The notes beneath the pieces were generated by a model. That model did no database searches. It saw nothing but the letters and a program-made list of their open reading frames with translations, and had not been told where the DNA came from. The translations under genes were made by a program, and so were the position numbers. Shown here one piece after another: positions 1 through 64,000 of a stretch of DNA of 64,000 bases; positions within the stretch are counted from its first letter, which is position 1, and every line of letters begins with the position of its first letter. The stretch covers positions 1-64,000 of the forward strand of contig JAIXSE010000013.1 of NCBI GenBank assembly GCA_027484825.1. The letters are read 5' to 3'. Source of the stretch: Rubrivivax sp. Lineage in GTDB: Bacteria; Pseudomonadota; Gammaproteobacteria; Burkholderiales; Burkholderiaceae_C.

Positions 1-1638
1 CATCTTGCGCCACAGGTCCAGCGCCGCGATCTTCTTGAAGACGCGGATTTCGCCGGCGGCGGCCTTGGCTTCGTAGCCCAGGTAAGCCTGTTCAAAGGCC
101 TTGCCGACCTTGTCGTGCAGGTCAGGCGTGTCCGACGGCGAGAACAGGGTCCATTCGCCTTTTTCCATGACGCGCTTCATGAACATGTCGGGAATCCAGT
201 TCGCCGTGTTCATGTCGTGCGTGCGGCGGCGGTCGTCGCCCGTGTTCTTGCGCAGGTCGAGGAATTCCTCGATGTCCATGTGCCAGGTTTCCAGGTAGGC
301 GCAGACGGCGCCCTTGCGCTTGCCGCCCTGGTTGACTGCCACGGCCGTGTCGTTGACCACTTTCAGGAACGGCACCACGCCTTGCGACTTGCCGTTGGTG
401 CCCTTGATGTGGGAGCCGAGGGCGCGCACCGGCGTCCAGTCGTTGCCCAGACCGCCGGCGAACTTCGACAGCAGCGCGTTTTCCTTCAGCGCCTCATAGA
501 TACCGTCCAGGTCGTCGGCCACCGTGGTCAGGTAGCAGCTCGACAGCTGCGAGCGACGGGTGCCCGAGTTGAACAGCGTCGGGGTGCTGGACATGAAGTC
601 GAAGCTCGACAGCACTTCATAGAACTCGATGGCGCGGGCTTCGCGGTCGATCTCGTTCAGCGCCAGGCCCATGGCCACACGCATGAAGAAGGCCTGCGGC
701 ATTTCGATGCGGGTGCCGTCCACATGCAGGAAGTAGCGGTCGAACAGCGTCTGCAGGCCGAGGTAGTCGAACTGGAAGTCGCGTTCGGCCTTCAGGGCGG
801 CGCCCAGCTTGGCCAGGTCGTACTGCTGCAGACGCTCGTCCAGCAGTTCGGCCTGCACGCCCTTCTTGATGAAGGTCGGGAAGTAGTCGGCGTAGCGGCT
901 GGCCATCTCGGCCTGCGTCACTTCCTCGCCCAGGATTTCGCGGCGGATGGTGTGCAGCAGCAGACGGGCGGTGGCGCGGGTGTAGCCGGGGTCCTTCTCG
1001 ATCAGGGTCCGGGCGGCCAGGATGGCGGCCTTGTAGACCTCGTCGATGGGCACGCCGTCATACAGGTTGCGCTTGGTCTCGGCCAGGATCGGGTCCGACT
1101 TGACGTCGGCGCCCAGGCCTTCGCAGCTGGAAACGATCAGGGCGGACAGCTTGTTCAGATCCAGCGGAACGCGGGTGCCGTTTTCGATCACGTTGATGCC
1201 GGACTCCAGCACAGCGGCCTGCTGGGCTTCGCCCTGCACCTTGCGCTCCATCGAACGGCGCTCGCGGTACAGCACGTAGGCGCGGGCCACTTCATGGTGA
1301 CCGCCGCGCATCAGGGCCAGCTCGACGTGGTCCTGCACATCTTCAATATGGAAGGTGCCGCCGCCCGGACGCGAACGCACCAGCGCCCGCACCACGGCTT
1401 CGGTCAGCGCATCCACCGTCTCGCGCACGCTGGCGGAGGCCGCGCCGCTGGTGCCATGCACGGCCAGGAAGGCCTTCATCATGGCCACCGCCACCTTGCT
1501 CGGCTCGAAATGCACCACCGCGCCGTTGCGGCGGATGATCTGGTAGGCCTGGTAGCTGCCGGCGGCCAGCGCTGCGGACTCGCGGGGAGTCTGCGCCAGG
1601 CCCGCTTCGGCGGTCGGTGTGACGGCGACTGTCTGCAT
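1..1638 (-). CDS. nrdA: Class Ia ribonucleoside-diphosphate reductase alpha subunit (partial)
   Basis: Large subunit of the aerobic ribonucleotide reductase, which reduces NDPs to dNDPs together with the radical-bearing NrdB subunit. The 546 codons seen are the N-terminal part; the gene runs off the left edge, so the catalytic NxCxE loop and C-terminal shuttle cysteines are not visible. Seen: an ATP-cone allosteric domain (about residues 30-120, beginning IIRRNGAVVHFEPSKV), then the barrel with SSCYLT, which carries the first active-site disulfide cysteine, GGLGNDWTPVR, NGKSQGVVPFLKV and KRKGAVCAYLETWH. The start ATG at 1638 has GAGG just upstream. A NrdR-like box lies about 230 bp upstream. 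Confidence 0.95.
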   Translation of the reverse strand, partial: MQTVAVTPTAEAGLAQTPRESAALAAGSYQAYQIIRRNGAVVHFEPSKVAVAMMKAFLAVHGTSGAASASVRETVDALTEAVVRALVRSRPGGGTFHIEDVQDHVELALMRGGHHEVARAYVLYRERRSMERKVQGEAQQAAVLESGINVIENGTRVPLDLNKLSALIVSSCEGLGADVKSDPILAETKRNLYDGVPIDEVYKAAILAARTLIEKDPGYTRATARLLLHTIRREILGEEVTQAEMASRYADYFPTFIKKGVQAELLDERLQQYDLAKLGAALKAERDFQFDYLGLQTLFDRYFLHVDGTRIEMPQAFFMRVAMGLALNEIDREARAIEFYEVLSSFDFMSSTPTLFNSGTRRSQLSSCYLTTVADDLDGIYEALKENALLSKFAGGLGNDWTPVRALGSHIKGTNGKSQGVVPFLKVVNDTAVAVNQGGKRKGAVCAYLETWHMDIEEFLDLRKNTGDDRRRTHDMNTANWIPDMFMKRVMEKGEWTLFSPSDTPDLHDKVGKAFEQAYLGYEAKAAAGEIRVFKKIAALDLWRKM

Positions 1639-1863
1639 GGGATCCTCGTCTGTTCTGGTTCGAAAAAAACAAAAAGCAACGCCGTGCCCGGGCAACCCGA
1701 CCGGGCCAGCGTTATCTAGTCATGGGGTGATCAAAGAAGCGGCTTTCCGCCGTGCGTCCCCACACCATCACCCGACCGGCGCGCAGGGGGCGCGGGGGCA
1801 TCGGAAGGACAGCGGGGAAGGCGTTCATCGCTGTTTTGCGAAGTCAGCAGGATAGCATGCGAG

Positions 1864-1879
1864 ACACTATATCTAGGGT
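1864..1879 (-). promoter_or_regulatory. NrdR-like box upstream of nrdA
   Basis: ACACTATATCTAGGGT matches the NrdR box consensus (acaCwAtATaTwGtgt, from memory) at 14 of 16 positions and is an imperfect palindrome. NrdR is the ATP-cone repressor of ribonucleotide reductase operons. Boxes usually come in tandem about 31 bp apart; no good second copy was found at that distance, so this is a single box. Confidence 0.55.
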
Positions 1880-2124
1880 CTGGCCCACCTTCAAGCAACT
1901 ACCAATAGCGTTACCACGACGAAACCGACCCGGGCATGTCAGCCCCCTCAAGCCCTGCCCCCGCACAGCGCCGATGGATTCGGGACCTTCTTTTCAAGCG
2001 CCAGGATTGGCGCGGCCTGCGGGGCGGAAATGCCTGCAAACACGCATCATCAAAGGGGTCCCGGCGGGGCTGATTCGGCGGGGCCATGCGGCGACCCCGA
2101 AGACCTGTCACAGGTGATCAGGAC

Positions 2125-2144
2125 AAGCCCCAATCTAGGGGCTT
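2125..2144. repeat. Perfect inverted repeat (7-bp arms, 6-nt loop)
   Basis: AAGCCCC and GGGGCTT flank AATCTA. It could form a hairpin in either transcript but has no T-run on either side, so it is not a standard terminator. A smaller palindrome (ACCTG-tca-CAGGT, 2103-2115) lies just before it. Role unknown. Confidence 0.5.
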
Positions 2145-2234
2145 CCCGGAGAGACAACGACGGGGCGGTATGCGGCCGCCACCGAGCCCGAGTGGGCGCT
2201 TGCGGCAGCGGTCGATCGGCAGCCGCACACGCGA

Positions 2235-2311
2235 CGCCGATGCAGCGCTGATGCACCTCTTATGCACCGCTGATGCCTCGCCGATAGTTCGCTGATGTAG
2301 CGCCGATGCGC
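2235..2311. repeat. Seven imperfect tandem copies of an 11-bp unit
   Basis: The segment divides exactly into seven 11-mers with consensus CGCYGATGCAS (2235, 2246, 2257, 2268, 2279, 2290, 2301). The middle GATG is kept in most units; the third and fifth are the most diverged. The period is about one helical turn, so every copy would face the same side of the DNA. It lies 27 bp beyond the pilR stop. Confidence 0.7.
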
Positions 2312-2337
2312 TGTCCCGGCGCCGCGGATGTGGACGC

Positions 2338-4110
2338 TCAGTTGTCGTCAGCCCCGAGCGAAATGCCCAGCCGCGCCATGCGATAACGCATCTGGCGCAG
2401 CGAGAGGCCCAGGCTCGCCCCGGCGGCCGTACGGTTGTTGCGGTAATGCTCCAGCGCGCGAAGCAGCAGGCGCTTTTCCACTTCATCCAGATAGGTGGCC
2501 AGGTCGGACGGCAGCGGCGCCTGTCCCAGCGCTTCGGCGGGCAGCGGCACGCCCTGCGCAAAATCCGCAGCGTCGGCCGCAGCCTCGGGCACCGCTTCAA
2601 TTTCCAGCAAGGCCTCGGGCAGGCCCAGGTCCGCCACATCGATATATTCACCGCCGGACAAAGCCAGCGCGCGATGCAGCAGGTTCTCCAGCTCCCGCAC
2701 ATTGCCCGGGAAGCTGTAGCGGCCCAGGGCCCCCAGCGCCTGCGCCGTCAGTTGCGGCACCGGCTCCACGCCGGCATCGGTGGCGATGCGCTCCAGCACG
2801 CGCGTGCTGATCGGCGCCAGGTCTTCCATCCGCTCCCGCAGTGGCGGCACGCGGATCTGGATGACGTTCAGGCGGTAATACAAGTCCTGGCGGAATCGTC
2901 CGGCCATCACTTCGGCCGCAAGATCCTTGTGGGTGGCGCTGAGCAGCCGGACATTGACCGGCATTTCGGCCACCGCCCCCACCGGACGCACCGACCGCTC
3001 CTGCAGCGCCCGCAGCAGCTTGGACTGCATCGCCAGCGGCAGGTCGCCGATTTCGTCGAGGAACAGCGTGCCGCCCTGGGCGGCCTGGAAGAAGCCTTCG
3101 CGGTCCTCGGTGGCGCCGGTGAAGGCGCCCTTGCGGTAACCGAAGAACTCCGCTTCCAGCAGTTGCTCGGGAATGGCGCCGCAGTTGACGGCGATGAAAG
3201 GCTGCGGACGGCGGGCGCTGACGTCGTGGATGGCCCGGGCCACCAGTTCCTTGCCGGTGCCCGATTCCCCATTGAGCAGCACCGGCGCCATGCTGCGCGC
3301 CACCTTCTCAATGAGCTCGCGCACCTGGCGCATGGCGGCCGAGTCGCCCACCAGACGCTCCAGCGCCGACACCGGACCCGCCGCCGCAACGCGGCCGCGC
3401 GGCAGTGCCGCTTTGCGGGAGGCTTCGACCATCGCAGCGCCCATGGGCGTGACGGTCGGTGCGTCGGTGTCGGGCGACGGCGGCTGGGCCAGCGGCGCCG
3501 GCGACAGCGGGCGGCTGCCAAACATCGTGGGCGCAGGCGCCGCTGCGGCGGTGGTCGAAGCGTAGGACTGCGTGGCGTACGACGGGGAGGGCGTCGGTGC
3601 GGCTGGCACGGACGAGAACGGCGGGGACGGCGGAGACGACAACGGCGAGCTGCCGGACGAAGGCGGCAACGCTGCCCCCCCACCGCCGCTGGCCGATGGC
3701 GCACGCGCCGCCAGTGTGGAGGCCGATGATTCCGGCCGCGGCACCCGCCCCAGCGCGGACGCCACAACCATGCGGAACTGGCGCAGGTCCACCGGTTTGG
3801 TCAGATAGTCATACGCGCCGGCCTTGAGCGCCTCGACCGCATTCTCTGGAGACCCGTAGGCCGTGATCACGATGGCCCGCTCGCTGCGACCGCGCTGCTC
3901 CAGCCACCGCAGCACGTCCAGTCCGGTGCCGTCCGGCAGTCGCATGTCGGTGATGACTGCGTCATAACGCTTGCTGTCCAGCAGCGCCAGCGCATCTTCA
4001 ACGGTGCCGGCGCTGTCCAGTGCAAAACCTTCCCGCAGCAGCGTCATCTCATACAGGGTGCGCAGGTCGGGTTCGTCATCGACCACCAGCAGTCGGGAAT
4101 CAGCGCTCAT
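2338..4110 (-). CDS. pilR: Sigma-54-dependent response regulator PilR
   Basis: NtrC-family activator, in this family expected to switch on pilA from a sigma-54 promoter after phosphorylation by PilS. Domains: receiver at 1-120 (phosphoacceptor D55 in VITDMRLPDG); AAA+ ATPase at about 250-490 with Walker A GESGTGKE (281-288), GAFTGA sigma-54 loop (328-333) and FLDEIGDLP Walker B; Fis-type HTH at the C-terminus (LRQMRYRMARLGI, typical of PilR). Residues 122-250 form an unusually long Pro/Ser/Ala-rich linker. The start at 4110 overlaps the pilS stop by 11 bp, indicating translational coupling; an upstream in-frame start at 4167 lies inside pilS and is less likely. Confidence 0.9.
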   Translation of the reverse strand: MSADSRLLVVDDEPDLRTLYEMTLLREGFALDSAGTVEDALALLDSKRYDAVITDMRLPDGTGLDVLRWLEQRGRSERAIVITAYGSPENAVEALKAGAYDYLTKPVDLRQFRMVVASALGRVPRPESSASTLAARAPSASGGGGAALPPSSGSSPLSSPPSPPFSSVPAAPTPSPSYATQSYASTTAAAAPAPTMFGSRPLSPAPLAQPPSPDTDAPTVTPMGAAMVEASRKAALPRGRVAAAGPVSALERLVGDSAAMRQVRELIEKVARSMAPVLLNGESGTGKELVARAIHDVSARRPQPFIAVNCGAIPEQLLEAEFFGYRKGAFTGATEDREGFFQAAQGGTLFLDEIGDLPLAMQSKLLRALQERSVRPVGAVAEMPVNVRLLSATHKDLAAEVMAGRFRQDLYYRLNVIQIRVPPLRERMEDLAPISTRVLERIATDAGVEPVPQLTAQALGALGRYSFPGNVRELENLLHRALALSGGEYIDVADLGLPEALLEIEAVPEAAADAADFAQGVPLPAEALGQAPLPSDLATYLDEVEKRLLLRALEHYRNNRTAAGASLGLSLRQMRYRMARLGISLGADDN

Positions 4111-5797
4111 GGGTAGTGTCTTGGCCAGCAGAAGATGCGAGACGGGGCAGCAGCACACGGAATTCATTCACGTGCTGCGATTCCTGACGGTGATAGTCGA
4201 TCCGGGCACCGTACCGCTCGCAGAGTTCCCGGCAAATGTACAGGCCCAGGCCCGTGCCTCGGCTTCGGGTTGAAAAGAATGGTTCGAACAAGTGTCGTTC
4301 TACCTCGGCCGGGATGGGATCGGCGTCGCTCAGCACCGACAGACGGACCCAATCCATGCCTTCCTGCATGACTTCGACACGAACGGCGGCCGGCATCGGA
4401 CGCGCATGCCGCAGCCCGTTGTCCAGCAGATTGATCAGGATGCGGCGCAGGTGGTGCGGATCGAAACTCACCGTCGCCGTCTCTTCCAGGCCGATGGCCA
4501 GGCGCAAGGGGCTGGAGTCGTCCTGGGGCAGGCGCTGGGTGGCCGCCCAGTCCGTGCAGTATTCACGCACCAGCGGCGGCAGCTGCACCAGCTGCGGCAC
4601 GGAGGCAATGCCGGGCGCCACCTCCATCACATCGTCCACGATGCGCTTGAGACGCTCCACATTGCCCGCCACCATGCGGGTCAATTGCTCCAGCCGGGGC
4701 TGGCCGGCGCAGTCCTCTTCGAGCAGCGCATTGGCCTGCGCAATGGCGGTGAGCGGATTGCGGATCTCATGGGCAATGCCGGCCGAGACGCGCCCCATGG
4801 CCGCCAGCTTCTCCTGGCGGTTGCGGGCTTCAAGGTGGCGGTTGTCTTCGACGAACAGCACACACAGGTCGTCCCCGTCCAGCGACCGCATGGTGAAGCG
4901 CATGCGCACATGCAGTGAGCGCTGCAACCCGCCACCGAAGTCCAGCAGGACGTCGCGGCCGGTGTCCGGCCAGCTGCGTTCGCTGTAGGCCTGCGTCAGG
5001 GCGCGCAGCAGGGGGGACCAGGTGGGGGTGGCATCCAGCCGGAAGGGGCCGGGACGCAGCGTGGCGCCTTCGGCCAGCAGCGCGCGGGCGGCCGGATTGG
5101 CGGCGCGGACCAGGCCGCGACGGTCGGCCACCAGCACGCCCTCATCCATCTCCTCGATCACCAGGCGGTTCAGGTCGGCCTGCTGCCGGGCGTATTCCAG
5201 ACTGCCGCGGGCGGCGCGTTCCTCACGCGCCAGCCGGCTGGCCAGTTCATTGGCCAGCAGCGTGACCACAAACAGACCCACGCCCAGCAATCCGGCCTGG
5301 CTGATCCGCAGACCGCCCTCCAGACCCATCATCACCGCCCAGACCGCCACCGCCAGCAGTTGCAGGCTGGACAGCGCCGCGCAGGCCAGCGCGGGCAGAC
5401 GCGGCAACAGGGCACCCGCCATGAGCACCGGCATGAAGAGCAGGGCCCCATAGCTCAGACCGGCCGGGTCCCACCATTGCAGCAGGCTGAAGAGACTGAG
5501 GTCGACGCCGATGCTCAGGATGATCTGCCGCCAGCTCAGGGACTGCTGGTCCGGTGCGGGCGGCCAGGTGCCGCCGCCAAACCAGCGCGGCAGGATCCAG
5601 GCCAGCACCGCCTGCACCCCATAGAGCAGCGACAGCCAGGCCGCCCATGCGCTGGGCCGGGCGCCCATCAGACTGGCCAGCGACTGGGTGGCGAGCAGCG
5701 CCAGGCTCAATGTGGCCCGCGCCCCCATGAACGCGCGATACAGGCGCTGGGTGGTGCTGATGCCGGAGGCGCGGGCGGTGGTGTCGGAAAGGGGCAT
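4100..5797 (-). CDS. pilS: Sensor histidine kinase PilS
   Basis: Membrane sensor kinase for type IV pilus expression, partner of PilR directly downstream. 565 residues: about six transmembrane segments in residues 28-190, a PAS-like region at about 205-320, a HisKA domain with phospho-acceptor H343 (SAGIAHEIRNPLT) and a HATPase_c domain ending in GTGLGLYICRELCERYG. In Pseudomonas, PilS senses membrane pilin; that role is inferred here from homology and pairing. Confidence 0.88.
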   Translation of the reverse strand: MPLSDTTARASGISTTQRLYRAFMGARATLSLALLATQSLASLMGARPSAWAAWLSLLYGVQAVLAWILPRWFGGGTWPPAPDQQSLSWRQIILSIGVDLSLFSLLQWWDPAGLSYGALLFMPVLMAGALLPRLPALACAALSSLQLLAVAVWAVMMGLEGGLRISQAGLLGVGLFVVTLLANELASRLAREERAARGSLEYARQQADLNRLVIEEMDEGVLVADRRGLVRAANPAARALLAEGATLRPGPFRLDATPTWSPLLRALTQAYSERSWPDTGRDVLLDFGGGLQRSLHVRMRFTMRSLDGDDLCVLFVEDNRHLEARNRQEKLAAMGRVSAGIAHEIRNPLTAIAQANALLEEDCAGQPRLEQLTRMVAGNVERLKRIVDDVMEVAPGIASVPQLVQLPPLVREYCTDWAATQRLPQDDSSPLRLAIGLEETATVSFDPHHLRRILINLLDNGLRHARPMPAAVRVEVMQEGMDWVRLSVLSDADPIPAEVERHLFEPFFSTRSRGTGLGLYICRELCERYGARIDYHRQESQHVNEFRVLLPRLASSAGQDTTHER

Positions 5798-5871
5798 GGG
5801 GGGCCGGAGTCGGGTCAGGTCTTGGCGATGGGGGGTCTGCGCTCAGCGGTCAGAGCGGAAGCAGCCCTTGG

Positions 5872-6132
5872 TCACTTCAGTCGCGCCTCGAAGCGACTGC
5901 GGTGTTCAGCGCAGCAGAAGTGTCCACCGCGTCCCGGCAGCGCCTCGCTCACCGGCAGATGGGTGCCGCATTCCGCGCAATCCACCATGCGCTCCGGGGC
6001 CGGTTCAGCGGCAGCGACCGGCGCGTCGGTGCGTGGCGGGGGCGGCGGGGTGCTGCGCTCGGGGCGCCCCCGCTTGAAGCCCAGCACAAAAAAGAACAGG
6101 GCCAGCACCAGCACCCAGAACAGGAGTTTCAT
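5872..6132 (-). CDS. PP0621-family small membrane-anchored zinc-ribbon-like protein
   Basis: 86 residues. One N-terminal transmembrane helix (MKLLFWVLVLALFFFVLG) is followed by a Pro-rich linker and a C-terminal CxxC...CxxxH module (DCAECGTHLP ... HFCCAEHRSRF) that probably binds zinc. Small proteins of this type sit beside pilS/ypjD in Burkholderiales (recalled, not searched). Function unknown. The ATG at 6132 is preferred over TTG/GTG codons just upstream. Confidence 0.7.
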   Translation of the reverse strand: MKLLFWVLVLALFFFVLGFKRGRPERSTPPPPPRTDAPVAAAEPAPERMVDCAECGTHLPVSEALPGRGGHFCCAEHRSRFEARLK

Positions 6133-6204
6133 CACCAAAGTCCGATCACGCGGTCGTCAGGCACCGCACATCTTCCGTCGTCCGCGACCGCTCGCGCCCA
6201 TGGG

Positions 6205-7041
6205 TCACCAGCCGCGCTGCAGCACCACTTCCAGCACGAACCGGGAGCCGGCATAGGACAGCAGCAGCAACCCTGCACCGAAATACAACCATCGCGTGGC
6301 CCGGCGACCGCGCCATCCGAACACCCGGCGGCCGGTGAGCAGCCCGGTCAGCACCACCCAGCCCATGACGGCGAACAGGGTCTTGTGGTCCCAGCGCCAG
6401 GTGGGGCTGAAGGCCCAGCCCAGCAGCAGCGCCAGGGACAGCACCACCACCCCCGCCGCCACGAACTGGAACGTCAGCCGCTCCAGCCGCAGCAGTGGCG
6501 TGGCCAGCATCGGGCCGCCCTGCCCTTTCTGGGCCCGCATCTGCCGCTCCGCGCGGTTGAGCATCACCGCATGCATCACCGCCACGCCGCACAGGCCGTA
6601 GGACGCCAGCCCCATCGCCCAGTGCAGCGGCGCCAGCGCGGAACCGGCCTGTGGGCGATACTCGCCGGGGAACAGCCACGCCAGCAACATCACGATCAGG
6701 CCCAGCACGCTCAACCAGCGCTGCGCCGAGGGCAAGGGCAGAAAGCGACTCTCCACCAGATACACCCCCAGCACCAGCCACAGGGTCATGGACAGCGATG
6801 GGGCGAAACCGAACCGGGCGGCGTGCATCAGGGCGCCCTCCGGTCCCGGCGCACCGATGCCGGCGATGTCCGTGACCAGCGCGGCCAGGTGCAGGCACCA
6901 GGCCAGCGCCAGGACGGCGCGCCAGGTATGGGGGCGACGGGTGGCCCAGACAGCGGCCAGCGAGTAAGCCAGAACACCGGTGATGCTGAGCACTGTCAGC
7001 AGAAGGCCGGCGGGCTGTTCTGATCCGAACGATAAAATCAT
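6205..7041 (-). CDS. CcsA/YpjD-family cytochrome c assembly-like membrane protein
   Basis: 278-residue inner-membrane protein with about eight hydrophobic helices and the WDHKTLFAVMGW segment typical of the CcsA/HemX/YpjD family. The family includes heme-handling cytochrome c maturation proteins, but the YpjD branch next to ffh has no established role. Divergent from ffh with a 47-bp gap, an arrangement also seen in E. coli (ypjD-ffh). The start MILSFGSEQ at 7041 is preferred; an 18-residue extension is possible. Confidence 0.8.
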   Translation of the reverse strand: MILSFGSEQPAGLLLTVLSITGVLAYSLAAVWATRRPHTWRAVLALAWCLHLAALVTDIAGIGAPGPEGALMHAARFGFAPSLSMTLWLVLGVYLVESRFLPLPSAQRWLSVLGLIVMLLAWLFPGEYRPQAGSALAPLHWAMGLASYGLCGVAVMHAVMLNRAERQMRAQKGQGGPMLATPLLRLERLTFQFVAAGVVVLSLALLLGWAFSPTWRWDHKTLFAVMGWVVLTGLLTGRRVFGWRGRRATRWLYFGAGLLLLSYAGSRFVLEVVLQRGW

Positions 7042-7088
7042 CCGCAAAGTGTAATGAGACCCGCCGCCTTTCAATCGGCGTTTGAACA

Positions 7089-8492
7089 ATGGCATCCACT
7101 CTCACCGACCGCCTGAGTCGCCTCGTCAAGACGATGCGCGGGCAGGCCCGCATCACCGAAGACAACGTGCAGGACATGTTGCGGGAGGTGCGCATGGCCC
7201 TCCTGGAGGCGGACGTGGCCCTGCCCGTCGTTCGCGACTTCGTCGCCCGCGTCAAGGAAAAAGCCTTGGGCGCGGAGGTGGTGGGGTCCCTCTCCCCTGG
7301 CCAGGCGCTGGTGGGCATCGTCCACAAGGAGCTCTCGGCCACCATGGGCGAGGGCATTGCGGACATCAACCTGGCCGCCCAGCCGCCGGCCATCATCCTG
7401 ATGGCCGGCCTGCAGGGCGCTGGCAAGACCACCACCACCGCCAAGTTGGCCAAGCACCTGATCGAAAAGCGCAAGAAGAAGGTGCTGACGGTCTCGGCGG
7501 ACGTGTATCGCCCAGCGGCCATCGAACAGCTCAAGACGGTGACCGCCCAGGCCGGTGCCGAATGGTTCCCCTCCGCGCCGGACCAGAAACCGCACGACAT
7601 CGCGCTGGCCGCCCTGGACCATGCCCGCCGCCACTTCTTTGATGTGCTGCTGGTGGACACGGCCGGCCGCCTGGCCATTGATGAAGCCTTGATGGCGGAA
7701 ATCCGTGACCTGCACGCCACGCTCAAGCCGGTCGAAACCCTGTTTGTGGTGGACGCCATGCAGGGTCAGGACGCCATCAACACCGCCAAGGCCTTCCGCG
7801 AGGCCCTGCCGCTGACCGGTATCGTGCTGACCAAGCTGGATGGTGACTCACGCGGTGGCGCGGCGCTGTCGGTGCGGCAGATCACCGGGGCGCCCATCAA
7901 GTTCGCCGGCGTGTCGGAGAAGATCGACGGCCTGGAAGTCTTCGATGCAGAGCGTCATGCCGGCCGCGTGCTGGGCATGGGCGACATCGTGGCCCTGGTG
8001 GAGGAAGTCCAGAAGGGCGTGGACGTCGAGGCGGCGCAGAAGCTGGCCGAGAAGCTCAAGTCCGGAGACGGCTTTGATCTGAACGACTTCCTGGCCCAGA
8101 TCTCCCAGATGAAGAAGATGGGGGGCCTGTCCGGCCTGATGGACAAGCTGCCCACCCAGATGACCGCCAAGGCCGGCGCCGCCGACATGGACAAGGCCGA
8201 ACGCGACATGAAGCGCATGGAGGGCATCCTCAATGCGATGACCGCCAAGGAGCGCCGCCAACCGTCGCTCTTGATGGATGGCAAGTCCAAGGCCAGCCGC
8301 AAGCGCCGGATTGCCGCCGGTGCGGGCGTGCAGATCCAGGACGTGAACCGCCTGCTCAATCAGTTCGACCAGATGCAGGGGATGATGAAGAAGATGAAGG
8401 GCGGCGGCCTGATGAAGATGATGAAGAAGCTCGGCGGCATGAAGGGCATGAAGGGGATGATGGGCGGCGGAGGCGGCGGCATGCCGTTCTGA
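7089..8492 (+). CDS. ffh: Signal recognition particle protein Ffh
   Basis: SRP54 GTPase that binds 4.5S RNA and signal sequences of nascent membrane proteins and docks with FtsY. 467 residues: N domain (1-90), GTPase domain with GLQGAGKTTTTAKL (G1), DTAGRL (G3) and TKLDGDSRGG (G4), then a methionine-rich M domain ending in runs of MKKM and a GGGGGMPF tail. It converges on ftsY, its receptor, with a shared terminator between the two. Confidence 0.97.
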   Translation: MASTLTDRLSRLVKTMRGQARITEDNVQDMLREVRMALLEADVALPVVRDFVARVKEKALGAEVVGSLSPGQALVGIVHKELSATMGEGIADINLAAQPPAIILMAGLQGAGKTTTTAKLAKHLIEKRKKKVLTVSADVYRPAAIEQLKTVTAQAGAEWFPSAPDQKPHDIALAALDHARRHFFDVLLVDTAGRLAIDEALMAEIRDLHATLKPVETLFVVDAMQGQDAINTAKAFREALPLTGIVLTKLDGDSRGGAALSVRQITGAPIKFAGVSEKIDGLEVFDAERHAGRVLGMGDIVALVEEVQKGVDVEAAQKLAEKLKSGDGFDLNDFLAQISQMKKMGGLSGLMDKLPTQMTAKAGAADMDKAERDMKRMEGILNAMTAKERRQPSLLMDGKSKASRKRRIAAGAGVQIQDVNRLLNQFDQMQGMMKKMKGGGLMKMMKKLGGMKGMKGMMGGGGGGMPF

Positions 8493-8532
8493 CCGTTCGC
8501 GGCTCCGGCCAGTGCTGTCTCAGCAAAACGAA

Positions 8533-8550
8533 GGGCTCCCGAGGGAGCCC
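8533..8550. terminator. Bidirectional terminator between ffh and ftsY
   Basis: Perfect 8-bp stem GGGCTCCC/GGGAGCCC with a 2-nt loop. It is followed by TTTCTGCTTT on the plus strand and TTCGTTTTGC on the minus strand, so it can serve both convergent genes. Confidence 0.85.
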
Positions 8551-8579
8551 TTTCTGCTTTCAGTGAGCGTCGCTGCCGC

Positions 8580-9917
8580 TCATTCCAGCAGCGCTTGCGC
8601 GAACTCGCGGGCGTCGAAGGTCTGAAGGTCTTCCAGCTTCTCTCCCACGCCGATGAAATACACCGGCACCGGACGTTCCCGCGCAATGGCGGCCAGCACA
8701 CCACCCTTGGCGGTGCCGTCCAGCTTGGTGACGATCAAGGCCGTCAGGCCCAGCGCTTCGTCGAAGGCCTTGACCTGGGTCAGCGCGTTCTGGCCGGTGT
8801 TGCCGTCCACCACCAGCAGAATTTCATGCGGAGCGCCCTCTTGCGCCTTGCCGATCACCCGCTTGATCTTCTTGAGCTCTTCCATCAGGTGCAACTGGGT
8901 CGGCAGGCGGCCGGCCGTGTCGGCGATCACCACATCGACGCCGCGGGAGCGACCTGCGACCACTGCGTCGAAGGTGACGGCGGACGGATCGCCGCCTTCC
9001 TGGCTGACGATCTGCACGCGGTTGCGGTCGGCCCAGACCGACAGCTGTTCACGGGCGGCGGCACGGAAGGTGTCGGCGGCGGCCAGCAGCACGTTGGCCT
9101 GCGCATCCGCCAGATGGCGGGTGAGCTTGCCGATGCTGGTGGTCTTGCCGGCGCCGTTCACGCCCACCACCATCATCACGGTGGGCGAGTGCTCACCGAT
9201 GACCAGTTGGCGCTGCAGCGGCTGAAGCAATTCAGCCAGGGCATCCACCAGCAGCAGACGCACGGCCGCCGGGTCGGTGGCCTTGGTCTCCTTGACGCGG
9301 CGCTTGAGGTCCTGGAGCAGGAATTCGGTGGCCTTGACGCCGGCATCGGCCATCAGAAGCGCGGCTTCCAGCTCTTCATAGAGCTCGTCGCTGATCTGCG
9401 TGCCGGTGAAGACCTGGGCGATGCTGGAGCCGGTCTTGCGCAAGCCTTGACGGAGCTTGTCCATCCAGCTCTTGCGGGGAGCGGGATCGGGGGCTGGCGC
9501 CGGGATGGGTGCAGGTGCCGGGGTGGGCGCAGGTGCGGGGGCAGGCGTTGCCCGGACAGCGGGAGCCGTAGGGGCGGGCTGTTGGGGTGTTGCGACAGCT
9601 GAGGGACTGGGCGACGGCGCAGGTGTCGGCGCGGGCGCAGCCGGAAGTGGCGCCGGTTCAGCTGCCGTTGTTGCGGGGCTTGGTGCGGGCGCCGGAGCGA
9701 CCACTGCCGCAGGTTCGGCGGCCGATGTGGCCGCAGGTGCCGGCGCAGCAGGCCTCGTTGGCAAGGTGGCCGCAGCGGCGCTGTCGCTCGCCGACGTCGG
9801 CACTACCGGCGCCGCTGGCGGCTCAACAGCAGGGACGGCGGCAGGCGCCGGAGCCGGTTCCGCAGCAGGAGTGGGATCGGAACCGAAGCCCAGTTTTTTC
9901 TTGATGAAGCTGAACAT
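8580..9917 (-). CDS. ftsY: Signal recognition particle receptor FtsY
   Basis: SRP receptor GTPase at the inner membrane. 445 residues: a short basic N-terminus (MFSFIKKKLGFG), about 135 residues of almost uncharged Pro/Ala-rich sequence, then the NG domain (WMDKLRQGLRKTGSSIAQ onward) with GVNGAGKTTSIGKL, DTAGRLPTQ and TKLDGTAKGG. The E. coli A domain is acidic; here the linker is Pro/Ala low-complexity. Start at 9917 chosen because the family begins MFSF(F/I)KK; an in-frame codon at 9941 is an alternative. Confidence 0.95.
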   Translation of the reverse strand: MFSFIKKKLGFGSDPTPAAEPAPAPAAVPAVEPPAAPVVPTSASDSAAAATLPTRPAAPAPAATSAAEPAAVVAPAPAPSPATTAAEPAPLPAAPAPTPAPSPSPSAVATPQQPAPTAPAVRATPAPAPAPTPAPAPIPAPAPDPAPRKSWMDKLRQGLRKTGSSIAQVFTGTQISDELYEELEAALLMADAGVKATEFLLQDLKRRVKETKATDPAAVRLLLVDALAELLQPLQRQLVIGEHSPTVMMVVGVNGAGKTTSIGKLTRHLADAQANVLLAAADTFRAAAREQLSVWADRNRVQIVSQEGGDPSAVTFDAVVAGRSRGVDVVIADTAGRLPTQLHLMEELKKIKRVIGKAQEGAPHEILLVVDGNTGQNALTQVKAFDEALGLTALIVTKLDGTAKGGVLAAIARERPVPVYFIGVGEKLEDLQTFDAREFAQALLE

Positions 9918-9961
9918 GAAGGGGACTGCTCGCCGTTTCAAACGCCTTTTTTCGGCGGGGC

Positions 9962-9991
9962 TTGCATTGTCGTAGAAAACCTTGCTATAGT
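9962..9991 (+). promoter_or_regulatory. tRNA-Met promoter
   Basis: TTGCAT (9962-9967), 18-bp spacer, TATAGT (9986-9991), then a GC-rich discriminator (CGCG) as is usual for stringently controlled stable-RNA promoters. It ends about 15 bp before the mature tRNA 5' end. Confidence 0.7.
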
Positions 9992-10005
9992 CGCGTTCTT
10001 CGCAA

Positions 10006-10082
<77 letters not shown>

Positions 10083-10087
10083 AATTC

Positions 10088-10133
10088 AAAGCCTCGTAAG
10101 TACCGCTTTCAAAGCGCGTGTTTACGAGGCTTT
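10088..10133 (+). terminator. Nested hairpin terminator after tRNA-Met
   Basis: Perfect 12-bp stem AAAGCCTCGTAA/TTACGAGGCTTT. Inside its loop a second perfect hairpin, CGCTTT-C-AAAGCG (10104-10116), is nested. The T-tail is short (TTTCGTCGTTTG). It begins six bases after the tRNA CCA. Confidence 0.65.
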
Positions 10134-10323
10134 CGTCGTTTGGGCATTCGGGAACACCACGAAGCACAGATCACGCGTCGGCATCCCCTACTGGTCTACC
10201 GATAACAGCGGACAACCTGCTGCACAGCTCGTCCAGTCACTTTCTCCGGGGCTCCTTGTCCATCTGGTCTTCGATCAGGACCCCGCTGGGCTCAGCGACG
10301 AGGCGGAAGCTCATCGCGAGGTT

Positions 10324-10352
10324 TTGCGATTTTCGTTTGTTTCGAATAAGAT
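10324..10352 (+). promoter_or_regulatory. Promoter of the HTH/PIN toxin-antitoxin pair
   Basis: TTGCGA (10324-10329), 17-bp spacer, TAAGAT (10347-10352), in a locally AT-rich stretch ahead of the antitoxin gene. A GGAG ribosome-binding site follows shortly before the ATG at 10389. Confidence 0.55.
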
Positions 10353-10388
10353 GCTGTACAAATTAGCAGCCAAGCGGAGCCGTTCATC

Positions 10389-10856
10389 ATGACCCAGTCC
10401 ACCACCTTTGAAGCATCCCTGCCGGTTGCGCGCGAGGTTGCTGTGGCCACGCAGGGTCAGCGCGCACTGGCTGCATTTCTATCGACACAGTTCGAGACTC
10501 AGCGCATCCAGATCTTTGACGAAAAGAACGAGGCACACGCTGTCGAGCTGCCCACCTCCGCTCTGCGTCTTCTGGTCGACATCTTGTCCGAGCTGGCCGA
10601 AGGCAACGCCGTCAGGGTGGTCCCCATCCACGCGGAACTGACCACCCAGGAAGCGGCCGACATGCTCAACGTATCGCGCCCCCACTTGGTCAAACTGCTT
10701 GAGTCGGGTGCGCTGCCGTTCCACAAGGCAGGCAAGCATCGTCGAGTACGCTTCTCAGACCTCATGGCCTACAAAGCGGCACAGGAAGGACGGAGCTTGG
10801 CTGCAATGGAGGCACTTGCCGCACAGGCCCAGGCCTTACAGATGGGCTATGAATGA
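10389..10856 (+). CDS. Helix-turn-helix (excisionase-like) antitoxin
   Basis: 155 residues. The C-terminal half (about 84-135) is a MerR/excisionase-type winged HTH: LTTQEAADMLNVSRPHLVKLL followed by a basic wing (HKAGKHRRVRFSDLMAYK). The N-terminal half is probably a dimerisation or toxin-binding region. Its stop overlaps the start of the PIN gene (ATGA), which is classic type II toxin-antitoxin organisation. It likely neutralises the toxin and represses the shared promoter; both roles are inferred. Confidence 0.8.
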   Translation: MTQSTTFEASLPVAREVAVATQGQRALAAFLSTQFETQRIQIFDEKNEAHAVELPTSALRLLVDILSELAEGNAVRVVPIHAELTTQEAADMLNVSRPHLVKLLESGALPFHKAGKHRRVRFSDLMAYKAAQEGRSLAAMEALAAQAQALQMGYE

Positions 10857-11428
10857 AGAGCTCGCCTTTCACGGCCGTCTTCGACGCTTGCGTTCTGTAT
10901 CCAGCCCCATTGCGTGACTTCTTGATGTGGTTGGCATTGTCGGGGCGGTTCCGCGCTCGATGGACCGACCTCATCCACGATGAGTGGGTGAGAAACCTGC
11001 TGAAGAACCGCCCCGAGCTAGATCCCGCCAGTCTGCGGCGTACCGTCGAATGCATGAACGCTGCCGTTCCCGACGCACTCGTCACAGGTCACGAGGCATT
11101 GATCGAAGGGCTGACCCTGCCAGATCCTGACGATCGACACGTCCTCGCCGCGGCAATCCGATGCGGAGCCAGTGTCATCGTCACCTTCAATGAGCGGGAC
11201 TTCCCAGAGGAACAATTGGCTCCCTTTGGGATCGAAATTCAGCACCCCGACGAGTTCATCGACAACCTCTTCGATCTAGACCAGGCCGCGGTGGTGGCCG
11301 CCGCGCAGAAGCAACGCCACACACTCAAAAATCCACCTATTGATGCCGACCGCTACCTGGAGATCCTGCAAAGGCAGGGTCTGATCCGTACGGTGAAGAA
11401 CCTCGCAGGTTTCCGAACAGTCCTCTGA
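10853..11428 (+). CDS. PIN-domain ribonuclease toxin
   Basis: 191 residues. PIN-type acidic residues are in place: D11 (AVFDACVLYP), E44 (IHDEW), D94 (DPDDRHVLAAA) and D116 (TFNERDFP). The fold and length fit the VapC-like branch with a C-terminal extension (roughly 125-191) that pairs with excisionase-type antitoxins. Metal-dependent RNA cleavage is the family activity; the target is unknown. Translationally coupled to the antitoxin by a 4-bp overlap. Confidence 0.8.
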   Translation: MKSSPFTAVFDACVLYPAPLRDFLMWLALSGRFRARWTDLIHDEWVRNLLKNRPELDPASLRRTVECMNAAVPDALVTGHEALIEGLTLPDPDDRHVLAAAIRCGASVIVTFNERDFPEEQLAPFGIEIQHPDEFIDNLFDLDQAAVVAAAQKQRHTLKNPPIDADRYLEILQRQGLIRTVKNLAGFRTVL

Positions 11429-11666
11429 GTTGACAGGCGCCGGCACAGGTCCGCGTCGATCCACCCATTGTCAGACCCCAGTCAATAAGGTCGATCAGAG
11501 CAAGGTCCCCGTCTGGCGAAACGACCTGACTGAACTCCGTATGACATTGGGGCTTATCAAGACCAAGGCGGTGACCGTTTTCGGCCCTGGCATGACCCAC
11601 TTTGATGGACCGTTGCTTTAGCGAGGTTGGGAAACCTCAAGCGCCGACTCTCCAAACGGACCCACG

Positions 11667-12257
11667 TCAATCGAACGACAGCTTCAGCCTCTGCGCGACG
11701 CCCTCAAAGGTCACCCCACGATCGGCAAACCGATCCGCCTCTCGCTGGACCAATCGGCGGGCCATTTCCACATCGCCGGTGTGATAGTGGAACAAGGCGG
11801 GAAAGCCCCACGGGATGTACTGGACCCACCCCGTCTTCCCGAATGACTTGAGCGAATCCACGCCATTCAATGGCTCGACAAATGACACCAGCACGCGGCT
11901 GGCCAGATGGGCGGCCATGGCGTCCAGGTCGGTGGTGTCGTCCACCCGGAACTGCGCGGGGAGTGTCGTGTCCAGCTGTTCCAGACGCACCATGAATTGG
12001 CAATCAAAGTACTTCGGGAAGACGGGCGGCGCTTTTCCGTCGATCACGCACAGCTCATCAAAAGCCACGCCGGCATTGATGTAGAACCCGCCTTCGCTTC
12101 CGTAATTCCATTGGGAGCTTTGGACGTTGAGGTAGTGCATCACCGCGCCCTGTCTGCGGGCAAAGTGAGTGGCATTCTTCTTGAAGCCCTGCGCTTTCAA
12201 GGCCGGCGCAAGCCCCCGCTTCACGACCTCATTGATGGCGTCACGCGCTTTGCTCAT
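11667..12257 (-). CDS. DUF4304-like protein
   Basis: 196 residues. The opening (ARDAINEVVKRGLAPALKAQGFKKNATHFARRQG...HYLNVQSSQWN) fits the DUF4304 family, whose function is unknown. No signal peptide or membrane segment. The start at 12257 has GGAG 7 nt upstream and is preferred to 12302. It stands alone between a toxin-antitoxin pair and a hydrolase remnant, consistent with accessory DNA. The 238 bp before it (11429-11666) hold no gene I can recognise. Confidence 0.65.
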   Translation of the reverse strand: MSKARDAINEVVKRGLAPALKAQGFKKNATHFARRQGAVMHYLNVQSSQWNYGSEGGFYINAGVAFDELCVIDGKAPPVFPKYFDCQFMVRLEQLDTTLPAQFRVDDTTDLDAMAAHLASRVLVSFVEPLNGVDSLKSFGKTGWVQYIPWGFPALFHYHTGDVEMARRLVQREADRFADRGVTFEGVAQRLKLSFD

Positions 12258-12338
12258 GTCGGCTCCATCTCCCTCTGAAATGCTGTTGAAGACCGCCAGC
12301 ATTCAAGCACGAACGCGACATGCGGTCATACGGTCGCC

Positions 12339-12525
12339 ATGACGCGTCCCGTGCTGCTCCCGGGAATGGATGGAACTGGTCAGGGCCGCATTGCCGGCGG
12401 GCGAGCCGTACATCCTGCTCGGCGAGTCATTCTCCGGTCCGATTGCCCTGGCCTTGGCTGCCGAGCGCCCGCACGGCAGCATCCGCCCCATCATCAACCA
12501 CACTGATGACCGCCATCAGAAGTGA
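12339..12525 (+). pseudogene. Remnant of an alpha/beta hydrolase gene
   Basis: A start codon opens MTRPVLLPGMDGTG, the usual N-terminus of an alpha/beta hydrolase. The frame then shifts: from 12370 another frame reads MELVRAALPAGEPYILLGES, followed by FSGPIALALAAERP, which includes the nucleophile elbow GESFSG. The block between these two motifs is missing and the C-terminal part is lost. A deletion plus frameshift has left about 60 codons. Confidence 0.7.
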
Positions 12526-12602
12526 TGAGTTCTCTTATCAGTCGGCGCCGCGCACCATGACGGCACTGGCACTTCGCCACTGCAACTGACAAGGAACTTC
12601 CG

Positions 12603-13121
12603 ATGAGCGACATCCTCTGGCCCGCTGGCTACGTCCCCGGCTTCACCGACAACTTCTGCTCCAACGAGGTCATCGTCACCGGCCTCACAGTCGAAGATGT
12701 CTGGCCGTTTCTGAACATTCCCAGCCGCTGGCCCACTTACTACGCCAACTCCGCCGACACCCGTTTCTACGATGGCAAAGGCCCTGAACTGGAAGACGAC
12801 GTGCGCTTTTATTTCTCCACCTTCGGCTTCCCGGTCGAAGCTCAAGTGGTGGAGCATGTCGCGCCGGTCAAAGGCCAGCCTGCTCGCGTCGCCTGGCATG
12901 GCTGGGCCGGCGAGGAAGGCACGGACGGACGTCTGGACGTGCACCACGCCTGGCTGCTGGAAGAGCTGTCCGGAGGCCGCCTGCGCATCCTGACGCAGGA
13001 AACCCAGGTGGGGCAACCGGCGCGTGAGCTGGCCAAGGCCCAACCCAATCCCATGATCAATGGCCATCAGGACTGGCTCAACGGCCTGGTCGATGCCGCC
13101 CGTCGCGCCAAGCAGTCATGA
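12603..13121 (+). CDS. SRPBCC-family (polyketide cyclase/dehydrase-like) protein
   Basis: 172 residues with the START/Bet v1-like pattern: VIVTGLTVEDVWPFLNIPSRWPTYYANS, later FPVEAQVVEHVAP...ARVAWHGWAG and a C-terminal helix ending DWLNGLVDAARR. The family binds small hydrophobic ligands; the substrate cannot be told from sequence. It overlaps the next gene by 4 bp (ATGA), so the two are probably one unit. Confidence 0.7.
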   Translation: MSDILWPAGYVPGFTDNFCSNEVIVTGLTVEDVWPFLNIPSRWPTYYANSADTRFYDGKGPELEDDVRFYFSTFGFPVEAQVVEHVAPVKGQPARVAWHGWAGEEGTDGRLDVHHAWLLEELSGGRLRILTQETQVGQPARELAKAQPNPMINGHQDWLNGLVDAARRAKQS

Positions 13122-13999
13122 GCAAGCCTATTGCTTTCCTCGGGCTGGGTGCCATGGGCAGCCGCATGGCCACGCGACTGCTGCAGGCAGGTCACCACGT
13201 CACAGTGTGGAATCGCAGCCCGGCGCCCATGCAGGCACTCGTCGCGGCCGGAGCCGAACCGGCTTCGACCCCTCGGCAGGCCGCGCAAGGCGCGGACTTC
13301 GTCATCGCCATGGTGCGTGACGACGAGGCCGCGCAGCAGGTCTGGTGCAACCCCGAGGCCGGCGCACTGGCGGGCATGGGGCCAGCAGCGGTGGCCATCG
13401 AGAGCTCCACCCTGTCGCTCGGCGCGGTCCGGCAACTGCATGAGGCCGCACAGGCGGCCGGGGTGCAGCTCCTGGATGCGCCCGTGTCAGGCTCCCGCCC
13501 GGCTGCGCAGGCCGGCCAACTGGTGTATCTCGTCGGTGGCGACGCAGAAGCGTTTGCCCGCGCCGAGCCGATTCTGCTGGCGATGGGGTCGGCAGCCCGG
13601 CATGTGGGCCCGGTCGGGCACGGCGCGCTCGCCAAGCTGGTCACCAACACGCTGCTGGGGGTGCACGTCGCAGCGCTGGCAGAACTGATCGGGCTGCTGC
13701 GTGGGCAAGGTGTGGCTGCGCAAGAGGTGCTGCAGGCGGTCGCCGCCACGCCGGTGTGGGCGCCGGTGGACCACTATCTCTCCGGCTCGATGCTGGGCGG
13801 CGACTTCACCCCGCAGTTCCCGGTGGCCCTCATCAGCAAAGACTTCGGTTATGCCATTGAGGCAGGCGGCAGCCCTGAGAACATGCCGATGGCCGTGGCG
13901 GCCAAGGACGTGTTTGAGCGGGCCGCGGCCGAAGCGCTGGGGGACCAGAACATGACGGCCGTGGTGCAGCTGTATCCGACCGCGACGCCCCGCGACTGA
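13118..13999 (+). CDS. NAD(P)-dependent 3-hydroxyisobutyrate dehydrogenase-family oxidoreductase
   Basis: 293 residues: Rossmann motif GLGAMGSRMATRLLQAGHHVTVWNRSP at the N-terminus, the substrate-binding LLDAPVSGSRPAAQAGQL motif, and HGALAKLVTNTLLG with the catalytic lysine of beta-hydroxyacid dehydrogenases. The best family guess is glyoxylate/succinic semialdehyde reductase-like; the exact substrate is unknown. Coupled to the SRPBCC gene; the LysR gene beyond is convergent. Confidence 0.82.
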   Translation: MSKPIAFLGLGAMGSRMATRLLQAGHHVTVWNRSPAPMQALVAAGAEPASTPRQAAQGADFVIAMVRDDEAAQQVWCNPEAGALAGMGPAAVAIESSTLSLGAVRQLHEAAQAAGVQLLDAPVSGSRPAAQAGQLVYLVGGDAEAFARAEPILLAMGSAARHVGPVGHGALAKLVTNTLLGVHVAALAELIGLLRGQGVAAQEVLQAVAATPVWAPVDHYLSGSMLGGDFTPQFPVALISKDFGYAIEAGGSPENMPMAVAAKDVFERAAAEALGDQNMTAVVQLYPTATPRD

Positions 14000-14024
14000 T
14001 AGGGCACGCGGCGCCGTCCTGGGG

Positions 14025-14945
14025 TCACTCAGACGTCTGCGCCGCTGTCTCCGGCGCGCAGGCCAGCACGAGTTGCTCCCGCAGCCAGCGCTGCCGCGGG
14101 TCTGCATGATTGCGGGCGTGCCAGGCCACCAGCTTGGTGAAGCCGGGAACCGCCAGGGGCGGTGCCTGCTCCACCAAGCCTTGAACGCCCGGCAGCAAGC
14201 GCTCGGGCACCAACGCCACCAGGTCGGTGCTGCGCACCATGTCCAGCAGCATGCCGAAGCTGGGCACGGACACACACACCCGCCGGTGCCGGCCCAGCGC
14301 CGCCAGCGCTTCATCCGTAGCCCCCACAAAGCCCCCGCCCTGCAAGGACACGATGCCGTGGTCGAGGGCGCAGAAGTCGTCCAGCGTCAGCGTCTCGGAC
14401 GCCGCGGCTGGATGGCCTTCGCGCAGCACGCACACATAGCGCTCGACGAACAGCGTCCGGCTGTGCAAATCCGGTGGGGCCATTTGCGGCGTGATCAGGG
14501 CCAGGTCCAGCTCGCCTCGCTCCATCTGCTCCAGCAATTCAGGCCCGTGCGCAGGCAAGACCGCAACCCGCACGCCGGGCGCTTGCTGACGCAACCTGCC
14601 AACGAAAGGCACGACCACGGCCCGTAGCGCATAGTCCGTGGCCGACACGGTCACCGTCATTTCCACCGTTGCCGGATCAAACACGGTGGGACGGACCACC
14701 GCCTCGATGTCAGCCAGGATGCGCTTGATGGGAGCACTGATCTCCAAGGCCCGGGCGGTCGGCGAAACGCCCCGCTGGGAGCGCACGAACAGCGGGTCGC
14801 CCAATGCGTCCCGCAAGCGGTTGAGGGTGGCGCTGACGGCAGGCTGCGTCACCGCCAGCCGCTCTGCCGCACGGGTGACGTTGCGCTCATCCATCAAAGC
14901 GTCGAAAGCCTTGAGGAGATTCAGATCGAGGTTACGCAGTTGCAT
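14025..14945 (-). CDS. LysR-family transcriptional regulator
   Basis: 306 residues. N-terminal winged HTH (LRNLDLNLLKAFDALMDERNVTRAAERLAVTQPAVSATLNRLR) and a LysR substrate-binding domain from about residue 90. The NodD/LinR-like opening NLDLNLLKAFDALM is common in this group. Its 3' end faces the SRPBCC/dehydrogenase pair, which may or may not be a target. Confidence 0.88.
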   Translation of the reverse strand: MQLRNLDLNLLKAFDALMDERNVTRAAERLAVTQPAVSATLNRLRDALGDPLFVRSQRGVSPTARALEISAPIKRILADIEAVVRPTVFDPATVEMTVTVSATDYALRAVVVPFVGRLRQQAPGVRVAVLPAHGPELLEQMERGELDLALITPQMAPPDLHSRTLFVERYVCVLREGHPAAASETLTLDDFCALDHGIVSLQGGGFVGATDEALAALGRHRRVCVSVPSFGMLLDMVRSTDLVALVPERLLPGVQGLVEQAPPLAVPGFTKLVAWHARNHADPRQRWLREQLVLACAPETAAQTSE

Positions 14946-15038
14946 GGCCGCCTGTTCCGCGCTGCGGGTCTTTCACAGTATCCATCGTGGACGACATTCT
15001 GAGGCTCGTCACTTGCCATCCGTTCCCCGTTCGGCCAC

Positions 15039-15983
15039 TCACTCCTCCCGCGCCCCACGCCTCGCACTCTGCGGTGGCACCCCGAGCCGCCGCACAAACA
15101 CCTCGCGCAAATGCCGCCGGTCCCGAAAGCCTGTCTCCCGTGCCACCACCTCCAGTGAATGACGGCTGCGCTCGATCATCAATCGCGCCGCCTCCACCCG
15201 CAGCCCTTCCACCGCCTTCGCGGGCGACACGCCCGTCTCCTGCGTGAACACGCGGCTGAACTGCCGCGGACTGAGCGTCGCCACTGCCGCCAGTTCCTCC
15301 ACATTCAGTGCGCTCGTCAGATGCGCTCGCGCGTATTCAAGGGCTGCCTGGATCCGGTCACTCTTGGGCGCGATCTGCAGCATCTCCGCATGCTGCGTCT
15401 GCCCGCCCGCACGCCGCTGCGGCATCACCAGCCGATGCGCGACGGTCCGCGCCAGTTCCTCGCCCAGGTCCTTCTCCACCATCGCCAGGCACAGGTCAAA
15501 CGCCGCCGACATGCCGGCCGACGTCCACACCGGCCCGTCCACCACATAGATGCGGTCCTCTTCCACCTGCGTGTCCGGAAACCGCTCGCGCAGGCTGGCC
15601 GCATGCGACCAGTGGGTGGTCGCGCGTCGCCCCTTCAACAGGCCGGCTTCCGCCAGGACAAAGCTGCCGGTGCACAGCCCCACGATGCGCCGCGCATGCC
15701 GCTCGGCCCGGCGCAGCAATGCCAGCGTGGCCGGCGCAGGCGTCGTTTGCAGCGGCAATGCCGAACTGCTCACCAGCCAGGAGTCCGCCTGGGTTGCAGC
15801 GCCCAGCGGCCGCGTGATCACCTCAACGCCCGAGGCCGACTTCATCGGCCCGCCCTCCGCGCTGTAGACCGCCAGGTCGTAGAAGCGCTCGCCCATCATG
15901 TAATTCGCAAACTCGAAGACCGATTGCGTACCCAGCGTCATGAACTGGAAGCGCGGGTGAAGCATGTAGCCGATGCGATGCAT
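15039..15983 (-). CDS. GlxA-family AraC-type transcriptional regulator
   Basis: 314 residues: an N-terminal DJ-1/PfpI-like domain with the nucleophile-elbow cysteine C104 (GLCTGSFVLAEAGLLKGRRATTHW), then a C-terminal AraC HTH pair (NVEELAAVATLSPRQFSRVFTQETG and RHSLEVVARETGFRDRRHLREVF). The start at 15983 fits the family; an ORF extension to 16148 is not protein-like. Divergent from the hydrolase/SDR pair across 224 bp, so it probably regulates them. Confidence 0.85.
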   Translation of the reverse strand: MHRIGYMLHPRFQFMTLGTQSVFEFANYMMGERFYDLAVYSAEGGPMKSASGVEVITRPLGAATQADSWLVSSSALPLQTTPAPATLALLRRAERHARRIVGLCTGSFVLAEAGLLKGRRATTHWSHAASLRERFPDTQVEEDRIYVVDGPVWTSAGMSAAFDLCLAMVEKDLGEELARTVAHRLVMPQRRAGGQTQHAEMLQIAPKSDRIQAALEYARAHLTSALNVEELAAVATLSPRQFSRVFTQETGVSPAKAVEGLRVEAARLMIERSRHSLEVVARETGFRDRRHLREVFVRRLGVPPQSARRGAREE

Positions 15984-16207
15984 GGGGGTGTCCGTGTCTG
16001 GGTTGGCGGGTCGATTCGGTACCGCGTCCGGCTGTAAACCGACATGGCATGAAACGTGACTATATACGTCCTTTACGCCATCCACCGCCAAGCGCACAGT
16101 TCGATCACTCCAGCACGACAGTCCCAGTGACTGAACGCCCAGGACCACGACGGATGTGCCGCGCTTCGCGGCCCTCCTCCTTCTTCATCGACTTTCGGGA
16201 GCTGCGC

Positions 16208-17065
16208 ATGAACACATCGACCTACACCCACGCCGAGAACCGCTTCGTTGAGATCCGGGGCCGCCGCATCGCCTATCGCAGCGTCGGCACCGGCAAGCCG
16301 CTGCTGCTGTGCCTGCGCTTCCGCGGCACCATGGACTCGTGGGACCCCGCCTTCATCGACGCCCTCGCCCGTCAGGGCCTGCAGGTGATCACCTTCGACT
16401 ATCCGGGTCTGGGTCTGTCCGAAGGCACGCCCAACTATTCGCCGGCCACGCTGGCCGACGACGCCCGTGACCTCATCGTGGCCCTGGGCCTGGAGAAGCC
16501 GGCCATTGGCGGCTGGTCGCTCGGCGGCCTGGCGGTGCAGGTGTTCATGGCGCGCTATGGCACCCTGGTGTCGCACGTCGTCCTGCTGGGGACTGTTCCT
16601 GCCGGCCCGAATGTGAAGGGCGCCGAACAGCGGTTCAACGACACCGCCCGCAAGGACCACAACGACCTCGACGACCAGGTGGTGCTGTTCTTCGAACCTC
16701 GCTCGGAAGCCAGCCGTGCCGCCGCGCGCCGCTCGCTGGACCGCATCAATGAACGCACCGAAGGTCGCAGCCCGGAGGTGCCCGTGGAATTCGCCCGCTC
16801 GGTGCTTGGAGAGACGCCCCGCTCCCCACTGTTCCCGGCCGACCCAGTCTTGCAAGCGCTGAAGAGCACGCCGCTGCCGGTGCTGCACGTGGGCGGCGAT
16901 CACGACATCGCCTTCCCGGTCGAGAACTGGTATGCGCTGAATGGTCAGTTGCCCACCGTCACGCTGGTGACCCTGCCCAGCACGGGCCACGCGCCGCATC
17001 ACCAATATCCGCGGCAGGCCGCTGGCTATGTCGCCAGCTTTGTCCTCGGCGAAGAGAACGCCTGA
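16208..17065 (+). CDS. Alpha/beta hydrolase
   Basis: 285 residues. Nucleophile S104 in GWSLGG, acid in the VGGDHDIAFP loop, histidine in STGHAPHHQYP; FDYPGLGLSEG is typical of the haloperoxidase/esterase group. The ATG at 16208 has GGGAG 6 nt upstream. Followed after 45 bp by an SDR gene on the same strand. Substrate unknown. Confidence 0.82.
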   Translation: MNTSTYTHAENRFVEIRGRRIAYRSVGTGKPLLLCLRFRGTMDSWDPAFIDALARQGLQVITFDYPGLGLSEGTPNYSPATLADDARDLIVALGLEKPAIGGWSLGGLAVQVFMARYGTLVSHVVLLGTVPAGPNVKGAEQRFNDTARKDHNDLDDQVVLFFEPRSEASRAAARRSLDRINERTEGRSPEVPVEFARSVLGETPRSPLFPADPVLQALKSTPLPVLHVGGDHDIAFPVENWYALNGQLPTVTLVTLPSTGHAPHHQYPRQAAGYVASFVLGEENA

Positions 17066-17110
17066 GCGCCCCGTCATCACCGCCCGCCCCCCACATCACG
17101 AAAGCTCCTC

Positions 17111-17950
17111 ATGACCTCCTCTTCTGCAAGCACCGCCCTCCCCACCGCCCAGCGCGACAGCCGCCGCGGAACGGCCCTCATCACCGGCGCCTCGTCCGGC
17201 ATCGGTGCGCTCTATGCCGACCGTCTTGCCCGCCGCGGCTACGACCTTGTGCTCGTCGCCCGCGACCGTTCCCGCCTGAATGCCCTGGCGGACCAGCTCA
17301 GCACCAACCATCGCCGCGCCGTGGAAGTGCTGGATGCCGACCTGGGCACCCGCGCCGGTCAGGCCAAGGTGGAAGACAAGCTGCGGCAGGACGCCAGCAT
17401 CACGCTGCTGGTCAACAACGCCGGCATCGGCACCCACACGCCGCTGCTGGAGAGCGACGTCGAGCGCATGACGCAGCTGATTGAGCTGAATGTGACCGCG
17501 CTGACACGGCTGACCTACGCCGCGGTGCCGGGCTTTGTGGCGCGTGGCACGGGGGCGGTGATCAACATTTCCTCCATCGTCAGCGTGGCGCCCGAGCTGC
17601 TCAATGGGGTGTATGGGGGCAGCAAGGCGTTTGTGACCGCCTTCAGCCAATCACTGCATCACGAACTGGCCGCCAAGGGCATTCAGGTGCAAGCCGTGCT
17701 GCCAGGCGCGACCGCCACCGACTTCTGGGCCAAGGGCGGCCTGCCGGTGGAACATCTACCGCAGCAGATCGTGATGCAGGCGGAAGACTTGGTGGACGCA
17801 GCCCTGCTGGGGTTTGACCGCCGGGAGCTGATCACCATGCCGTCCCTGCATGACGATGCACCGCTGCAGGCCTATGAATCGGCCCGCCAGACGATCATGA
17901 AGAACCTGACGACCGGCGAGCCGGCCCCGCGTTATCGCAACGCAGGCTGA
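17111..17950 (+). CDS. Short-chain dehydrogenase/reductase
   Basis: 279 residues. Classical SDR motifs: TGASSGIG cofactor loop, NNAGIG, an ISSIVS serine, and YGGSK with the catalytic Tyr and Lys; LPGATATDF follows. The VLVARDRSRLNALADQL segment is typical of the YqjQ/DltE-like branch. Likely NADP(H)-dependent; substrate unknown. Downstream of the hydrolase and probably under the divergent GlxA-type regulator. Confidence 0.85.
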   Translation: MTSSSASTALPTAQRDSRRGTALITGASSGIGALYADRLARRGYDLVLVARDRSRLNALADQLSTNHRRAVEVLDADLGTRAGQAKVEDKLRQDASITLLVNNAGIGTHTPLLESDVERMTQLIELNVTALTRLTYAAVPGFVARGTGAVINISSIVSVAPELLNGVYGGSKAFVTAFSQSLHHELAAKGIQVQAVLPGATATDFWAKGGLPVEHLPQQIVMQAEDLVDAALLGFDRRELITMPSLHDDAPLQAYESARQTIMKNLTTGEPAPRYRNAG

Positions 17951-18025
17951 TCGAGGACGGCGGGCCGGTCGGCCGGTCCGTCCGTCGTTCATACTGACGG
18001 CGCCCTTCATCGCCCCGCCCCCTCC

Positions 18026-18595
18026 ATGCCCCGCCGTCCTGCCCTTCACTTCGACGCCGACGCCCCGCAGCTCGCCCGAGAGCTCATCGGCGCACTGCTG
18101 CTGGTGGACGGCGTGGGCGGCCTCATCGTTGAGACTGAGGCCTATGACATGGACGACCCGGCGTCCCACAGTCACGGCGGTCCGCGGCCGCGCAACCGGT
18201 CGATGTTTGGCCCGCCGGCGCACACCTATGTCTACCGGTCGTACGGCATCCACTGGTGCCTGAATCTGGTCTGCCGTGAGGCGGGCCATGGCGCCGGGGT
18301 GCTGATCCGCGCATTGCAGCCAACGCACGGCCTGGAACGCATGCGGCAGCGACGGGCGGTCCAGGACGAACGGGTGCTGTGCGCAGGGCCCGGACGGGTG
18401 GCGCAGGCGCTGGGCATCACCCTGGAACACGACGGATTGCCCGTGGACCAACCGCCGTTTGAGCTTCATGCGCCGGATCAGCCAGTGGAGGTCGTCACCG
18501 GCGTGCGCATCGGCATCTCCAAGGCGGTGGACCGGCCCTGGCGATTCGGGCTGGCCGATTCACGATTCGTGAGTCGGCCCTTTGCGAGCGCCTGA
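18026..18595 (+). CDS. DNA-3-methyladenine glycosylase (AAG/MPG family)
   Basis: 189 residues, normal for bacterial AAG. It excises alkylated or deaminated purines. The catalytic IVETEAY (general base Glu) is present, with [34 protein letters not shown] and the closing [14 protein letters not shown]. Monocistronic as far as can be seen; it converges on garD. Confidence 0.9.
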
Positions 18596-18647
18596 AGGGC
18601 GCAATGGACTCCAGGGACTCCGGCGTCCTCAAAGCCGATGCCCGCCT

Positions 18648-20216
18648 TCAGGTAATCGGAGCCGGATTGAACAGGACCAGCGCGTTGTGCAGTTGATGCC
18701 GCTCCGCCCAGGTGCGCCGGCCACTGGCCACGTCGAGCATCAGCTGGAACATTTCCCAGCCCATTTCGGCAATCGTCTTTTCGCCATCGGCAATCAGACC
18801 GGCATTCACATCCATCAGGTCATGCCAGCGTCGCGCCAGGTCACTGCGGGTCGCCACCTTGATGACGGGGCACTCGGCCAGGCCATACGGCGTGCCGCGT
18901 CCCGTCGTGAAGACATGCACGTTCATACCCGCAGCCAGCTGCAGCGTGCCGCAGATGAAATCACTGGCGGGTGTCGCCGCGTAGATCAGGCCGCGCTGCC
19001 CGTTGAGCCGCTCGCCCGGGGCCAGCACGCCGCTGATCGGCGCACTGCCGCTCTTGACGATGGACCCCATGGCCTTCTCCACGATGTTGGAGAGCCCGCC
19101 CTTCTTGTTGCCGGGCGTCGTGTTGGCGCTGCGGTCCACGCTGCCGCGCTTCAGATAGGCGTCGTACCAGGCCATCTCGCGGATCATCGCGTCAGCCACC
19201 TCGGGCGTTTGGGCCCGTGAGGTGAGCTGTGCAATGCCGTCCCGCACTTCGGTGTTCTCACTGAACATCACCGTGGCGCCGGCGCGCACCAGGAGGTCGG
19301 CGCAAAAACCGACCGCCGGATTGGCGGTCACGCCGGAGAACGCATCGCTGCCGCCGCATTGCACGCCCACCACCAGCTCGGACGCGGGGACGGTTTCGCG
19401 TCGGCGCGCATTGAGCCGCTCCAGATGCCGCCGAGCCGTCTTCATGATCGCCTCGACCATGGACATGAAGCCCACATGCTCGTTGTCCTGCAGGCAGACC
19501 ACGTCCAGGCCCGCATGCGGATCGCGCTGGTCGCTGATGGGAATGACGTCCGGCGGCAGCAGACGCTCGGGCTGCAGCTTCTCGCAGCCCAGGCTGACCA
19601 CCATCACTTCCCCGCCGAAGTTGGGATTCATGCTGATGTGCCGCAGCGTGCGGATGGGAATGACCGCGTCGGGTGCGTCAATGGCGACGCCGCAGCCGTA
19701 GGTGTGCTCCAGGCCCACCACATCATCCACATGCGGATACAGCGGCAGCAGCTCCGACTTGATGCGCTTGACGGCGAATTCCACAACGCCGGCGACGCAC
19801 TGCACGGTGGTGGTGATGGCCAGGATGTTGCGCGTGCCCACCGAGCCGTCGGCATTGCGATAGCCCTCGAAGGTGTAGCCCTCCAGCGGCGGCAGCGCGG
19901 GCGCAGTGACGGTGGCCTTGGGCAGCCCTTCCAGTTCGCGGGCCTGCGGCATCTGCAGCAGCCGCTCATGCACCCACCGGCCGGCCTCGATGGCTTCCAG
20001 CGCATAACCGATCGGGACGTTGTAGCGCAGCACCGGCGCGCCGGCGGGGAGGTCCACCAGCGCCACCTTGTGACCTTGCGGCACCTTGTCCTTGAGCACC
20101 AGGCCACCGGGCAGCACGGTGCCGGCGGGCAAGCCACCGTCATTGGCGACGATGGCGACGTTGTCCGCGTCGTGGATCTTGATGGTGAGCGGGGCGTGGG
20201 AGATGACTGTGTCCAT
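18648..20216 (-). CDS. garD: Galactarate dehydratase
   Basis: 522 residues, almost the length of E. coli GarD (523). An N-terminal SAF-like domain ([20 protein letters not shown]) precedes the UxaA/GarD dehydratase core with [75 protein letters not shown] and [18 protein letters not shown], all close to GarD as recalled. It dehydrates D-galactarate to 5-keto-4-deoxyglucarate. The family also includes altronate dehydratase, but the length and these segments favour GarD. Downstream of its transporter in a two-gene operon. Confidence 0.88.
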
Positions 20217-20251
20217 GATCGTGTTCCTCGTTGGCCGGTGTCCGAAGCGCC

Positions 20252-21613
20252 TCAGCCCTTGAGCTGCACCCGCTTGATCTCCCCCACCACCAGCAGATAG
20301 CTCACCACTGCAATCACCGCATGCGCGCCGACAAACACCAGCGCACCGTTGAAGGAATGGGTCGTCTGCACGATATACCCGATGACGATTGGCGTCGTGA
20401 TGCCGGCGATATTGCCGAAGGTGTTGAACATGGCACCACTCAGGCCGGCAATCTCCTTGGGCGACGTGTCCGCGACCACCGCCCAGCCCAGTGCACCCAG
20501 GCCCTTGCCGAAGAATGCCAGCGCCATGATGGCCACCACCAGCCACTGCAGATCGACATAGTTGCAGGCAATCATCGACGTGGACAGCAGCATGCCGATC
20601 ACGATGGGCACCTTGCGAGCCAGGGTCAGCGAATGCCCCCGTCGCAGCATCCAGTCCGACACCACCCCGCCCAGCACGCCGCCTGCAAAGCCGCAGATGG
20701 CCGGGATGGCCGCCACCATGCCGGCATTAAGCACCGTCATGCCGCGCTCCTTGACGAGGTAGACCGGGAACCAGGTCAGGAAGAAGTAGGTGAGCGTGTT
20801 CACGCAATACTGCGCCACGTAGACCCCCAGCAGCATGCGGTTGGCCAGCAGCTGCTTGAGATAGGCCAGTTTCGGTGCGGGCGCCTTCTCAGCCGCTGTC
20901 GCCTTCCCGGCTGCTGCCGCCTTGGCGCCCTGCCCGGCCAGCAGCGCGCCGCCCGATTCAATGTGCTGCCGTTCCGATTCACTGACGCCGGGATGCTCCA
21001 GCGGGCTGTTGTGCATGGTCCGGAGCCACACCACGGCCAGCACCACGCCCAGCGCCCCCATGACATAGAAGACGTCCTGCCAGCCCAGTGCATGGACGAT
21101 CCACGCCATGATCGGCGCGAACATCACAGTGGCGAAGTACTGGGCTGAATTGAAGATGGCGGAGGCAGTGCCGCGCTCAGCCACCGGGAACCATGCGGCC
21201 ACCATGCGGCCGTTGGCGGGGAAGGACGGCGATTCCGCCAGGCCCACCATGAAGCGCAGCGCAAACAGCGCCACGACTGCAATGGCGGCATCGAAGTAAT
21301 GCACCGCCCCTTGCAGCATGGTGAACAGGGACCAGAGCAGGATGCTCCAGGCATAGACCTTCTTGGCACCGAAGCGGTCCAGCAGCCAGCCACCCGGCAG
21401 TTGCCCCGCCACATAGGCCCAGCTGAAGGCCGAGAAGATGTAGCCCATCTGCACCGAGCTGATGCCCAGTTCCTGGGTCAGCACCGGGCCGGCCACACCG
21501 ATCGTGGCGCGGTCCGCGTAATTGAGCACCGTCACCACGAACAGCATCGCAAGGATGCCAAAACGGGCCCGGCTGCTGGTCGTGCTGGACGACGCCGAAA
21601 GCGAAATCTGCAT
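20252..21613 (-). CDS. gudP: MFS transporter, galactarate/glucarate:H+ symporter type
   Basis: 453 residues with 12 predicted transmembrane helices and a central soluble loop (about 200-240) rich in Ala/Lys. The opening [20 protein letters not shown] and the downstream [20 protein letters not shown] are very close to GudP/GarP of E. coli. First gene of the operon with garD (35-bp gap). The start at 21613 lies 39 bp from the large operator; the name is by family, since GudP and GarP cannot be told apart here. Confidence 0.82.
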
Positions 21614-21652
21614 GTTGTCTCCTGGGGTCGGGTGAGCCGGTCTGACGCCAGC

Positions 21653-21688
21653 TGGTACCGTTACCATGAATTCATGATACCGGTACCA
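21653..21688 (-). promoter_or_regulatory. 36-bp palindromic operator of the gudP-garD operon
   Basis: The outer arms are TGGTACCG and CGGTACCA; the centre is CATGAATTCATG; only two symmetric positions per arm differ. Each half reads as a TGGTACCG-type site, so two regulator dimers may bind side by side. This looks like a GntR/FadR- or LacI-type sugar-acid repressor site (inference). No regulator gene lies next to it. Confidence 0.75.
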
Positions 21689-21863
21689 ACTTGGCCGTCA
21701 ACGCGCTTGCGGGTAAACCATGAAGCGCGGCCAGCGGCCGGCGGGATGCCTTTGCTCGCGGTATTGACCGTGTTCGCTTCAGAAACATGAAGCGCATCCG
21801 CATAATTCACGGGAACAGAAAGCGGACGCGCCACGCCCTGACTGACGTCCGCAGGGAGGTCTC

Positions 21864-22850
21864 ATGAACACCGATTTCGTCTTCGCCGACGAACTGCCCG
21901 ACGACGCGCCGGACTGTCACCGCACGCGCTCCTTGTCCCCCTGGGTCGTCATGATCGTGGACGACGATCCGGCCGTTCACCAGGTCACCCAGCTGGTGAT
22001 GGATGACTTCGAATTCGCCGGCCGCAAGCTCCAGTTCCTCAACGCCTATACCGCCAGCGAAGCGCGTGACCTGCTGCAAAGCCGTCAGGACGTGGCCCTG
22101 GTGCTGCTGGACGTGGTGATGGAATCCGAACATGCCGGGCTGGACCTGGCCCGCTACATCCGCGAGGACCTGGGCAACCGCCATGTGCGCATCGTGCTGC
22201 GGACCGGGCAGCCCGGACAGGCGCCGGAAGAGGACGTGATCAAGTCCTACGACATCAACGACTACAAGGAGAAGACCGAGCTGACCAAGCGCAAGCTGAT
22301 CACCGTCTTCTATTCCTCCCTGCGCTCCTATCGGGACATCATCACCCTGGACCATGCGCGTCAGGCGCTGCGCCGCTCCATCGAGGCCATCACCCAGATC
22401 CATGATGCGGGCAGCCTGCGCCATCTGGCCTCGGCGCTGCTGGAGCAATTGGCCCATCTGCTGGGGCTGGAGGTGCAGGGCCTGTGTGCCAGCCGCATGA
22501 CGGCGTATGCCGCGTCCCAGGGGGAAGGCAGCCTGCGGGTGCTGGCGGCCACGGCTGAATTTCAGGGCTTGCTGGATGAATCCGAAGTGGCGCAGCTGCC
22601 GCCGGACGTCAAAGCCGCCATGGAGCATGCGCTGACGACTCAGCAGAGCCAGACCGACGGCGCCTGCTTCATCGGCTACTACCGCACCCACACCGGCAAC
22701 GAGAGCTTGCTGTACATGCGTCTGTCCGAGCCGGTCGATGCCGACGGGCAGGAGCTGCTGCAGATCTTCTGCGCCAATGTGGCCATTGCCTACGAGCGAC
22801 TGCTGCTGTCGCAGGAGCGCGCGCAGACGCTGACGCCGCCAGGCCGCTGA
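21864..22850 (+). CDS. Response regulator with DUF3369 domain, no output domain
   Basis: 328 residues. Receiver domain at about 27-165 with the acidic pocket DDD (33-35) and phosphoacceptor D83 (VLLDVVMES), then a DUF3369 sensory-like domain (about 175-320) with CASRMTAYAASQGEGSLRVLAATAEFQG and FCANVAIAYERL. In most relatives these domains precede an HD-GYP phosphodiesterase or kinase; here the protein ends at DUF3369. It may act on a partner by protein contact. Confidence 0.8.
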   Translation: MNTDFVFADELPDDAPDCHRTRSLSPWVVMIVDDDPAVHQVTQLVMDDFEFAGRKLQFLNAYTASEARDLLQSRQDVALVLLDVVMESEHAGLDLARYIREDLGNRHVRIVLRTGQPGQAPEEDVIKSYDINDYKEKTELTKRKLITVFYSSLRSYRDIITLDHARQALRRSIEAITQIHDAGSLRHLASALLEQLAHLLGLEVQGLCASRMTAYAASQGEGSLRVLAATAEFQGLLDESEVAQLPPDVKAAMEHALTTQQSQTDGACFIGYYRTHTGNESLLYMRLSEPVDADGQELLQIFCANVAIAYERLLLSQERAQTLTPPGR

Positions 22851-22871
22851 AGACGCCGCACAACGCGGCCT

Positions 22872-22942
22872 GGGCATCCGGCATGGGCAACCGGCATGGC
22901 TGGGCATCTGGCTCTGGCATCCGACCCGGGCATCCGGCCTGG
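22872..22942. repeat. Imperfect tandem repeat ahead of cobS
   Basis: Degenerate copies of GGGCATCCGGCAT (22872, again at 22885 with one change, and at 22928), with more diverged copies between. They fill most of the gap between the DUF3369 regulator and cobS. No cobalamin riboswitch signature was found here. Confidence 0.5.
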
Positions 22943-23013
22943 GCCTGTGCGCCAAGCCGCGCCGTATCATGCCCGCCTCCTGTCCGTTCTCGGTCGCCGA
23001 CGCGGCCGGCATC

Positions 23014-23802
23014 ATGCTGCACCAAGTCCGCCTCTTCTTCATCGCGCTGCAATTTTTCACCCGCGTGCCCATCCCCCGCTGGATCGGCTTCCAGCCCGAG
23101 TGGCTGCACCAGTCGGCGCGATATTTTCCGCTGGTCGGCGCTGTGGTGGGCCTGTGGTCCGCAGCGGTGCTGTGGCTGGCGATGCTGGTGTTTCCGAACA
23201 GCGTGGCCGTGGTGCTGGCGATGGCTGCCAGCATCTGGCTGACCGGCGGCTTCCACGAAGACGGCCTGGCCGATACCTGCGACGGCTTGGGCGGCGCGGT
23301 CAGCCGGGAACGGGCGCTGGAAATCATGAAGGACTCGCGCCTGGGCAGCTACGGTGCGCTGGGCCTGTTCCTGATGCTGGCCCTGAAGGCCGCCACGCTG
23401 ATCGGCCTGGCCGATGCCGACCCGACCCTGGCCCTGACCGCCCTGGTCTGGGCCCATCTGGCCTCCCGCGCCGCCCCGGTCTGGCTGATGCATGCCCTGC
23501 CCTATGCCGGGGATGCCGCCCATGCCAAGGCCAAGCCGCTGGCCACCCAGATCAGCGGCAGGGAGCTGGCGATGGCACTGGGCACCGTGGTGCTGGCCAG
23601 CGGGCTGTGGGCCTGGCTGCTGCCGGACGACATTCCGCTGCTGCTGGGCGCCATCGTCAGCGGCGCGGGCCTGACGCTATACATGCAGTCCCTGCTGGAG
23701 CGCCGACTGGGCGGCTACACCGGGGACAACCTGGGCGCCACCCAGCAGGTGGTGGAAGTGGGCGCGCTGCTGGCCTGTCTGGGGCTGGGGGCCTACTTTT
23801 GA
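23014..23802 (+). CDS. cobS: Adenosylcobinamide-GDP ribazoletransferase
   Basis: 262-residue integral membrane enzyme of the last steps of cobalamin synthesis, joining adenosylcobinamide-GDP and alpha-ribazole (phosphate). Seen: RLFFIALQFFTRVPIPRWIG, RYFPLVGAVVG, the conserved TGGFHEDGLADTCDGLGG metal-binding segment and multiple hydrophobic helices. The start at 23014 (MLHQVRLFF) matches family N-termini; 22969 is in frame and possible. Followed 5 bp later by the CobC-like phosphatase. Confidence 0.88.
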   Translation: MLHQVRLFFIALQFFTRVPIPRWIGFQPEWLHQSARYFPLVGAVVGLWSAAVLWLAMLVFPNSVAVVLAMAASIWLTGGFHEDGLADTCDGLGGAVSRERALEIMKDSRLGSYGALGLFLMLALKAATLIGLADADPTLALTALVWAHLASRAAPVWLMHALPYAGDAAHAKAKPLATQISGRELAMALGTVVLASGLWAWLLPDDIPLLLGAIVSGAGLTLYMQSLLERRLGGYTGDNLGATQQVVEVGALLACLGLGAYF

Positions 23803-23807
23803 GCGGG

Positions 23808-24356
23808 ATGACCTTCAGCGTCTGGCGCCATCCGCGGCCGGTCGGCGCGCAAGGTCTGTGCGTCGGCGCCCGGTGTGACCTGCCCGTGCCCGCCCGGCGC
23901 GCCAAGCGGCTGGCGCGGCGCATCCAGGCCCATGCACGGCGCCATCGACTGGCCCACGAAGTCTGGACCTCTCCGCTGCGCCGCTGTGCCGATGTGGGCC
24001 GCTGGTTGCGGCGCTGGGGCTGGCGTCATCACCGGGATGCGGCTTTGAGTGAACTGGATTTCGGGGCGTGGGACGGCCGTCCCTGGGCCGACATTTCCAA
24101 AGCGCAGATCGACGCCTGGGTGGCGGACTTCGCCGGCAGTCATCCCGGCGGCGGAGAAAGCTTGCAGGACCTGCTGGCCCGGGTCGCGAGCTGGCGCGGT
24201 GCCGGCCCGGGTGTGATGGTGGTCAGCCACGGCGGCTGGATGCTGGCCCGTCGCTGGGATGCCGAGCATCCAGAGCGCACCCCGGTGGCCGCTGAATGGC
24301 CGACACCGCCGGGCTATGGCGAGCGATGGGACTTGCCGGTGCCGCTGAAGCCCTGA
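23808..24356 (+). CDS. cobC: Histidine phosphatase family protein, probable alpha-ribazole phosphatase
   Basis: 182 residues. Phosphoglycerate-mutase-like fold: the catalytic Arg-His motif appears as WRHPRP (RHP instead of RHG), then TSPLRRC, ELDFGAWDG and VVSHGGWM with the second histidine. The position directly after cobS suggests it removes phosphate from alpha-ribazole 5'-phosphate or adenosylcobalamin phosphate. Role by context, medium certainty. Confidence 0.75.
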   Translation: MTFSVWRHPRPVGAQGLCVGARCDLPVPARRAKRLARRIQAHARRHRLAHEVWTSPLRRCADVGRWLRRWGWRHHRDAALSELDFGAWDGRPWADISKAQIDAWVADFAGSHPGGGESLQDLLARVASWRGAGPGVMVVSHGGWMLARRWDAEHPERTPVAAEWPTPPGYGERWDLPVPLKP

Positions 24357-24402
24357 GGTCAGGGAACGAGGATCGGCGGGAACGGCGGAAGCGCTGTGAG
24401 CA

Positions 24403-24435
24403 GCGTGAAGGGCGTGAAGGGCGTGAAGGGCGTGA
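24403..24435. repeat. 9-bp tandem repeat between convergent cobC and ferredoxin genes
   Basis: GCGTGAAGG in 3.7 exact head-to-tail copies, ending 9 bp before the ferredoxin stop. Neither strand carries a real gene here. Exact copies suggest recent slippage expansion. Confidence 0.8.
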
Positions 24436-24444
24436 GCCGCAGCG

Positions 24445-26605
<2,161 letters not shown>

Positions 26606-26609
26606 GTGC

Positions 26610-27353
26610 TCAGTTCCCGTTCAGTTCGTCCGCCCGGGTCTGGGCGGTGGCGAAGTCGAGGTCGCCGGTATAGATGGCCCGGCCGCAGATGACGCCCTGC
26701 ACGCCTTCGGATTCGACGGCGCACAGCGCTTCGATGTCCTTCAGGTTGGACAGGCCGCCGGAGGCGATCACCGGAATGCTCAGGGCCTGCGCCAGGCGCA
26801 CGGTGGCCTCGATGTTGATGCCGGTGAGCATGCCGTCCCGACCGATGTCGGTGTAGATGACGCCTTCAATGCCGTAGTCCTCGAACTTGCGGGCCAGGTC
26901 CACGACTTCATGGCCGGTCAGCTTGCTCCAGCCGTCGGTGGCGACCTTGCCGTCCTTCGCATCCAGGCCCACGATGATGTGGCCGCCGAAGGCGGAAGCG
27001 GCGTCCTTGAGGAAGCCCGGGTTCTTCACCGCGGCAGTGCCGATGATGACGTAGGACAGGCCGTCGTCCAGGTAGCGCTCGATGGTGTCGAGGTCCCGGA
27101 TGCCGCCGCCCAGTTGCACGGGGATCTCGTCCCCGACCTCGCGAAGAATCGCCTTGATGGCGCCTTCATTCACGGGCTTGCCGGCGAAGGCACCGTTCAG
27201 GTCCACCAGATGCAGGCGACGGGCGCCGGCATCCAGCCAGCGTCGCGCCATCTCGGCGGGGTCTTCGCCGAAGGTGGTGGAGTCGTTCATATCGCCTTGT
27301 TTGAGGCGGACGCACTTGCCGTCTTTGAGGTCAATCGCGGGAATCAGCAGCAT
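26610..27353 (-). CDS. hisA: ProFAR isomerase
   Basis: 247 residues, 1-(5-phosphoribosyl)-5-[(5-phosphoribosylamino)methylideneamino]imidazole-4-carboxamide isomerase. Catalytic D8 in [26 protein letters not shown] and SGGLSNL phosphate-binding loops. Barrel homologous to HisF, which follows after 4 bp. An 87-bp G/T-rich gap (27354-27440) separates it from hisH. Confidence 0.96.
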
Positions 27354-27440
27354 GGCCGAATGCGGGTGGTGGTGGTGGGTGGAGGAAAGAGGGGCCGAGA
27401 GCAGCGCAGGAGGGATCCGGTGAGGCGATGCAGGGATCGA

Positions 27441-28097
27441 TCAAGGCTTCCAGTGCAGGAAGTTGCGGTAGAGCGAAAGCCCGAACGCGGCGCTTTTCTC
27501 GGGATGGAACTGAGTGGCAAAAATGTTATCCCGCGCCACGGCGCAGGTAAAGCGCAAGCCGTAGTCGCTCTCGCCGACGCTATGCTCGGTTGCAGTCGTG
27601 CGGGCATAAAAACTGTGCACGAAGTAGAACCAGCTGTCGTCGGGCACATCGCCCCAGACCGGATGCGCCCGCATCTGGTGCACGCGGTTCCAGCCCATCT
27701 GCGGCACCTTGTAACGGCTGCCATCGGGCTGGCGCTGGCCGTCCAGCTGGAAGCGCTGCACCCGGCCGGGAATGAGGCCCAGGCCCGGTGTGTCCTGCTC
27801 TTCGCTGTGGTCCAGCAGCATCTGCATGCCCACGCACACGCCCATCAGCGGCTTGTTGGCGGCGGCGTGCAGCACGGCTTCCTTGAGGCCGGAATCGGTC
27901 AGCTCGCGCATGCAGTCCCGCATGGCGCCCTGCCCCGGCAGGACCACCCGTTCGGCGGCCATCACCTCTTCCGGGCGGGCGGTGATGACCACCTGAACGC
28001 CCTGACCCTCGGCGGCATGCTGCACCGCCTGGGAGACCGAGCGCAGGTTGCCCATGCCGTAGTCCACCACGGCAACGGTGCGGGGGCCAGTCATCAC
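27441..28097 (-). CDS. hisH: Imidazole glycerol phosphate synthase glutaminase subunit
   Basis: 218 residues, class I glutamine amidotransferase feeding ammonia to HisF. Nucleophile Cys in [15 protein letters not shown]; His/Glu pair in [25 protein letters not shown] opening. Its start overlaps the hisB stop. Confidence 0.95.
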
Positions 28098-28687
28098 AGC
28101 GTCCCCTTGGTGGAGGGGATCACGCCCGCCGAGCGGGGGTCAGGCGTCATGGCCATGCGCAGGGCGCGACCGAAGGCCTTGAAAATCGTCTCGCACTGGT
28201 GGTGGGCGTTGTGGCCCTTGAGGTTGTCCACATGCAGGGACACCAGCGCATGGTTGACGAAGCCCTGGAAGAACTCGTAGGTGAGCTGGGTGTCGAAGGC
28301 GCCAATGGCCCCGGACGTGAAGCTGACATCCATCGCCAGGCCCGGACGGCCGGAGAAGTCCACCACCACGCGCGACAGCGCTTCATCCAGCGGCACATAG
28401 CTGTGGCCGTAGCGGGTGATGCCCTTTTTGTCCCCGATGGCCTGCGCCACCGCCATGCCCAGCGTGATGCCGACATCCTCGACCGTGTGGTGGCCGTCGA
28501 TGTGCAGGTCGCCCTTGGCGTCGATGTCCAGGTCGATCAGGCCGTGACGGGCGATCTGGTCCAGCATGTGGTCAAAAAAACCGATGCCGGTGGACAGATG
28601 GGCCTGTCCGGTGCCGTCCAGGTTCACGCGCACGCGAATCTGGGTTTCCTTGGTGTCGCGGCGGACTTCGGCGATGCGTTCGCTCAT
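28094..28687 (-). CDS. hisB: Imidazoleglycerol-phosphate dehydratase
   Basis: 197 residues, monofunctional (no N-terminal histidinol phosphatase, as is normal in betaproteobacteria). Manganese-binding histidine motifs [11 protein letters not shown] and [26 protein letters not shown]. The start at 28687 (MSERIAEV) is preferred to 28723. Confidence 0.96.
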
Positions 28688-28745
28688 GTTGCTTCCAGGG
28701 GCGGGTCGGGTCGTCAGGAACAAGGGGGTGAAGGGGGTGCGGTGC

Positions 28746-29849
28746 TCAGAGTGCCACAGAAGCGGCCCCGTCCGCCAGCACGCTGCGCAAGGCAGTGAGC
28801 ATCGTGTGGTTCTCCTGCGGCGTGCCCACCGTCAGCCGGACACAGCCGGCCAGCAGCGGATGCATGCCGGAGACATTCTTGATGAGCACGCCGCGGGCCT
28901 TGAGCCCCGCATGCACGGCCGGCGCATCGGGCACGCGGGTGAGGATCATGTTGCCCTCGCTGGGGAAGGCCCGCACCCCCTGCAGGCCGGCCAGCTCGGC
29001 CAGCAGGCGCTGGCGCTCCGCGCGCAGCTCGGCCGCCTGCTGCTCATAGACGTCGGCATGCTCCAGCGCGAACAGACCGGCTTCCGCATTGAGCACGCTG
29101 ATGTTGTAGGGCGGGCGCAGCTTGTCGACCTGATGCACCAACTCGGCATGGCCCATCAGATACCCGATGCGCACGCCGGCCAAGCCGAACTTGCTCATGG
29201 TGCGCATCACCAGCACATGCTCATAGCGGTCCAGCAGGCCCATGGCATTGCGGGCGGCGAAGGGCTGATAGGCCTCGTCGATCACCACCAGACCCGGCGC
29301 CGCCTGCACCAGACGTTCGATGACGTCCGCATCCCAGAGGTTGGCGGTCGGGTTGTTGGGATAGGCCAGGTACAGCAGCGCGGGCTGATGGGTCTGGATC
29401 GCCGCCAGCATCGCGGCCTCGTCCAGCTCGAAATCGGCTGTGAGCGGCACGCCGACGAAGTTCAGCCCCAGGTAGCGGGCCGACAGCTCATACATGACAA
29501 AACCCGGCACCGGCGCCATCACCGTCGCGCCGGGTCGTGCCACCGCCAGGGACAGCAGCGAGATCAGCTCGTCCGAGCCATTGCCCAGCATGATGCCGTT
29601 GTGCGCCGGCATGCCCGCATGCCGCGCCAGCGCCTGCGCCAGCTCGCCGGTACGCTCGCCCGGATAGCGGTTGATGGCAACCCGCCCCAGACGCTCGCCC
29701 AGCGCCTGCTGCAGCGCTTCGGGCAGGCGGTAGGGGTTCTCCATCGCATCCATCTTGAGCAGGCCGGCCGCGCTGTGGACCTGGTAAGCATGCAGGGCGC
29801 GGACATCGTCGCGGATGTGCTCAAGGGCTCGGGTCAGGAAATCAGTCAT
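28746..29849 (-). CDS. hisC: Histidinol-phosphate aminotransferase
   Basis: 367 residues, PLP-dependent fold type I. PLP lysine K220 in [28 protein letters not shown] and [11 protein letters not shown] are conserved. First his gene of this block: hisG and hisD, usual upstream neighbours, are not in the window. Its ATG overlaps the stop of the PIN toxin gene by 4 bp (ATGA), so its translation may be coupled to the toxin-antitoxin pair. Confidence 0.95.
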
Positions 29850-30373
29850 GCGGAACGCTCAGCGCGGGCTGCGTCGGCCGGTTGGACGAGCAGCGGGTTG
29901 AGGATGGTGACGCTGTCATACAGTTGCTGATGCGGCAGCGTCAGGCTCAGCAGCAGGTCGCAGCCCTGCACTTTGGCGGCCGCCACGATCAGGGCATCCA
30001 GATAGGGCAGGTTGAACCGGCTCTCCAGCGACCAGGCGGACTCCACCGTTGCATGGTCGATCGCCCAGGGGGACCAGCGCTGGTAGCGCCGCACTTCGGC
30101 GCGCGCATCGCCATTGGGCATCGGGGGTTGGATGCGGGTGGTGATGGTGCGGTAGAACTCGCTCAGGACCTGGCTGGACACACGCCCCAGCCGCTGCTGC
30201 CACAGCACTTGCAGCCAGCGCATGGCCTGGGCGCGGCGCTCGGGGAAGGCGCCGTCCTCGCTCTGGATGAGGACGGAGGTGTCCACGAACACCGGGCTGG
30301 TGAGGGCCACGGTGGGGAGATCGCGCGCGTCGGGGGCCGGGGTGTTCATCGCGGTCTTGGACGGGGTGGTCAT
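29846..30373 (-). CDS. PIN-domain toxin (VapC-like)
   Basis: 175 residues. PIN acidic residues: D31 (VFVDTSVLIQSED), E72 (VLSEFYRTIT), D126 (LPYLDALIVAAA) and D139 (GCDLLLS). Family activity is metal-dependent endoribonuclease. It overlaps its antitoxin by 4 bp upstream and hisC by 4 bp downstream. A later in-frame start, MNTPAPDARD, is possible. The placement inside a his gene chain is unusual. Confidence 0.85.
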   Translation of the reverse strand: MTTPSKTAMNTPAPDARDLPTVALTSPVFVDTSVLIQSEDGAFPERRAQAMRWLQVLWQQRLGRVSSQVLSEFYRTITTRIQPPMPNGDARAEVRRYQRWSPWAIDHATVESAWSLESRFNLPYLDALIVAAAKVQGCDLLLSLTLPHQQLYDSVTILNPLLVQPADAARAERSA

Positions 30374-30591
30374 TCAGCCCGCTCACGCCCGGGGTACTCG
30401 CCGCCGTCCGACGCCCAGGTCCGCTCGCGGTGCAGCCAGTCCTGCAGGGCGCGCTCGTAGGCATCGTCGGACCGCATCTTCTCGGCCAGCAGTTCACCGA
30501 CCAGTCGGGAGACGCTGGTGTTGCGCCGTGCGGCCTCCAGCCGCGCCCATTCGGCGACGCTGTCCTCCATGGTCACGGTCACATTCTTCAT
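30370..30591 (-). CDS. Ribbon-helix-helix antitoxin (VapB-like)
   Basis: 73 residues. The N-terminal MKNVTVTMEDSVAEWARLEA strand-helix and the following RRNTSVSRLVGELLAEKMR helix match the CopG/Arc ribbon-helix-helix fold; the acidic/Trp-rich C-terminus would wrap the toxin. GAGG lies just before the ATG. A perfect inverted repeat ends 12 bp upstream of the start and is the likely autoregulatory operator. Confidence 0.82.
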   Translation of the reverse strand: MKNVTVTMEDSVAEWARLEAARRNTSVSRLVGELLAEKMRSDDAYERALQDWLHRERTWASDGGEYPGRERAE

Positions 30592-30603
30592 GCCTCGAAT
30601 GCT

Positions 30604-30634
30604 ACACGAAGTTCGTGTTGCACGAACTTCGTGT
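30604..30634 (-). promoter_or_regulatory. Operator of the VapBC-like pair
   Basis: A perfect 14-bp inverted repeat (ACACGAAGTTCGTG / CACGAACTTCGTGT) around a 3-nt TTG centre. Each arm is itself a palindrome (CACGAA-N-TTCGTG), so two ribbon-helix-helix dimers could bind. It would also fold as an RNA hairpin directly ahead of the ribosome-binding site in any read-through transcript from the fimbrial genes. Confidence 0.85.
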
Positions 30635-30670
30635 CCCTTCAGACGTCCGGGATTTGAGGGCTGCCGTCGC

Positions 30671-31279
30671 TCATTGATAGGTCACCGTCACCGTCAGGCT
30701 GTCGGTGTAGGTGCCGGGTGGAACGGTCAATTGGCGGCCCGGGATCCGTCCATACACGGTGAAGGTCTGGCCCGGTGTCAGCCCGAGCGCATCCAGCAGC
30801 ACCGAGCCGGACGCCCGGCTGGTGGACGAGGTGCCGTCGCCCCAGACGGTGGTGTAGTTGCTGTCCAGATAGACGTTGTAGGAGAGCGTGTTGGCGCCGG
30901 ACGCCATGCGGCGCGTGCTGAAGCTGGTCCCTCCGCCCTTGCCCAGATCGATGGTGAAGGGCACCAGCAGACCGGCCACACCGCCGCAAGTCACCTTGAT
31001 GCTGCCCGTGGAGTCGGTGTTGCCAAAGGCCAGCGGGTTGTAGGCGGAGAAGACGATGTTGGTCACCACCACCGAGCAGGTGCAGACGGCAGGCAGGCAC
31101 AGGGCCTGCGCACTGCCTGCGGCCAGCAGGCTCGCGAGCAAGGCTCCGGACAGACGCAGCCACCGCCCCCGCGATCGCCCCCCAGATCGCCACGGCCGTC
31201 CCCATCGCTGCGGCCACTGCCACCCCGCCGCGCCACTGCGCCACGAACGGTCACCTCGGAATGCCCAGTCTTGCGTCAT
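30671..31279 (-). CDS. Spore coat U (SCPU) domain fimbrial subunit
   Basis: 202 residues. A long basic N-terminus with a hydrophobic export segment (SGALLASLLAAGSAQA) precedes the SCPU domain: CTCSVVVTNIVFSAYNPLAFGN, a YNVYLDSNYTTVWGDGT repeat-like core and the TFTVYGRIPG...PPGTYTDSLTVTVTY closing strand. Last gene of the Csu-type operon, overlapping the usher by 4 bp; possibly the tip adhesin-like subunit (position only). Confidence 0.8.
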   Translation of the reverse strand: MTQDWAFRGDRSWRSGAAGWQWPQRWGRPWRSGGRSRGRWLRLSGALLASLLAAGSAQALCLPAVCTCSVVVTNIVFSAYNPLAFGNTDSTGSIKVTCGGVAGLLVPFTIDLGKGGGTSFSTRRMASGANTLSYNVYLDSNYTTVWGDGTSSTSRASGSVLLDALGLTPGQTFTVYGRIPGRQLTVPPGTYTDSLTVTVTYQ

Positions 31280-33705
31280 GGCTCGCTCCTGGTTGGGGAC
31301 GATGAAGACGGCCGCGGCTTGCAGGTGACGGGCCCCAGGTCCGGCAGTTCCCGGCCGCCTGCTGGCAGCTCGATGCTGAGCTCACAACTGCCCCCCGGCC
31401 AGCGGACATCCAGGCGGTGCGGACCCGGCGCCGCCCCCAGCCCCGCCACAAACGCCCGCCCATCCAGGCCCACCGGAAAACTGCGCATCTGACCCACCGG
31501 CCGCAGCTCGGCCCCTGCCGGCACGGGATGGCCCTGCTCATCCAGCAGCGTGAGCGTGGCGGTGCGACTCACACCGATCGGAAACCGGATCAGCGACGCG
31601 CGACGCGCTGCAGGCGTGACCTGCAGGTCCAGCGATTCAATGTCCGCATCCAGCGGCAGGTCATCCGCCATCACCCCGACCCGGTTGACCTGATAGCCCC
31701 GCAAGGTCGGCAGGAAGGCCCGACCGCTGCCATCGGTGCGCGCGACCACCTGGTTGTCGTGAGTGACGCGCACATTCGGCTGATCCGCCACTTCCACCAC
31801 CGCAAAACCGCCGTCCACGCGCCGACCCGCATAGACACTGCCGTCCAGCCAGGCCAGCCCTCCGCCGACGCCGGCGCGCAGGTCGGTGCGTCCTTGCAGC
31901 CGCGACACGCCGCCATTGAGCGCCACATGCCGATCCTGCCACTGCGCCTGCAGCTGGCGCCGGCCGCCGGCCTCCGCCAGGACCTGATAGCCCAGTCCCT
32001 CCCCGGGCGGCGGGTTGTCCTGGAACTGCAGCTGCCACTGGTCCTGCGTCGGCTGCCCGCCGCCGCGTTGCGACTGCCAGCTTGTGGACAGACTTTGGTG
32101 GTCGCCGATGGGCAGCGTCCAGAAGACAGACACCGCGGTCCCCCCGCCGTTGCCGGCCTTGAGCATCGACATCCCGACATAGCCCCAGGAGCCCAGGCCC
32201 CGGCCCGCGTTGAAGGTCCACAGCCGGGTGCCCGGCGTGATGAATCCCTCGGGGGAAGGCCGCTGCGGCGTGCCCTGATAGATCCAGCCCGCGCCCAGCC
32301 CCCACCCCCGCCATTGCGTGCCGACCGTGGCCGATCCACTCCAGCGTGGTGACACCGGCTGCCCTCGCTGCACAAATCCGGCAGAGGCGCGCCGCACCTC
32401 CACCGCACCGCTCCATCCGAATCCCTGCCGCTCCAGGCCCAACGTGGTCAACCAACCGCTGCGGGCCTGCGGCTCCCGGCTGCGGCTGCCGGCGGCAGAG
32501 ACATTCAAGGTGCCCCAGTCCTGCAGCAGCCACAGGCCCGAGGCGCCCACCGTCTGCTGATCCGCCGCCAGCTCGCCGCGGCCCTCGGCGGTGAAGCGGC
32601 TGTTGATGCCGCGACGCCAGGTCCATTGACCCAGCCCCTGACCGTAGCGGTTGCTCTCGGTGCCGTAGTTCTCGCGCACCCATCCCAGCTCGATGCTGTA
32701 GGCGTCCAGGCCCGGCTTGAGCAGCGACGGGCTGATGTAGTAGGGCTGCACCACCACTTGCTCCCGGCCCAGCAGGTCCTTGACCACGGTGCGGATCTCT
32801 CCCTGGCCGGTGACCAGCGGCAAGTCGGTGATGTCGAAGGGCCCGGGCTGCACGCGCCCCTGCAGGCGCTGGCTGTTGTTCACGAACACATCCACCGTGG
32901 AGGGCAGGCTGGCCTCGCCCTTGAGCGTCGGCAACGGGAAGCTGAGGAAGCCGGGGCGCAGACTGAAGTCGGTGGCCCATTGCACGCCTCCGAGGCGAAG
33001 CGCCCGTCCCCAACTGCCGGACTGGCTGATGACATCCCCCAGCCGCAGGGTGGCGAGTTGCTCGGGCCGGTCCCAGGTCCAGCGGGTGTCCAGCCGGGTC
33101 CAGCCGCGCTGGCTGCGGTAAAGCATCAGATGGTTGAGATCCCCGCGGCCGGTCAGCAGACCCAGTTCCGCCAAGCCGTCCAGACTGCCCTCACCGCCGA
33201 CGCGTCGCTGCCATTGCAGGTCGTAGTTGGTGAACAGGCCCAGTTGCGCGGGCAAGGTCACCTGCGTCGCCGCCCGGTCCAGTTCGATCTTCTGCTCGCC
33301 GAAGGCCTGCGGCGGTGCTTCCAGCTCCAGCGTCTGGCTGAGTTCCTCGATGCGCCAGCGCACCCGCTCGCCCGGCGCATCGCTCAGGATCAGAAACAGC
33401 TCGTTATCGATCATGCGCGGCGGCAGCGCGGGCGGCCGCAGCATCAGTTCCTGCCAGAGCGTCTGCGGCAAGGCCAGGCCCTCTGGCACCCGGACGGCAC
33501 GCACGGTCTGGGGCCGGGCCTGGCCATTCACCCGCAGGCCCAGCAGCAGGGTTTCACCAAAACGCGGCGCGGCAGCAGCCCGCTCCGCCGCCAGACGCTC
33601 CAGCGTGCGTTGCAGGTCATCGGCCGACGTCTGTCCCACCGCGGCCAAAGGCGCGGCCAACAGCAGGCTCCACCACTCACTGCGTGCCCGCGCCCAGCGC
33701 GACAT
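31276..33705 (-). CDS. Fimbrial outer-membrane usher (Csu type)
   Basis: 809 residues, PapC-like usher that translocates and assembles subunits across the outer membrane. N-terminal export signal (about 1-24), ETLLLGLRVNGQ, barrel segments with repeated aromatic ends, and a plug/middle region near VDVFVNNSQRLQGRVQPGPFDITDLP. C-terminal domains contain ADDLPLDADIESLDLQVTPAARRASLIRFP. Its start lies inside the chaperone gene (29-bp overlap). Confidence 0.88.
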   Translation of the reverse strand: MSRWARARSEWWSLLLAAPLAAVGQTSADDLQRTLERLAAERAAAAPRFGETLLLGLRVNGQARPQTVRAVRVPEGLALPQTLWQELMLRPPALPPRMIDNELFLILSDAPGERVRWRIEELSQTLELEAPPQAFGEQKIELDRAATQVTLPAQLGLFTNYDLQWQRRVGGEGSLDGLAELGLLTGRGDLNHLMLYRSQRGWTRLDTRWTWDRPEQLATLRLGDVISQSGSWGRALRLGGVQWATDFSLRPGFLSFPLPTLKGEASLPSTVDVFVNNSQRLQGRVQPGPFDITDLPLVTGQGEIRTVVKDLLGREQVVVQPYYISPSLLKPGLDAYSIELGWVRENYGTESNRYGQGLGQWTWRRGINSRFTAEGRGELAADQQTVGASGLWLLQDWGTLNVSAAGSRSREPQARSGWLTTLGLERQGFGWSGAVEVRRASAGFVQRGQPVSPRWSGSATVGTQWRGWGLGAGWIYQGTPQRPSPEGFITPGTRLWTFNAGRGLGSWGYVGMSMLKAGNGGGTAVSVFWTLPIGDHQSLSTSWQSQRGGGQPTQDQWQLQFQDNPPPGEGLGYQVLAEAGGRRQLQAQWQDRHVALNGGVSRLQGRTDLRAGVGGGLAWLDGSVYAGRRVDGGFAVVEVADQPNVRVTHDNQVVARTDGSGRAFLPTLRGYQVNRVGVMADDLPLDADIESLDLQVTPAARRASLIRFPIGVSRTATLTLLDEQGHPVPAGAELRPVGQMRSFPVGLDGRAFVAGLGAAPGPHRLDVRWPGGSCELSIELPAGGRELPDLGPVTCKPRPSSSSPTRSEP

Positions 33706-34474
33706 GCTGCAGGCCCTGGTCGGTCAGGACCTGGAGCGTGCCGGAGGGGTTGGACGGAGTGGCGAGACGGAAGGTCCGCTGCTCTCCCGGAAAGATCACA
33801 CTCTGCGCTCCGGACACCGCCAGCACCTTGCTGTCGCCCGATGCGCCGGCCAGCCGCAATTCGCTGACCTTCATGTGCACATTGCCGTTGTTGGCCACCG
33901 TGGCGACGGTCTCGCCGCTGGCCGTCCGCTGCACCTGCCAGGTCTGCTCGCGCCTGACCTGGTTGGGGGCCACATACACCGGCACCCGCAGCGCCACCAG
34001 CACCCGCACCTGGCCGGACACCCGGTTCTCGCTGGCCCGGGCCACCGGCACTTCCCGCAGCACCATCCGGTAGGTGGCCTCCTGCTGCAGGTCGGGCGTG
34101 CGTCGCAGCCCCAGCCGCAGAATCTGCGTCTGGCCCGGCTGCAGCGTGAAGATGGGCGGGTTGACGATCAGCTCCTGCGTCGGTGCATCCAGGTCCTGCC
34201 CGGCCTGACGGGTCCAGGCAATGGCATCGGCCTGCATCACCACCACGTCAGTGCCGTTGTTGACCACCTGAACCGTGGCCCGGTCGTTCTGACGGTCCAG
34301 ATGCACATTGACCGGCATGATGCTGACGTCGGCCGCGTGGGCAACGACGGGGGCGAGCAGCAGGGTCATCAGCGTGGCCATTGCTGCGGTCATTGCCGCG
34401 GTCATCGCCGCGGTCATCGCCCCCACGCGCCGACACCAAGGAACTGAGAGGGAAACGTCGCTGGATCTCACCAT
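33677..34474 (-). CDS. Periplasmic pili assembly chaperone (Csu type)
   Basis: 265 residues. An unusual signal region has three MTAA repeats before the hydrophobic core LMTLLLAPVVAHA. The mature part is a PapD-like two-domain chaperone: VSIMPVNVHLDRQNDRATVQVVNN, the PPIFTLQPGQTQILRLGL conserved strand, YRMVLREVP. Start 34474 has AGGAG at 5-nt spacing. It donates strands to SCPU subunits and delivers them to the usher. Confidence 0.88.
   Translation of the reverse strand: MVRSSDVSLSVPWCRRVGAMTAAMTAAMTAAMATLMTLLLAPVVAHAADVSIMPVNVHLDRQNDRATVQVVNNGTDVVVMQADAIAWTRQAGQDLDAPTQELIVNPPIFTLQPGQTQILRLGLRRTPDLQQEATYRMVLREVPVARASENRVSGQVRVLVALRVPVYVAPNQVRREQTWQVQRTASGETVATVANNGNVHMKVSELRLAGASGDSKVLAVSGAQSVIFPGEQRTFRLATPSNPSGTLQVLTDQGLQHVALGAGTQ
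34386..34421. repeat. Three 12-bp tandem copies inside the chaperone signal region
   Basis: GCGGTCATYGCC three times on the plus strand, encoding M-T-A-A units in the chaperone. Copies differ at one base. Being 12 bp, gain or loss of a unit keeps frame and changes only signal-peptide length; each unit also brings an ATG. Confidence 0.8.
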
Positions 34475-34510
34475 CTGTCTCCTCATGGGCTGGGGGTTGC
34501 AGTGAAGACC

Positions 34511-35035
34511 TCAGTAGCTGATGGTCACCGTGACTGTGTCGGTATAGACACCGGGCGGCATGCCGGTGAGTGACGGCAGGCGTCCATAGATCGTCACGCT
34601 CTGTGCATTGCCGGTGCCCTGGCCGCTGTAGGTGGCGCTGGCGGTGCCATTGCCCCAGACCGAGCTGCGTCCGCTGTCCACATACAGCTGATAGGGCAAG
34701 GCATAGCTGCCGCTCTTGAGCAGACGGCCCGCGAAGTCGGTGGCACTGCCGGCATTCACGCCGGCATTGAGTGAGAGCGTGTAAGGCGTGGTCGCGGTGC
34801 ATTGCACGGTGAGCGTGGACGTGGCGTCCACCGCGGCGGCATTGACCGGATTGAGGGCATTGCCGAAATTGAGCGTGCTGCCGGACACCGTGCAGGCGCT
34901 GGTGACCAGCACGGACGATCCCAGCGAGCTGTTCACCGTGCCGGCCTTTGCAGGGCACGCCAGGCCAGCGGCCCCCAGACACGCCACTGTGGCGGCCACA
35001 CCCGTGATTGCAGGACTGAGCCAACGCATAGGCAA
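34511..35035 (-). CDS. SCPU-domain fimbrial major subunit candidate
   Basis: 174 residues with a signal peptide (AITGVAATVACLGAAGLACPAKA) and an SCPU domain: VTSACTVSGSTLNFGNALNP, YQLYVDSGRSSVWGNGTASATYSG, VTIYGRLPSLTGMPPGVYTDTVTVTI. First gene of the leftward Csu-type operon. Close in pattern to the divergent gene at 35354, suggesting duplication. Confidence 0.85.
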   Translation of the reverse strand: MPMRWLSPAITGVAATVACLGAAGLACPAKAGTVNSSLGSSVLVTSACTVSGSTLNFGNALNPVNAAAVDATSTLTVQCTATTPYTLSLNAGVNAGSATDFAGRLLKSGSYALPYQLYVDSGRSSVWGNGTASATYSGQGTGNAQSVTIYGRLPSLTGMPPGVYTDTVTVTISY

Positions 35036-35353
35036 TGGTCGGGCTCATGGGCCCGTCCTTTGTTGGTCCGACGCCGCAGGCTAGAGGCGAGCGCCGTGAA
35101 ATGCAAGACGCTTGCGCGTCATCGGCGTTTCATCCGGGAGACAACCGCTGTACGGCAATTCAGCGCAATGCGGTGCAGCAAACTTTGACACGGGTCGGTG
35201 ATCTCCCCCGGTCGGGGGGCGTCCGTCCGTGACATCCGGCATGGCGTCACCCGTACGTTTGCGGTCCAATTCAGCCTATTGTTTTTTCTTGATCAACACG
35301 TGCCTTGCAGCCCAGGTCTGGGTGTCAGGACAGAAGCTTGCTTCTTCCGCCTC
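35036..35353. other. Divergent intergenic region between two fimbrial subunit genes
   Basis: 318 bp that must hold both fimbrial promoters. The right half is AT-richer (35260-35300, including a T6 run before a TTGATCAA palindrome). No clear -35/-10 pair or sigma-54 site was identified. Confidence 0.5.
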
Positions 35354-35884
35354 ATGAACCCCGTGCTCCGTGTCCTGACCCCTGCTTCCAGACGGGCCTT
35401 GGCCCTGTCCGCCACCGCGCTGCTGAGCCTTCCGGCAGCGGCGGCCCCCAACAGCGCCAGCGGCAGCCTGGAAGTGGGCGCCACGATCGTGGTGGCCTGC
35501 AATGTGTCGGGCAACACGCTCAACTTCGGCTCGGCCATTGATCCCCTGCAGACGTCCGGCGCCATTGATGCCAGCACCAGTCTGTCGGTCACCTGCACCC
35601 GCACCACGCCCTACAGCGTGGCCTTGAGCGCAGGCACCAATGCCGGCGGACCGAACAACTTCAGCGCACGGGCAATGAAAAGCGGCTCCCACACCCTGGC
35701 CTATCAGCTGTATCTGGACGCCGCGCGCAGCCAGATCTGGGGCAATGGCACCAACAGCAGCGTCTACACCGGCACCGGCACGGGCAACACCCAGCAACTG
35801 ACTCTGTACGGCCGCCTGCCCTCAGTGGCGCAGGCGGTGCCGGGGGACTACACCGATACGGTGACGGTGACCATCACCTACTGA
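35354..35884 (+). CDS. SCPU-domain fimbrial subunit
   Basis: 176 residues, exported (ALALSATALLSLPAAAA signal core), SCPU domain with VVACNVSGNTLNFGSAIDP, YQLYLDAARSQIWGNGTNSSVYTG and LTLYGRLPSVAQAVPGDYTDTVTVTITY. Same architecture as the divergent 34511 subunit; it probably enters the same fimbria. Start at MNPVLRVL; an ORF extension to 35198 is not protein-like. Confidence 0.83.
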   Translation: MNPVLRVLTPASRRALALSATALLSLPAAAAPNSASGSLEVGATIVVACNVSGNTLNFGSAIDPLQTSGAIDASTSLSVTCTRTTPYSVALSAGTNAGGPNNFSARAMKSGSHTLAYQLYLDAARSQIWGNGTNSSVYTGTGTGNTQQLTLYGRLPSVAQAVPGDYTDTVTVTITY

Positions 35885-35891
35885 CCTTGGG

Positions 35892-36995
35892 TCAGGCGGA
35901 AGCCGTCCGGTAGCGCTCCAGCCAGTGCGCATACGGCGCGGGCAGCACCCAGGCGGGACGGTCCTGTTGCAGCTTCATGGCGGTGTGATACGGCCAGTGC
36001 GGATTGGCCAGCTGCGCACGCCCCACCATCACCAGATCCATCTGGCCCGATGAGACCGCATGTTCGGCCAGCTCCGGTGTGTCGATGCCCCACGACGACG
36101 CCACCGGCAGACCGGCTTCACGACGCACCCGCTCCGCGATCGGTCCGAGGAAGGCCGGGCCCCAGGGGATCTGCGCCTGAGGGGTGGAGAAGCCCACGCT
36201 GACGTTGAGCAGGTCCAGCCCTTCGTCGCGCATCTGGCGCGTCAGGCCGATGGCCTCGGCCAGGGTCTCTTCATCCCGACCGTCAAACTCAATGACGCCA
36301 AAACGCGCCGTCAGCGGCAGCGATTCCGGCCACACCTGACGCACCGCCTTGAGCGTCTCCAGCAGGAAACGGCCGCGGTTGGCGGCACTGCCGCCATAGG
36401 CGTCGGTCCGCTGGTTGGCATGCACCGAGAAGAAGCTCTGCGCCAGATAGCCATGCGCGAAGTGCAGCTCCAGCCACTGGAAACCGGCGTCGCGCGCACG
36501 GCGGGCCGCGGCGACGAACGCGTCCTGCACCCGCTGGATATCGTCCACCGTCATGGCCTGCGGCACGCGCGGCAGGTGCGCGCCAAAGGCCACCGCCGAC
36601 GGCGCCATCGGCGTCCAGGCCCGGGGGTCACCGGCCGGGATGTGGTCGTCGCCCTCCCAGGGACGATTGGCGCTGGCCTTGCGGCCGGCATGGGCGATCT
36701 GGATGCCGGCCACGGCGCCGGCGGCCTTGATCGAGCTCGCAATCTCGGCCAGTCCGCGGGCATGCTCATCGCTCCACAGACCCAGGCACCCCGGGCTGAT
36801 GCGGCCTTCCGGCAGCACGCCGGTGGCTTCCACGATCACCAGGCCCGAGCCGCCGCGCGCCAGGCCGGCGTAGTGGGCGCGATGCCAGTCGTTGATCAGG
36901 CCGTTGTCGGCGCTGTATTGGCACATGGGTGGCACCGCGATGCGGTTGCGCAGGGTGACGCTCTTGAGGGTGAAAGGGGAAAACAGACTTGACAT
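35892..36995 (-). CDS. Old yellow enzyme family NADH:flavin oxidoreductase (YqjM type)
   Basis: 367 residues. FMN barrel: SPFTLKSVTLRNRIAVPPMCQYSADNG with the YqjM-type FMN-side cysteine, QIAHAGRKAS, LELHFAHGYLAQSFFS with the substrate-binding His, then VGRAQLANPHWPYH. Typical enoate reductase for electrophile detoxification; the natural substrate is unknown. Convergent with the SCPU gene. The start at 36995 is preferred over 37049. Confidence 0.9.
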   Translation of the reverse strand: MSSLFSPFTLKSVTLRNRIAVPPMCQYSADNGLINDWHRAHYAGLARGGSGLVIVEATGVLPEGRISPGCLGLWSDEHARGLAEIASSIKAAGAVAGIQIAHAGRKASANRPWEGDDHIPAGDPRAWTPMAPSAVAFGAHLPRVPQAMTVDDIQRVQDAFVAAARRARDAGFQWLELHFAHGYLAQSFFSVHANQRTDAYGGSAANRGRFLLETLKAVRQVWPESLPLTARFGVIEFDGRDEETLAEAIGLTRQMRDEGLDLLNVSVGFSTPQAQIPWGPAFLGPIAERVRREAGLPVASSWGIDTPELAEHAVSSGQMDLVMVGRAQLANPHWPYHTAMKLQQDRPAWVLPAPYAHWLERYRTASA

Positions 36996-37311
36996 GGGAC
37001 TCTCGGAATGAGGGATGAGACGGGGGCGATTCCGTTCAGGAAGCCTCAAATGAGGTCACCCCACCCTGTCTGCAAGCCGACGCCATCACCACACGGGCGC
37101 ATGCCGGACGGATCCAGCGACAGCTGGAGGTTTACCCCGAGTCGTCCCGCCCCGAGGCCGAATCGGTCACAAAACTTGATGAAAGTCCCCGTCGCAGCGC
37201 CGCCACAGCCAAGGGTGGGGGACGGGTCGCAATGTGACCTTCGTCCTAATGCTTTTTTGTGGTGCGTCCCTAAACTTCTTTGCAACTAAAAGCAATTCGG
37301 GCAATAACACC
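36996..37311. other. Intergenic region, possible promoter only
   Basis: 316 bp between the divergent old yellow enzyme gene and a small secreted-protein gene. A possible promoter TTGCAA (37280-37285), 16 bp, CAATAA (37302-37307) ends just before the start at 37312, so the second gene would be nearly leaderless; weak. Nothing else recognised. Confidence 0.4.
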
Positions 37312-37704
37312 ATGCGTATCCCCTTCCGTGTCTGGTGGGCGGCCGTGCTGACCGCCGTGTCCTGCGGCGTGCTGGCCCAGGTGCCGTATGTCTTCAGCTA
37401 CAACCCGGGCCCCACCCGCGGCACCAAATGGGTGGTGAAGGCGTCGGACGGCATCACCGAGTCGGCAGCGTCGGTCCTGACCGATGCGCCGCGCCCGGTC
37501 TGGGCCCGCGTCTGCTACAGCATCGGCCCGTCCGACAGCACCGTGACGCTCTACACCCAGACCGGCAGCAAGGAGCCCAAGGGCACCGAGGTCGCCTGGG
37601 GCGGCTGCGCGGACGTCTTCGGCACCAGCATCTGGATCGGCAACCCGCATGGCCAGCCGGTCGGCGGGTATTACGGCGTTGCGCCCGCCACACCGGCGCC
37701 CTGA
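37312..37704 (+). CDS. Small secreted protein of unknown function
   Basis: 130 residues. Signal peptide (MRIPFRVWWAAVLTAVSCGVLAQ) and a mature part of about 107 residues with two cysteines (ARVCYSIG and GGCADVF) that may form a disulfide. I do not recognise a family. It lies 95 bp upstream of the CsgG-like lipoprotein gene on the same strand and may be co-transcribed with it. Confidence 0.6.
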   Translation: MRIPFRVWWAAVLTAVSCGVLAQVPYVFSYNPGPTRGTKWVVKASDGITESAASVLTDAPRPVWARVCYSIGPSDSTVTLYTQTGSKEPKGTEVAWGGCADVFGTSIWIGNPHGQPVGGYYGVAPATPAP

Positions 37705-37799
37705 GCCCTTCGTATCACCCACCCCTCGGCGCCGCGGCCTTCGGTCCGTTCACGCCGCCCTTTCGCCTGTTCCCTGAAGAACCCCTCTGGAGGAATCCC

Positions 37800-38729
37800 A
37801 TGTCCGCAGTCCTTGCTCCCCTGGCCCGGTCGGTCCTGAAGCCCGCACTTCTGCTCTCCCCGCTGCTGCTGGCCGGCTGTCTCGCCACCGCGCCGACCAT
37901 GGGCGAGAACAAGGGCACCGTCTCCGGCGCGGCCGGCGGCGCCACCGCGGAAAACCAGAACTCCAAGCTGGAGCACTGCGACGAAACCCTGGGCACCCTG
38001 GCCCTGTATGAAGACCCGGCGGCGCCCTGGTGGTCGCAGATGCGTGAGCGTCAACTGGGCTCGACCCTGCCGGTCATCCGCCTGATGGTGCAGCAGAGCA
38101 ACTGCTTTGTGGTGGTGGAACGCGGCAAGGCCTTTGCCAACATGGAACGTGAACGCGCCCTGATGCAGTCGGGCGAAACCCGTGCCGGCAGCAACTTCGG
38201 CCAGGGCCAGATCGTCGCCGCCGACTACACGCTGTCTCCCGAAGTGCAGTTCTCCGGCAAGACCGGCGGCGGCGGCGCCGGCATCGGGACCGGCGCCATC
38301 GGCCTGATCACGGCCGTGGCCGGCAGCGTCAGCCAGAACGAAGCGTCCACCACGCTGCTGCTGGTGGACAACCGCTCGGGCGTGCAGATCTCGGCGGCGG
38401 AAGGCACGGCCAAGAACTTCGACTTCGGCGTGCTCGGTGGAGGCCTGTTCGCCAACACCGCGGTCGGGGGCGGCGCGTATGCCAAGACGCCGGCCGGCAA
38501 GGTGGTGACCGCGGCATTCGCCGACTCCTTCAACCAGATGGTCAAGGCCCTGCGCAACTACAAGGCGCAGCAGGTCAAGGGCGGCCTGGGCACCGGCGGC
38601 CGACTGGGCGTGTCGGGCGGAACGACCGCCGCCTCGCAGGAAGCGGATGCCGCCGCCGCCAAGCCGGCCGCCAAGCCGGCGGCCAAGAAGCCGGCGCCCA
38701 AGCCGGGCTCGACCACCACGACCAAGTAA
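37800..38729 (+). CDS. CsgG/HfaB-like outer-membrane lipoprotein
   Basis: 309 residues. Signal peptide with lipobox LLLAGC. The core resembles the CsgG/HfaB group: LPVIRLMVQQSNCFVVVERGKAFANMERERALMQSGE, VAADYTLSPEVQFSGK, TTLLLVDNRSGVQISAAEGTAKN. A Gly-rich hydrophobic stretch (TGGGGAGIGTGAIGLITAV) and an Ala/Lys/Pro-rich C-terminal tail follow. No curli subunit genes are nearby, so curli export is unlikely; holdfast-like or unknown secretion is possible. Confidence 0.75.
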   Translation: MSAVLAPLARSVLKPALLLSPLLLAGCLATAPTMGENKGTVSGAAGGATAENQNSKLEHCDETLGTLALYEDPAAPWWSQMRERQLGSTLPVIRLMVQQSNCFVVVERGKAFANMERERALMQSGETRAGSNFGQGQIVAADYTLSPEVQFSGKTGGGGAGIGTGAIGLITAVAGSVSQNEASTTLLLVDNRSGVQISAAEGTAKNFDFGVLGGGLFANTAVGGGAYAKTPAGKVVTAAFADSFNQMVKALRNYKAQQVKGGLGTGGRLGVSGGTTAASQEADAAAAKPAAKPAAKKPAPKPGSTTTTK

Positions 38730-39072
38730 GCGCGTGCGCCGCGAAGGGGTGTGCCGGCGCCCCTTCGCCGTCGGACCGGTTGTCGCCGTTCTTGACACTC
38801 CGCGTCAGGGCGACGTCGATCCCGTCGGCACCAAATGAGGTCGGATGCACCACTTCGGCCTCCCGTGCGACTCGGCTTCCGCTTCGCGAACGCCCCTGTC
38901 ACGGACGCTTACACCCTGGTCATCGCCGCGCAAGCCGCATTGCGACAATTCCGGGGCTGGATGGCCCTCCTCCAGCAACGTGTCCCCGATTCCTGTCGGT
39001 GGGCGCGCCAATTGCTCTGCGGCCTCCATCGTAGAACTCACCCATCTCCCATGACCTCTTGAAAGGGGCTGC
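38730..39072. other. Intergenic region, nothing recognised
   Basis: 343 bp between the CsgG-like gene and the hybrid kinase gene. Short frames here lack protein-like composition. An AAAGGGG ribosome-binding site precedes the kinase ATG. No terminator hairpin with a T-run was seen. Confidence 0.5.
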
Positions 39073-40935
39073 ATGCTTGCGCGCGTCGTTCCAGGCGACC
39101 CACGCGTTCTCACGTCGCTGCTGGACAGCGTGGCCCAGGCCTGCGGTGCGCAAGCCTGCGAACTGGTGTGGGACGGACAGGTGGTGGCCCGCGGTCAGGG
39201 GTCTGCCGGCGAAGTGCTGGCCGCGTTGGACGTCCAGTGGGACCTCGCCTCGGCCCAGCTGCGGGTCATGGCGGCGCAGCCCCGCACGCTCACCCGCGAC
39301 GAGATGCGGGCCTTTCACACCGCCACGCTGACGCTGCAGACCTACCTGGCCGCGACCGCTCAGGGTGCCTCCATGGCGCAGGAACGGCCGCTGAGCGACA
39401 AACTGCTGGCCGCCCTGGAATACCTCAGCGACGCCCTCATCCTGCTGCGCGCCGACGGCATGGTGGAGTTCGTCAACACCGCCTTCGAACGCGCCACCCA
39501 GCGCAAGCGCCAGTCGCTGGTGGGCCGCTCCTATACCGAGTGCTTCCCGGCCAGCGCCCTGCAGCGGCTTGAGGGGGAGGCCCGGCCGGCGCTTCTGGCG
39601 GGCAAGACCTATGCCTTCGAGGACTACATCGAACGGCTGGACAAGTGGTTTGAATTCCGCGCCTTCCCTTGCGAAGAAGGCGCGATCGTCCTGCTGATCG
39701 ACATCACCAGCCGCAAGGCCGACGAGGCCGCCCGGCAACAGCTGGAAGACAAGCTGCTGCGCGCCCAGCGCATGGAGAGCCTGGGCACGCTGGCCGGCGG
39801 CATTGCCCACGACTTCAACAACATCCTGGCCGCCATCCTGGGCCACGCCGGCATGGTGGCCGATGACGCCCCGGCCGGCTCGCCGCTGCGGGGCCACATG
39901 GACCAGATCCGCCGCGCGGGTTCGCGTGCGCGGGAGCTGGTCGAACGCATCCTGGCCTTCGCCCGGGGCGGCGGTGAGGAATTCAGTCGCCAGCCGCTGC
40001 AGCCACTGGTGCGTGAGGCGGTGGATCTGCTCAAGGCCACCCTGCCCTCGTCGGTGCGGCTGCATGTGGACCTGGGCGATGAGTCCTGCGTGGCCACCGT
40101 CAGCCCGTCGGAGGTGCAGCAACTGGTGCTCAACCTCTGCACCAATGCCTGGCAGGCGATGGAAGGCAACCAGGGCAACATCCACATGCGGCTGCGCTGC
40201 GTCACCGTGCACACGCCGCGGGTCTGCACCATCGGTCAATTGGCACCGACGCAGTATGCGGAGCTGTGCGTGGAGGACGACGGCACCGGCATGACCGAGG
40301 CCATCAAGGCCCGTCTGTTCGAACCCTTCTTCACCACCAAGCCGCGCGGTCAGGGCACAGGCCTCGGCCTGCACATGCTGCATGGCATCGTGGGTGCGCA
40401 CAGCGGCGCCATTGATGTGCGCTCCACGCCGGGCGTGGGCACCTGCTTCATGGTCTACCTGCCGGTGGTGGAATCCCAGGGCCCGGTGAAGGTGGAGGCC
40501 CTGCAGGAAGCGATGCGCCCCGGCCATGGCGAATCGGTGGCGTATGTGGATGACGATCCCATCGTGCTGATGATGGTGGAGCAGCTGCTGCTCAAGGCCG
40601 GCTTTGCGGTGACCGCCTTTGCGTCGCCGGATGAATTCCTGGCCGCCATGCAGAAGACGCCCGGCCGATTCCAGGTGCTGGTGACCGACTTCAACATGCC
40701 CAACATGAATGGCGCCGAGCTGGCGGTGGCGGCCCGCGCCGTCGACCCATCGCTGCCGATCGTGGTGACCACCGGCTTTGTCTCGGAAGAGCTGGAGGCG
40801 GCGGCGGCATCGCTGGGCCAGATGGCGGTACTGCAGAAAGCCCGCTCGTATGAAGAGCTGGCCGAGCTCACCGCCCTGGCGGCGCAGGGCTTCCCCGAAA
40901 GCCGATTCGGCGATACGGGCCTAGCGATGTTATGA
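39073..40935 (+). CDS. Hybrid sensor histidine kinase (PAS-HisKA-HATPase-REC)
   Basis: 620 residues, no transmembrane segment, so cytoplasmic. An N-terminal region of unknown fold (1-105), a PAS domain (about 108-215), HisKA with H246 (GGIAHDFNNILAAILGHAG, the NtrB-like HDFNN form), HATPase_c (LNLCTNAWQAM; TKPRGQGTGLGL), and a C-terminal receiver with D539 (VTDFNMPNMNG). It may pass phosphate on to an unlinked histidine phosphotransferase or regulator. The stop overlaps the convergent methyltransferase gene by 6 bp. Confidence 0.9.
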   Translation: MLARVVPGDPRVLTSLLDSVAQACGAQACELVWDGQVVARGQGSAGEVLAALDVQWDLASAQLRVMAAQPRTLTRDEMRAFHTATLTLQTYLAATAQGASMAQERPLSDKLLAALEYLSDALILLRADGMVEFVNTAFERATQRKRQSLVGRSYTECFPASALQRLEGEARPALLAGKTYAFEDYIERLDKWFEFRAFPCEEGAIVLLIDITSRKADEAARQQLEDKLLRAQRMESLGTLAGGIAHDFNNILAAILGHAGMVADDAPAGSPLRGHMDQIRRAGSRARELVERILAFARGGGEEFSRQPLQPLVREAVDLLKATLPSSVRLHVDLGDESCVATVSPSEVQQLVLNLCTNAWQAMEGNQGNIHMRLRCVTVHTPRVCTIGQLAPTQYAELCVEDDGTGMTEAIKARLFEPFFTTKPRGQGTGLGLHMLHGIVGAHSGAIDVRSTPGVGTCFMVYLPVVESQGPVKVEALQEAMRPGHGESVAYVDDDPIVLMMVEQLLLKAGFAVTAFASPDEFLAAMQKTPGRFQVLVTDFNMPNMNGAELAVAARAVDPSLPIVVTTGFVSEELEAAAASLGQMAVLQKARSYEELAELTALAAQGFPESRFGDTGLAML

Positions 40936-41859
40936 GTGCGGTCCGGCGCGCCGGACCACCAGCACCTTCAGGGCCCGCTCCGGATCCGCATCCTCGAAGG
41001 CGGGCGGATTGGGCAGGCGCTGCTCGATCTCGAACTCCGGGGCCTCGGCGCGAATCAGCTCGCGCAGGAACTGGGTGTCCAGCTTGGGCGTGTTCAGGCA
41101 CACCAGGGCATGGCCACTGGGCGCGACCAGCTCCGGCAGACGACGGATCAGCCGCGGGTAATCCTTGGTCGCGACGAAGCTGCCCTTCTGAAAACTGGGC
41201 GGATCCATGATGACCAGGTCGTAAGGCCCGCCGCGGCGTATCTTGGCCCAGGAATTGAAGATGTCGTGGGCCAGGAACTGGGCGCCGTCCGTCACCGCAT
41301 TGAGCTGGTGATTGCGACGTCCAATGGACAGTGCGCCGGAGGCCATGTCCACATTGACCACTTCGGCTGCCCCGGCCTGCAAGGCCACCACCGAGAAGGC
41401 GCAGGTGTAGGCAAACAGGTTGAGCACCTTGCCGCCCGGATGCGACTGGGCCCAGCGCCGCACCCAGCGCCGGCCCTCCGCCATGTCCAGGAAGAAGCCG
41501 TGGTTCTGACCGTGCAGCAGATGCACGCCGAAGCGGGTGCCGTCCTCGTCCACCTCATGCGGCTCCGGCACCTGGCCGGCCATCAAGCGGTTGGTCACCC
41601 GGAACTCATCGCGTTGCTGGAAGACCCAGTTCAGCGTTTCACCCGGGGCGATCTCGGCCCAGCGGCGCTGCAACGCCTCCTCCAGCGTCTGCAATTGCGC
41701 ATCGGACACGGGGGCGAAGCTGGTCAGCAGCAGCACCGGGGGAAACGCGTCCAGCACCCATTGCTCATGCCCGGGGAAACGGCCGCCCCGGCCGTGGAAC
41801 AGACGCTGGGGCTGCGTCGGTCGGTTCAAGGTGGCGATGTGGTCGAGCAGAGCTTGCAT
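40930..41859 (-). CDS. RlmI-like class I SAM-dependent methyltransferase
   Basis: 309 residues. SAM site VLNLFAYTCAFSVVALQAGAAEVVNVDMASGALSIGRRNHQLN and catalytic-loop motif VIMDPPSFQKGSF, as in the RlmI/RlmK rRNA methyltransferase family, but without the N-terminal PUA domain of RlmI. Likely modifies rRNA or another nucleic acid; target unknown. The 115 bp upstream (41860-41974) contain imperfect GGGAAGTCGG repeats and no gene. Confidence 0.78.
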   Translation of the reverse strand: MQALLDHIATLNRPTQPQRLFHGRGGRFPGHEQWVLDAFPPVLLLTSFAPVSDAQLQTLEEALQRRWAEIAPGETLNWVFQQRDEFRVTNRLMAGQVPEPHEVDEDGTRFGVHLLHGQNHGFFLDMAEGRRWVRRWAQSHPGGKVLNLFAYTCAFSVVALQAGAAEVVNVDMASGALSIGRRNHQLNAVTDGAQFLAHDIFNSWAKIRRGGPYDLVIMDPPSFQKGSFVATKDYPRLIRRLPELVAPSGHALVCLNTPKLDTQFLRELIRAEAPEFEIEQRLPNPPAFEDADPERALKVLVVRRAGPHS

Positions 41860-41974
41860 GGCGGAGCGGCGCCAGGCGCGGGGCGCTGGCGCTGCGAAGT
41901 GATAGACGGGACGTGGGAAGTCGGGAGCGGAAGCCGGGATTGGGAAGTCGGAACCGCGGAGTGGGAAACCGCAA

Positions 41975-42652
41975 TCAGGACTTGCCAAGCAGGGCGTAAG
42001 GCCCGCCCTTCTCCAGCGCCCGCTGGTAGGCGGGCCGTGCGTGGATACGGGCCAGGAAGTCAGTGATACGCGGCTGGCGAGCGGCCTCACCGCCCCGGGC
42101 GGCGGCGGCTTCCAGCGGGAAGCTCATCTGCACGTCGGCGGCGGTGATGGAGTCGCCGGCGAACCAGGCGCTCTTGCCCAGTTCCGCCTCCAGATAGTTC
42201 ATGTGATTGGCGATCTGCGGCAGCACAAACGACGACTTGGCCTTGCCGGCAATCGCCTTGGCAATCGGCTTGATGAAGAACGGGACCGGCCCCGACTCGA
42301 TGCGATCGAACACCAGCTTGAGCAGCAGCGGCGGCATGGCCGAGCCTTCGGCATAGTGCATCCAGTAGCGGTAGCGCAGCGCCTCGGGCGTGCCGGGGGC
42401 CGGCTTGAAGCGGCCTTCTCCGTATCGGTCCACCAGGTACTCCAGGATGGCGCCCGATTCGGCGATCACCAGCTCTCCATCGGTGATGACCGGCGACTTG
42501 CCCAGCGGATGCACCCGTCGCAGCTCGGGAGGCGCCAGCATGGTCTGCGGGTCACGCTGATAGTGCTTGATCTCGTAGGGCAGGCCCAGCTCTTCGAGCA
42601 GCCACAGCACGCGCTGCGAGCGGGAGTTGTTGAGGTGGTGAACGGTGATCAT
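41975..42652 (-). CDS. Glutathione S-transferase
   Basis: 225 residues. Thioredoxin-like N-domain (ITVHHLNNSRSQRVLWLLEELGLPYEIKHYQRD; KSPVITDGELVIAESGAILEYLVDRYG with the ES glutathione-binding pair) and a helical C-domain ending KSAWFAGDSITAADVQMSFPLEA. It starts 10 nt after the reverse transcriptase stop on the same strand, so it may be co-transcribed with the retron. Confidence 0.88.
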   Translation of the reverse strand: MITVHHLNNSRSQRVLWLLEELGLPYEIKHYQRDPQTMLAPPELRRVHPLGKSPVITDGELVIAESGAILEYLVDRYGEGRFKPAPGTPEALRYRYWMHYAEGSAMPPLLLKLVFDRIESGPVPFFIKPIAKAIAGKAKSSFVLPQIANHMNYLEAELGKSAWFAGDSITAADVQMSFPLEAAAARGGEAARQPRITDFLARIHARPAYQRALEKGGPYALLGKS

Positions 42653-42662
42653 GGGCGGGAGT

Positions 42663-44039
42663 CTACTGAACGAAGGAAATGGCATCGAAGAGGCGCTGCA
42701 GCTTGGCCTGGCGGCTGGGCGCAACGAACTGCCGGGCCCAGGCCAGGCGGCCCAGAAGGGGCGCGCGCAGGGACAGGTCCACCGCAGGTTCCCGGCCGAG
42801 GCGGTGCAGCTCGGCGCGCAGGCGATCGTAATCGGGGCGGGACAGATGCGGGGTCTCGTTGACGACCAGGCCAGTCACCGTCTGCCGCCCCCCAGAGCGC
42901 ATCAACCGGGTCTTGTCGGCACGCAGCCGGAAGCCCTCGTCGTGCGCAATGGCCCGCATCCAGGCGTGCAAGCGGGCTGCGTCCAGGGCCGGGCTGGTGG
43001 CACCGGAGAACACCAGGTCATCGGCATAGCGGGAATAACGCGCGCCGAATCGCTGCGCCAGACTGTCAAGCCGCAGGTCCAGCCGGAACGCACACAGATT
43101 GGCCAGTTGCGGCGACGTGGGAGCGCCTTGCGGGAGATGCGGGGAGGCCAGTCGGCGCAGGTCGTGCCAACTCAGGCCGCCTTCGTCCTGCAGCCGCTCA
43201 CGGACTGCTCGCGGCGTGCGCACGGTGCAGAGCGTGGTGAGGTGGTCGGCCACCGCCTCCCCGACCCCCAGTGTGCGGAACAGGGCCCGGATGCGGGCAG
43301 CACCGATGCTGGGGAAGAAGTCCTGCAGGTCAAAACGGAACACCCAGGCCTGCCCGGCATGATGACCGGCGTGGCTGGCGACGTTGCGTCCGGCCACAAA
43401 GCCGTGGGCGGCTTCATGGACCGGCAGCAGGTCCAGCAGACTGCGCAACAGCCGGCGCTGGACCGCCTTGAGGGCCGGCATCGGGGCCTCGATCAGACGA
43501 AGGCCGCCGCGCCGCTTGGGCACCAGCAAGGCCCGATAGTGGCCCGTGGCCTGCACATGGGGCCGATGAGGCATGGCCGTCGCCTCGCGATACCGCTGCG
43601 CCGGTCCGGCCAGAACGTCCAGCATCGCAAGGTCGATGCCCAGTCCAGCAGCCAGGTCCGCCACGGTGTGCCAGCCGGGCAGCGGCAGATCTTCCAGGGC
43701 AAAGGGCGGCGGCGTCATGCGGGCGGGTCGCAGCAGCAGTCGGCGGACCTGGAGCGCAGGGCACTCGGGTGCGAAACCGGCCTGAAATTCGGGGCGCTGC
43801 TGGAGATGCGCGGCCAGGGCCTGCGGTGTCATGCCGCGCCAGACGGGCGCGCTCAGGCTCGCCAGATGCTGGCACAGCGGCTGCAGCCAGGGACGGTGCT
43901 CGGGCCCGACGCAGGCCATCGCGCGGCCGAGCAGCGCTGTGGCGCCCCGGCCGCCGGGCGCTTCATCGTCGGTCTGGAAGGCGCGGGCCAGCGACAGGGC
44001 AATCCAGCGGGGATAGGTCAGGGGCGCCGAGGAACTCAT
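42663..44039 (-). CDS. Retron-type reverse transcriptase
   Basis: 458 residues. RT core from about 165: YRALLVPKRRGGLRLIEAP, then AAHGFVAGRNVASHAGHH (HAGHH, 223-227, at the place of the retron NAxxH motif), motif A FRFDLQDFFPSI (D237), LPQGAPTSPQLANL, catalytic YADD (D340, D341), and VTG (388-390), the retron region Y signature. Residues 1-165 are an extension as in the myxobacterial Mx162 RT, which shares AAHGFVAGR (recalled). No maturase, endonuclease or DGR features. ATG at 44039 chosen; a TTG at 44120 inside the a2 repeat is in frame. A predicted msr-msd RNA lies 65 bp upstream on the same strand. Composition matches the neighbours, with no sign of recent transfer. Confidence 0.9.
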   Translation of the reverse strand: MSSSAPLTYPRWIALSLARAFQTDDEAPGGRGATALLGRAMACVGPEHRPWLQPLCQHLASLSAPVWRGMTPQALAAHLQQRPEFQAGFAPECPALQVRRLLLRPARMTPPPFALEDLPLPGWHTVADLAAGLGIDLAMLDVLAGPAQRYREATAMPHRPHVQATGHYRALLVPKRRGGLRLIEAPMPALKAVQRRLLRSLLDLLPVHEAAHGFVAGRNVASHAGHHAGQAWVFRFDLQDFFPSIGAARIRALFRTLGVGEAVADHLTTLCTVRTPRAVRERLQDEGGLSWHDLRRLASPHLPQGAPTSPQLANLCAFRLDLRLDSLAQRFGARYSRYADDLVFSGATSPALDAARLHAWMRAIAHDEGFRLRADKTRLMRSGGRQTVTGLVVNETPHLSRPDYDRLRAELHRLGREPAVDLSLRAPLLGRLAWARQFVAPSRQAKLQRLFDAISFVQ

Positions 44040-44104
44040 GACAGTCGAGAGGGCAAGCCAACAAGGTCGGGCCGGTTCGGACTGCCACCGCGCCAAAAGA
44101 AGGT

Positions 44105-44258
44105 GACTCCCGTCTGCCAACGAGCCGGTCCTGCGAGTTCATCGTTGCGCGCAGCGCAATGCGGAGCTCGCGCCGGAATGCGTCACTCAGTGCAATGCCA
44201 CGGGGATGCCCCGCGGCCCGGAAGCCGGAGCCTCCGACAGGCTTGGCGGACAGGAGTC
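44105..44258 (-). ncRNA. Predicted retron msr-msd non-coding RNA
   Basis: Read on the minus strand: a1 repeat (44258-44243), directly followed by G at 44242 in an A-G-C context, the expected 2'-5' branching guanosine; msr hairpin 1 (AAGCC..GGAG-G-CTCC..GGCTT, 44245-44223); msr hairpin 2 (GCCGCGGGG-CAT-CCCCGTGGC, 9 bp, 44217-44197); a small CACT-G-AGTG palindrome; the msd stem (44171-44154 paired with 44150-44133, 3-nt loop, 14 Watson-Crick and 2 G-U of 18, base extended by CCGG/CCGG); a2 repeat (44120-44105). Order, spacing and position ahead of the RT gene match known retrons. Boundaries of the reverse-transcribed part are inferred. Confidence 0.85.
44243..44258 (-). repeat. Retron a1 inverted repeat (partner a2 at 44105-44120)
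   Basis: On the minus strand a1 reads GACTCCTGTCCGCCAA and a2 reads TTGGCAGACGGGAGTC. They pair over 16 positions with 14 Watson-Crick pairs, one G-U and one mismatch, bringing the priming guanosine next to the 3' end of the msd template. Confidence 0.85.
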
Positions 44259-44264
44259 GCGCGG

Positions 44265-44270
44265 ATTATG
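44265..44270 (-). promoter_or_regulatory. Probable -10 box of the retron transcript
   Basis: CATAAT on the minus strand, 6 bp upstream of the first base of a1 (44258), the spacing expected if the RNA starts at a1. No good -35 hexamer was found at 16-18 bp. The rest of 44271-44349 is the GC-rich divergent region shared with the antiporter gene. Confidence 0.5.
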
Positions 44271-44349
44271 ACGTCGCTTCTTGACGGGGCGGCACCCGTC
44301 TTGCCCTGCAGGCGCACGCGGCCCGCACGGGCTGCGCTGAACGCCGCTC

Positions 44350-45912
44350 ATGCACACCTTCGAATGGATCATCGCCCTGCTGCTGGGGGCCGCGCTGCTG
44401 GCCATGCTGGCGCGGCGCATCGGAGCGCCCGCGCCGGCCTTGCTGGCCCTGGGCGGCATGGCGCTGGCCTTCTGGCCGGGCAGCCCCACCTGGACCCTGG
44501 ACCCTGAACTGGCGCTGGCCCTGTTCGTGGCGCCGGTGCTGATGGACACCGCCTATGACGCCTCCAAGCGCGACCTGAAGGCCAACTGGCGCCCGGTGGC
44601 AGGGCTGGTGCTGGCGGCGGTGGGCACGACCGTCATCGGGGTGGCCGTGGTGAGCCGGTGGTTGATCCCCGACATGCCGTGGGCGGTGGCCGTGGCGCTG
44701 GGGGCGATCGTGGCCCCACCGGATGCGGCAGCCGCCACGGCGGTGATGCGGCAGCTGCGCCTGCCCTACCAGGTGCTCAATGTCCTGGAGGGCGAGAGCC
44801 TGCTCAACGACGCCAGTGCGCTGCTGATCTACCGGCTCGCGCTGATGACGGTGATGGCGGGCATGCCGGGTCCCGGCACCCTGGCGCCCATCCTGCTGAT
44901 GACGGTCGTCGGCAGCGTGGTGGCCGGCGTGGCGTTCGGGTATTTGCTGCGGCCACTCACACGGCACAGTGCCCATGCGCCGACTGCCCTGGTGATCCAG
45001 TTCTGCTGCACCTTCGGCGTGTGGATCGTGGCGGAGAAGCTGGGCTTGTCCGGCATCCTCACCATGGTGGCCTTCGCCATGACCAGCTCACGCGGCGGCG
45101 GCACCACCATTCCGGCGCGGCTGCGGGTGCCCATCTTCGCGGTGTGGGAGACCGTGGTGTTTGTGCTCAATGCCTTCGCCTTCGTGCTGATCGGACTGCA
45201 ACTGCGACCGATCTGGCAGCGGCTGGGCGCGTCCGGCACCCATCAGGAGGCCCTTGTGTTTGCCGCCGTGGTGCTGGGCGTGACGATTGCGGCCCGCGTG
45301 GCCTGGGTGATGACCTACAGCGCCTTCACCGCGCGGCACGGTGCACTGGCGGACAGTGCCCGCACGCATCCGGCGTGGGCCGGCGGCATGGTGTTGTCCT
45401 GGGCGGGCATGCGGGGCATCGTGACGCTGGCGGCAGCCTTTGCGGTGCCCGAGCGGCTGCCGGACGGATCCCCCTTCCCCTATCGCGACCTGATCCTGCT
45501 GAGCGCCTTCGGCGTGGTCTTTGGCACGCTGGTGATGCAGGGCTTCACCCTCAAGCCGCTGATCCGCTGGCTGCGCATGGAGGACAACGACCCGGTGGGC
45601 CAGGAGGTGCGCAACGGCCGCATCCAGATCTACCAGGCGCTGCTGGCCTCGATCGAGAACGACGCCTCGTTTCCCGCAGCGCTGCTGCGCAAGGAATATC
45701 AGGCCGTGGTGGACATGAATGCCAAGGACCGCCGTGAACTGCCGCTGGAAGAGGTGCCGGGCGGACCGCTGCGCCGCCAGGCCATCGAGGTGGCGCGCCG
45801 CAAGGCGGTGGAACTGCGGGAGCAGGACGTGATCGGTGACCACGCCTACCGGGTGCTGGTTCAGGAGCTGGACTGGGCGGAGCTGTCGGCGGGCGGGGCG
45901 GTGGAGGACTGA
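44350..45912 (+). CDS. CPA1-family Na+/H+ antiporter
   Basis: 520 residues: about 11-12 transmembrane helices, then a cytoplasmic tail from about 400. Seen: IVAPPDAAAATAVMRQLRLP (the CPA1 PPD segment), LEGESLLNDASALLIYR (ion-binding ND pair), and AWAGGMVLSWAGMRGIVTLAAAFAVP (WxGxRG). It exchanges protons for Na+ or K+ at the inner membrane. Its 3' end overlaps the convergent fic gene by 52 bp. Divergent from the retron. Confidence 0.88.
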   Translation: MHTFEWIIALLLGAALLAMLARRIGAPAPALLALGGMALAFWPGSPTWTLDPELALALFVAPVLMDTAYDASKRDLKANWRPVAGLVLAAVGTTVIGVAVVSRWLIPDMPWAVAVALGAIVAPPDAAAATAVMRQLRLPYQVLNVLEGESLLNDASALLIYRLALMTVMAGMPGPGTLAPILLMTVVGSVVAGVAFGYLLRPLTRHSAHAPTALVIQFCCTFGVWIVAEKLGLSGILTMVAFAMTSSRGGGTTIPARLRVPIFAVWETVVFVLNAFAFVLIGLQLRPIWQRLGASGTHQEALVFAAVVLGVTIAARVAWVMTYSAFTARHGALADSARTHPAWAGGMVLSWAGMRGIVTLAAAFAVPERLPDGSPFPYRDLILLSAFGVVFGTLVMQGFTLKPLIRWLRMEDNDPVGQEVRNGRIQIYQALLASIENDASFPAALLRKEYQAVVDMNAKDRRELPLEEVPGGPLRRQAIEVARRKAVELREQDVIGDHAYRVLVQELDWAELSAGGAVED

Positions 45913-47075
45913 TCGACGCCATGCGTCCAGCCCGGCACGTTCACGTAATAACGAAGCGCCCGGCCAGCCCCCGCGGTCCAGAGAACGCCGGAGGAGACCA
46001 GCGCCGTCAGGTCCCGGGTGGCCGTGGCCTTGGAGGTGCCGGTCATCTTCATGTATTTGTCGGCATTCAGCCCGCCCAGAAAACCGCCATCGCCGTCGTC
46101 CAGCAGCCGCTGGACCACTTTGCGTGAACGCTCCTGGGTGAGGTGGCTGGCATGCTGGTCCCAGAAGGCGCGTTTGAGCAAGGCACTCTGGATGACACCG
46201 CTGGCGTGTCGGCAGGCCGCCGCAAACTGCTGCACCAGCCAGCGGACCCAGGACGTCACATCCAGATCGCCCCGCTGGGCCTGATTGAGCTGGTCGTAAT
46301 ACGCCTTGCGGGACGTCAGCAACTGACCGGAGAGACTGTACAGACGCACCGAGCCGCCCTGGTGCTGCGCCAGCGCCAGATCCATCACTGCACGGCCCAG
46401 CCGGCCATTGCCGTCCTCGAAAGGATGGATGCTCTCAAACCAGAGATGCGCGATGGCAGCGCGCGCCAGTCCATCCAGTGGTGTGGACGTGCGAGCCGGT
46501 GCGCGCAGGTCGGGCGGCGTTGTGGCGGCGAACCAGGCCAAAAAACGGTCCATTTCCGACCGGACCTGGTCGGAGGGCGGGGCCTGGTAGTGCACCACTT
46601 CCCGGCCTGGCCGACCGCTGACAATCTGCATCGGGTCTTCGTGGTCCCGATAGCGCCCCACGGCAATGCGCACGATGCCGGAGGTGCCGCCGGGGAACAG
46701 CGCGGATTGCCACCGGCAGAGGCGGTCTTGGTCCAGCGGCTCGTTGATGGCGGTCACCGCGTCGTTGACGATGTCGACCAGGCCGTCCACATGACGGTCG
46801 ATGACGCCGTCCTCCGACAGACCCAGGCGCCGCATGACCGAGGACCGGACCACCTCAGCCGCCAGCGCTTCTCCTTCGATCGCGGCCGTGGCCACCACTT
46901 CCTTGGAGAAGGCTTCCAGGGTCACCTGGTTGGCCTGGTCAATACCGATGGCGTGCGCCCGCCCTTCCAACTCACCCAGCGCCCGATGGGCGTCTGCCAG
47001 GTCGGCAAGCGCCGCGGTGCTGTCGAAGTGGAAATGGGGCCATTCGGGCCGCTGCCAGATGTACATGAGCCGCAT
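45861..47075 (-). CDS. Fic family protein with C-terminal winged helix
   Basis: 404 residues. N-terminal Fic_N region (YIWQRPEWPHFHFDS), the inhibitory helix motif TAAIEGE, which fits (S/T)xxxE(G/N), the Fic core HPFEDGNGRLGR (catalytic His, phosphate-binding loop), and a C-terminal winged HTH (MKMTGTSKATATRDLTALVSSGVLWTAGAGRALRYYV). Family activity is AMPylation from ATP, kept off by the inhibitory Glu. The HTH plus the operator array at its own start suggest self-regulation. The ATG at 47075 is preferred; TTG at 47084 and ATG at 47066 are alternatives. Confidence 0.88.
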   Translation of the reverse strand: MRLMYIWQRPEWPHFHFDSTAALADLADAHRALGELEGRAHAIGIDQANQVTLEAFSKEVVATAAIEGEALAAEVVRSSVMRRLGLSEDGVIDRHVDGLVDIVNDAVTAINEPLDQDRLCRWQSALFPGGTSGIVRIAVGRYRDHEDPMQIVSGRPGREVVHYQAPPSDQVRSEMDRFLAWFAATTPPDLRAPARTSTPLDGLARAAIAHLWFESIHPFEDGNGRLGRAVMDLALAQHQGGSVRLYSLSGQLLTSRKAYYDQLNQAQRGDLDVTSWVRWLVQQFAAACRHASGVIQSALLKRAFWDQHASHLTQERSRKVVQRLLDDGDGGFLGGLNADKYMKMTGTSKATATRDLTALVSSGVLWTAGAGRALRYYVNVPGWTHGVDQSSTAPPADSSAQSSS

Positions 47076-47192
47076 CTTAGCCAAATCGGCTCATGATGTG
47101 AGCCGATTTATATCATTTGCGGCTCATATTTTGAGCCGTATACATTAATTTCCGGCTCACATTCTGAGCCGTATCGTCGATTTTTCGGCTCA
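47066..47192 (-). promoter_or_regulatory. 33-bp-phased operator array upstream of fic
   Basis: Half-sites TGAGCCG occur at 47066, 47099, 47132 and 47165, and CGGCTCA at 47087, 47120, 47153 and 47186: exactly every 33 bp, about three helical turns. They form three full palindromes CGGCTCA-N5-TGAGCCG and are separated by AT-rich 14-bp spacers. The first half-site lies within the first fic codons. From 47193 to 47364 follows the katG leader, where no further site was recognised. Confidence 0.9.
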
Positions 47193-47250
47193 TCAGAAGC
47201 GTCGACCTGTCTAGATGACAGCTCAACCTTGTCACTATCACCGCCATTGA

Positions 47251-49572
<2,322 letters not shown>

Positions 49573-49584
49573 CGGTCCCCGATC

Positions 49585-49621
49585 AAAAGGGCGCCTGACT
49601 TTTTCGGTCAGGCGCCCTTTT
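49585..49621 (+). terminator. Rho-independent terminator of katG
   Basis: 15-bp perfect stem (AAAAGGGCGCCTGAC / GTCAGGCGCCCTTTT) with a TTTTTCG loop, running into a T-tract. The A-run on the far side also makes it usable for the convergent tautomerase gene. Confidence 0.95.
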
Positions 49622-49678
49622 TTCGTCCCTGCCCACGCGCGGCGGGCGAGTCGCTCAAGCCCGCCGTCGGCGGGACCG

Positions 49679-49870
49679 TCATTTCTGCTTGTCGCTCCAA
49701 AGCACGCCGCCCGTGGCCCAGTTCTGACGGGCCACATCAAAAAACACCACATCCACGGCGTCCGGGCTGCCGCCCAGCACCCGCACGCAGGCGGCGGTCA
49801 GTTCCTTGGCCAGCTCGGCCTTCTGTTCCGGGGTGCGGCCTTCAAAGAGTTCTACGCGCAAAGTCGGCAT
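49679..49870 (-). CDS. 4-oxalocrotonate tautomerase family protein
   Basis: 63 residues. MPTLRVELFEGRTPEQKAELAKELTAACVRVLG: Pro1 after Met removal is the catalytic base of the family. The length matches single-domain tautomerases. Start at 49870 chosen so that Pro follows Met directly. Substrate unknown. The 230 bp to the next gene (49871-50100) show nothing recognised. Confidence 0.85.
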   Translation of the reverse strand: MPTLRVELFEGRTPEQKAELAKELTAACVRVLGGSPDAVDVVFFDVARQNWATGGVLWSDKQK

Positions 49871-50100
49871 ATCAAGATCTTTCGGTTGAAGGCCGCCATT
49901 GTGCAAGAGGGGGGCATGACAGAGGCTTCGCCACAGGAAGACGGACCGTCCGTGACTTCCGTCACAAACGGTTTGAACACACTCGTGCTGCCGTCTAACT
50001 CAATCCCCCTGAGTGGTGAGCGTTTTCGGCATCGACACCCATGGCGAGCCCTTGGCTTCGCTGACAGAATGCCGCCAATAAAGATGAAGGATTAACTGAA

Positions 50101-50610
50101 ATGTCGGGACCTGCAGACCAACGATTTGCGGCACCAGAAGCCTATGTAGATGACGTGACCGGAGCCGCCGGACCGGCGCTGGCCGGGCGGGGCACTCGCT
50201 TGCTGGCCGCCATCCTGGACGGACTGATTCTGGGCGGCGCCGTATGGGCGCTGACCACTGTGCCGGCCCTGGCCAGCTTGCTGGTGCCGAAAGAAGAGAG
50301 CTTTCTCTCCTTCAACTGGGGCGCGCTGGTGGTCGGCTACCCGCTGTTCCTGCTGGTGCAGGGCTGGTGCCTGCTGCAACGCGGCCAGACCCTGGGCAAG
50401 ATGATCTGCGGCATCCGCATCGTGCGCACCGACGGCTCCAAGGCAGACGCCTTCCGCCTGCTGGGCCTGCGTTACGGCGTGGGCTACCTGACCACGGTCA
50501 GCACTGCCCTGTCAGGCATCTACGGCATCATCGATTCGCTGCTGATCTTCCGCGAATCCCGTCAATGTCTGCATGACAACATCGCAGACACGAAGGTGAT
50601 CAAGCTCTGA
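50101..50610 (+). CDS. RDD-family membrane protein
   Basis: 169 residues. LAGRGTRLLAAILDGLILGG carries the Arg-Asp pair of the RDD family, followed by further transmembrane helices and the motif QRGQTLGKMICGIRIVRTDGS. First gene of a head-to-tail chain that continues to 57564. Some RDD proteins act in ion transport; no specific role can be given. Confidence 0.8.
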   Translation: MSGPADQRFAAPEAYVDDVTGAAGPALAGRGTRLLAAILDGLILGGAVWALTTVPALASLLVPKEESFLSFNWGALVVGYPLFLLVQGWCLLQRGQTLGKMICGIRIVRTDGSKADAFRLLGLRYGVGYLTTVSTALSGIYGIIDSLLIFRESRQCLHDNIADTKVIKL

Positions 50611-50612
50611 GC

Positions 50613-51332
50613 GTGACCCCCACCGCTTCGGACCTGCGGGTCGACACCCTGGCGCCGGTCGAGACGCCAGAAGGCATCGTGCTGTCGCTGCGCCCGGCGG
50701 GCCTGGTGTCGCGCAGCATGGCGTTTCTGGTCGACCTGCTGATCCGCCTGCTGATCGACGCCGGCCTGGCGATGGCTCTGGTGCCGATGGGACGCATGGG
50801 CATCGGGCTGCTGCTCATCGGCATGTTCGCGGTGGAATGGCTCTATCCGATCTTCTTCGAGCTGACCCGATCCGGTGCGCCCCCCGGCAAGCGGATGTTC
50901 GGTCTGCGCGTGGTGATGGACACCGGCCTGCCGATCACGCCGGCCGCATCCGTCACCCGCAACCTGCTGCGTGCGGCCGACTTCCTGCCGCTGGGGTATG
51001 CCTTCGGCATCATCACCCTGCTGCTGAACCGCGAATGCAAACGCCTGGGCGACCTGGCCGCCGGCACCCTCGTGGTCTATGCCGCCCCGGTGGTGCTGCA
51101 TGACGAGCCGCCGCAAGTGCCCAGCCTTGCGCCCGCACGTGCATTGAACCAGCAGGAACAGGCCGCCATTCGCGCCTGGGCGGGACGGGCCAAACGCCTG
51201 ACGCCCCAGCGTTTTGAAGAGCTCGCCCTGCTGGCCGCCCCCGTGCTGCCGCCGCCGAAACCGGACGATCCCCCCCGCAGCCCGTCCGAGCGTCTGCTTG
51301 GCGTGGCCCAGTGGTTGATGGGACAACGCTGA
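50613..51332 (+). CDS. RDD-family membrane protein
   Basis: 239 residues, GTG start 3 bp after the preceding stop. PAGLVSRSMAFLVDLLIRLL, then SGAPPGKRMFGLRVVMDTGLPI and LNRECKRLGDLAAGTLVVYA, all typical of RDD proteins in MoxR/DUF58 clusters. About four membrane helices and a cytoplasmic C-terminal tail with PPPKPDDPPRSP. Its stop overlaps the SpoIIM start. Confidence 0.82.
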   Translation: MTPTASDLRVDTLAPVETPEGIVLSLRPAGLVSRSMAFLVDLLIRLLIDAGLAMALVPMGRMGIGLLLIGMFAVEWLYPIFFELTRSGAPPGKRMFGLRVVMDTGLPITPAASVTRNLLRAADFLPLGYAFGIITLLLNRECKRLGDLAAGTLVVYAAPVVLHDEPPQVPSLAPARALNQQEQAAIRAWAGRAKRLTPQRFEELALLAAPVLPPPKPDDPPRSPSERLLGVAQWLMGQR

Positions 51333-52300
51333 TGACCCCGATCCGTTTCGAAGCCGAATACCGCGGCATGTGGGACGCCTTCGCCGAGCAATTGAAGGTG
51401 GCCGAGGCTGGCAAGCCGGTGGACGGCGCCCTGCTGGCCTCCCGCTACCGCCGGGTCTGTGAGCACCTGGCGCTGGCGCAGTCCCGCGCTTATCCCATCC
51501 ATCTGCTGGCACGGCTGGAGTCACTGGCGCAGGACGCTCACCGCATCCTCTATCGACGCCAGGACTACGGCCTGGCGGCATTGGGCCATCTGCTGCGCGT
51601 CACGCTGCCACAGACGGTCCGGGACCAGCGCCGCTACGTGCTGCTGGCCTTCCTGCTGTTCACCGTGCCGCTGATCATCTGCTTCCTGATGGCCTGGCTG
51701 TCTCCGGACTTTGCACTGCGGGTGATGGACGCCCAGCAACTGCGCAACATGTCCGCCATGTACAGCGACGGCCGCGGTGCCGTCGGCCGCATGCGTGAAG
51801 CCACCACCGATTGGCAGATGTTCGGCTTCTACATCTTCAACAACATCGGCATCGGCCTGCGCTGTTTCGGCGCCGGCATCCTGGCCGGTGTTGGCAGTGC
51901 CTTCGTGCTGCTGTTCAACGGGCTGCAGATCGGCACCGTCGCCGGGTATTTGCAGCGCGAAGGCCTGGGCCACAACTTCTGGCCTTTCGTGGCCACCCAC
52001 TCGGCCTTCGAGCTGACCGGCATCGTGCTGTCCGGCGCCGCCGGCCTGCGCATGGGGCTGAGCTGGCTGTCGCCGGGGCGGCGCAGTCGGCTGGAGGCCC
52101 TCAAGCTGGCGGCGCGCGAGTCGATTCCGGTCATCTATGCCGCCTTCTTCCTGCTGCTGGTGGCAGCCGGCTTTGAAGCCTTCTGGTCCTCGGCCGCCTG
52201 GGTCGAACCCTGGGTGAAGTTCCTGGTGGCCGGTCTGTGCTGGCTGCTGGTGCTGCTGTGGTTGGGTTTCATGGGACGGGGAGTGCAGCGTGCGGGTTGA
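51332..52300 (+). CDS. SpoIIM-family membrane protein
   Basis: 322 residues. A soluble helical N-terminus (MTPIRFEAEYRGMWDAFAEQL) and at least five membrane helices; NNIGIGLRCFGAGILAGVGSAFVLLFNGLQIG and THSAFELTGIVLSGAAGLRMG are the conserved SpoIIM core. The name is by homology only; this organism is not a spore former. In such clusters its function is unknown. Confidence 0.82.
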   Translation: MTPIRFEAEYRGMWDAFAEQLKVAEAGKPVDGALLASRYRRVCEHLALAQSRAYPIHLLARLESLAQDAHRILYRRQDYGLAALGHLLRVTLPQTVRDQRRYVLLAFLLFTVPLIICFLMAWLSPDFALRVMDAQQLRNMSAMYSDGRGAVGRMREATTDWQMFGFYIFNNIGIGLRCFGAGILAGVGSAFVLLFNGLQIGTVAGYLQREGLGHNFWPFVATHSAFELTGIVLSGAAGLRMGLSWLSPGRRSRLEALKLAARESIPVIYAAFFLLLVAAGFEAFWSSAAWVEPWVKFLVAGLCWLLVLLWLGFMGRGVQRAG

Positions 52301-53036
52301 AGGTCTTGCGGTCATGCTGCGTCCGCGCAGCCCCTACGAAGCGTGCGACCTGGGCCTGGCGCTGGTGCGCCGCCATGCGCGTTCGATCTGGCGCTGCTAC
52401 GCGCCGCTGCTGCTGGCAGTGGCAACTCTGGCGATGTGCATGGTGGAGGTGGCCGACTGGCTGCCGGTGTTCATCCTCTTCTGGCTCAAGCCGTGGCTGG
52501 ACCGGACCCTGCTGTTCGTGCTGTCGCGCGCCGTGTTCGGGCAGGCCACGCGCTGGTCGGACCTGTGGGCGGCGCGGCGCATGGTGTGGGGCGGTCAGTT
52601 CTTCCGCACCCTGCTGTGGCGGCGTTTCTCGCCCTGGCGCGCCTACACCCAGCCCATCGAGCAGCTCGAAGGCCAGACCGGCAGCCGCCGGCGCAAGCGC
52701 ACAACCCTGATGCTCAAGGACAACCGCGGCGCCGCCACCGCCCTGCAGGTGGCCTTCGCCCATGCGGAAGGGGTGCTGGTCTATGCCCTGCTGGGCCTGG
52801 TGTGGTGGATGGCGCCCGAGGACAGCCGCAAGGATGTGATGGACTGGCTGCTGCATCTGGGCGGCGACGGCACACATGCGCTGAGCAAAGACCTTCTCAC
52901 CAGCGGCTTCTACGCCGCGGTGGTGCTGTTCCTGGAGCCCTTCTATGTGGCCGCCGGTTTTGCGATGTACCTGAACCGGCGCGTGGCGCTGGAGGCATGG
53001 GACATCGAACAGGAGTTCCGTCGTGCTTTTGTGTGA
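52290..53036 (+). CDS. Membrane protein of a MoxR-associated cluster, unknown function
   Basis: 248 residues, GTG start overlapping SpoIIM by 11 bp. LRPRSPYEACDLGLALVRRHARSIWRCYAPLLL, then several membrane helices, with LEPFYVAAGFAMYLNRRVALEAWDIEQEFRR at the end, a segment shared with DUF4129-partner proteins. No catalytic motif seen. Confidence 0.75.
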   Translation: MRVEGLAVMLRPRSPYEACDLGLALVRRHARSIWRCYAPLLLAVATLAMCMVEVADWLPVFILFWLKPWLDRTLLFVLSRAVFGQATRWSDLWAARRMVWGGQFFRTLLWRRFSPWRAYTQPIEQLEGQTGSRRRKRTTLMLKDNRGAATALQVAFAHAEGVLVYALLGLVWWMAPEDSRKDVMDWLLHLGGDGTHALSKDLLTSGFYAAVVLFLEPFYVAAGFAMYLNRRVALEAWDIEQEFRRAFV

Positions 53037-53850
53037 GGGCGTTGTGACGCCGAGGACGATGGCTCGCGCGAGGACACCGGTCCTGGTGATGGCGGCTGCC
53101 CTGGTGCTGCTGCATTCGCAGTCCCGCGCCGCAGACGCGGGCGACGTCAAGCCGGCGCAAAAGTCCGGGACCCGCGTGATGATGGTCTCCCCCAGGTCCC
53201 CGGCCGCCAGCGAGGTGCAAGCCGCCGCTTCGACAGTGGCCGCGGACCCGCTGATGGGGGGCGAGGACAAGGTCCGGTACCTGCGATTCAAGAAGAGCGA
53301 CGAGCCCGCCAAGAAAGAGGATCGCACCCGCACGCCGCCCACCGGCTGGTGGGTGGAACTGATCCAGAACCTGGGCACCGGAATGCGCATCGCCATCTGG
53401 CTGGTCGGCGCGGCGCTGTTCATCTGGGTGCTGCTGCGGCTGCGGGACTGGCTGAAGCTGCGCGGTGCCCCGGTGGCGGTGGCGGCGGTGGCACCGACCC
53501 ATGTCGGGTCGCTGGACATTCGCCCCGAAAGCCTGCCCGAGCATATTGGCGCCGCTGCGCGCGAGTTGTGGCAGCGCGGCCAGCCGCGGGCGGCTCTGTC
53601 GCTGCTGTATCGCGGCGCCCTGTCGCGGCTGGTGCATGAGCATGCGGTGCCGATCCGCGCCGCCAGCACCGAGAGCGACTGCCTCACCCTGTCGGAGCCG
53701 CGCCTGGCGCCATCGGCTCACCGCTTCCTGTCGCAGCTCGTGGCGGGGTGGCAGACCGTGGCCTATGCGGGTCGTGACATGGATCCACTGGACTTCGAGC
53801 AGCTCTGCGCCGGCTTTGATGCCCACCTGGGCACGGGAGCTGCTGCATGA
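53023..53850 (+). CDS. DUF4129-domain protein
   Basis: 275 residues: signal-like hydrophobic N-terminus (VLVMAAALVLLHSQSRA), a periplasmic segment, one central membrane helix (IAIWLVGAALFIWVLLRL), and a cytoplasmic DUF4129 domain (HIGAAARELWQRGQPRAALSLLYRGALSRLVHEHAV...DCLTLSEPRL). A GTG start gives a 14-bp overlap with the gene before. DUF4129 is seen with MoxR/DUF58 systems; activity unknown. Confidence 0.8.
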   Translation: MLLCEGVVTPRTMARARTPVLVMAAALVLLHSQSRAADAGDVKPAQKSGTRVMMVSPRSPAASEVQAAASTVAADPLMGGEDKVRYLRFKKSDEPAKKEDRTRTPPTGWWVELIQNLGTGMRIAIWLVGAALFIWVLLRLRDWLKLRGAPVAVAAVAPTHVGSLDIRPESLPEHIGAAARELWQRGQPRAALSLLYRGALSRLVHEHAVPIRAASTESDCLTLSEPRLAPSAHRFLSQLVAGWQTVAYAGRDMDPLDFEQLCAGFDAHLGTGAAA

Positions 53851-55217
53851 CCCGCGAACGCCTGTTAGGGCTGCTGGGGCTGATCGCGATCGCCCTGGGT
53901 GCCTGGTGGCTGACGGCCAACACCGAGTGGGCGGACCGCCCGGTTTGGCGGGACGCGCACGGAGAAGCCAAGACCAACCCCGTCTACGCCACTGAACAGC
54001 TGCTGCGCAAGCTGGGCATGCAGGCCGAGCATCGGGACACGCTGGAGCAGTTGCCGCCGCCCACTGCGCGGCTGGTGATGCTGTCGGACGACTGGTCCGT
54101 TGTCCCCGGGCGTGCCGAGCAATTGCGGCAGTGGGTGCAGAACGGCGGTCATCTGGTGCTGCTGACCGCCTCGACCTGGCATGAGACGCCCTTGGGTGAA
54201 TGGATCCCGATCGACAGGTCGTTTGTCAACGAAATCCAGGGGCAATCCCGCCCGGCCGTTCCCCCGGTTCCCTCGGTCGCCCCCAGCGGCCCGTCGGCCC
54301 GGCAAGGTGACACGGCGCACGAGGACGAGGACGAGGACTGCGACGAAGACTGTGACGAGGACAGCGCCGACGACAGCGACGCCGAGGACGAGGAGGCGGA
54401 CACCACCGCTGCCGCGCCGCCCGCGACGACCGCAGGTCCCGCCGCACCCGCAGTGCCTGCTGCCGGTGCGGCCTCGCAGGCGGCAGCAGACGACGACATG
54501 ATGGCGTTCTCGGTCTGGGATCAGTGCAACCTGTTCCAGTCCAACATGCGGCTGAAGGTCACCGGCAACCATCGCACGCGGTGGGCGGTGTATCAGCGCC
54601 CGGGCGCTCAGGCCCTGCGCGTGGACGTGGGCCGAGGCAGCGTCACGGTGCTCAACACCCTGCAGCGCGCCTTCATGGAGACGCAGATCCTGCAGTGTGA
54701 TCATGCCGTGCTGCTCAGCTCGGCCCTGCAGGCCGAACCCGGCGCCACCGTCTGGTTCTACCTGAGCGAAAAGCGCGAAGCGCTGGTGCCCTGGCTTTGG
54801 CATCACGGCTGGATCGCCGCCGTGCTGGCGGCCCTGACGCTGGCCGCCGCCATGTGGCGCCGCGCCGTGCGCCTCGGCCCGGACCTGCCGGTGCCGCCGC
54901 GCCTGCGTCGCTCCATCGCCGAGCAGGTCCGCGGCATGGGCCACTATCTCTACCGCCACGGCAGTGAAGCGCTGATGCTGGCGCAGCAGCGCGCGCTGGA
55001 AAGCACAGCCGCCCGTCGGCTGGCCGACTATGCGCGCCACCCGCTGCCCGAGCGGGCGCGCCGCATCGCGCAGGCCACCGGCGTGTCCGAACCCGATTTG
55101 CTGGCGGCGCTGTCCGCCAAGTTCTGCACCCGTGCGGAGCTGCCGCCACGCCTGCAGATTCTTGAACTGGCCCGCCGCCGCCTCCAGACCCAACCCCAAG
55201 AAAGACCTCCTCAATGA
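53847..55217 (+). CDS. DUF4350-domain membrane protein with acidic insertion
   Basis: 456 residues. One N-terminal membrane helix, a DUF4350 fold (TNPVYATEQLLRKLGMQAEHRDTLEQLP; QWVQNGGHLVLLTAS), an insertion (131-215) with a nearly continuous Asp/Glu run at 158-185, a second membrane helix near 330-345 (HHGWIAAVLAALTLAAAMW), and a cytoplasmic C-terminal helical region. The 4-bp overlaps on both sides show tight coupling with DUF4129 and MoxR. The insertion may bind Ca2+ (inference). Confidence 0.8.
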   Translation: MTRERLLGLLGLIAIALGAWWLTANTEWADRPVWRDAHGEAKTNPVYATEQLLRKLGMQAEHRDTLEQLPPPTARLVMLSDDWSVVPGRAEQLRQWVQNGGHLVLLTASTWHETPLGEWIPIDRSFVNEIQGQSRPAVPPVPSVAPSGPSARQGDTAHEDEDEDCDEDCDEDSADDSDAEDEEADTTAAAPPATTAGPAAPAVPAAGAASQAAADDDMMAFSVWDQCNLFQSNMRLKVTGNHRTRWAVYQRPGAQALRVDVGRGSVTVLNTLQRAFMETQILQCDHAVLLSSALQAEPGATVWFYLSEKREALVPWLWHHGWIAAVLAALTLAAAMWRRAVRLGPDLPVPPRLRRSIAEQVRGMGHYLYRHGSEALMLAQQRALESTAARRLADYARHPLPERARRIAQATGVSEPDLLAALSAKFCTRAELPPRLQILELARRRLQTQPQERPPQ

Positions 55218-56194
55218 TCAAGCCCGAAGAGCTCAAGCTGGCAACGCAATGGCTGCATACGCTGCGCCAGGAAATCAGCAAGGCCGTGGTGGGCCAGACC
55301 GCCGTGGTGGAACAGTTGCTTGTTGCCGTCGTGGCCTCCGGTCACGTGCTGGTGGAAGGCGTGCCGGGCCTGGGCAAGACGCTGCTGGCCCGCGCACTGG
55401 CGCAAGCCGTGCGGCTGCAATATGCCCGCCTGCAGTTCACACCGGACCTGATGCCGGCCGACGTCATCGGCCACAGCGTGCTGGACGACACCGGCGGCGG
55501 CCTGGGCCGTCTGCGGGTGCGCAAGGGTCCGGTCTTCACCAATCTGCTGCTGGCCGATGAAATCAACCGCGCCCCGGCCAAGACCCAGAGCGCGCTGCTG
55601 GAAGTGATGCAGGAGTTCCAGGCCACGCTCGAAGGCCAGACGCTGGCACTGCCGCGGCCGTTCATGGTGATGGCCACCCAGAACCCGGTGGACACCGAAG
55701 GCACCTACCCACTGCCCGAAGCGCAGCTGGACCGCTTCCTGCTGAAGATCCTGATCGGCTACCCCACCCATGCGGAAGAGACCGCGGTGGTGGAACTGGT
55801 GACGACCGGCCGCGCCGGCCACGAACTGCCGCTGGATGCGGTGCAGCCGGTGCTGGACGATGTGCAGGTGCAGGAACTGCAGCGCCTGGCCGGGCTGGTG
55901 CATGCCGACACCAAGGTCATCGACTATGCCGTGCGGGTGGTGCGCGCGACGCGCAACTGGCCGGGCCTGGAGTTCGGCGCCGGACCGCGGGCCAGTGTGG
56001 CGCTGGTGCGCGCCGCTCGTGCGGTGGCGCTGATCAACGGCCGCGACTTCATCACGCCGGACGACATCGCCCGCCAGGCCCTGGCCGTCCTGCGCCATCG
56101 CGTCACCATGGCGCCGGACGCGCAGATCGAAGGTCGCGACCTGGATGAGCTGCTTCAGGCCGCGCTGCAGAGCGTGGAGGCGCCGCGCCTCTGA
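55214..56194 (+). CDS. MoxR-family AAA+ ATPase
   Basis: 326 residues. Walker A GVPGLGKT (49-56), Walker B LLLADEINRAPAKTQSALLEVMQE, sensor 1 MATQNPVDTEGTYPLPEAQLDRF, sensor 2 region near GAGPRASVALVRAARAVALI. MoxR ATPases act as chaperones or metal/cofactor inserters with partner DUF58 or vWA proteins; the partner DUF58 gene follows directly. Confidence 0.93.
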   Translation: MIKPEELKLATQWLHTLRQEISKAVVGQTAVVEQLLVAVVASGHVLVEGVPGLGKTLLARALAQAVRLQYARLQFTPDLMPADVIGHSVLDDTGGGLGRLRVRKGPVFTNLLLADEINRAPAKTQSALLEVMQEFQATLEGQTLALPRPFMVMATQNPVDTEGTYPLPEAQLDRFLLKILIGYPTHAEETAVVELVTTGRAGHELPLDAVQPVLDDVQVQELQRLAGLVHADTKVIDYAVRVVRATRNWPGLEFGAGPRASVALVRAARAVALINGRDFITPDDIARQALAVLRHRVTMAPDAQIEGRDLDELLQAALQSVEAPRL

Positions 56195-57564
56195 TGAACA
56201 CCGTGCGCCGCGTCATCCTGCCCAGCCGCACCAGCTTGCGGGTGCTGCTGGGCCTGAGCCTGGCTTTCACGGCCGTCCTGGCAGCGGGCGTGCCGGTGGC
56301 CCTGGCCGGGCCTGTGGGCCTGGGCCTGCTGGCGGTGCTCGCCATTCTGGCTGCCGTCGACCTGTGGCGCAGCCTTCGGCTGTGGGGCCAAGTCGGCCCC
56401 CGGGTGGAGCGCTGGCTGCCAGCCGCCTTTGCGATCAATGCCTCGACCGAGCTGCGACTGGATCTGGTGAACGAGGGCCCGCTGGACTGGCAGGTGCAGG
56501 TGTTCGACCTGCTGGACCCGCTCTTCGATTTCGAGGGCCTGCCACGGTCCCTCGCGCTGGGGGCGCACTCGCGCACGCCGCTGCGGTTTCGCGTCACCGC
56601 GCGGCAGCGCGGCATGGCCACCCTTGGCCGCACGCAGCTGCTGTGGCGCACCCGCGCCGGTCTCTTCGAGGTCCGCCAGACGGTGGGCGAGGCCCGTCAG
56701 TTGCGGGTCTATCCCAACTTCGCGGCGCTGGCCCGTTATGCCTGGCTGTCCGGCGACCGGCGGCTGGCGCAGATGGGCATCAAGAACTTTGTCCAGCGCG
56801 GTCAGGGCACGGATTTCCGGCAACTGGCGGAATATCGCCGCGGAGATCCGCTGCGCCACCTGGATGTGAAGGCCTCGATGCGCCATCGCAAGCCGGTGGT
56901 GCGGGAGTACCAGGACGAGCGGGACCAGTGCGTGATGTTCCTGCTGGACTGCGGCCGTCGCATGCGGGCCGACGAAGGCTCGGACGGGCTGCGCGGCGCC
57001 AGCCATTTTGACGATGCGCTGGACGCGATGATGCTGCTGGCCTACGTGGCCCTGCAGGAGGGAGATGAGGTCGGCGCCATGACCTTCGGCTGCGCCGAGA
57101 CCGACCGCCGCGACTGCGCGCCACGCAAGGGCATGGGCACGCTCAATGCGTTGATGAACAAGATGCATGACCTGCAGCCGGGACATCATCACTCCGACTA
57201 CCTGGTGGCGGCCGAAGACATGTCCAAGCGGCTGCGCCGCCGCTCGCTGATCATCGTGCTGACCAACTTCCGCGATGAAGACGCGCCGGAACTGCGCCCC
57301 GCGCTGGCGCTGCTGCGGCGTCGGCATCTGGTGCTGCTGGCCAGTCTGCGCGAAACCGCGCTGGGCGCAATGCAGGAGCAGCCGATCCACGGCACCGAGG
57401 ACGCCGTGACCGTAGCCAGCGCCCACCTGCTGGCCCAGGCGCGGCAGGATGCCTTTGCGCGCGTGGTGGAGCGTGACCGGCTGTCGGTGGATGTGGAGCC
57501 ACACGCCCTGGCGGCAACGCTGGTGAACCGGTATCACCAGGTCAAGCGCTCAGGGCTGCTTTGA
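56194..57564 (+). CDS. DUF58-domain protein
   Basis: 456 residues. Two N-terminal membrane helices (VLLGLSLAFTAVLAAGVPVALAG), a beta-rich middle, the DUF58 signature GTDFRQLAEYRRGDPLRHLDVKASMRHRKPVVREYQDERDQ (in pieces around 205-245), then a von Willebrand A-like fold starting VMFLLDCGRRM with a degenerate MIDAS. Binding partner of MoxR by family and adjacency. Confidence 0.87.
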   Translation: MNTVRRVILPSRTSLRVLLGLSLAFTAVLAAGVPVALAGPVGLGLLAVLAILAAVDLWRSLRLWGQVGPRVERWLPAAFAINASTELRLDLVNEGPLDWQVQVFDLLDPLFDFEGLPRSLALGAHSRTPLRFRVTARQRGMATLGRTQLLWRTRAGLFEVRQTVGEARQLRVYPNFAALARYAWLSGDRRLAQMGIKNFVQRGQGTDFRQLAEYRRGDPLRHLDVKASMRHRKPVVREYQDERDQCVMFLLDCGRRMRADEGSDGLRGASHFDDALDAMMLLAYVALQEGDEVGAMTFGCAETDRRDCAPRKGMGTLNALMNKMHDLQPGHHHSDYLVAAEDMSKRLRRRSLIIVLTNFRDEDAPELRPALALLRRRHLVLLASLRETALGAMQEQPIHGTEDAVTVASAHLLAQARQDAFARVVERDRLSVDVEPHALAATLVNRYHQVKRSGLL

Positions 57565-57584
57565 TTTGTAAAGAGAGACTTGTC

Positions 57585-58133
57585 TTGAACGGAACGAGCT
57601 ACAACCAATACGCCCCGCCCACCGCGACCGTCTCCGACGTGGCACCGGAGACGACGGGCACCAGTGAACTGAACTACTGGTCGGCGAAGGGCCGCATCGG
57701 ACGCCTGCGCTACATAGCCTACAGCACTGGTGCCTCGATCCTGCACGGCACTGCGACCGCCCTGGCGACTGGGGTGTTCGGCGGGAACCAGACCCTGCTC
57801 ATCGGCAGCCTGGTCGCGCTCTACCTGGCCCTGATGGTATTCATCGTGCTGTGCGCCATCAAGCGCTGTCATGACCTGAACATCAGCGGCTGGTGGTGCC
57901 TGACGCTGGTGGTGCCCATCATCACCCTGCTGTTCGTCTTCGCGCCCGGCACCAAAGGCGGCAATCGCTTCGGCCCGCCGCCCCCGCCCAACACCACCGG
58001 TGTGAAGGTGCTGGGCTACCTGGTGCCGGTGATCTTTGCCATCGGCATCATCGCCGCCATCGCCCTGCCGAGCTACATCGCCTACCAGGCCAAGGCACGC
58101 GCCCCGGTGAGCCAACCGGTCGGCCAACCGTAA
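57585..58133 (+). CDS. DUF805-family membrane protein
   Basis: 182 residues. A soluble N-terminus, then WSAKGRIGRLRYIAYS and membrane helices with CAIKRCHDLNISGWWCL, the DUF805 core, and a final helix with a pilin-like AIGIIAAIALPSYIAYQAKA segment. A TTG start at 57585 with GAGAG upstream is the best-supported start. Function unknown. It follows DUF58 by 20 bp and may be the last gene of that operon. Confidence 0.75.
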   Translation: MNGTSYNQYAPPTATVSDVAPETTGTSELNYWSAKGRIGRLRYIAYSTGASILHGTATALATGVFGGNQTLLIGSLVALYLALMVFIVLCAIKRCHDLNISGWWCLTLVVPIITLLFVFAPGTKGGNRFGPPPPPNTTGVKVLGYLVPVIFAIGIIAAIALPSYIAYQAKARAPVSQPVGQP

Positions 58134-58233
58134 TCACGGCTGCCACCGCCACCGGGGCCTGACCGCGTCAGTGCCCCGGTCGCTCGCACAGGGCGGATCG
58201 TCGGGAGGACGACCGGAGACCCTGTGCGCGCAA

Positions 58234-58255
58234 TTGTGGACAGACTTGTCTACAA
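58234..58255 (+). promoter_or_regulatory. Putative operator of the TetR gene
   Basis: TTGT-N-GACA and TGTC-N-ACAA arms in a 22-bp imperfect palindrome (16 of 22 positions symmetric) ending 8 bp before the TetR ATG. It contains TACAAT (58251-58256), a possible -10 box. Likely an autoregulatory site. Confidence 0.6.
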
Positions 58256-58263
58256 TCATCCGC

Positions 58264-58917
58264 ATGAGCTCCTCCCGCATTCCTGACCCGCACCGGTCGG
58301 CGCCGCCGGCTGCTGATGATTCGTCCCCGGGTCCGGTGGCGCCTCCTGGACTTCTGGTGGACCCGGCGACGCTGGACAGCCTGCCCGCGCGGGACCGCAT
58401 CCTGCACACGGCCCATGATCTGTTCTACCGGGACGGCATCCGAGCCACCGGCATTGACCGGGTGATTGCCGAATCCCACGTCACCAAGGTCACCTTCTAC
58501 CGGCACTTTCCCAGCAAGAACGAATTGATCGTGCACTACCTCGCGCTGCGGCATGAGCGCTGGATGGGATGGTTCGTCGATGCCTTGCAGCGGCACGGCG
58601 GCCAGGGGGTGACGGCGCTCGTGGCGGGCTTGCAGGAATGGCTGGCGTCGCCCAGCTTCAGGGGCTGTGCCTTTCTCAACAGCGTCAGCGAGATGGGCAC
58701 CTCGCTGCCCGAAGCCATCTCCATCACCGCGCAGCACAAGGAAGACATGCGCGACGCCATCGGCACGCTGCTGCCGGCATCGCCTCAGCGCAAGCGGCAG
58801 GCGGCGGCGCTGGCCCTGGCGGTGGATGGCGCCATCGTCCAGACGCAATTCACCGGCAACTGTGACGAGCCGCTGCGTCAGCTTCAGTGGCTGGGCGAGC
58901 GAATCGTCGCCGCTTGA
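58264..58917 (+). CDS. TetR-family transcriptional regulator
   Basis: 217 residues. After a Pro-rich N-terminal tail, the HTH RDRILHTAHDLFYRDGIRATGIDRVIAESHVTKVTFYRHFPSKNELI (about 43-90) is typical, with a TetR_C ligand domain and FRGCAFLNSVSEMG, common in the branch that controls detoxification genes. A palindrome lies directly upstream. Convergent with the phosphoesterase gene (1 bp apart). Confidence 0.88.
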   Translation: MSSSRIPDPHRSAPPAADDSSPGPVAPPGLLVDPATLDSLPARDRILHTAHDLFYRDGIRATGIDRVIAESHVTKVTFYRHFPSKNELIVHYLALRHERWMGWFVDALQRHGGQGVTALVAGLQEWLASPSFRGCAFLNSVSEMGTSLPEAISITAQHKEDMRDAIGTLLPASPQRKRQAAALALAVDGAIVQTQFTGNCDEPLRQLQWLGERIVAA

Positions 58918-58918
58918 A

Positions 58919-59860
58919 TCAGCTGCGCGGCGCCGTGGCAGCGCCGTCCGCACCGGCGGTTTCGTCCGGTCGCACGGCGGCCTTGATCGAGAACATCACC
59001 CACTCCGGGCGCATGTTCAGACGCACCGGATAGATGCTCACGCCCAGCCCGCTGGTGATGTAGACGGTCCTGCGGTTCACCCGCACCCAGCCATGGGTCT
59101 GTTTCACCGGCCAGCCGTGCGGCGCCACGATGGAGCCGTGGAACGGAATCCAGACCTGTCCGCCATGGGTATGGGCTGCAACCGTCAGGCCGGTCTCACG
59201 CGGCAATGAGCGGGCGCTGGCGGGGTCATGCATGAAGGTGAGGGTCTTGGCGCCGGCAGGCACCTGGCGCAAGGCCTGGATTGGATCGCTGTGGCCGGTG
59301 GTGCGGTCGCCGATGCCCACCACCCAGACGCTGGTGCCCGGTAGACGCGCGGCATCGTTCTGCAGCACGGTCACGCCTGCGGCCTTGAGCGCCTGGGTGA
59401 ATCGCGGGCCGTTGGTCCACCAGTCGTGATTGCCCAGCACCGCATAGACCCCGTAACGTGCCTTGAGCTGGCCCAGCACCTCGGCCACCTGCTCGGGCGT
59501 GGTGCCGTCCTCGCCGCGTCCGGAAATGAAGTCGCCCGGCAGCAGGACCACGTCGGGCTGAGCCGCGTTGATGTCCGCCACGATGGACAGTGCGCGCGCC
59601 CGGGTCATCACGCTGCGCAGGGCGTCCTGCCCGATGTGCCAGTCGGAGGCCACCGCCACCTTCAGACCCGGCGGTCCGTCCCAGCCCGACACGGACACAT
59701 CGAACTGCCGCTGGGCCACCCAGCGCGGCTCGATCAGCACCGACCACACGGCCAGCAACACCAACACGAAAGCGAGCACCAGCAACAGCCGCAGCAAACG
59801 ACCGAACCAGCGGCGCAGAACCCCGACCACGGACAACGATGAAACGGAAGAAGCCGACAC
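58919..59860 (-). CDS. YkuE-like metallophosphoesterase
   Basis: 313 residues. N-terminal membrane anchor (LLRLLLVLAFVLVLLAVWSVLI) and calcineurin-like fold: ASDWHIG, LLPGDFISG, LGNHDWW, MHDP and HTHGGQ metal-binding motifs. Relatives such as LpxG/YkuE act on lipid phosphates or pyrophosphates at the membrane; substrate unknown. No ATG near the expected start; GTG at 59860 chosen (59866 possible). Divergent from the glycosyltransferase operon across about 170 bp. Confidence 0.8.
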   Translation of the reverse strand: MSASSVSSLSVVGVLRRWFGRLLRLLLVLAFVLVLLAVWSVLIEPRWVAQRQFDVSVSGWDGPPGLKVAVASDWHIGQDALRSVMTRARALSIVADINAAQPDVVLLPGDFISGRGEDGTTPEQVAEVLGQLKARYGVYAVLGNHDWWTNGPRFTQALKAAGVTVLQNDAARLPGTSVWVVGIGDRTTGHSDPIQALRQVPAGAKTLTFMHDPASARSLPRETGLTVAAHTHGGQVWIPFHGSIVAPHGWPVKQTHGWVRVNRRTVYITSGLGVSIYPVRLNMRPEWVMFSIKAAVRPDETAGADGAATAPRS

Positions 59861-60034
59861 GACCACCTGGCAATGAGCTGCTGTAGACCTGGAGAACCTC
59901 GGCATTGCGCTCGCACGCCGAGGCATTGTGCAGAGCGTCTGGAGGGTATCACCCGCAGAAGGCCGCAAGCTTCGTGACAGCCTGTTGACAGCTTTCTTCA
60001 GTGGCGGTTCAGCTTGGAAAGCCAGGATTCGCCC

Positions 60035-61147
60035 ATGGATACCTTCCTGTCCCCGGGGCATTTCCGGCCCTCGGAAGCGTTGAACGGCACTTTCAGCACG
60101 GGCCTTGCGACCGCCCAGGCGCCCGCAGTGGCGCAGCGCTTCCCCAACCGTGATGGCCTGCCGACGATATCCTGCATCGTGCCCAGCTTCAATGAAGCGG
60201 CCAGCCTGCGCGAGCTGCTCCCACAGCTGAGCGACGTGCTGCGCCTGCACTGCGCCCGCTGGGAAATTCTGGTGGTGGACGATGGCAGCAGCGATGACAG
60301 CGCCGAGGTGCTGCGCCAGCTGTCCACCCAGCCGCGCCTGAGCGGGCTGAAGGTGCTGCGCCTGTCCCGCAATTTCGGCAAGGAGGCGGCACTGAGCGCC
60401 GGGCTGGTCCAGGCCCGCGGGCAGGTGGTCATGATGCTGGACGCGGACCTGCAACACGACCCCGCGCTGATTCCGCAGTTTCTCGAGGCGTGGCGGCGGG
60501 GCGCGGACATGGTCTATGCCGTGCGCAGCTCCCGTGCCGATGAAGGCGGCCTCAAGCGCGTGGGCACCCGCCTCTTCTACAGCCTGCTCAACCGGGGCGC
60601 GCGTTTCGCGGTGCCGCCGGACGCCGGCGACTTCCGCCTGATGGACCGGCGCGTCGTGGACGCTCTGCTCGCCTTGCCCGAGCGCAACCGCTTCATGAAG
60701 GGCCTCTATGCCTGGGTCGGCTTCAACACCCAGGCCCTGCCCTACCAGCCGGCCGCACGTGCCCATGGCCACAGCAAGTTCCGCCCGCTGCGGCTGGCGC
60801 AACTGGCCCTGGACGGCCTGACCGCCTTCACCAACTGGCCGCTGCGCGCAGTCAGCGCCTGCGGCATCTTGCTGGCCGTCCCGGCGGTGCTGTATGGCCT
60901 CTACCTGAGCGTCATGTACCTGCTCTACGGCCACAACGTCAGCGGCTGGACCACCATCGTCGTCAGCCTGATGCTGTTCTGCGGACTGCAGCTGGTGTCG
61001 CTGGGCATCGTGGGGGAATACATCGGCCGCATCTTCGAAGAGGTGAAGGGCCGGCCGCTCTACCTGGTCAAGGAGCAATGGGGACAGGGGCTGGATGCCA
61101 CCGTCACGCCGCCGGCAGCCCTGGATCTCCTGCACCGGGGCCACTGA
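60035..61147 (+). CDS. Polyprenyl-phosphate glycosyltransferase (GT2, ArnC-like)
   Basis: 370 residues. GT-A domain at about 45-260: CIVPSFNEAASLRELLPQL, VVDDGSSDDSAEVL, LSRNFGKEAALSAGL, MMLDADLQHDP (DxD) and the HGHSKFRPLRL segment; two C-terminal membrane helices. The family moves a sugar onto undecaprenyl or dolichyl phosphate. The start at 60035 has AGGA at 7 nt; a TTG at 60014 is less likely. First gene of a three-gene unit with ArnT-like and deacetylase-like genes. Confidence 0.88.
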   Translation: MDTFLSPGHFRPSEALNGTFSTGLATAQAPAVAQRFPNRDGLPTISCIVPSFNEAASLRELLPQLSDVLRLHCARWEILVVDDGSSDDSAEVLRQLSTQPRLSGLKVLRLSRNFGKEAALSAGLVQARGQVVMMLDADLQHDPALIPQFLEAWRRGADMVYAVRSSRADEGGLKRVGTRLFYSLLNRGARFAVPPDAGDFRLMDRRVVDALLALPERNRFMKGLYAWVGFNTQALPYQPAARAHGHSKFRPLRLAQLALDGLTAFTNWPLRAVSACGILLAVPAVLYGLYLSVMYLLYGHNVSGWTTIVVSLMLFCGLQLVSLGIVGEYIGRIFEEVKGRPLYLVKEQWGQGLDATVTPPAALDLLHRGH

Positions 61148-62748
61148 TGAGAACTGCGATGAACGCAACAGCGCATGCGGCCCAAGGCCTTGGCGCGGAG
61201 CACCCACGCGAGCGCCTGCGCGAATGGGTCTGGGTGGCCCTGCTGACGCTGCTGTGGCTGGCCTGGAGCGCCGGCCTGCGCCCGCTGGAACTCCCGGACG
61301 AGGGCCGTTATGTCGGCGTGGCCTGGGAAGGTTTGCGCAGTGGCCAGTGGCTGGTGCCACTGCTCAACGGCGAGCCCTTCTTCCACAAGCCGCCGCTGTT
61401 CTACTGGATCACCGAAGCCTCGATGTCGCTGTTCGGCCATAACGCCCTGGCCGCACGGGCAGCACCGCTGCTGGGCGGCTGGATGGCCGCCCTGTCGCTG
61501 TGGATGCTGCTGCGCCGCTGGTCAGATGCCGCCCTGGCCAAGGCGGCCCTGGTGGTGCTGCTGGCCATGCCGCTGACCCTGCTGGGCAGCCAGTACGCCA
61601 ACCTCGACATGCTGGTCGCCGGCTGCGTCAGCGCCACCGTCTGCCTGGCAGCCGACGCGCTGCTGCGACACCAGCAGGGCCTGCCCTGGCGGCGCGTCAT
61701 GCTCGCCGCCCATGCGGTGGCCGGCCTGGGGGTGCTGGCCAAGGGCTTGATCGGCTTTGTTCTGCCGGGCCTCGTGATCGTCCTCTGGCTGGTCTGGCGC
61801 CGCCGCTGGCGCGACCTGCCGCTGCTGTTCTGGCCGCCCGGCCTGCTGGTGATGGCGGCGGTGGCCGCCCCCTGGTACTGGATGATGCAGATGCGCTTCC
61901 CGGAGTTCCTGCACTTCTTCTTCGTGGTGCAGCACTTCGAGCGTTTCTCCGGCAGCGGCTTCAACAATGCAATGCCCTTTTGGTTCTTCCCCGCCGTGTT
62001 GCTGGCCGCGTCCCTGCCGGCCCTGCCCTGGCTGGCGCTGGGACACCTGGGGACACGGCCGAAGCAGCCGCTCGACAACACCGGGCTGTCCGCCCTGATG
62101 GTGGTGTGGCTGGTGACGGTGGTGGTGTTCTTCTCGCTGCCACAGTCCAAGCTGGTGGGCTACATCCTGCCGGCTGTTCCGCCGCTTGCCGCGCTGGTGG
62201 CCCTGGCCTGGCAGCGACTGCAACCCGGGACCCGGCGCATGCGCCTGTGGGCCTGGGTGAGCCTGGCCGTGTCGGCGGCGCTCAGCCTCGGTGCCGTCAT
62301 CACCCTGACCGTCTCGCCGCTGCGCACCACGCGGGCGCTGGCGGAAGACCTGCGAGCGCAGCGGCAGGCCGGCGAGCCGGTGTTCATGCTCAACCGGTTT
62401 GACTACGACCTGCCGATGTATGCCGGGCTGGACACGCCTGTCTGGGTGGAGAGCGACTGGGGCACCGAAGATCCGATGGCGCGGGACAACTGGCGCAAGG
62501 AACTGGCTGAGACCCGCCGCTTCGCCCTGGGCACACAGACGTCTCACCTGATTGACGAACCTGCCCTGCTCAAGGCGCTCTGCCAGACCCCCACCGCCTG
62601 GGTGCTGGCGTCCACCCGGGACGCGCCCGCCCTGCCCTGGCTCAAGCCGATTGCTCCGGTATCCACCCGCCGGGGCGTGTCGCTGTGGCGGCTGAGTCCG
62701 TCGCAGCTGAAATGCGGTGGCAGTGGTGTTGGCGGTGGCGGCGGATGA
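61147..62748 (+). CDS. ArnT-like glycosyltransferase (GT83)
   Basis: 533 residues, about 12 membrane helices. ELPDEGRYVGVAWEGLRSGQWLVPLLNGEPFFHKPPLFYW holds the catalytic Asp-Glu and the FxKPP motif of the ArnT/PMT family; AKGLIGFVLPGLVI and SLPQSKLVGYILP follow. It would move a sugar from the lipid carrier made by the preceding enzyme to lipid A or another acceptor. It overlaps both neighbours (ATGA type). Confidence 0.86.
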   Translation: MRTAMNATAHAAQGLGAEHPRERLREWVWVALLTLLWLAWSAGLRPLELPDEGRYVGVAWEGLRSGQWLVPLLNGEPFFHKPPLFYWITEASMSLFGHNALAARAAPLLGGWMAALSLWMLLRRWSDAALAKAALVVLLAMPLTLLGSQYANLDMLVAGCVSATVCLAADALLRHQQGLPWRRVMLAAHAVAGLGVLAKGLIGFVLPGLVIVLWLVWRRRWRDLPLLFWPPGLLVMAAVAAPWYWMMQMRFPEFLHFFFVVQHFERFSGSGFNNAMPFWFFPAVLLAASLPALPWLALGHLGTRPKQPLDNTGLSALMVVWLVTVVVFFSLPQSKLVGYILPAVPPLAALVALAWQRLQPGTRRMRLWAWVSLAVSAALSLGAVITLTVSPLRTTRALAEDLRAQRQAGEPVFMLNRFDYDLPMYAGLDTPVWVESDWGTEDPMARDNWRKELAETRRFALGTQTSHLIDEPALLKALCQTPTAWVLASTRDAPALPWLKPIAPVSTRRGVSLWRLSPSQLKCGGSGVGGGGG

Positions 62749-63578
62749 ATCAAGCCCTCGACGCTCGCACGCTCGCGGTGCCCGCCCGGCACCGGCGACT
62801 GTGCATTTGCGCTGACGACTTCGGCCTGCATACCGCCGTCAACGACGCGGTGCTTTATCTGGTGGGCATGGGACGGCTGCAGGCCACCAGTGCGATGGTG
62901 GGGGCGCCGGCCTGGGCCAGCGGCGCGGCTGCGCTGGCCTCGATCGATGCCGACCATCTGGATGTGGGCCTGCATCTGGACCTCACCGAATTCCCCCTGA
63001 CCATTCCGGCCCGGAGCCTGGCGGGCTGGCTGCTGCAAGGCCTGCGGGACACGAAGGCCCTGCTGCGCGAAGTGCATGCCCAGATCGACGCCTTCGAACA
63101 GGCGCTGGGCCGCATGCCGGCCTATGTCGATGGCCACCAGCATGTGCATCAGTTTCCCGGCGTGCGGGACGCCCTGCTCACCGCGCTGACCGACCGCTAC
63201 CCGGGCCACCATCCCTGGTTGCGGTCCACCCGGCCCGGCGGTGGGGGCCTGAAGCCCCATGTCATCGATGCACTGGGCCGACGCGGCCTGGAACATCACG
63301 CGCAGGCCCTGGACTTCTTGCGCAACCGGCGCCTGCTGGGGGTGTACGGCTTTGATGGGGATGCCCATCGCTACCGGCATCATGTGGACGCCTGGCTGGC
63401 CAGCGCGCAGGACGGTGACTTGCTCATGTGCCATCCGGCCATCGCCCGAGTGCCGGGGGACGCCATTGCCGCCGCGCGCTGCCAGGAATTCTGGGTCTGG
63501 TCCGATCCAGCCCTGGCGCCATCGCTGATGGCGGGCGACCTGCAGCTCCTGCCGATGAGCCAGATGCTCAAGGGCTGA
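62745..63578 (+). CDS. ChbG/HpnK (YdjC)-family deacetylase
   Basis: 277 residues. CICADDFGLHTAVNDAV carries the Asp pair, GLHLDLTE the metal-binding His, and YVDGHQHVHQFPGV the His cluster of YdjC-type carbohydrate deacetylases. By context it may deacetylate or deformylate a lipid-linked sugar, as ArnD does, but from a different family. ATGA overlap with the ArnT-like gene. Confidence 0.82.
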   Translation: MNQALDARTLAVPARHRRLCICADDFGLHTAVNDAVLYLVGMGRLQATSAMVGAPAWASGAAALASIDADHLDVGLHLDLTEFPLTIPARSLAGWLLQGLRDTKALLREVHAQIDAFEQALGRMPAYVDGHQHVHQFPGVRDALLTALTDRYPGHHPWLRSTRPGGGGLKPHVIDALGRRGLEHHAQALDFLRNRRLLGVYGFDGDAHRYRHHVDAWLASAQDGDLLMCHPAIARVPGDAIAAARCQEFWVWSDPALAPSLMAGDLQLLPMSQMLKG

Positions 63579-63703
63579 CACGCCCCCGGCCCCCCCGCGC
63601 CTCCTCCTCTTTGCGGACATCCGCAGCAAGTCAGGCCACGTGCGCTACGATGGGCTGGTTGTGGCACTTCAACGCACGCCCCACACAACCGGAGGATTTC
63701 GCG

Positions 63704-63844
63704 ATGGCCACCAAACCCAACTATCAGTTCGAAAAACGTCAGCGCGAGCTGGCCAAGCAGAAGAAGAAGCAGGAAAAGGCGCAGCGCAAGACCGCGCCCA
63801 CCCCCGGAGAGACCGCACCGGCGGACCTCAAGGATCCCGGCTGA
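63704..63844 (+). CDS. Small basic conserved protein, unknown function
   Basis: 46 residues, MATKPNYQFEKRQRELAKQK onward, very Lys/Gln/Arg-rich with a Pro/Ala/Asp tail. A strong GGAGG ribosome-binding site lies 8 nt upstream, supporting translation. Proteins of this pattern are common in Burkholderiales (recalled). The stop codon lies inside a short tandem repeat. Confidence 0.7.
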   Translation: MATKPNYQFEKRQRELAKQKKKQEKAQRKTAPTPGETAPADLKDPG

Positions 63845-63872
63845 GCGGCTGAGCGCCTGAGCGCCTGAGCGG
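63841..63872. repeat. Four 8-bp tandem copies of CTGAGCGS
   Basis: CTGAGCGG, CTGAGCGC, CTGAGCGC, CTGAGCGG head to tail, starting within the last codon and stop of the small basic protein gene and ending 7 bp before the receiver gene stop. Confidence 0.75.
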
Positions 63873-63879
63873 CGTTGGC

Positions 63880-64000
63880 TCACTCGCCCTTGTCCAACAC
63901 CGCCCGCACGCGGGCGGCCAGCTCATCCAGGGTGAAGGGCTTGCCCAGCAGTTCCACCCCGGCATCCAGCACCCCGTTGTGCACCACTGCATTGCGGGTG
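63880..64000 (-). CDS. C-terminal receiver domain of a sensor/hybrid kinase (partial)
   Basis: Only the last 39 residues are visible: TRNAVVHNGVLDAGVELLGK, then PFTLDELAARVRAVLDKGE and a stop. The GKPFT lysine motif and final helix are the end of a response-regulator receiver; the TRNAVVHNG..LDAGVEL form is common in hybrid histidine kinases. The rest is beyond the right edge. Confidence 0.7.
   Translation of the reverse strand, partial: TRNAVVHNGVLDAGVELLGKPFTLDELAARVRAVLDKGE

What the first reader, a model, noticed from the sequence alone, without database searches (positions are those of the whole stretch)
42663..44270. Complete retron: reverse transcriptase plus msr-msd RNA
Seen in sequence: an RT with YADD, VTG and a HAGHH variant of the NAxxH motif. 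65 bp upstream, on the same strand, a 154-nt segment has 16-nt terminal inverted repeats (a1/a2), an A-G-C right after a1 as in known retrons, two msr hairpins, an 18-bp msd stem and a -10 box 6 bp before a1. Known: this is the retron layout, and the RT resembles the long myxobacterial Mx162 type. Inferred: it makes a branched msDNA with a DNA part of roughly 55-75 nt. The base composition looks native, as with vertically kept myxobacterial retrons. I know of no described retron at this locus.
Basis: partly seen in the sequence, partly recalled or inferred. Interest (0 to 1): 0.92.

Follow-up and report, generated by a model that had tools for sequence, protein, structure and literature searches.

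The report
Stand-alone retron without an effector gene
The sequence holds what looks like a real retron, a bacterial gene pair that should copy part of its own RNA into small DNA strands; unlike most studied retrons it has no partner toxin gene beside it, so what it does for the cell is an open and testable question.

Summary
The finding is right in its core. On the minus strand a 458-aa retron-type RT (42663-44039) follows a 154-nt structured RNA (44105-44258) with 16-nt a1/a2 repeats, a putative priming G (44242), two msr hairpins, an msd stem and a CATAAT box. The structure is conserved: a1 pairs with its own a2 far better than with other species' (0 of 20,000 permutations, 31 of 39 loci), and 12 of 38 pairs show compensatory change in 13 species. 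38 of 38 long-RT loci examined carry the RNA just upstream; 28 of 28 RNA hits in 399 family genomes lie beside an intact or broken RT. New here: the unit is only RNA plus RT. No other frame in the flanks is shared by more than 4 of 20 genera, and one relative holds just RNA+RT in 1.66 kb where the window's own genome has 32 bp. So no effector was found in cis. The element descends within genera, changed site once in Roseateles, and decays in some species. I read it as an effectorless, self-contained retron near PADLOC RT_other/RT_outgroup. msDNA production and any defence role are inferred.

The parts
42663..44039 (-). retron-type reverse transcriptase, 458 aa, YADD / VTG / HAxxH
   Evidence: AlphaFold2 model mean pLDDT 88.5; top Foldseek hits are retron RTs Ec86, Eco2, Eco7
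43686..44039 (-). N-terminal extension, residues 1-118; predicted helices at 9-87; fast evolving; no family or fold match found
44103..44259 (-). msr-msd RNA as matched by covariance model R1 (window sequence is in its training set)
44243..44258 (-). a1 repeat (GACTCCTGTCCGCCAA)
44242..44242 (-). predicted priming (branch) guanosine, first base after a1
   Evidence: inferred by analogy with PMC6868368
44220..44235 (-). msr hairpin 1 (6 bp, 4-nt loop)
44197..44217 (-). msr hairpin 2 (9 bp, 3-nt loop)
44121..44196 (-). msd template region (upper bound 76 nt); stem about 44125-44176; expected cDNA has + strand sequence, about 56-76 nt
   Evidence: length inferred
44105..44120 (-). a2 repeat (TTGGCAGACGGGAGTC)
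44265..44270 (-). -10 box CATAAT, 6 nt before a1
   Evidence: sequence; CATAATC in 13 of 13 Roseateles

Best explanation
A classical two-part retron. One promoter transcribes the msr-msd RNA and the RT. The a1/a2 stem presents the 2'-OH of G44242; the RT, holding the msr probably through its 9-bp/3-nt-loop hairpin, copies the msd into a branched msDNA of roughly 56-76 nt that stays in an RT-RNA-DNA particle (inferred from known retrons). No effector is encoded in cis. The most likely role is phage defence or a related guard function in which the RT's own variable helical N-domain, or a host protein encoded elsewhere, does the effector's work (inferred, about 0.45). Shown: RT family, RNA structure and its coevolution, pairing of RNA and RT in every locus examined, a minimal 1.66-kb unit, purifying selection, inheritance within genera. 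Not shown: msDNA, branch point, function. The confidence below is for the retron reading, not for the role.
For: RT. RNA: own a1/a2 pairing 8.84 of 11 outer positions against 5.70 when swapped, 0 of 20,000, on 31 of 39 loci (8 lacked a sequence anchor and were dropped; three anchors, L064, L097 and L098, look misplaced and weaken the result); 97.6% of 494 cells paired, 12 of 38 pairs changed on both sides, 0 of 500 shuffles, slid controls 34-43% paired. Linkage: model R2 finds the RNA in 11 of 11 relatives not used to build it (E 2e-5 to 4e-11) and in 0 of 14 loci of other retron-type RTs at E<=0.1, most of which have only 1.5-kb flanks; 28 of 28 RNA hits in 399 genomes lie beside an RT, of which at least three (G121, G269, G336) are frame-broken or interrupted. 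No effector: no frame outside the RT is shared by more than 4 of 20 genera; in G005 only RNA+RT fit between LysR and sensor kinase genes (tblastn match ends 1,657 bp apart, 279 bp before and 11 bp after the RT), where G000, G001, G003, G011 and G012 have 20-98 bp. Selection: RT dN/dS 0.17-0.24 in four comparisons.
Against: No msDNA data. 3 of 16 genus genomes lack it or keep a remnant and RTs are broken in others, so it is dispensable and might be near-neutral. The N-domain has no recognised effector fold. The msd stem alone is not unusually stable.
Confidence: 0.85

Rival explanations
1. Retron whose effector is encoded elsewhere in the genome, so the two work in trans.
For: The RNA-RT pair is kept without a widely shared neighbour; the same genome has a second, type XIII retron with SWIM and WGR/HEAT partners.
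Against: RTs of the type XIII-like group were found in only 5 of 16 genus genomes (grouping by the tree), while 13 of 16 have the stand-alone RT, so those partners cannot be the general answer. No genome-wide co-occurrence test was made.
Confidence: 0.25
2. Near-neutral or selfish retroelement that makes msDNA without a host function.
For: Patchy (27 of 399 family genomes at E<=1e-60), losses and decay, faster protein change than its neighbours.
Against: dN/dS 0.17-0.24 and coevolution of a1/a2; persistence across genera as single clades.
Confidence: 0.25
3. The glutathione S-transferase gene 14 bp downstream is the effector and RNA, RT and GST form an operon.
For: Same strand, 13-36 bp from the RT match end in 5 of 5 site-A species.
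Against: No GST match (E<=1e-15) in the flanks of the other 8 Roseateles loci or of the 25 loci from other genera.
Confidence: 0.03
4. Not a retron: a group II intron-like or other RT next to a chance hairpin.
For: Some similarity to group II RTs (NCBIfam TIGR04416, 43 bits, cut-off 300).
Against: Best sequence and fold matches are retron RTs; the RNA coevolves and was found beside every long RT examined.
Confidence: 0.02

Closest known systems
Myxobacterial retrons Mx162, Mx65, Sa163, Ne144 (as described in PMC6868368, passages and section 6)
   Same: Long N-terminal RT extension; msr 5' of msd; a1/a2; host-like codon use and vertical inheritance reported
PADLOC models RT_other (PDLC02949) and RT_outgroup (PDLC03740)
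   Same: Best two matches of the window RT (E 5e-114 and 2e-109); both match 32 of 32 members of A3
   Different: How these groups are defined (effector, RNA) could not be read here; Mestre 2020 was not held
Type XIII retrons (RT + SWIM + HEAT/WGR proteins, PADLOC names)
   Same: Third best RT match (E 6e-89)
   Different: Separate branch in the RT tree; no such genes among the window's neighbours; R2 finds no RNA at the type XIII locus L100 or its kin
Solved retron RTs Ec86 (Eco1), Eco2 (Ec67), Eco7 (Ec78)
   Same: RT core, residues about 161-443
   Different: These work with effectors in cis or fused (entry titles and PMC12405507 abstract, otherwise recalled); their aligned part does not include the window's N-domain
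Lone retrons Bth1 and Sda1 (PMC12548924, section 6 and passages)
   Same: Retron RT + RNA without the usual effector; Bth1 reported to make RT-DNA
   Different: Those are a case disrupted by a group II intron and one with another defence system in the effector's place; here the stand-alone state was seen at 38 loci from 20 genera

Membership tests
Retron (classical) | RT of the retron lineage with YADD, VTG and NAxxH-like motif | tested here: met
   N of NAxxH is H in the window protein
Retron (classical) | msr-msd RNA upstream on the same strand with a1/a2 repeats | tested here: met
Retron (classical) | msr hairpins and msd stem kept by compensatory change | tested here: met
Retron (classical) | priming G next to a1, usually in TAGC, also CAGC, GAGC, CAGA or ACGC | tested here: met
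   G present directly after a1; context AAGC in the window, AAG then varied bases in most relatives, other contexts in a few. AAGC is not in the list of PMC6868368. Use as primer not tested
Retron (classical) | production of branched msDNA | not testable with these tools
   needs wet-lab work
Tripartite defence retron (types I-XIII) | effector gene or fused effector domain in cis | tested here: not met
   no neighbour frame shared by more than 4 of 20 genera; the G005 unit is RNA+RT only. Whether the N-domain is an effector is open
Type XIII retron | adjacent SWIM and HEAT/ARM or WGR genes | tested here: not met
   the nearest neighbours in the window are a GST and an antiporter (named from sequence); contrast L100
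Myxobacterial Mx162 group | long N-terminal RT extension | tested here: met
   homology of the two extensions not tested
Myxobacterial Mx162 group | RT clusters with Mx162/Sa163/Mx65 RTs | not tested
Rfam RNA families (release 15) | match to any curated family | tested here: not met
   0 matches at E<=1 in 42000-45000; only a tRNA at 10006-10079 at gathering level in the whole window

The most novel reading that the evidence does not exclude
A self-contained retron in which the fast-evolving helical N-domain of the RT is itself the effector or sensor: one RNA and one protein make up the whole defence system, a simpler plan than the tripartite retrons and possibly the answer to what the long myxobacterial RTs do.
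Probability: 0.25. Interest if true: 0.75.

Novelty: new member of a known kind. Interest (0 to 1): 0.5.

Why it matters
Retron function is understood mainly for elements with a linked or fused effector. Here is a family, seen in 20 genera of the same order, in which only the RNA and RT travel together, with natural occupied, empty and decayed sites in closely related species. That makes the question of what an effectorless retron does directly testable, and gives a structured RNA that matches no Rfam family and a short msd that may suit ssDNA-production tools.

Tried and rejected

Papers: PMC6868368 passages and section 6; PMC12548924 passages and section 6; PMC4244168, PMC12262390, PMC9252829, PMC8867640 passages; others only in search listings. 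Mestre 2020 and Khan 2024 were not held, so the type scheme is known here only from citing papers and PADLOC names. No paper holding both 'retron' and 'Roseateles' was found; the library is partial.

Full report
What is there. The minus strand of the window carries a 458-aa RT (stop at 42663, ATG at 44039). Pfam gives RVT_1 at E 7e-18; PADLOC gives RT_other 5e-114, RT_outgroup 2e-109 and RT_XIII 6e-89; NCBIfam matches lie below its cut-offs; the closest solved sequences are retron RTs, Ec86 first. The AlphaFold2 model (32-row alignment, mean pLDDT 88.5, pTM 0.71) finds retron RTs Ec86, Eco2 and Eco7 first in the PDB. YADD, VTG and an NAxxH variant are present.

The RNA. Upstream on the same strand lie CATAAT (44265-44270), a1 (44243-44258), a G (44242), a 6-bp hairpin, a 9-bp hairpin with a 3-nt loop, a linker, an msd stem and a2 (44105-44120), 65 bp before the RT. 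PMC6868368 (section 6) describes this order, and notes that RTs Ec86 and Ec73 need an 8- or 9-bp stem with a three-base loop. The whole segment folds far better than shuffles (z -5.06, 0 of 200); the msd stem alone does not.

Conservation. In 13 Roseateles sequences (A1) the RNAalifold structure keeps 97.6% of 494 cells paired, with two-sided changes on 12 of 38 pairs; 0 of 500 shuffles reach the values for cells paired, two-sided changes or covariation score, and 2 of 500 reach the pair-type count; sliding the partners by 1-3 columns drops pairing to 34-43%. The structure was derived from the same alignment, so the slide control leans in its favour. A second test used sequence anchors only (CAAG, and ACC...TTG): 31 of 39 loci had both anchors, 8 were dropped. 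Each a1 pairs with its own a2 at 8.84 of 11 outer positions, against 5.70 (sd 0.31, maximum 6.94) when a2 is permuted, 0 of 20,000; one per genus (15) 8.67 against 5.92, within the genus (13) 8.77 against 6.90, also 0 of 20,000.

Linkage of RNA and RT. The RNA was found upstream of the RT at all 38 loci examined with a long RT of this family (13 Roseateles, 25 from 19 other genera); the weakest had E 0.024 with model R1 (L090) and 7e-7 with R2. The 13 Roseateles sequences had built R1. From RNA end to RT match start is 3-488 nt in the 37 loci other than the window; the match starts well inside the protein at loci such as L088 and L089. R2 (32 rows) found the RNA at 11 of 11 relatives not used for it, including three Burkholderia replicons (L215-L217) and G571 from another family, and at 0 of 14 loci with other retron-type RTs (E<=0.1). 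In 399 family genomes 28 have the RNA at E<=1e-4 and 27 the long RT at E<=1e-60 (31 with any match, 4 of them only of the type XIII-like group). 26 are shared; G417 was missed by the stricter genome filter but found locally (L090); G269 and G336 have RTs that are frame-broken or interrupted, and the RT of G121 also lies in two frames. No RNA hit was seen away from an RT gene.

No effector found in cis. Among open frames of 90 codons or more in the fetched flanks of the 38 loci (at least 5.8 kb upstream and 1.6 kb downstream, mostly about 8 kb), those that do not overlap the RT form clusters that reach at most 4 of the 20 genera: 3 clusters with four, 7 with three. In the window the neighbours are a GST (14 bp downstream) and an antiporter; they are shared only by five species: the window, L001 (R. 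depolymerans), L002 (R. terrae), L064 and L065. In eight other Roseateles species the retron sits at another place; in the seven of these whose contig reaches both sides it lies between a LysR gene and a sensor kinase gene. That place is empty in the window's genome and in the other four site-A species, with 20-98 bp between the two gene matches, while in G005 it holds RNA+RT alone (1,657 bp; 279 bp before and 11 bp after the RT match). Other species carry further DNA there (up to 5,280 bp), and G002 has 1,847 bp without a retron, so the site also takes other inserts.

History. In the RT tree each of the seven genera with two or more members is one clade, and the five site-A species are one clade inside Roseateles (quick method, SH-aLRT): descent within genera with one change of site. 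Of 16 genus genomes 13 have the full RT; G010 keeps the 5' part of the RNA and RT fragments at the LysR/kinase site, with the YADD region gone; G002 has no match and G007 only a different retron-type RT at 35% identity. RT dN/dS against four site-A relatives is 0.17-0.24; in each of the four comparisons it is the highest of the genes compared, tied once by a methyltransferase; dS is high in the more distant pairs. The first 118 residues change fastest in sequence (58-80% identity, RT core 75-88%), though their dN/dS is not above the core's in one of four comparisons (L002). Composition is native (GC3 0.82 against 0.81-0.90 in five other window genes).

Mechanism. Inferred from known retrons: transcription from the CATAAT promoter, recognition of the msr by the RT, priming from the 2'-OH of G44242, copying of the msd to a DNA of about 56-76 nt, RNase H trimming. 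Function is not shown. Defence or a guard role is my first choice (about 0.45) because it is the established role of several retrons, the element is patchy, sits at variable sites and evolves fast under constraint; an effector in trans and a near-neutral element are serious rivals.

Novelty. The kind is known, and a review notes that some retrons lack proximal effectors (PMC8867640, passages). What is added is this RNA family, its AAG priming context in most members, the minimal RNA+RT unit shown by empty and occupied sites, and its spread in this order.

Noticed in passing
L100 (G000:C35:376961-393821), RT 7344-9578 minus, SWIM 9637-11811 minus, WGR/HEAT 11361-14609 minus: The same genome carries a second, separate retron of type XIII (PADLOC RT_XIII 1e-174, SWIM_XIII 9e-212, WGR_XIII 3e-234); RTs of the same tree group are in G001, G005, G006 and G015.
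   Followed up: partly
G002:C43, L129 about 2632-4479: The LysR / sensor kinase site holds 1.85 kb of other DNA in a species without this retron, so the site may be a small insertion hotspot.
   Followed up: no
L074 7863-8104: Decaying retron in G010: 5' part of the RNA and RT fragments remain, YADD region gone.
   Followed up: yes
window 45861-47084 minus: A Fic-like protein near the retron, matched in L001 but not in the flanks of the other three site-A species; named by me from its sequence, no family search run.
   Followed up: no
L219 (G336) about 3673-4384: An RT of this family appears interrupted by a transposase-like stretch, named by me from its sequence.
   Followed up: partly
L216 3560-4909 (Burkholderia pyrrocinia pBPJTT): Annotated 'reverse transcriptase family protein' WP_258285182.1 with this RNA at 3383-3548 upstream; annotated neighbours are an SDR oxidoreductase and a D-alanyl-D-alanine carboxypeptidase.
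   Followed up: partly
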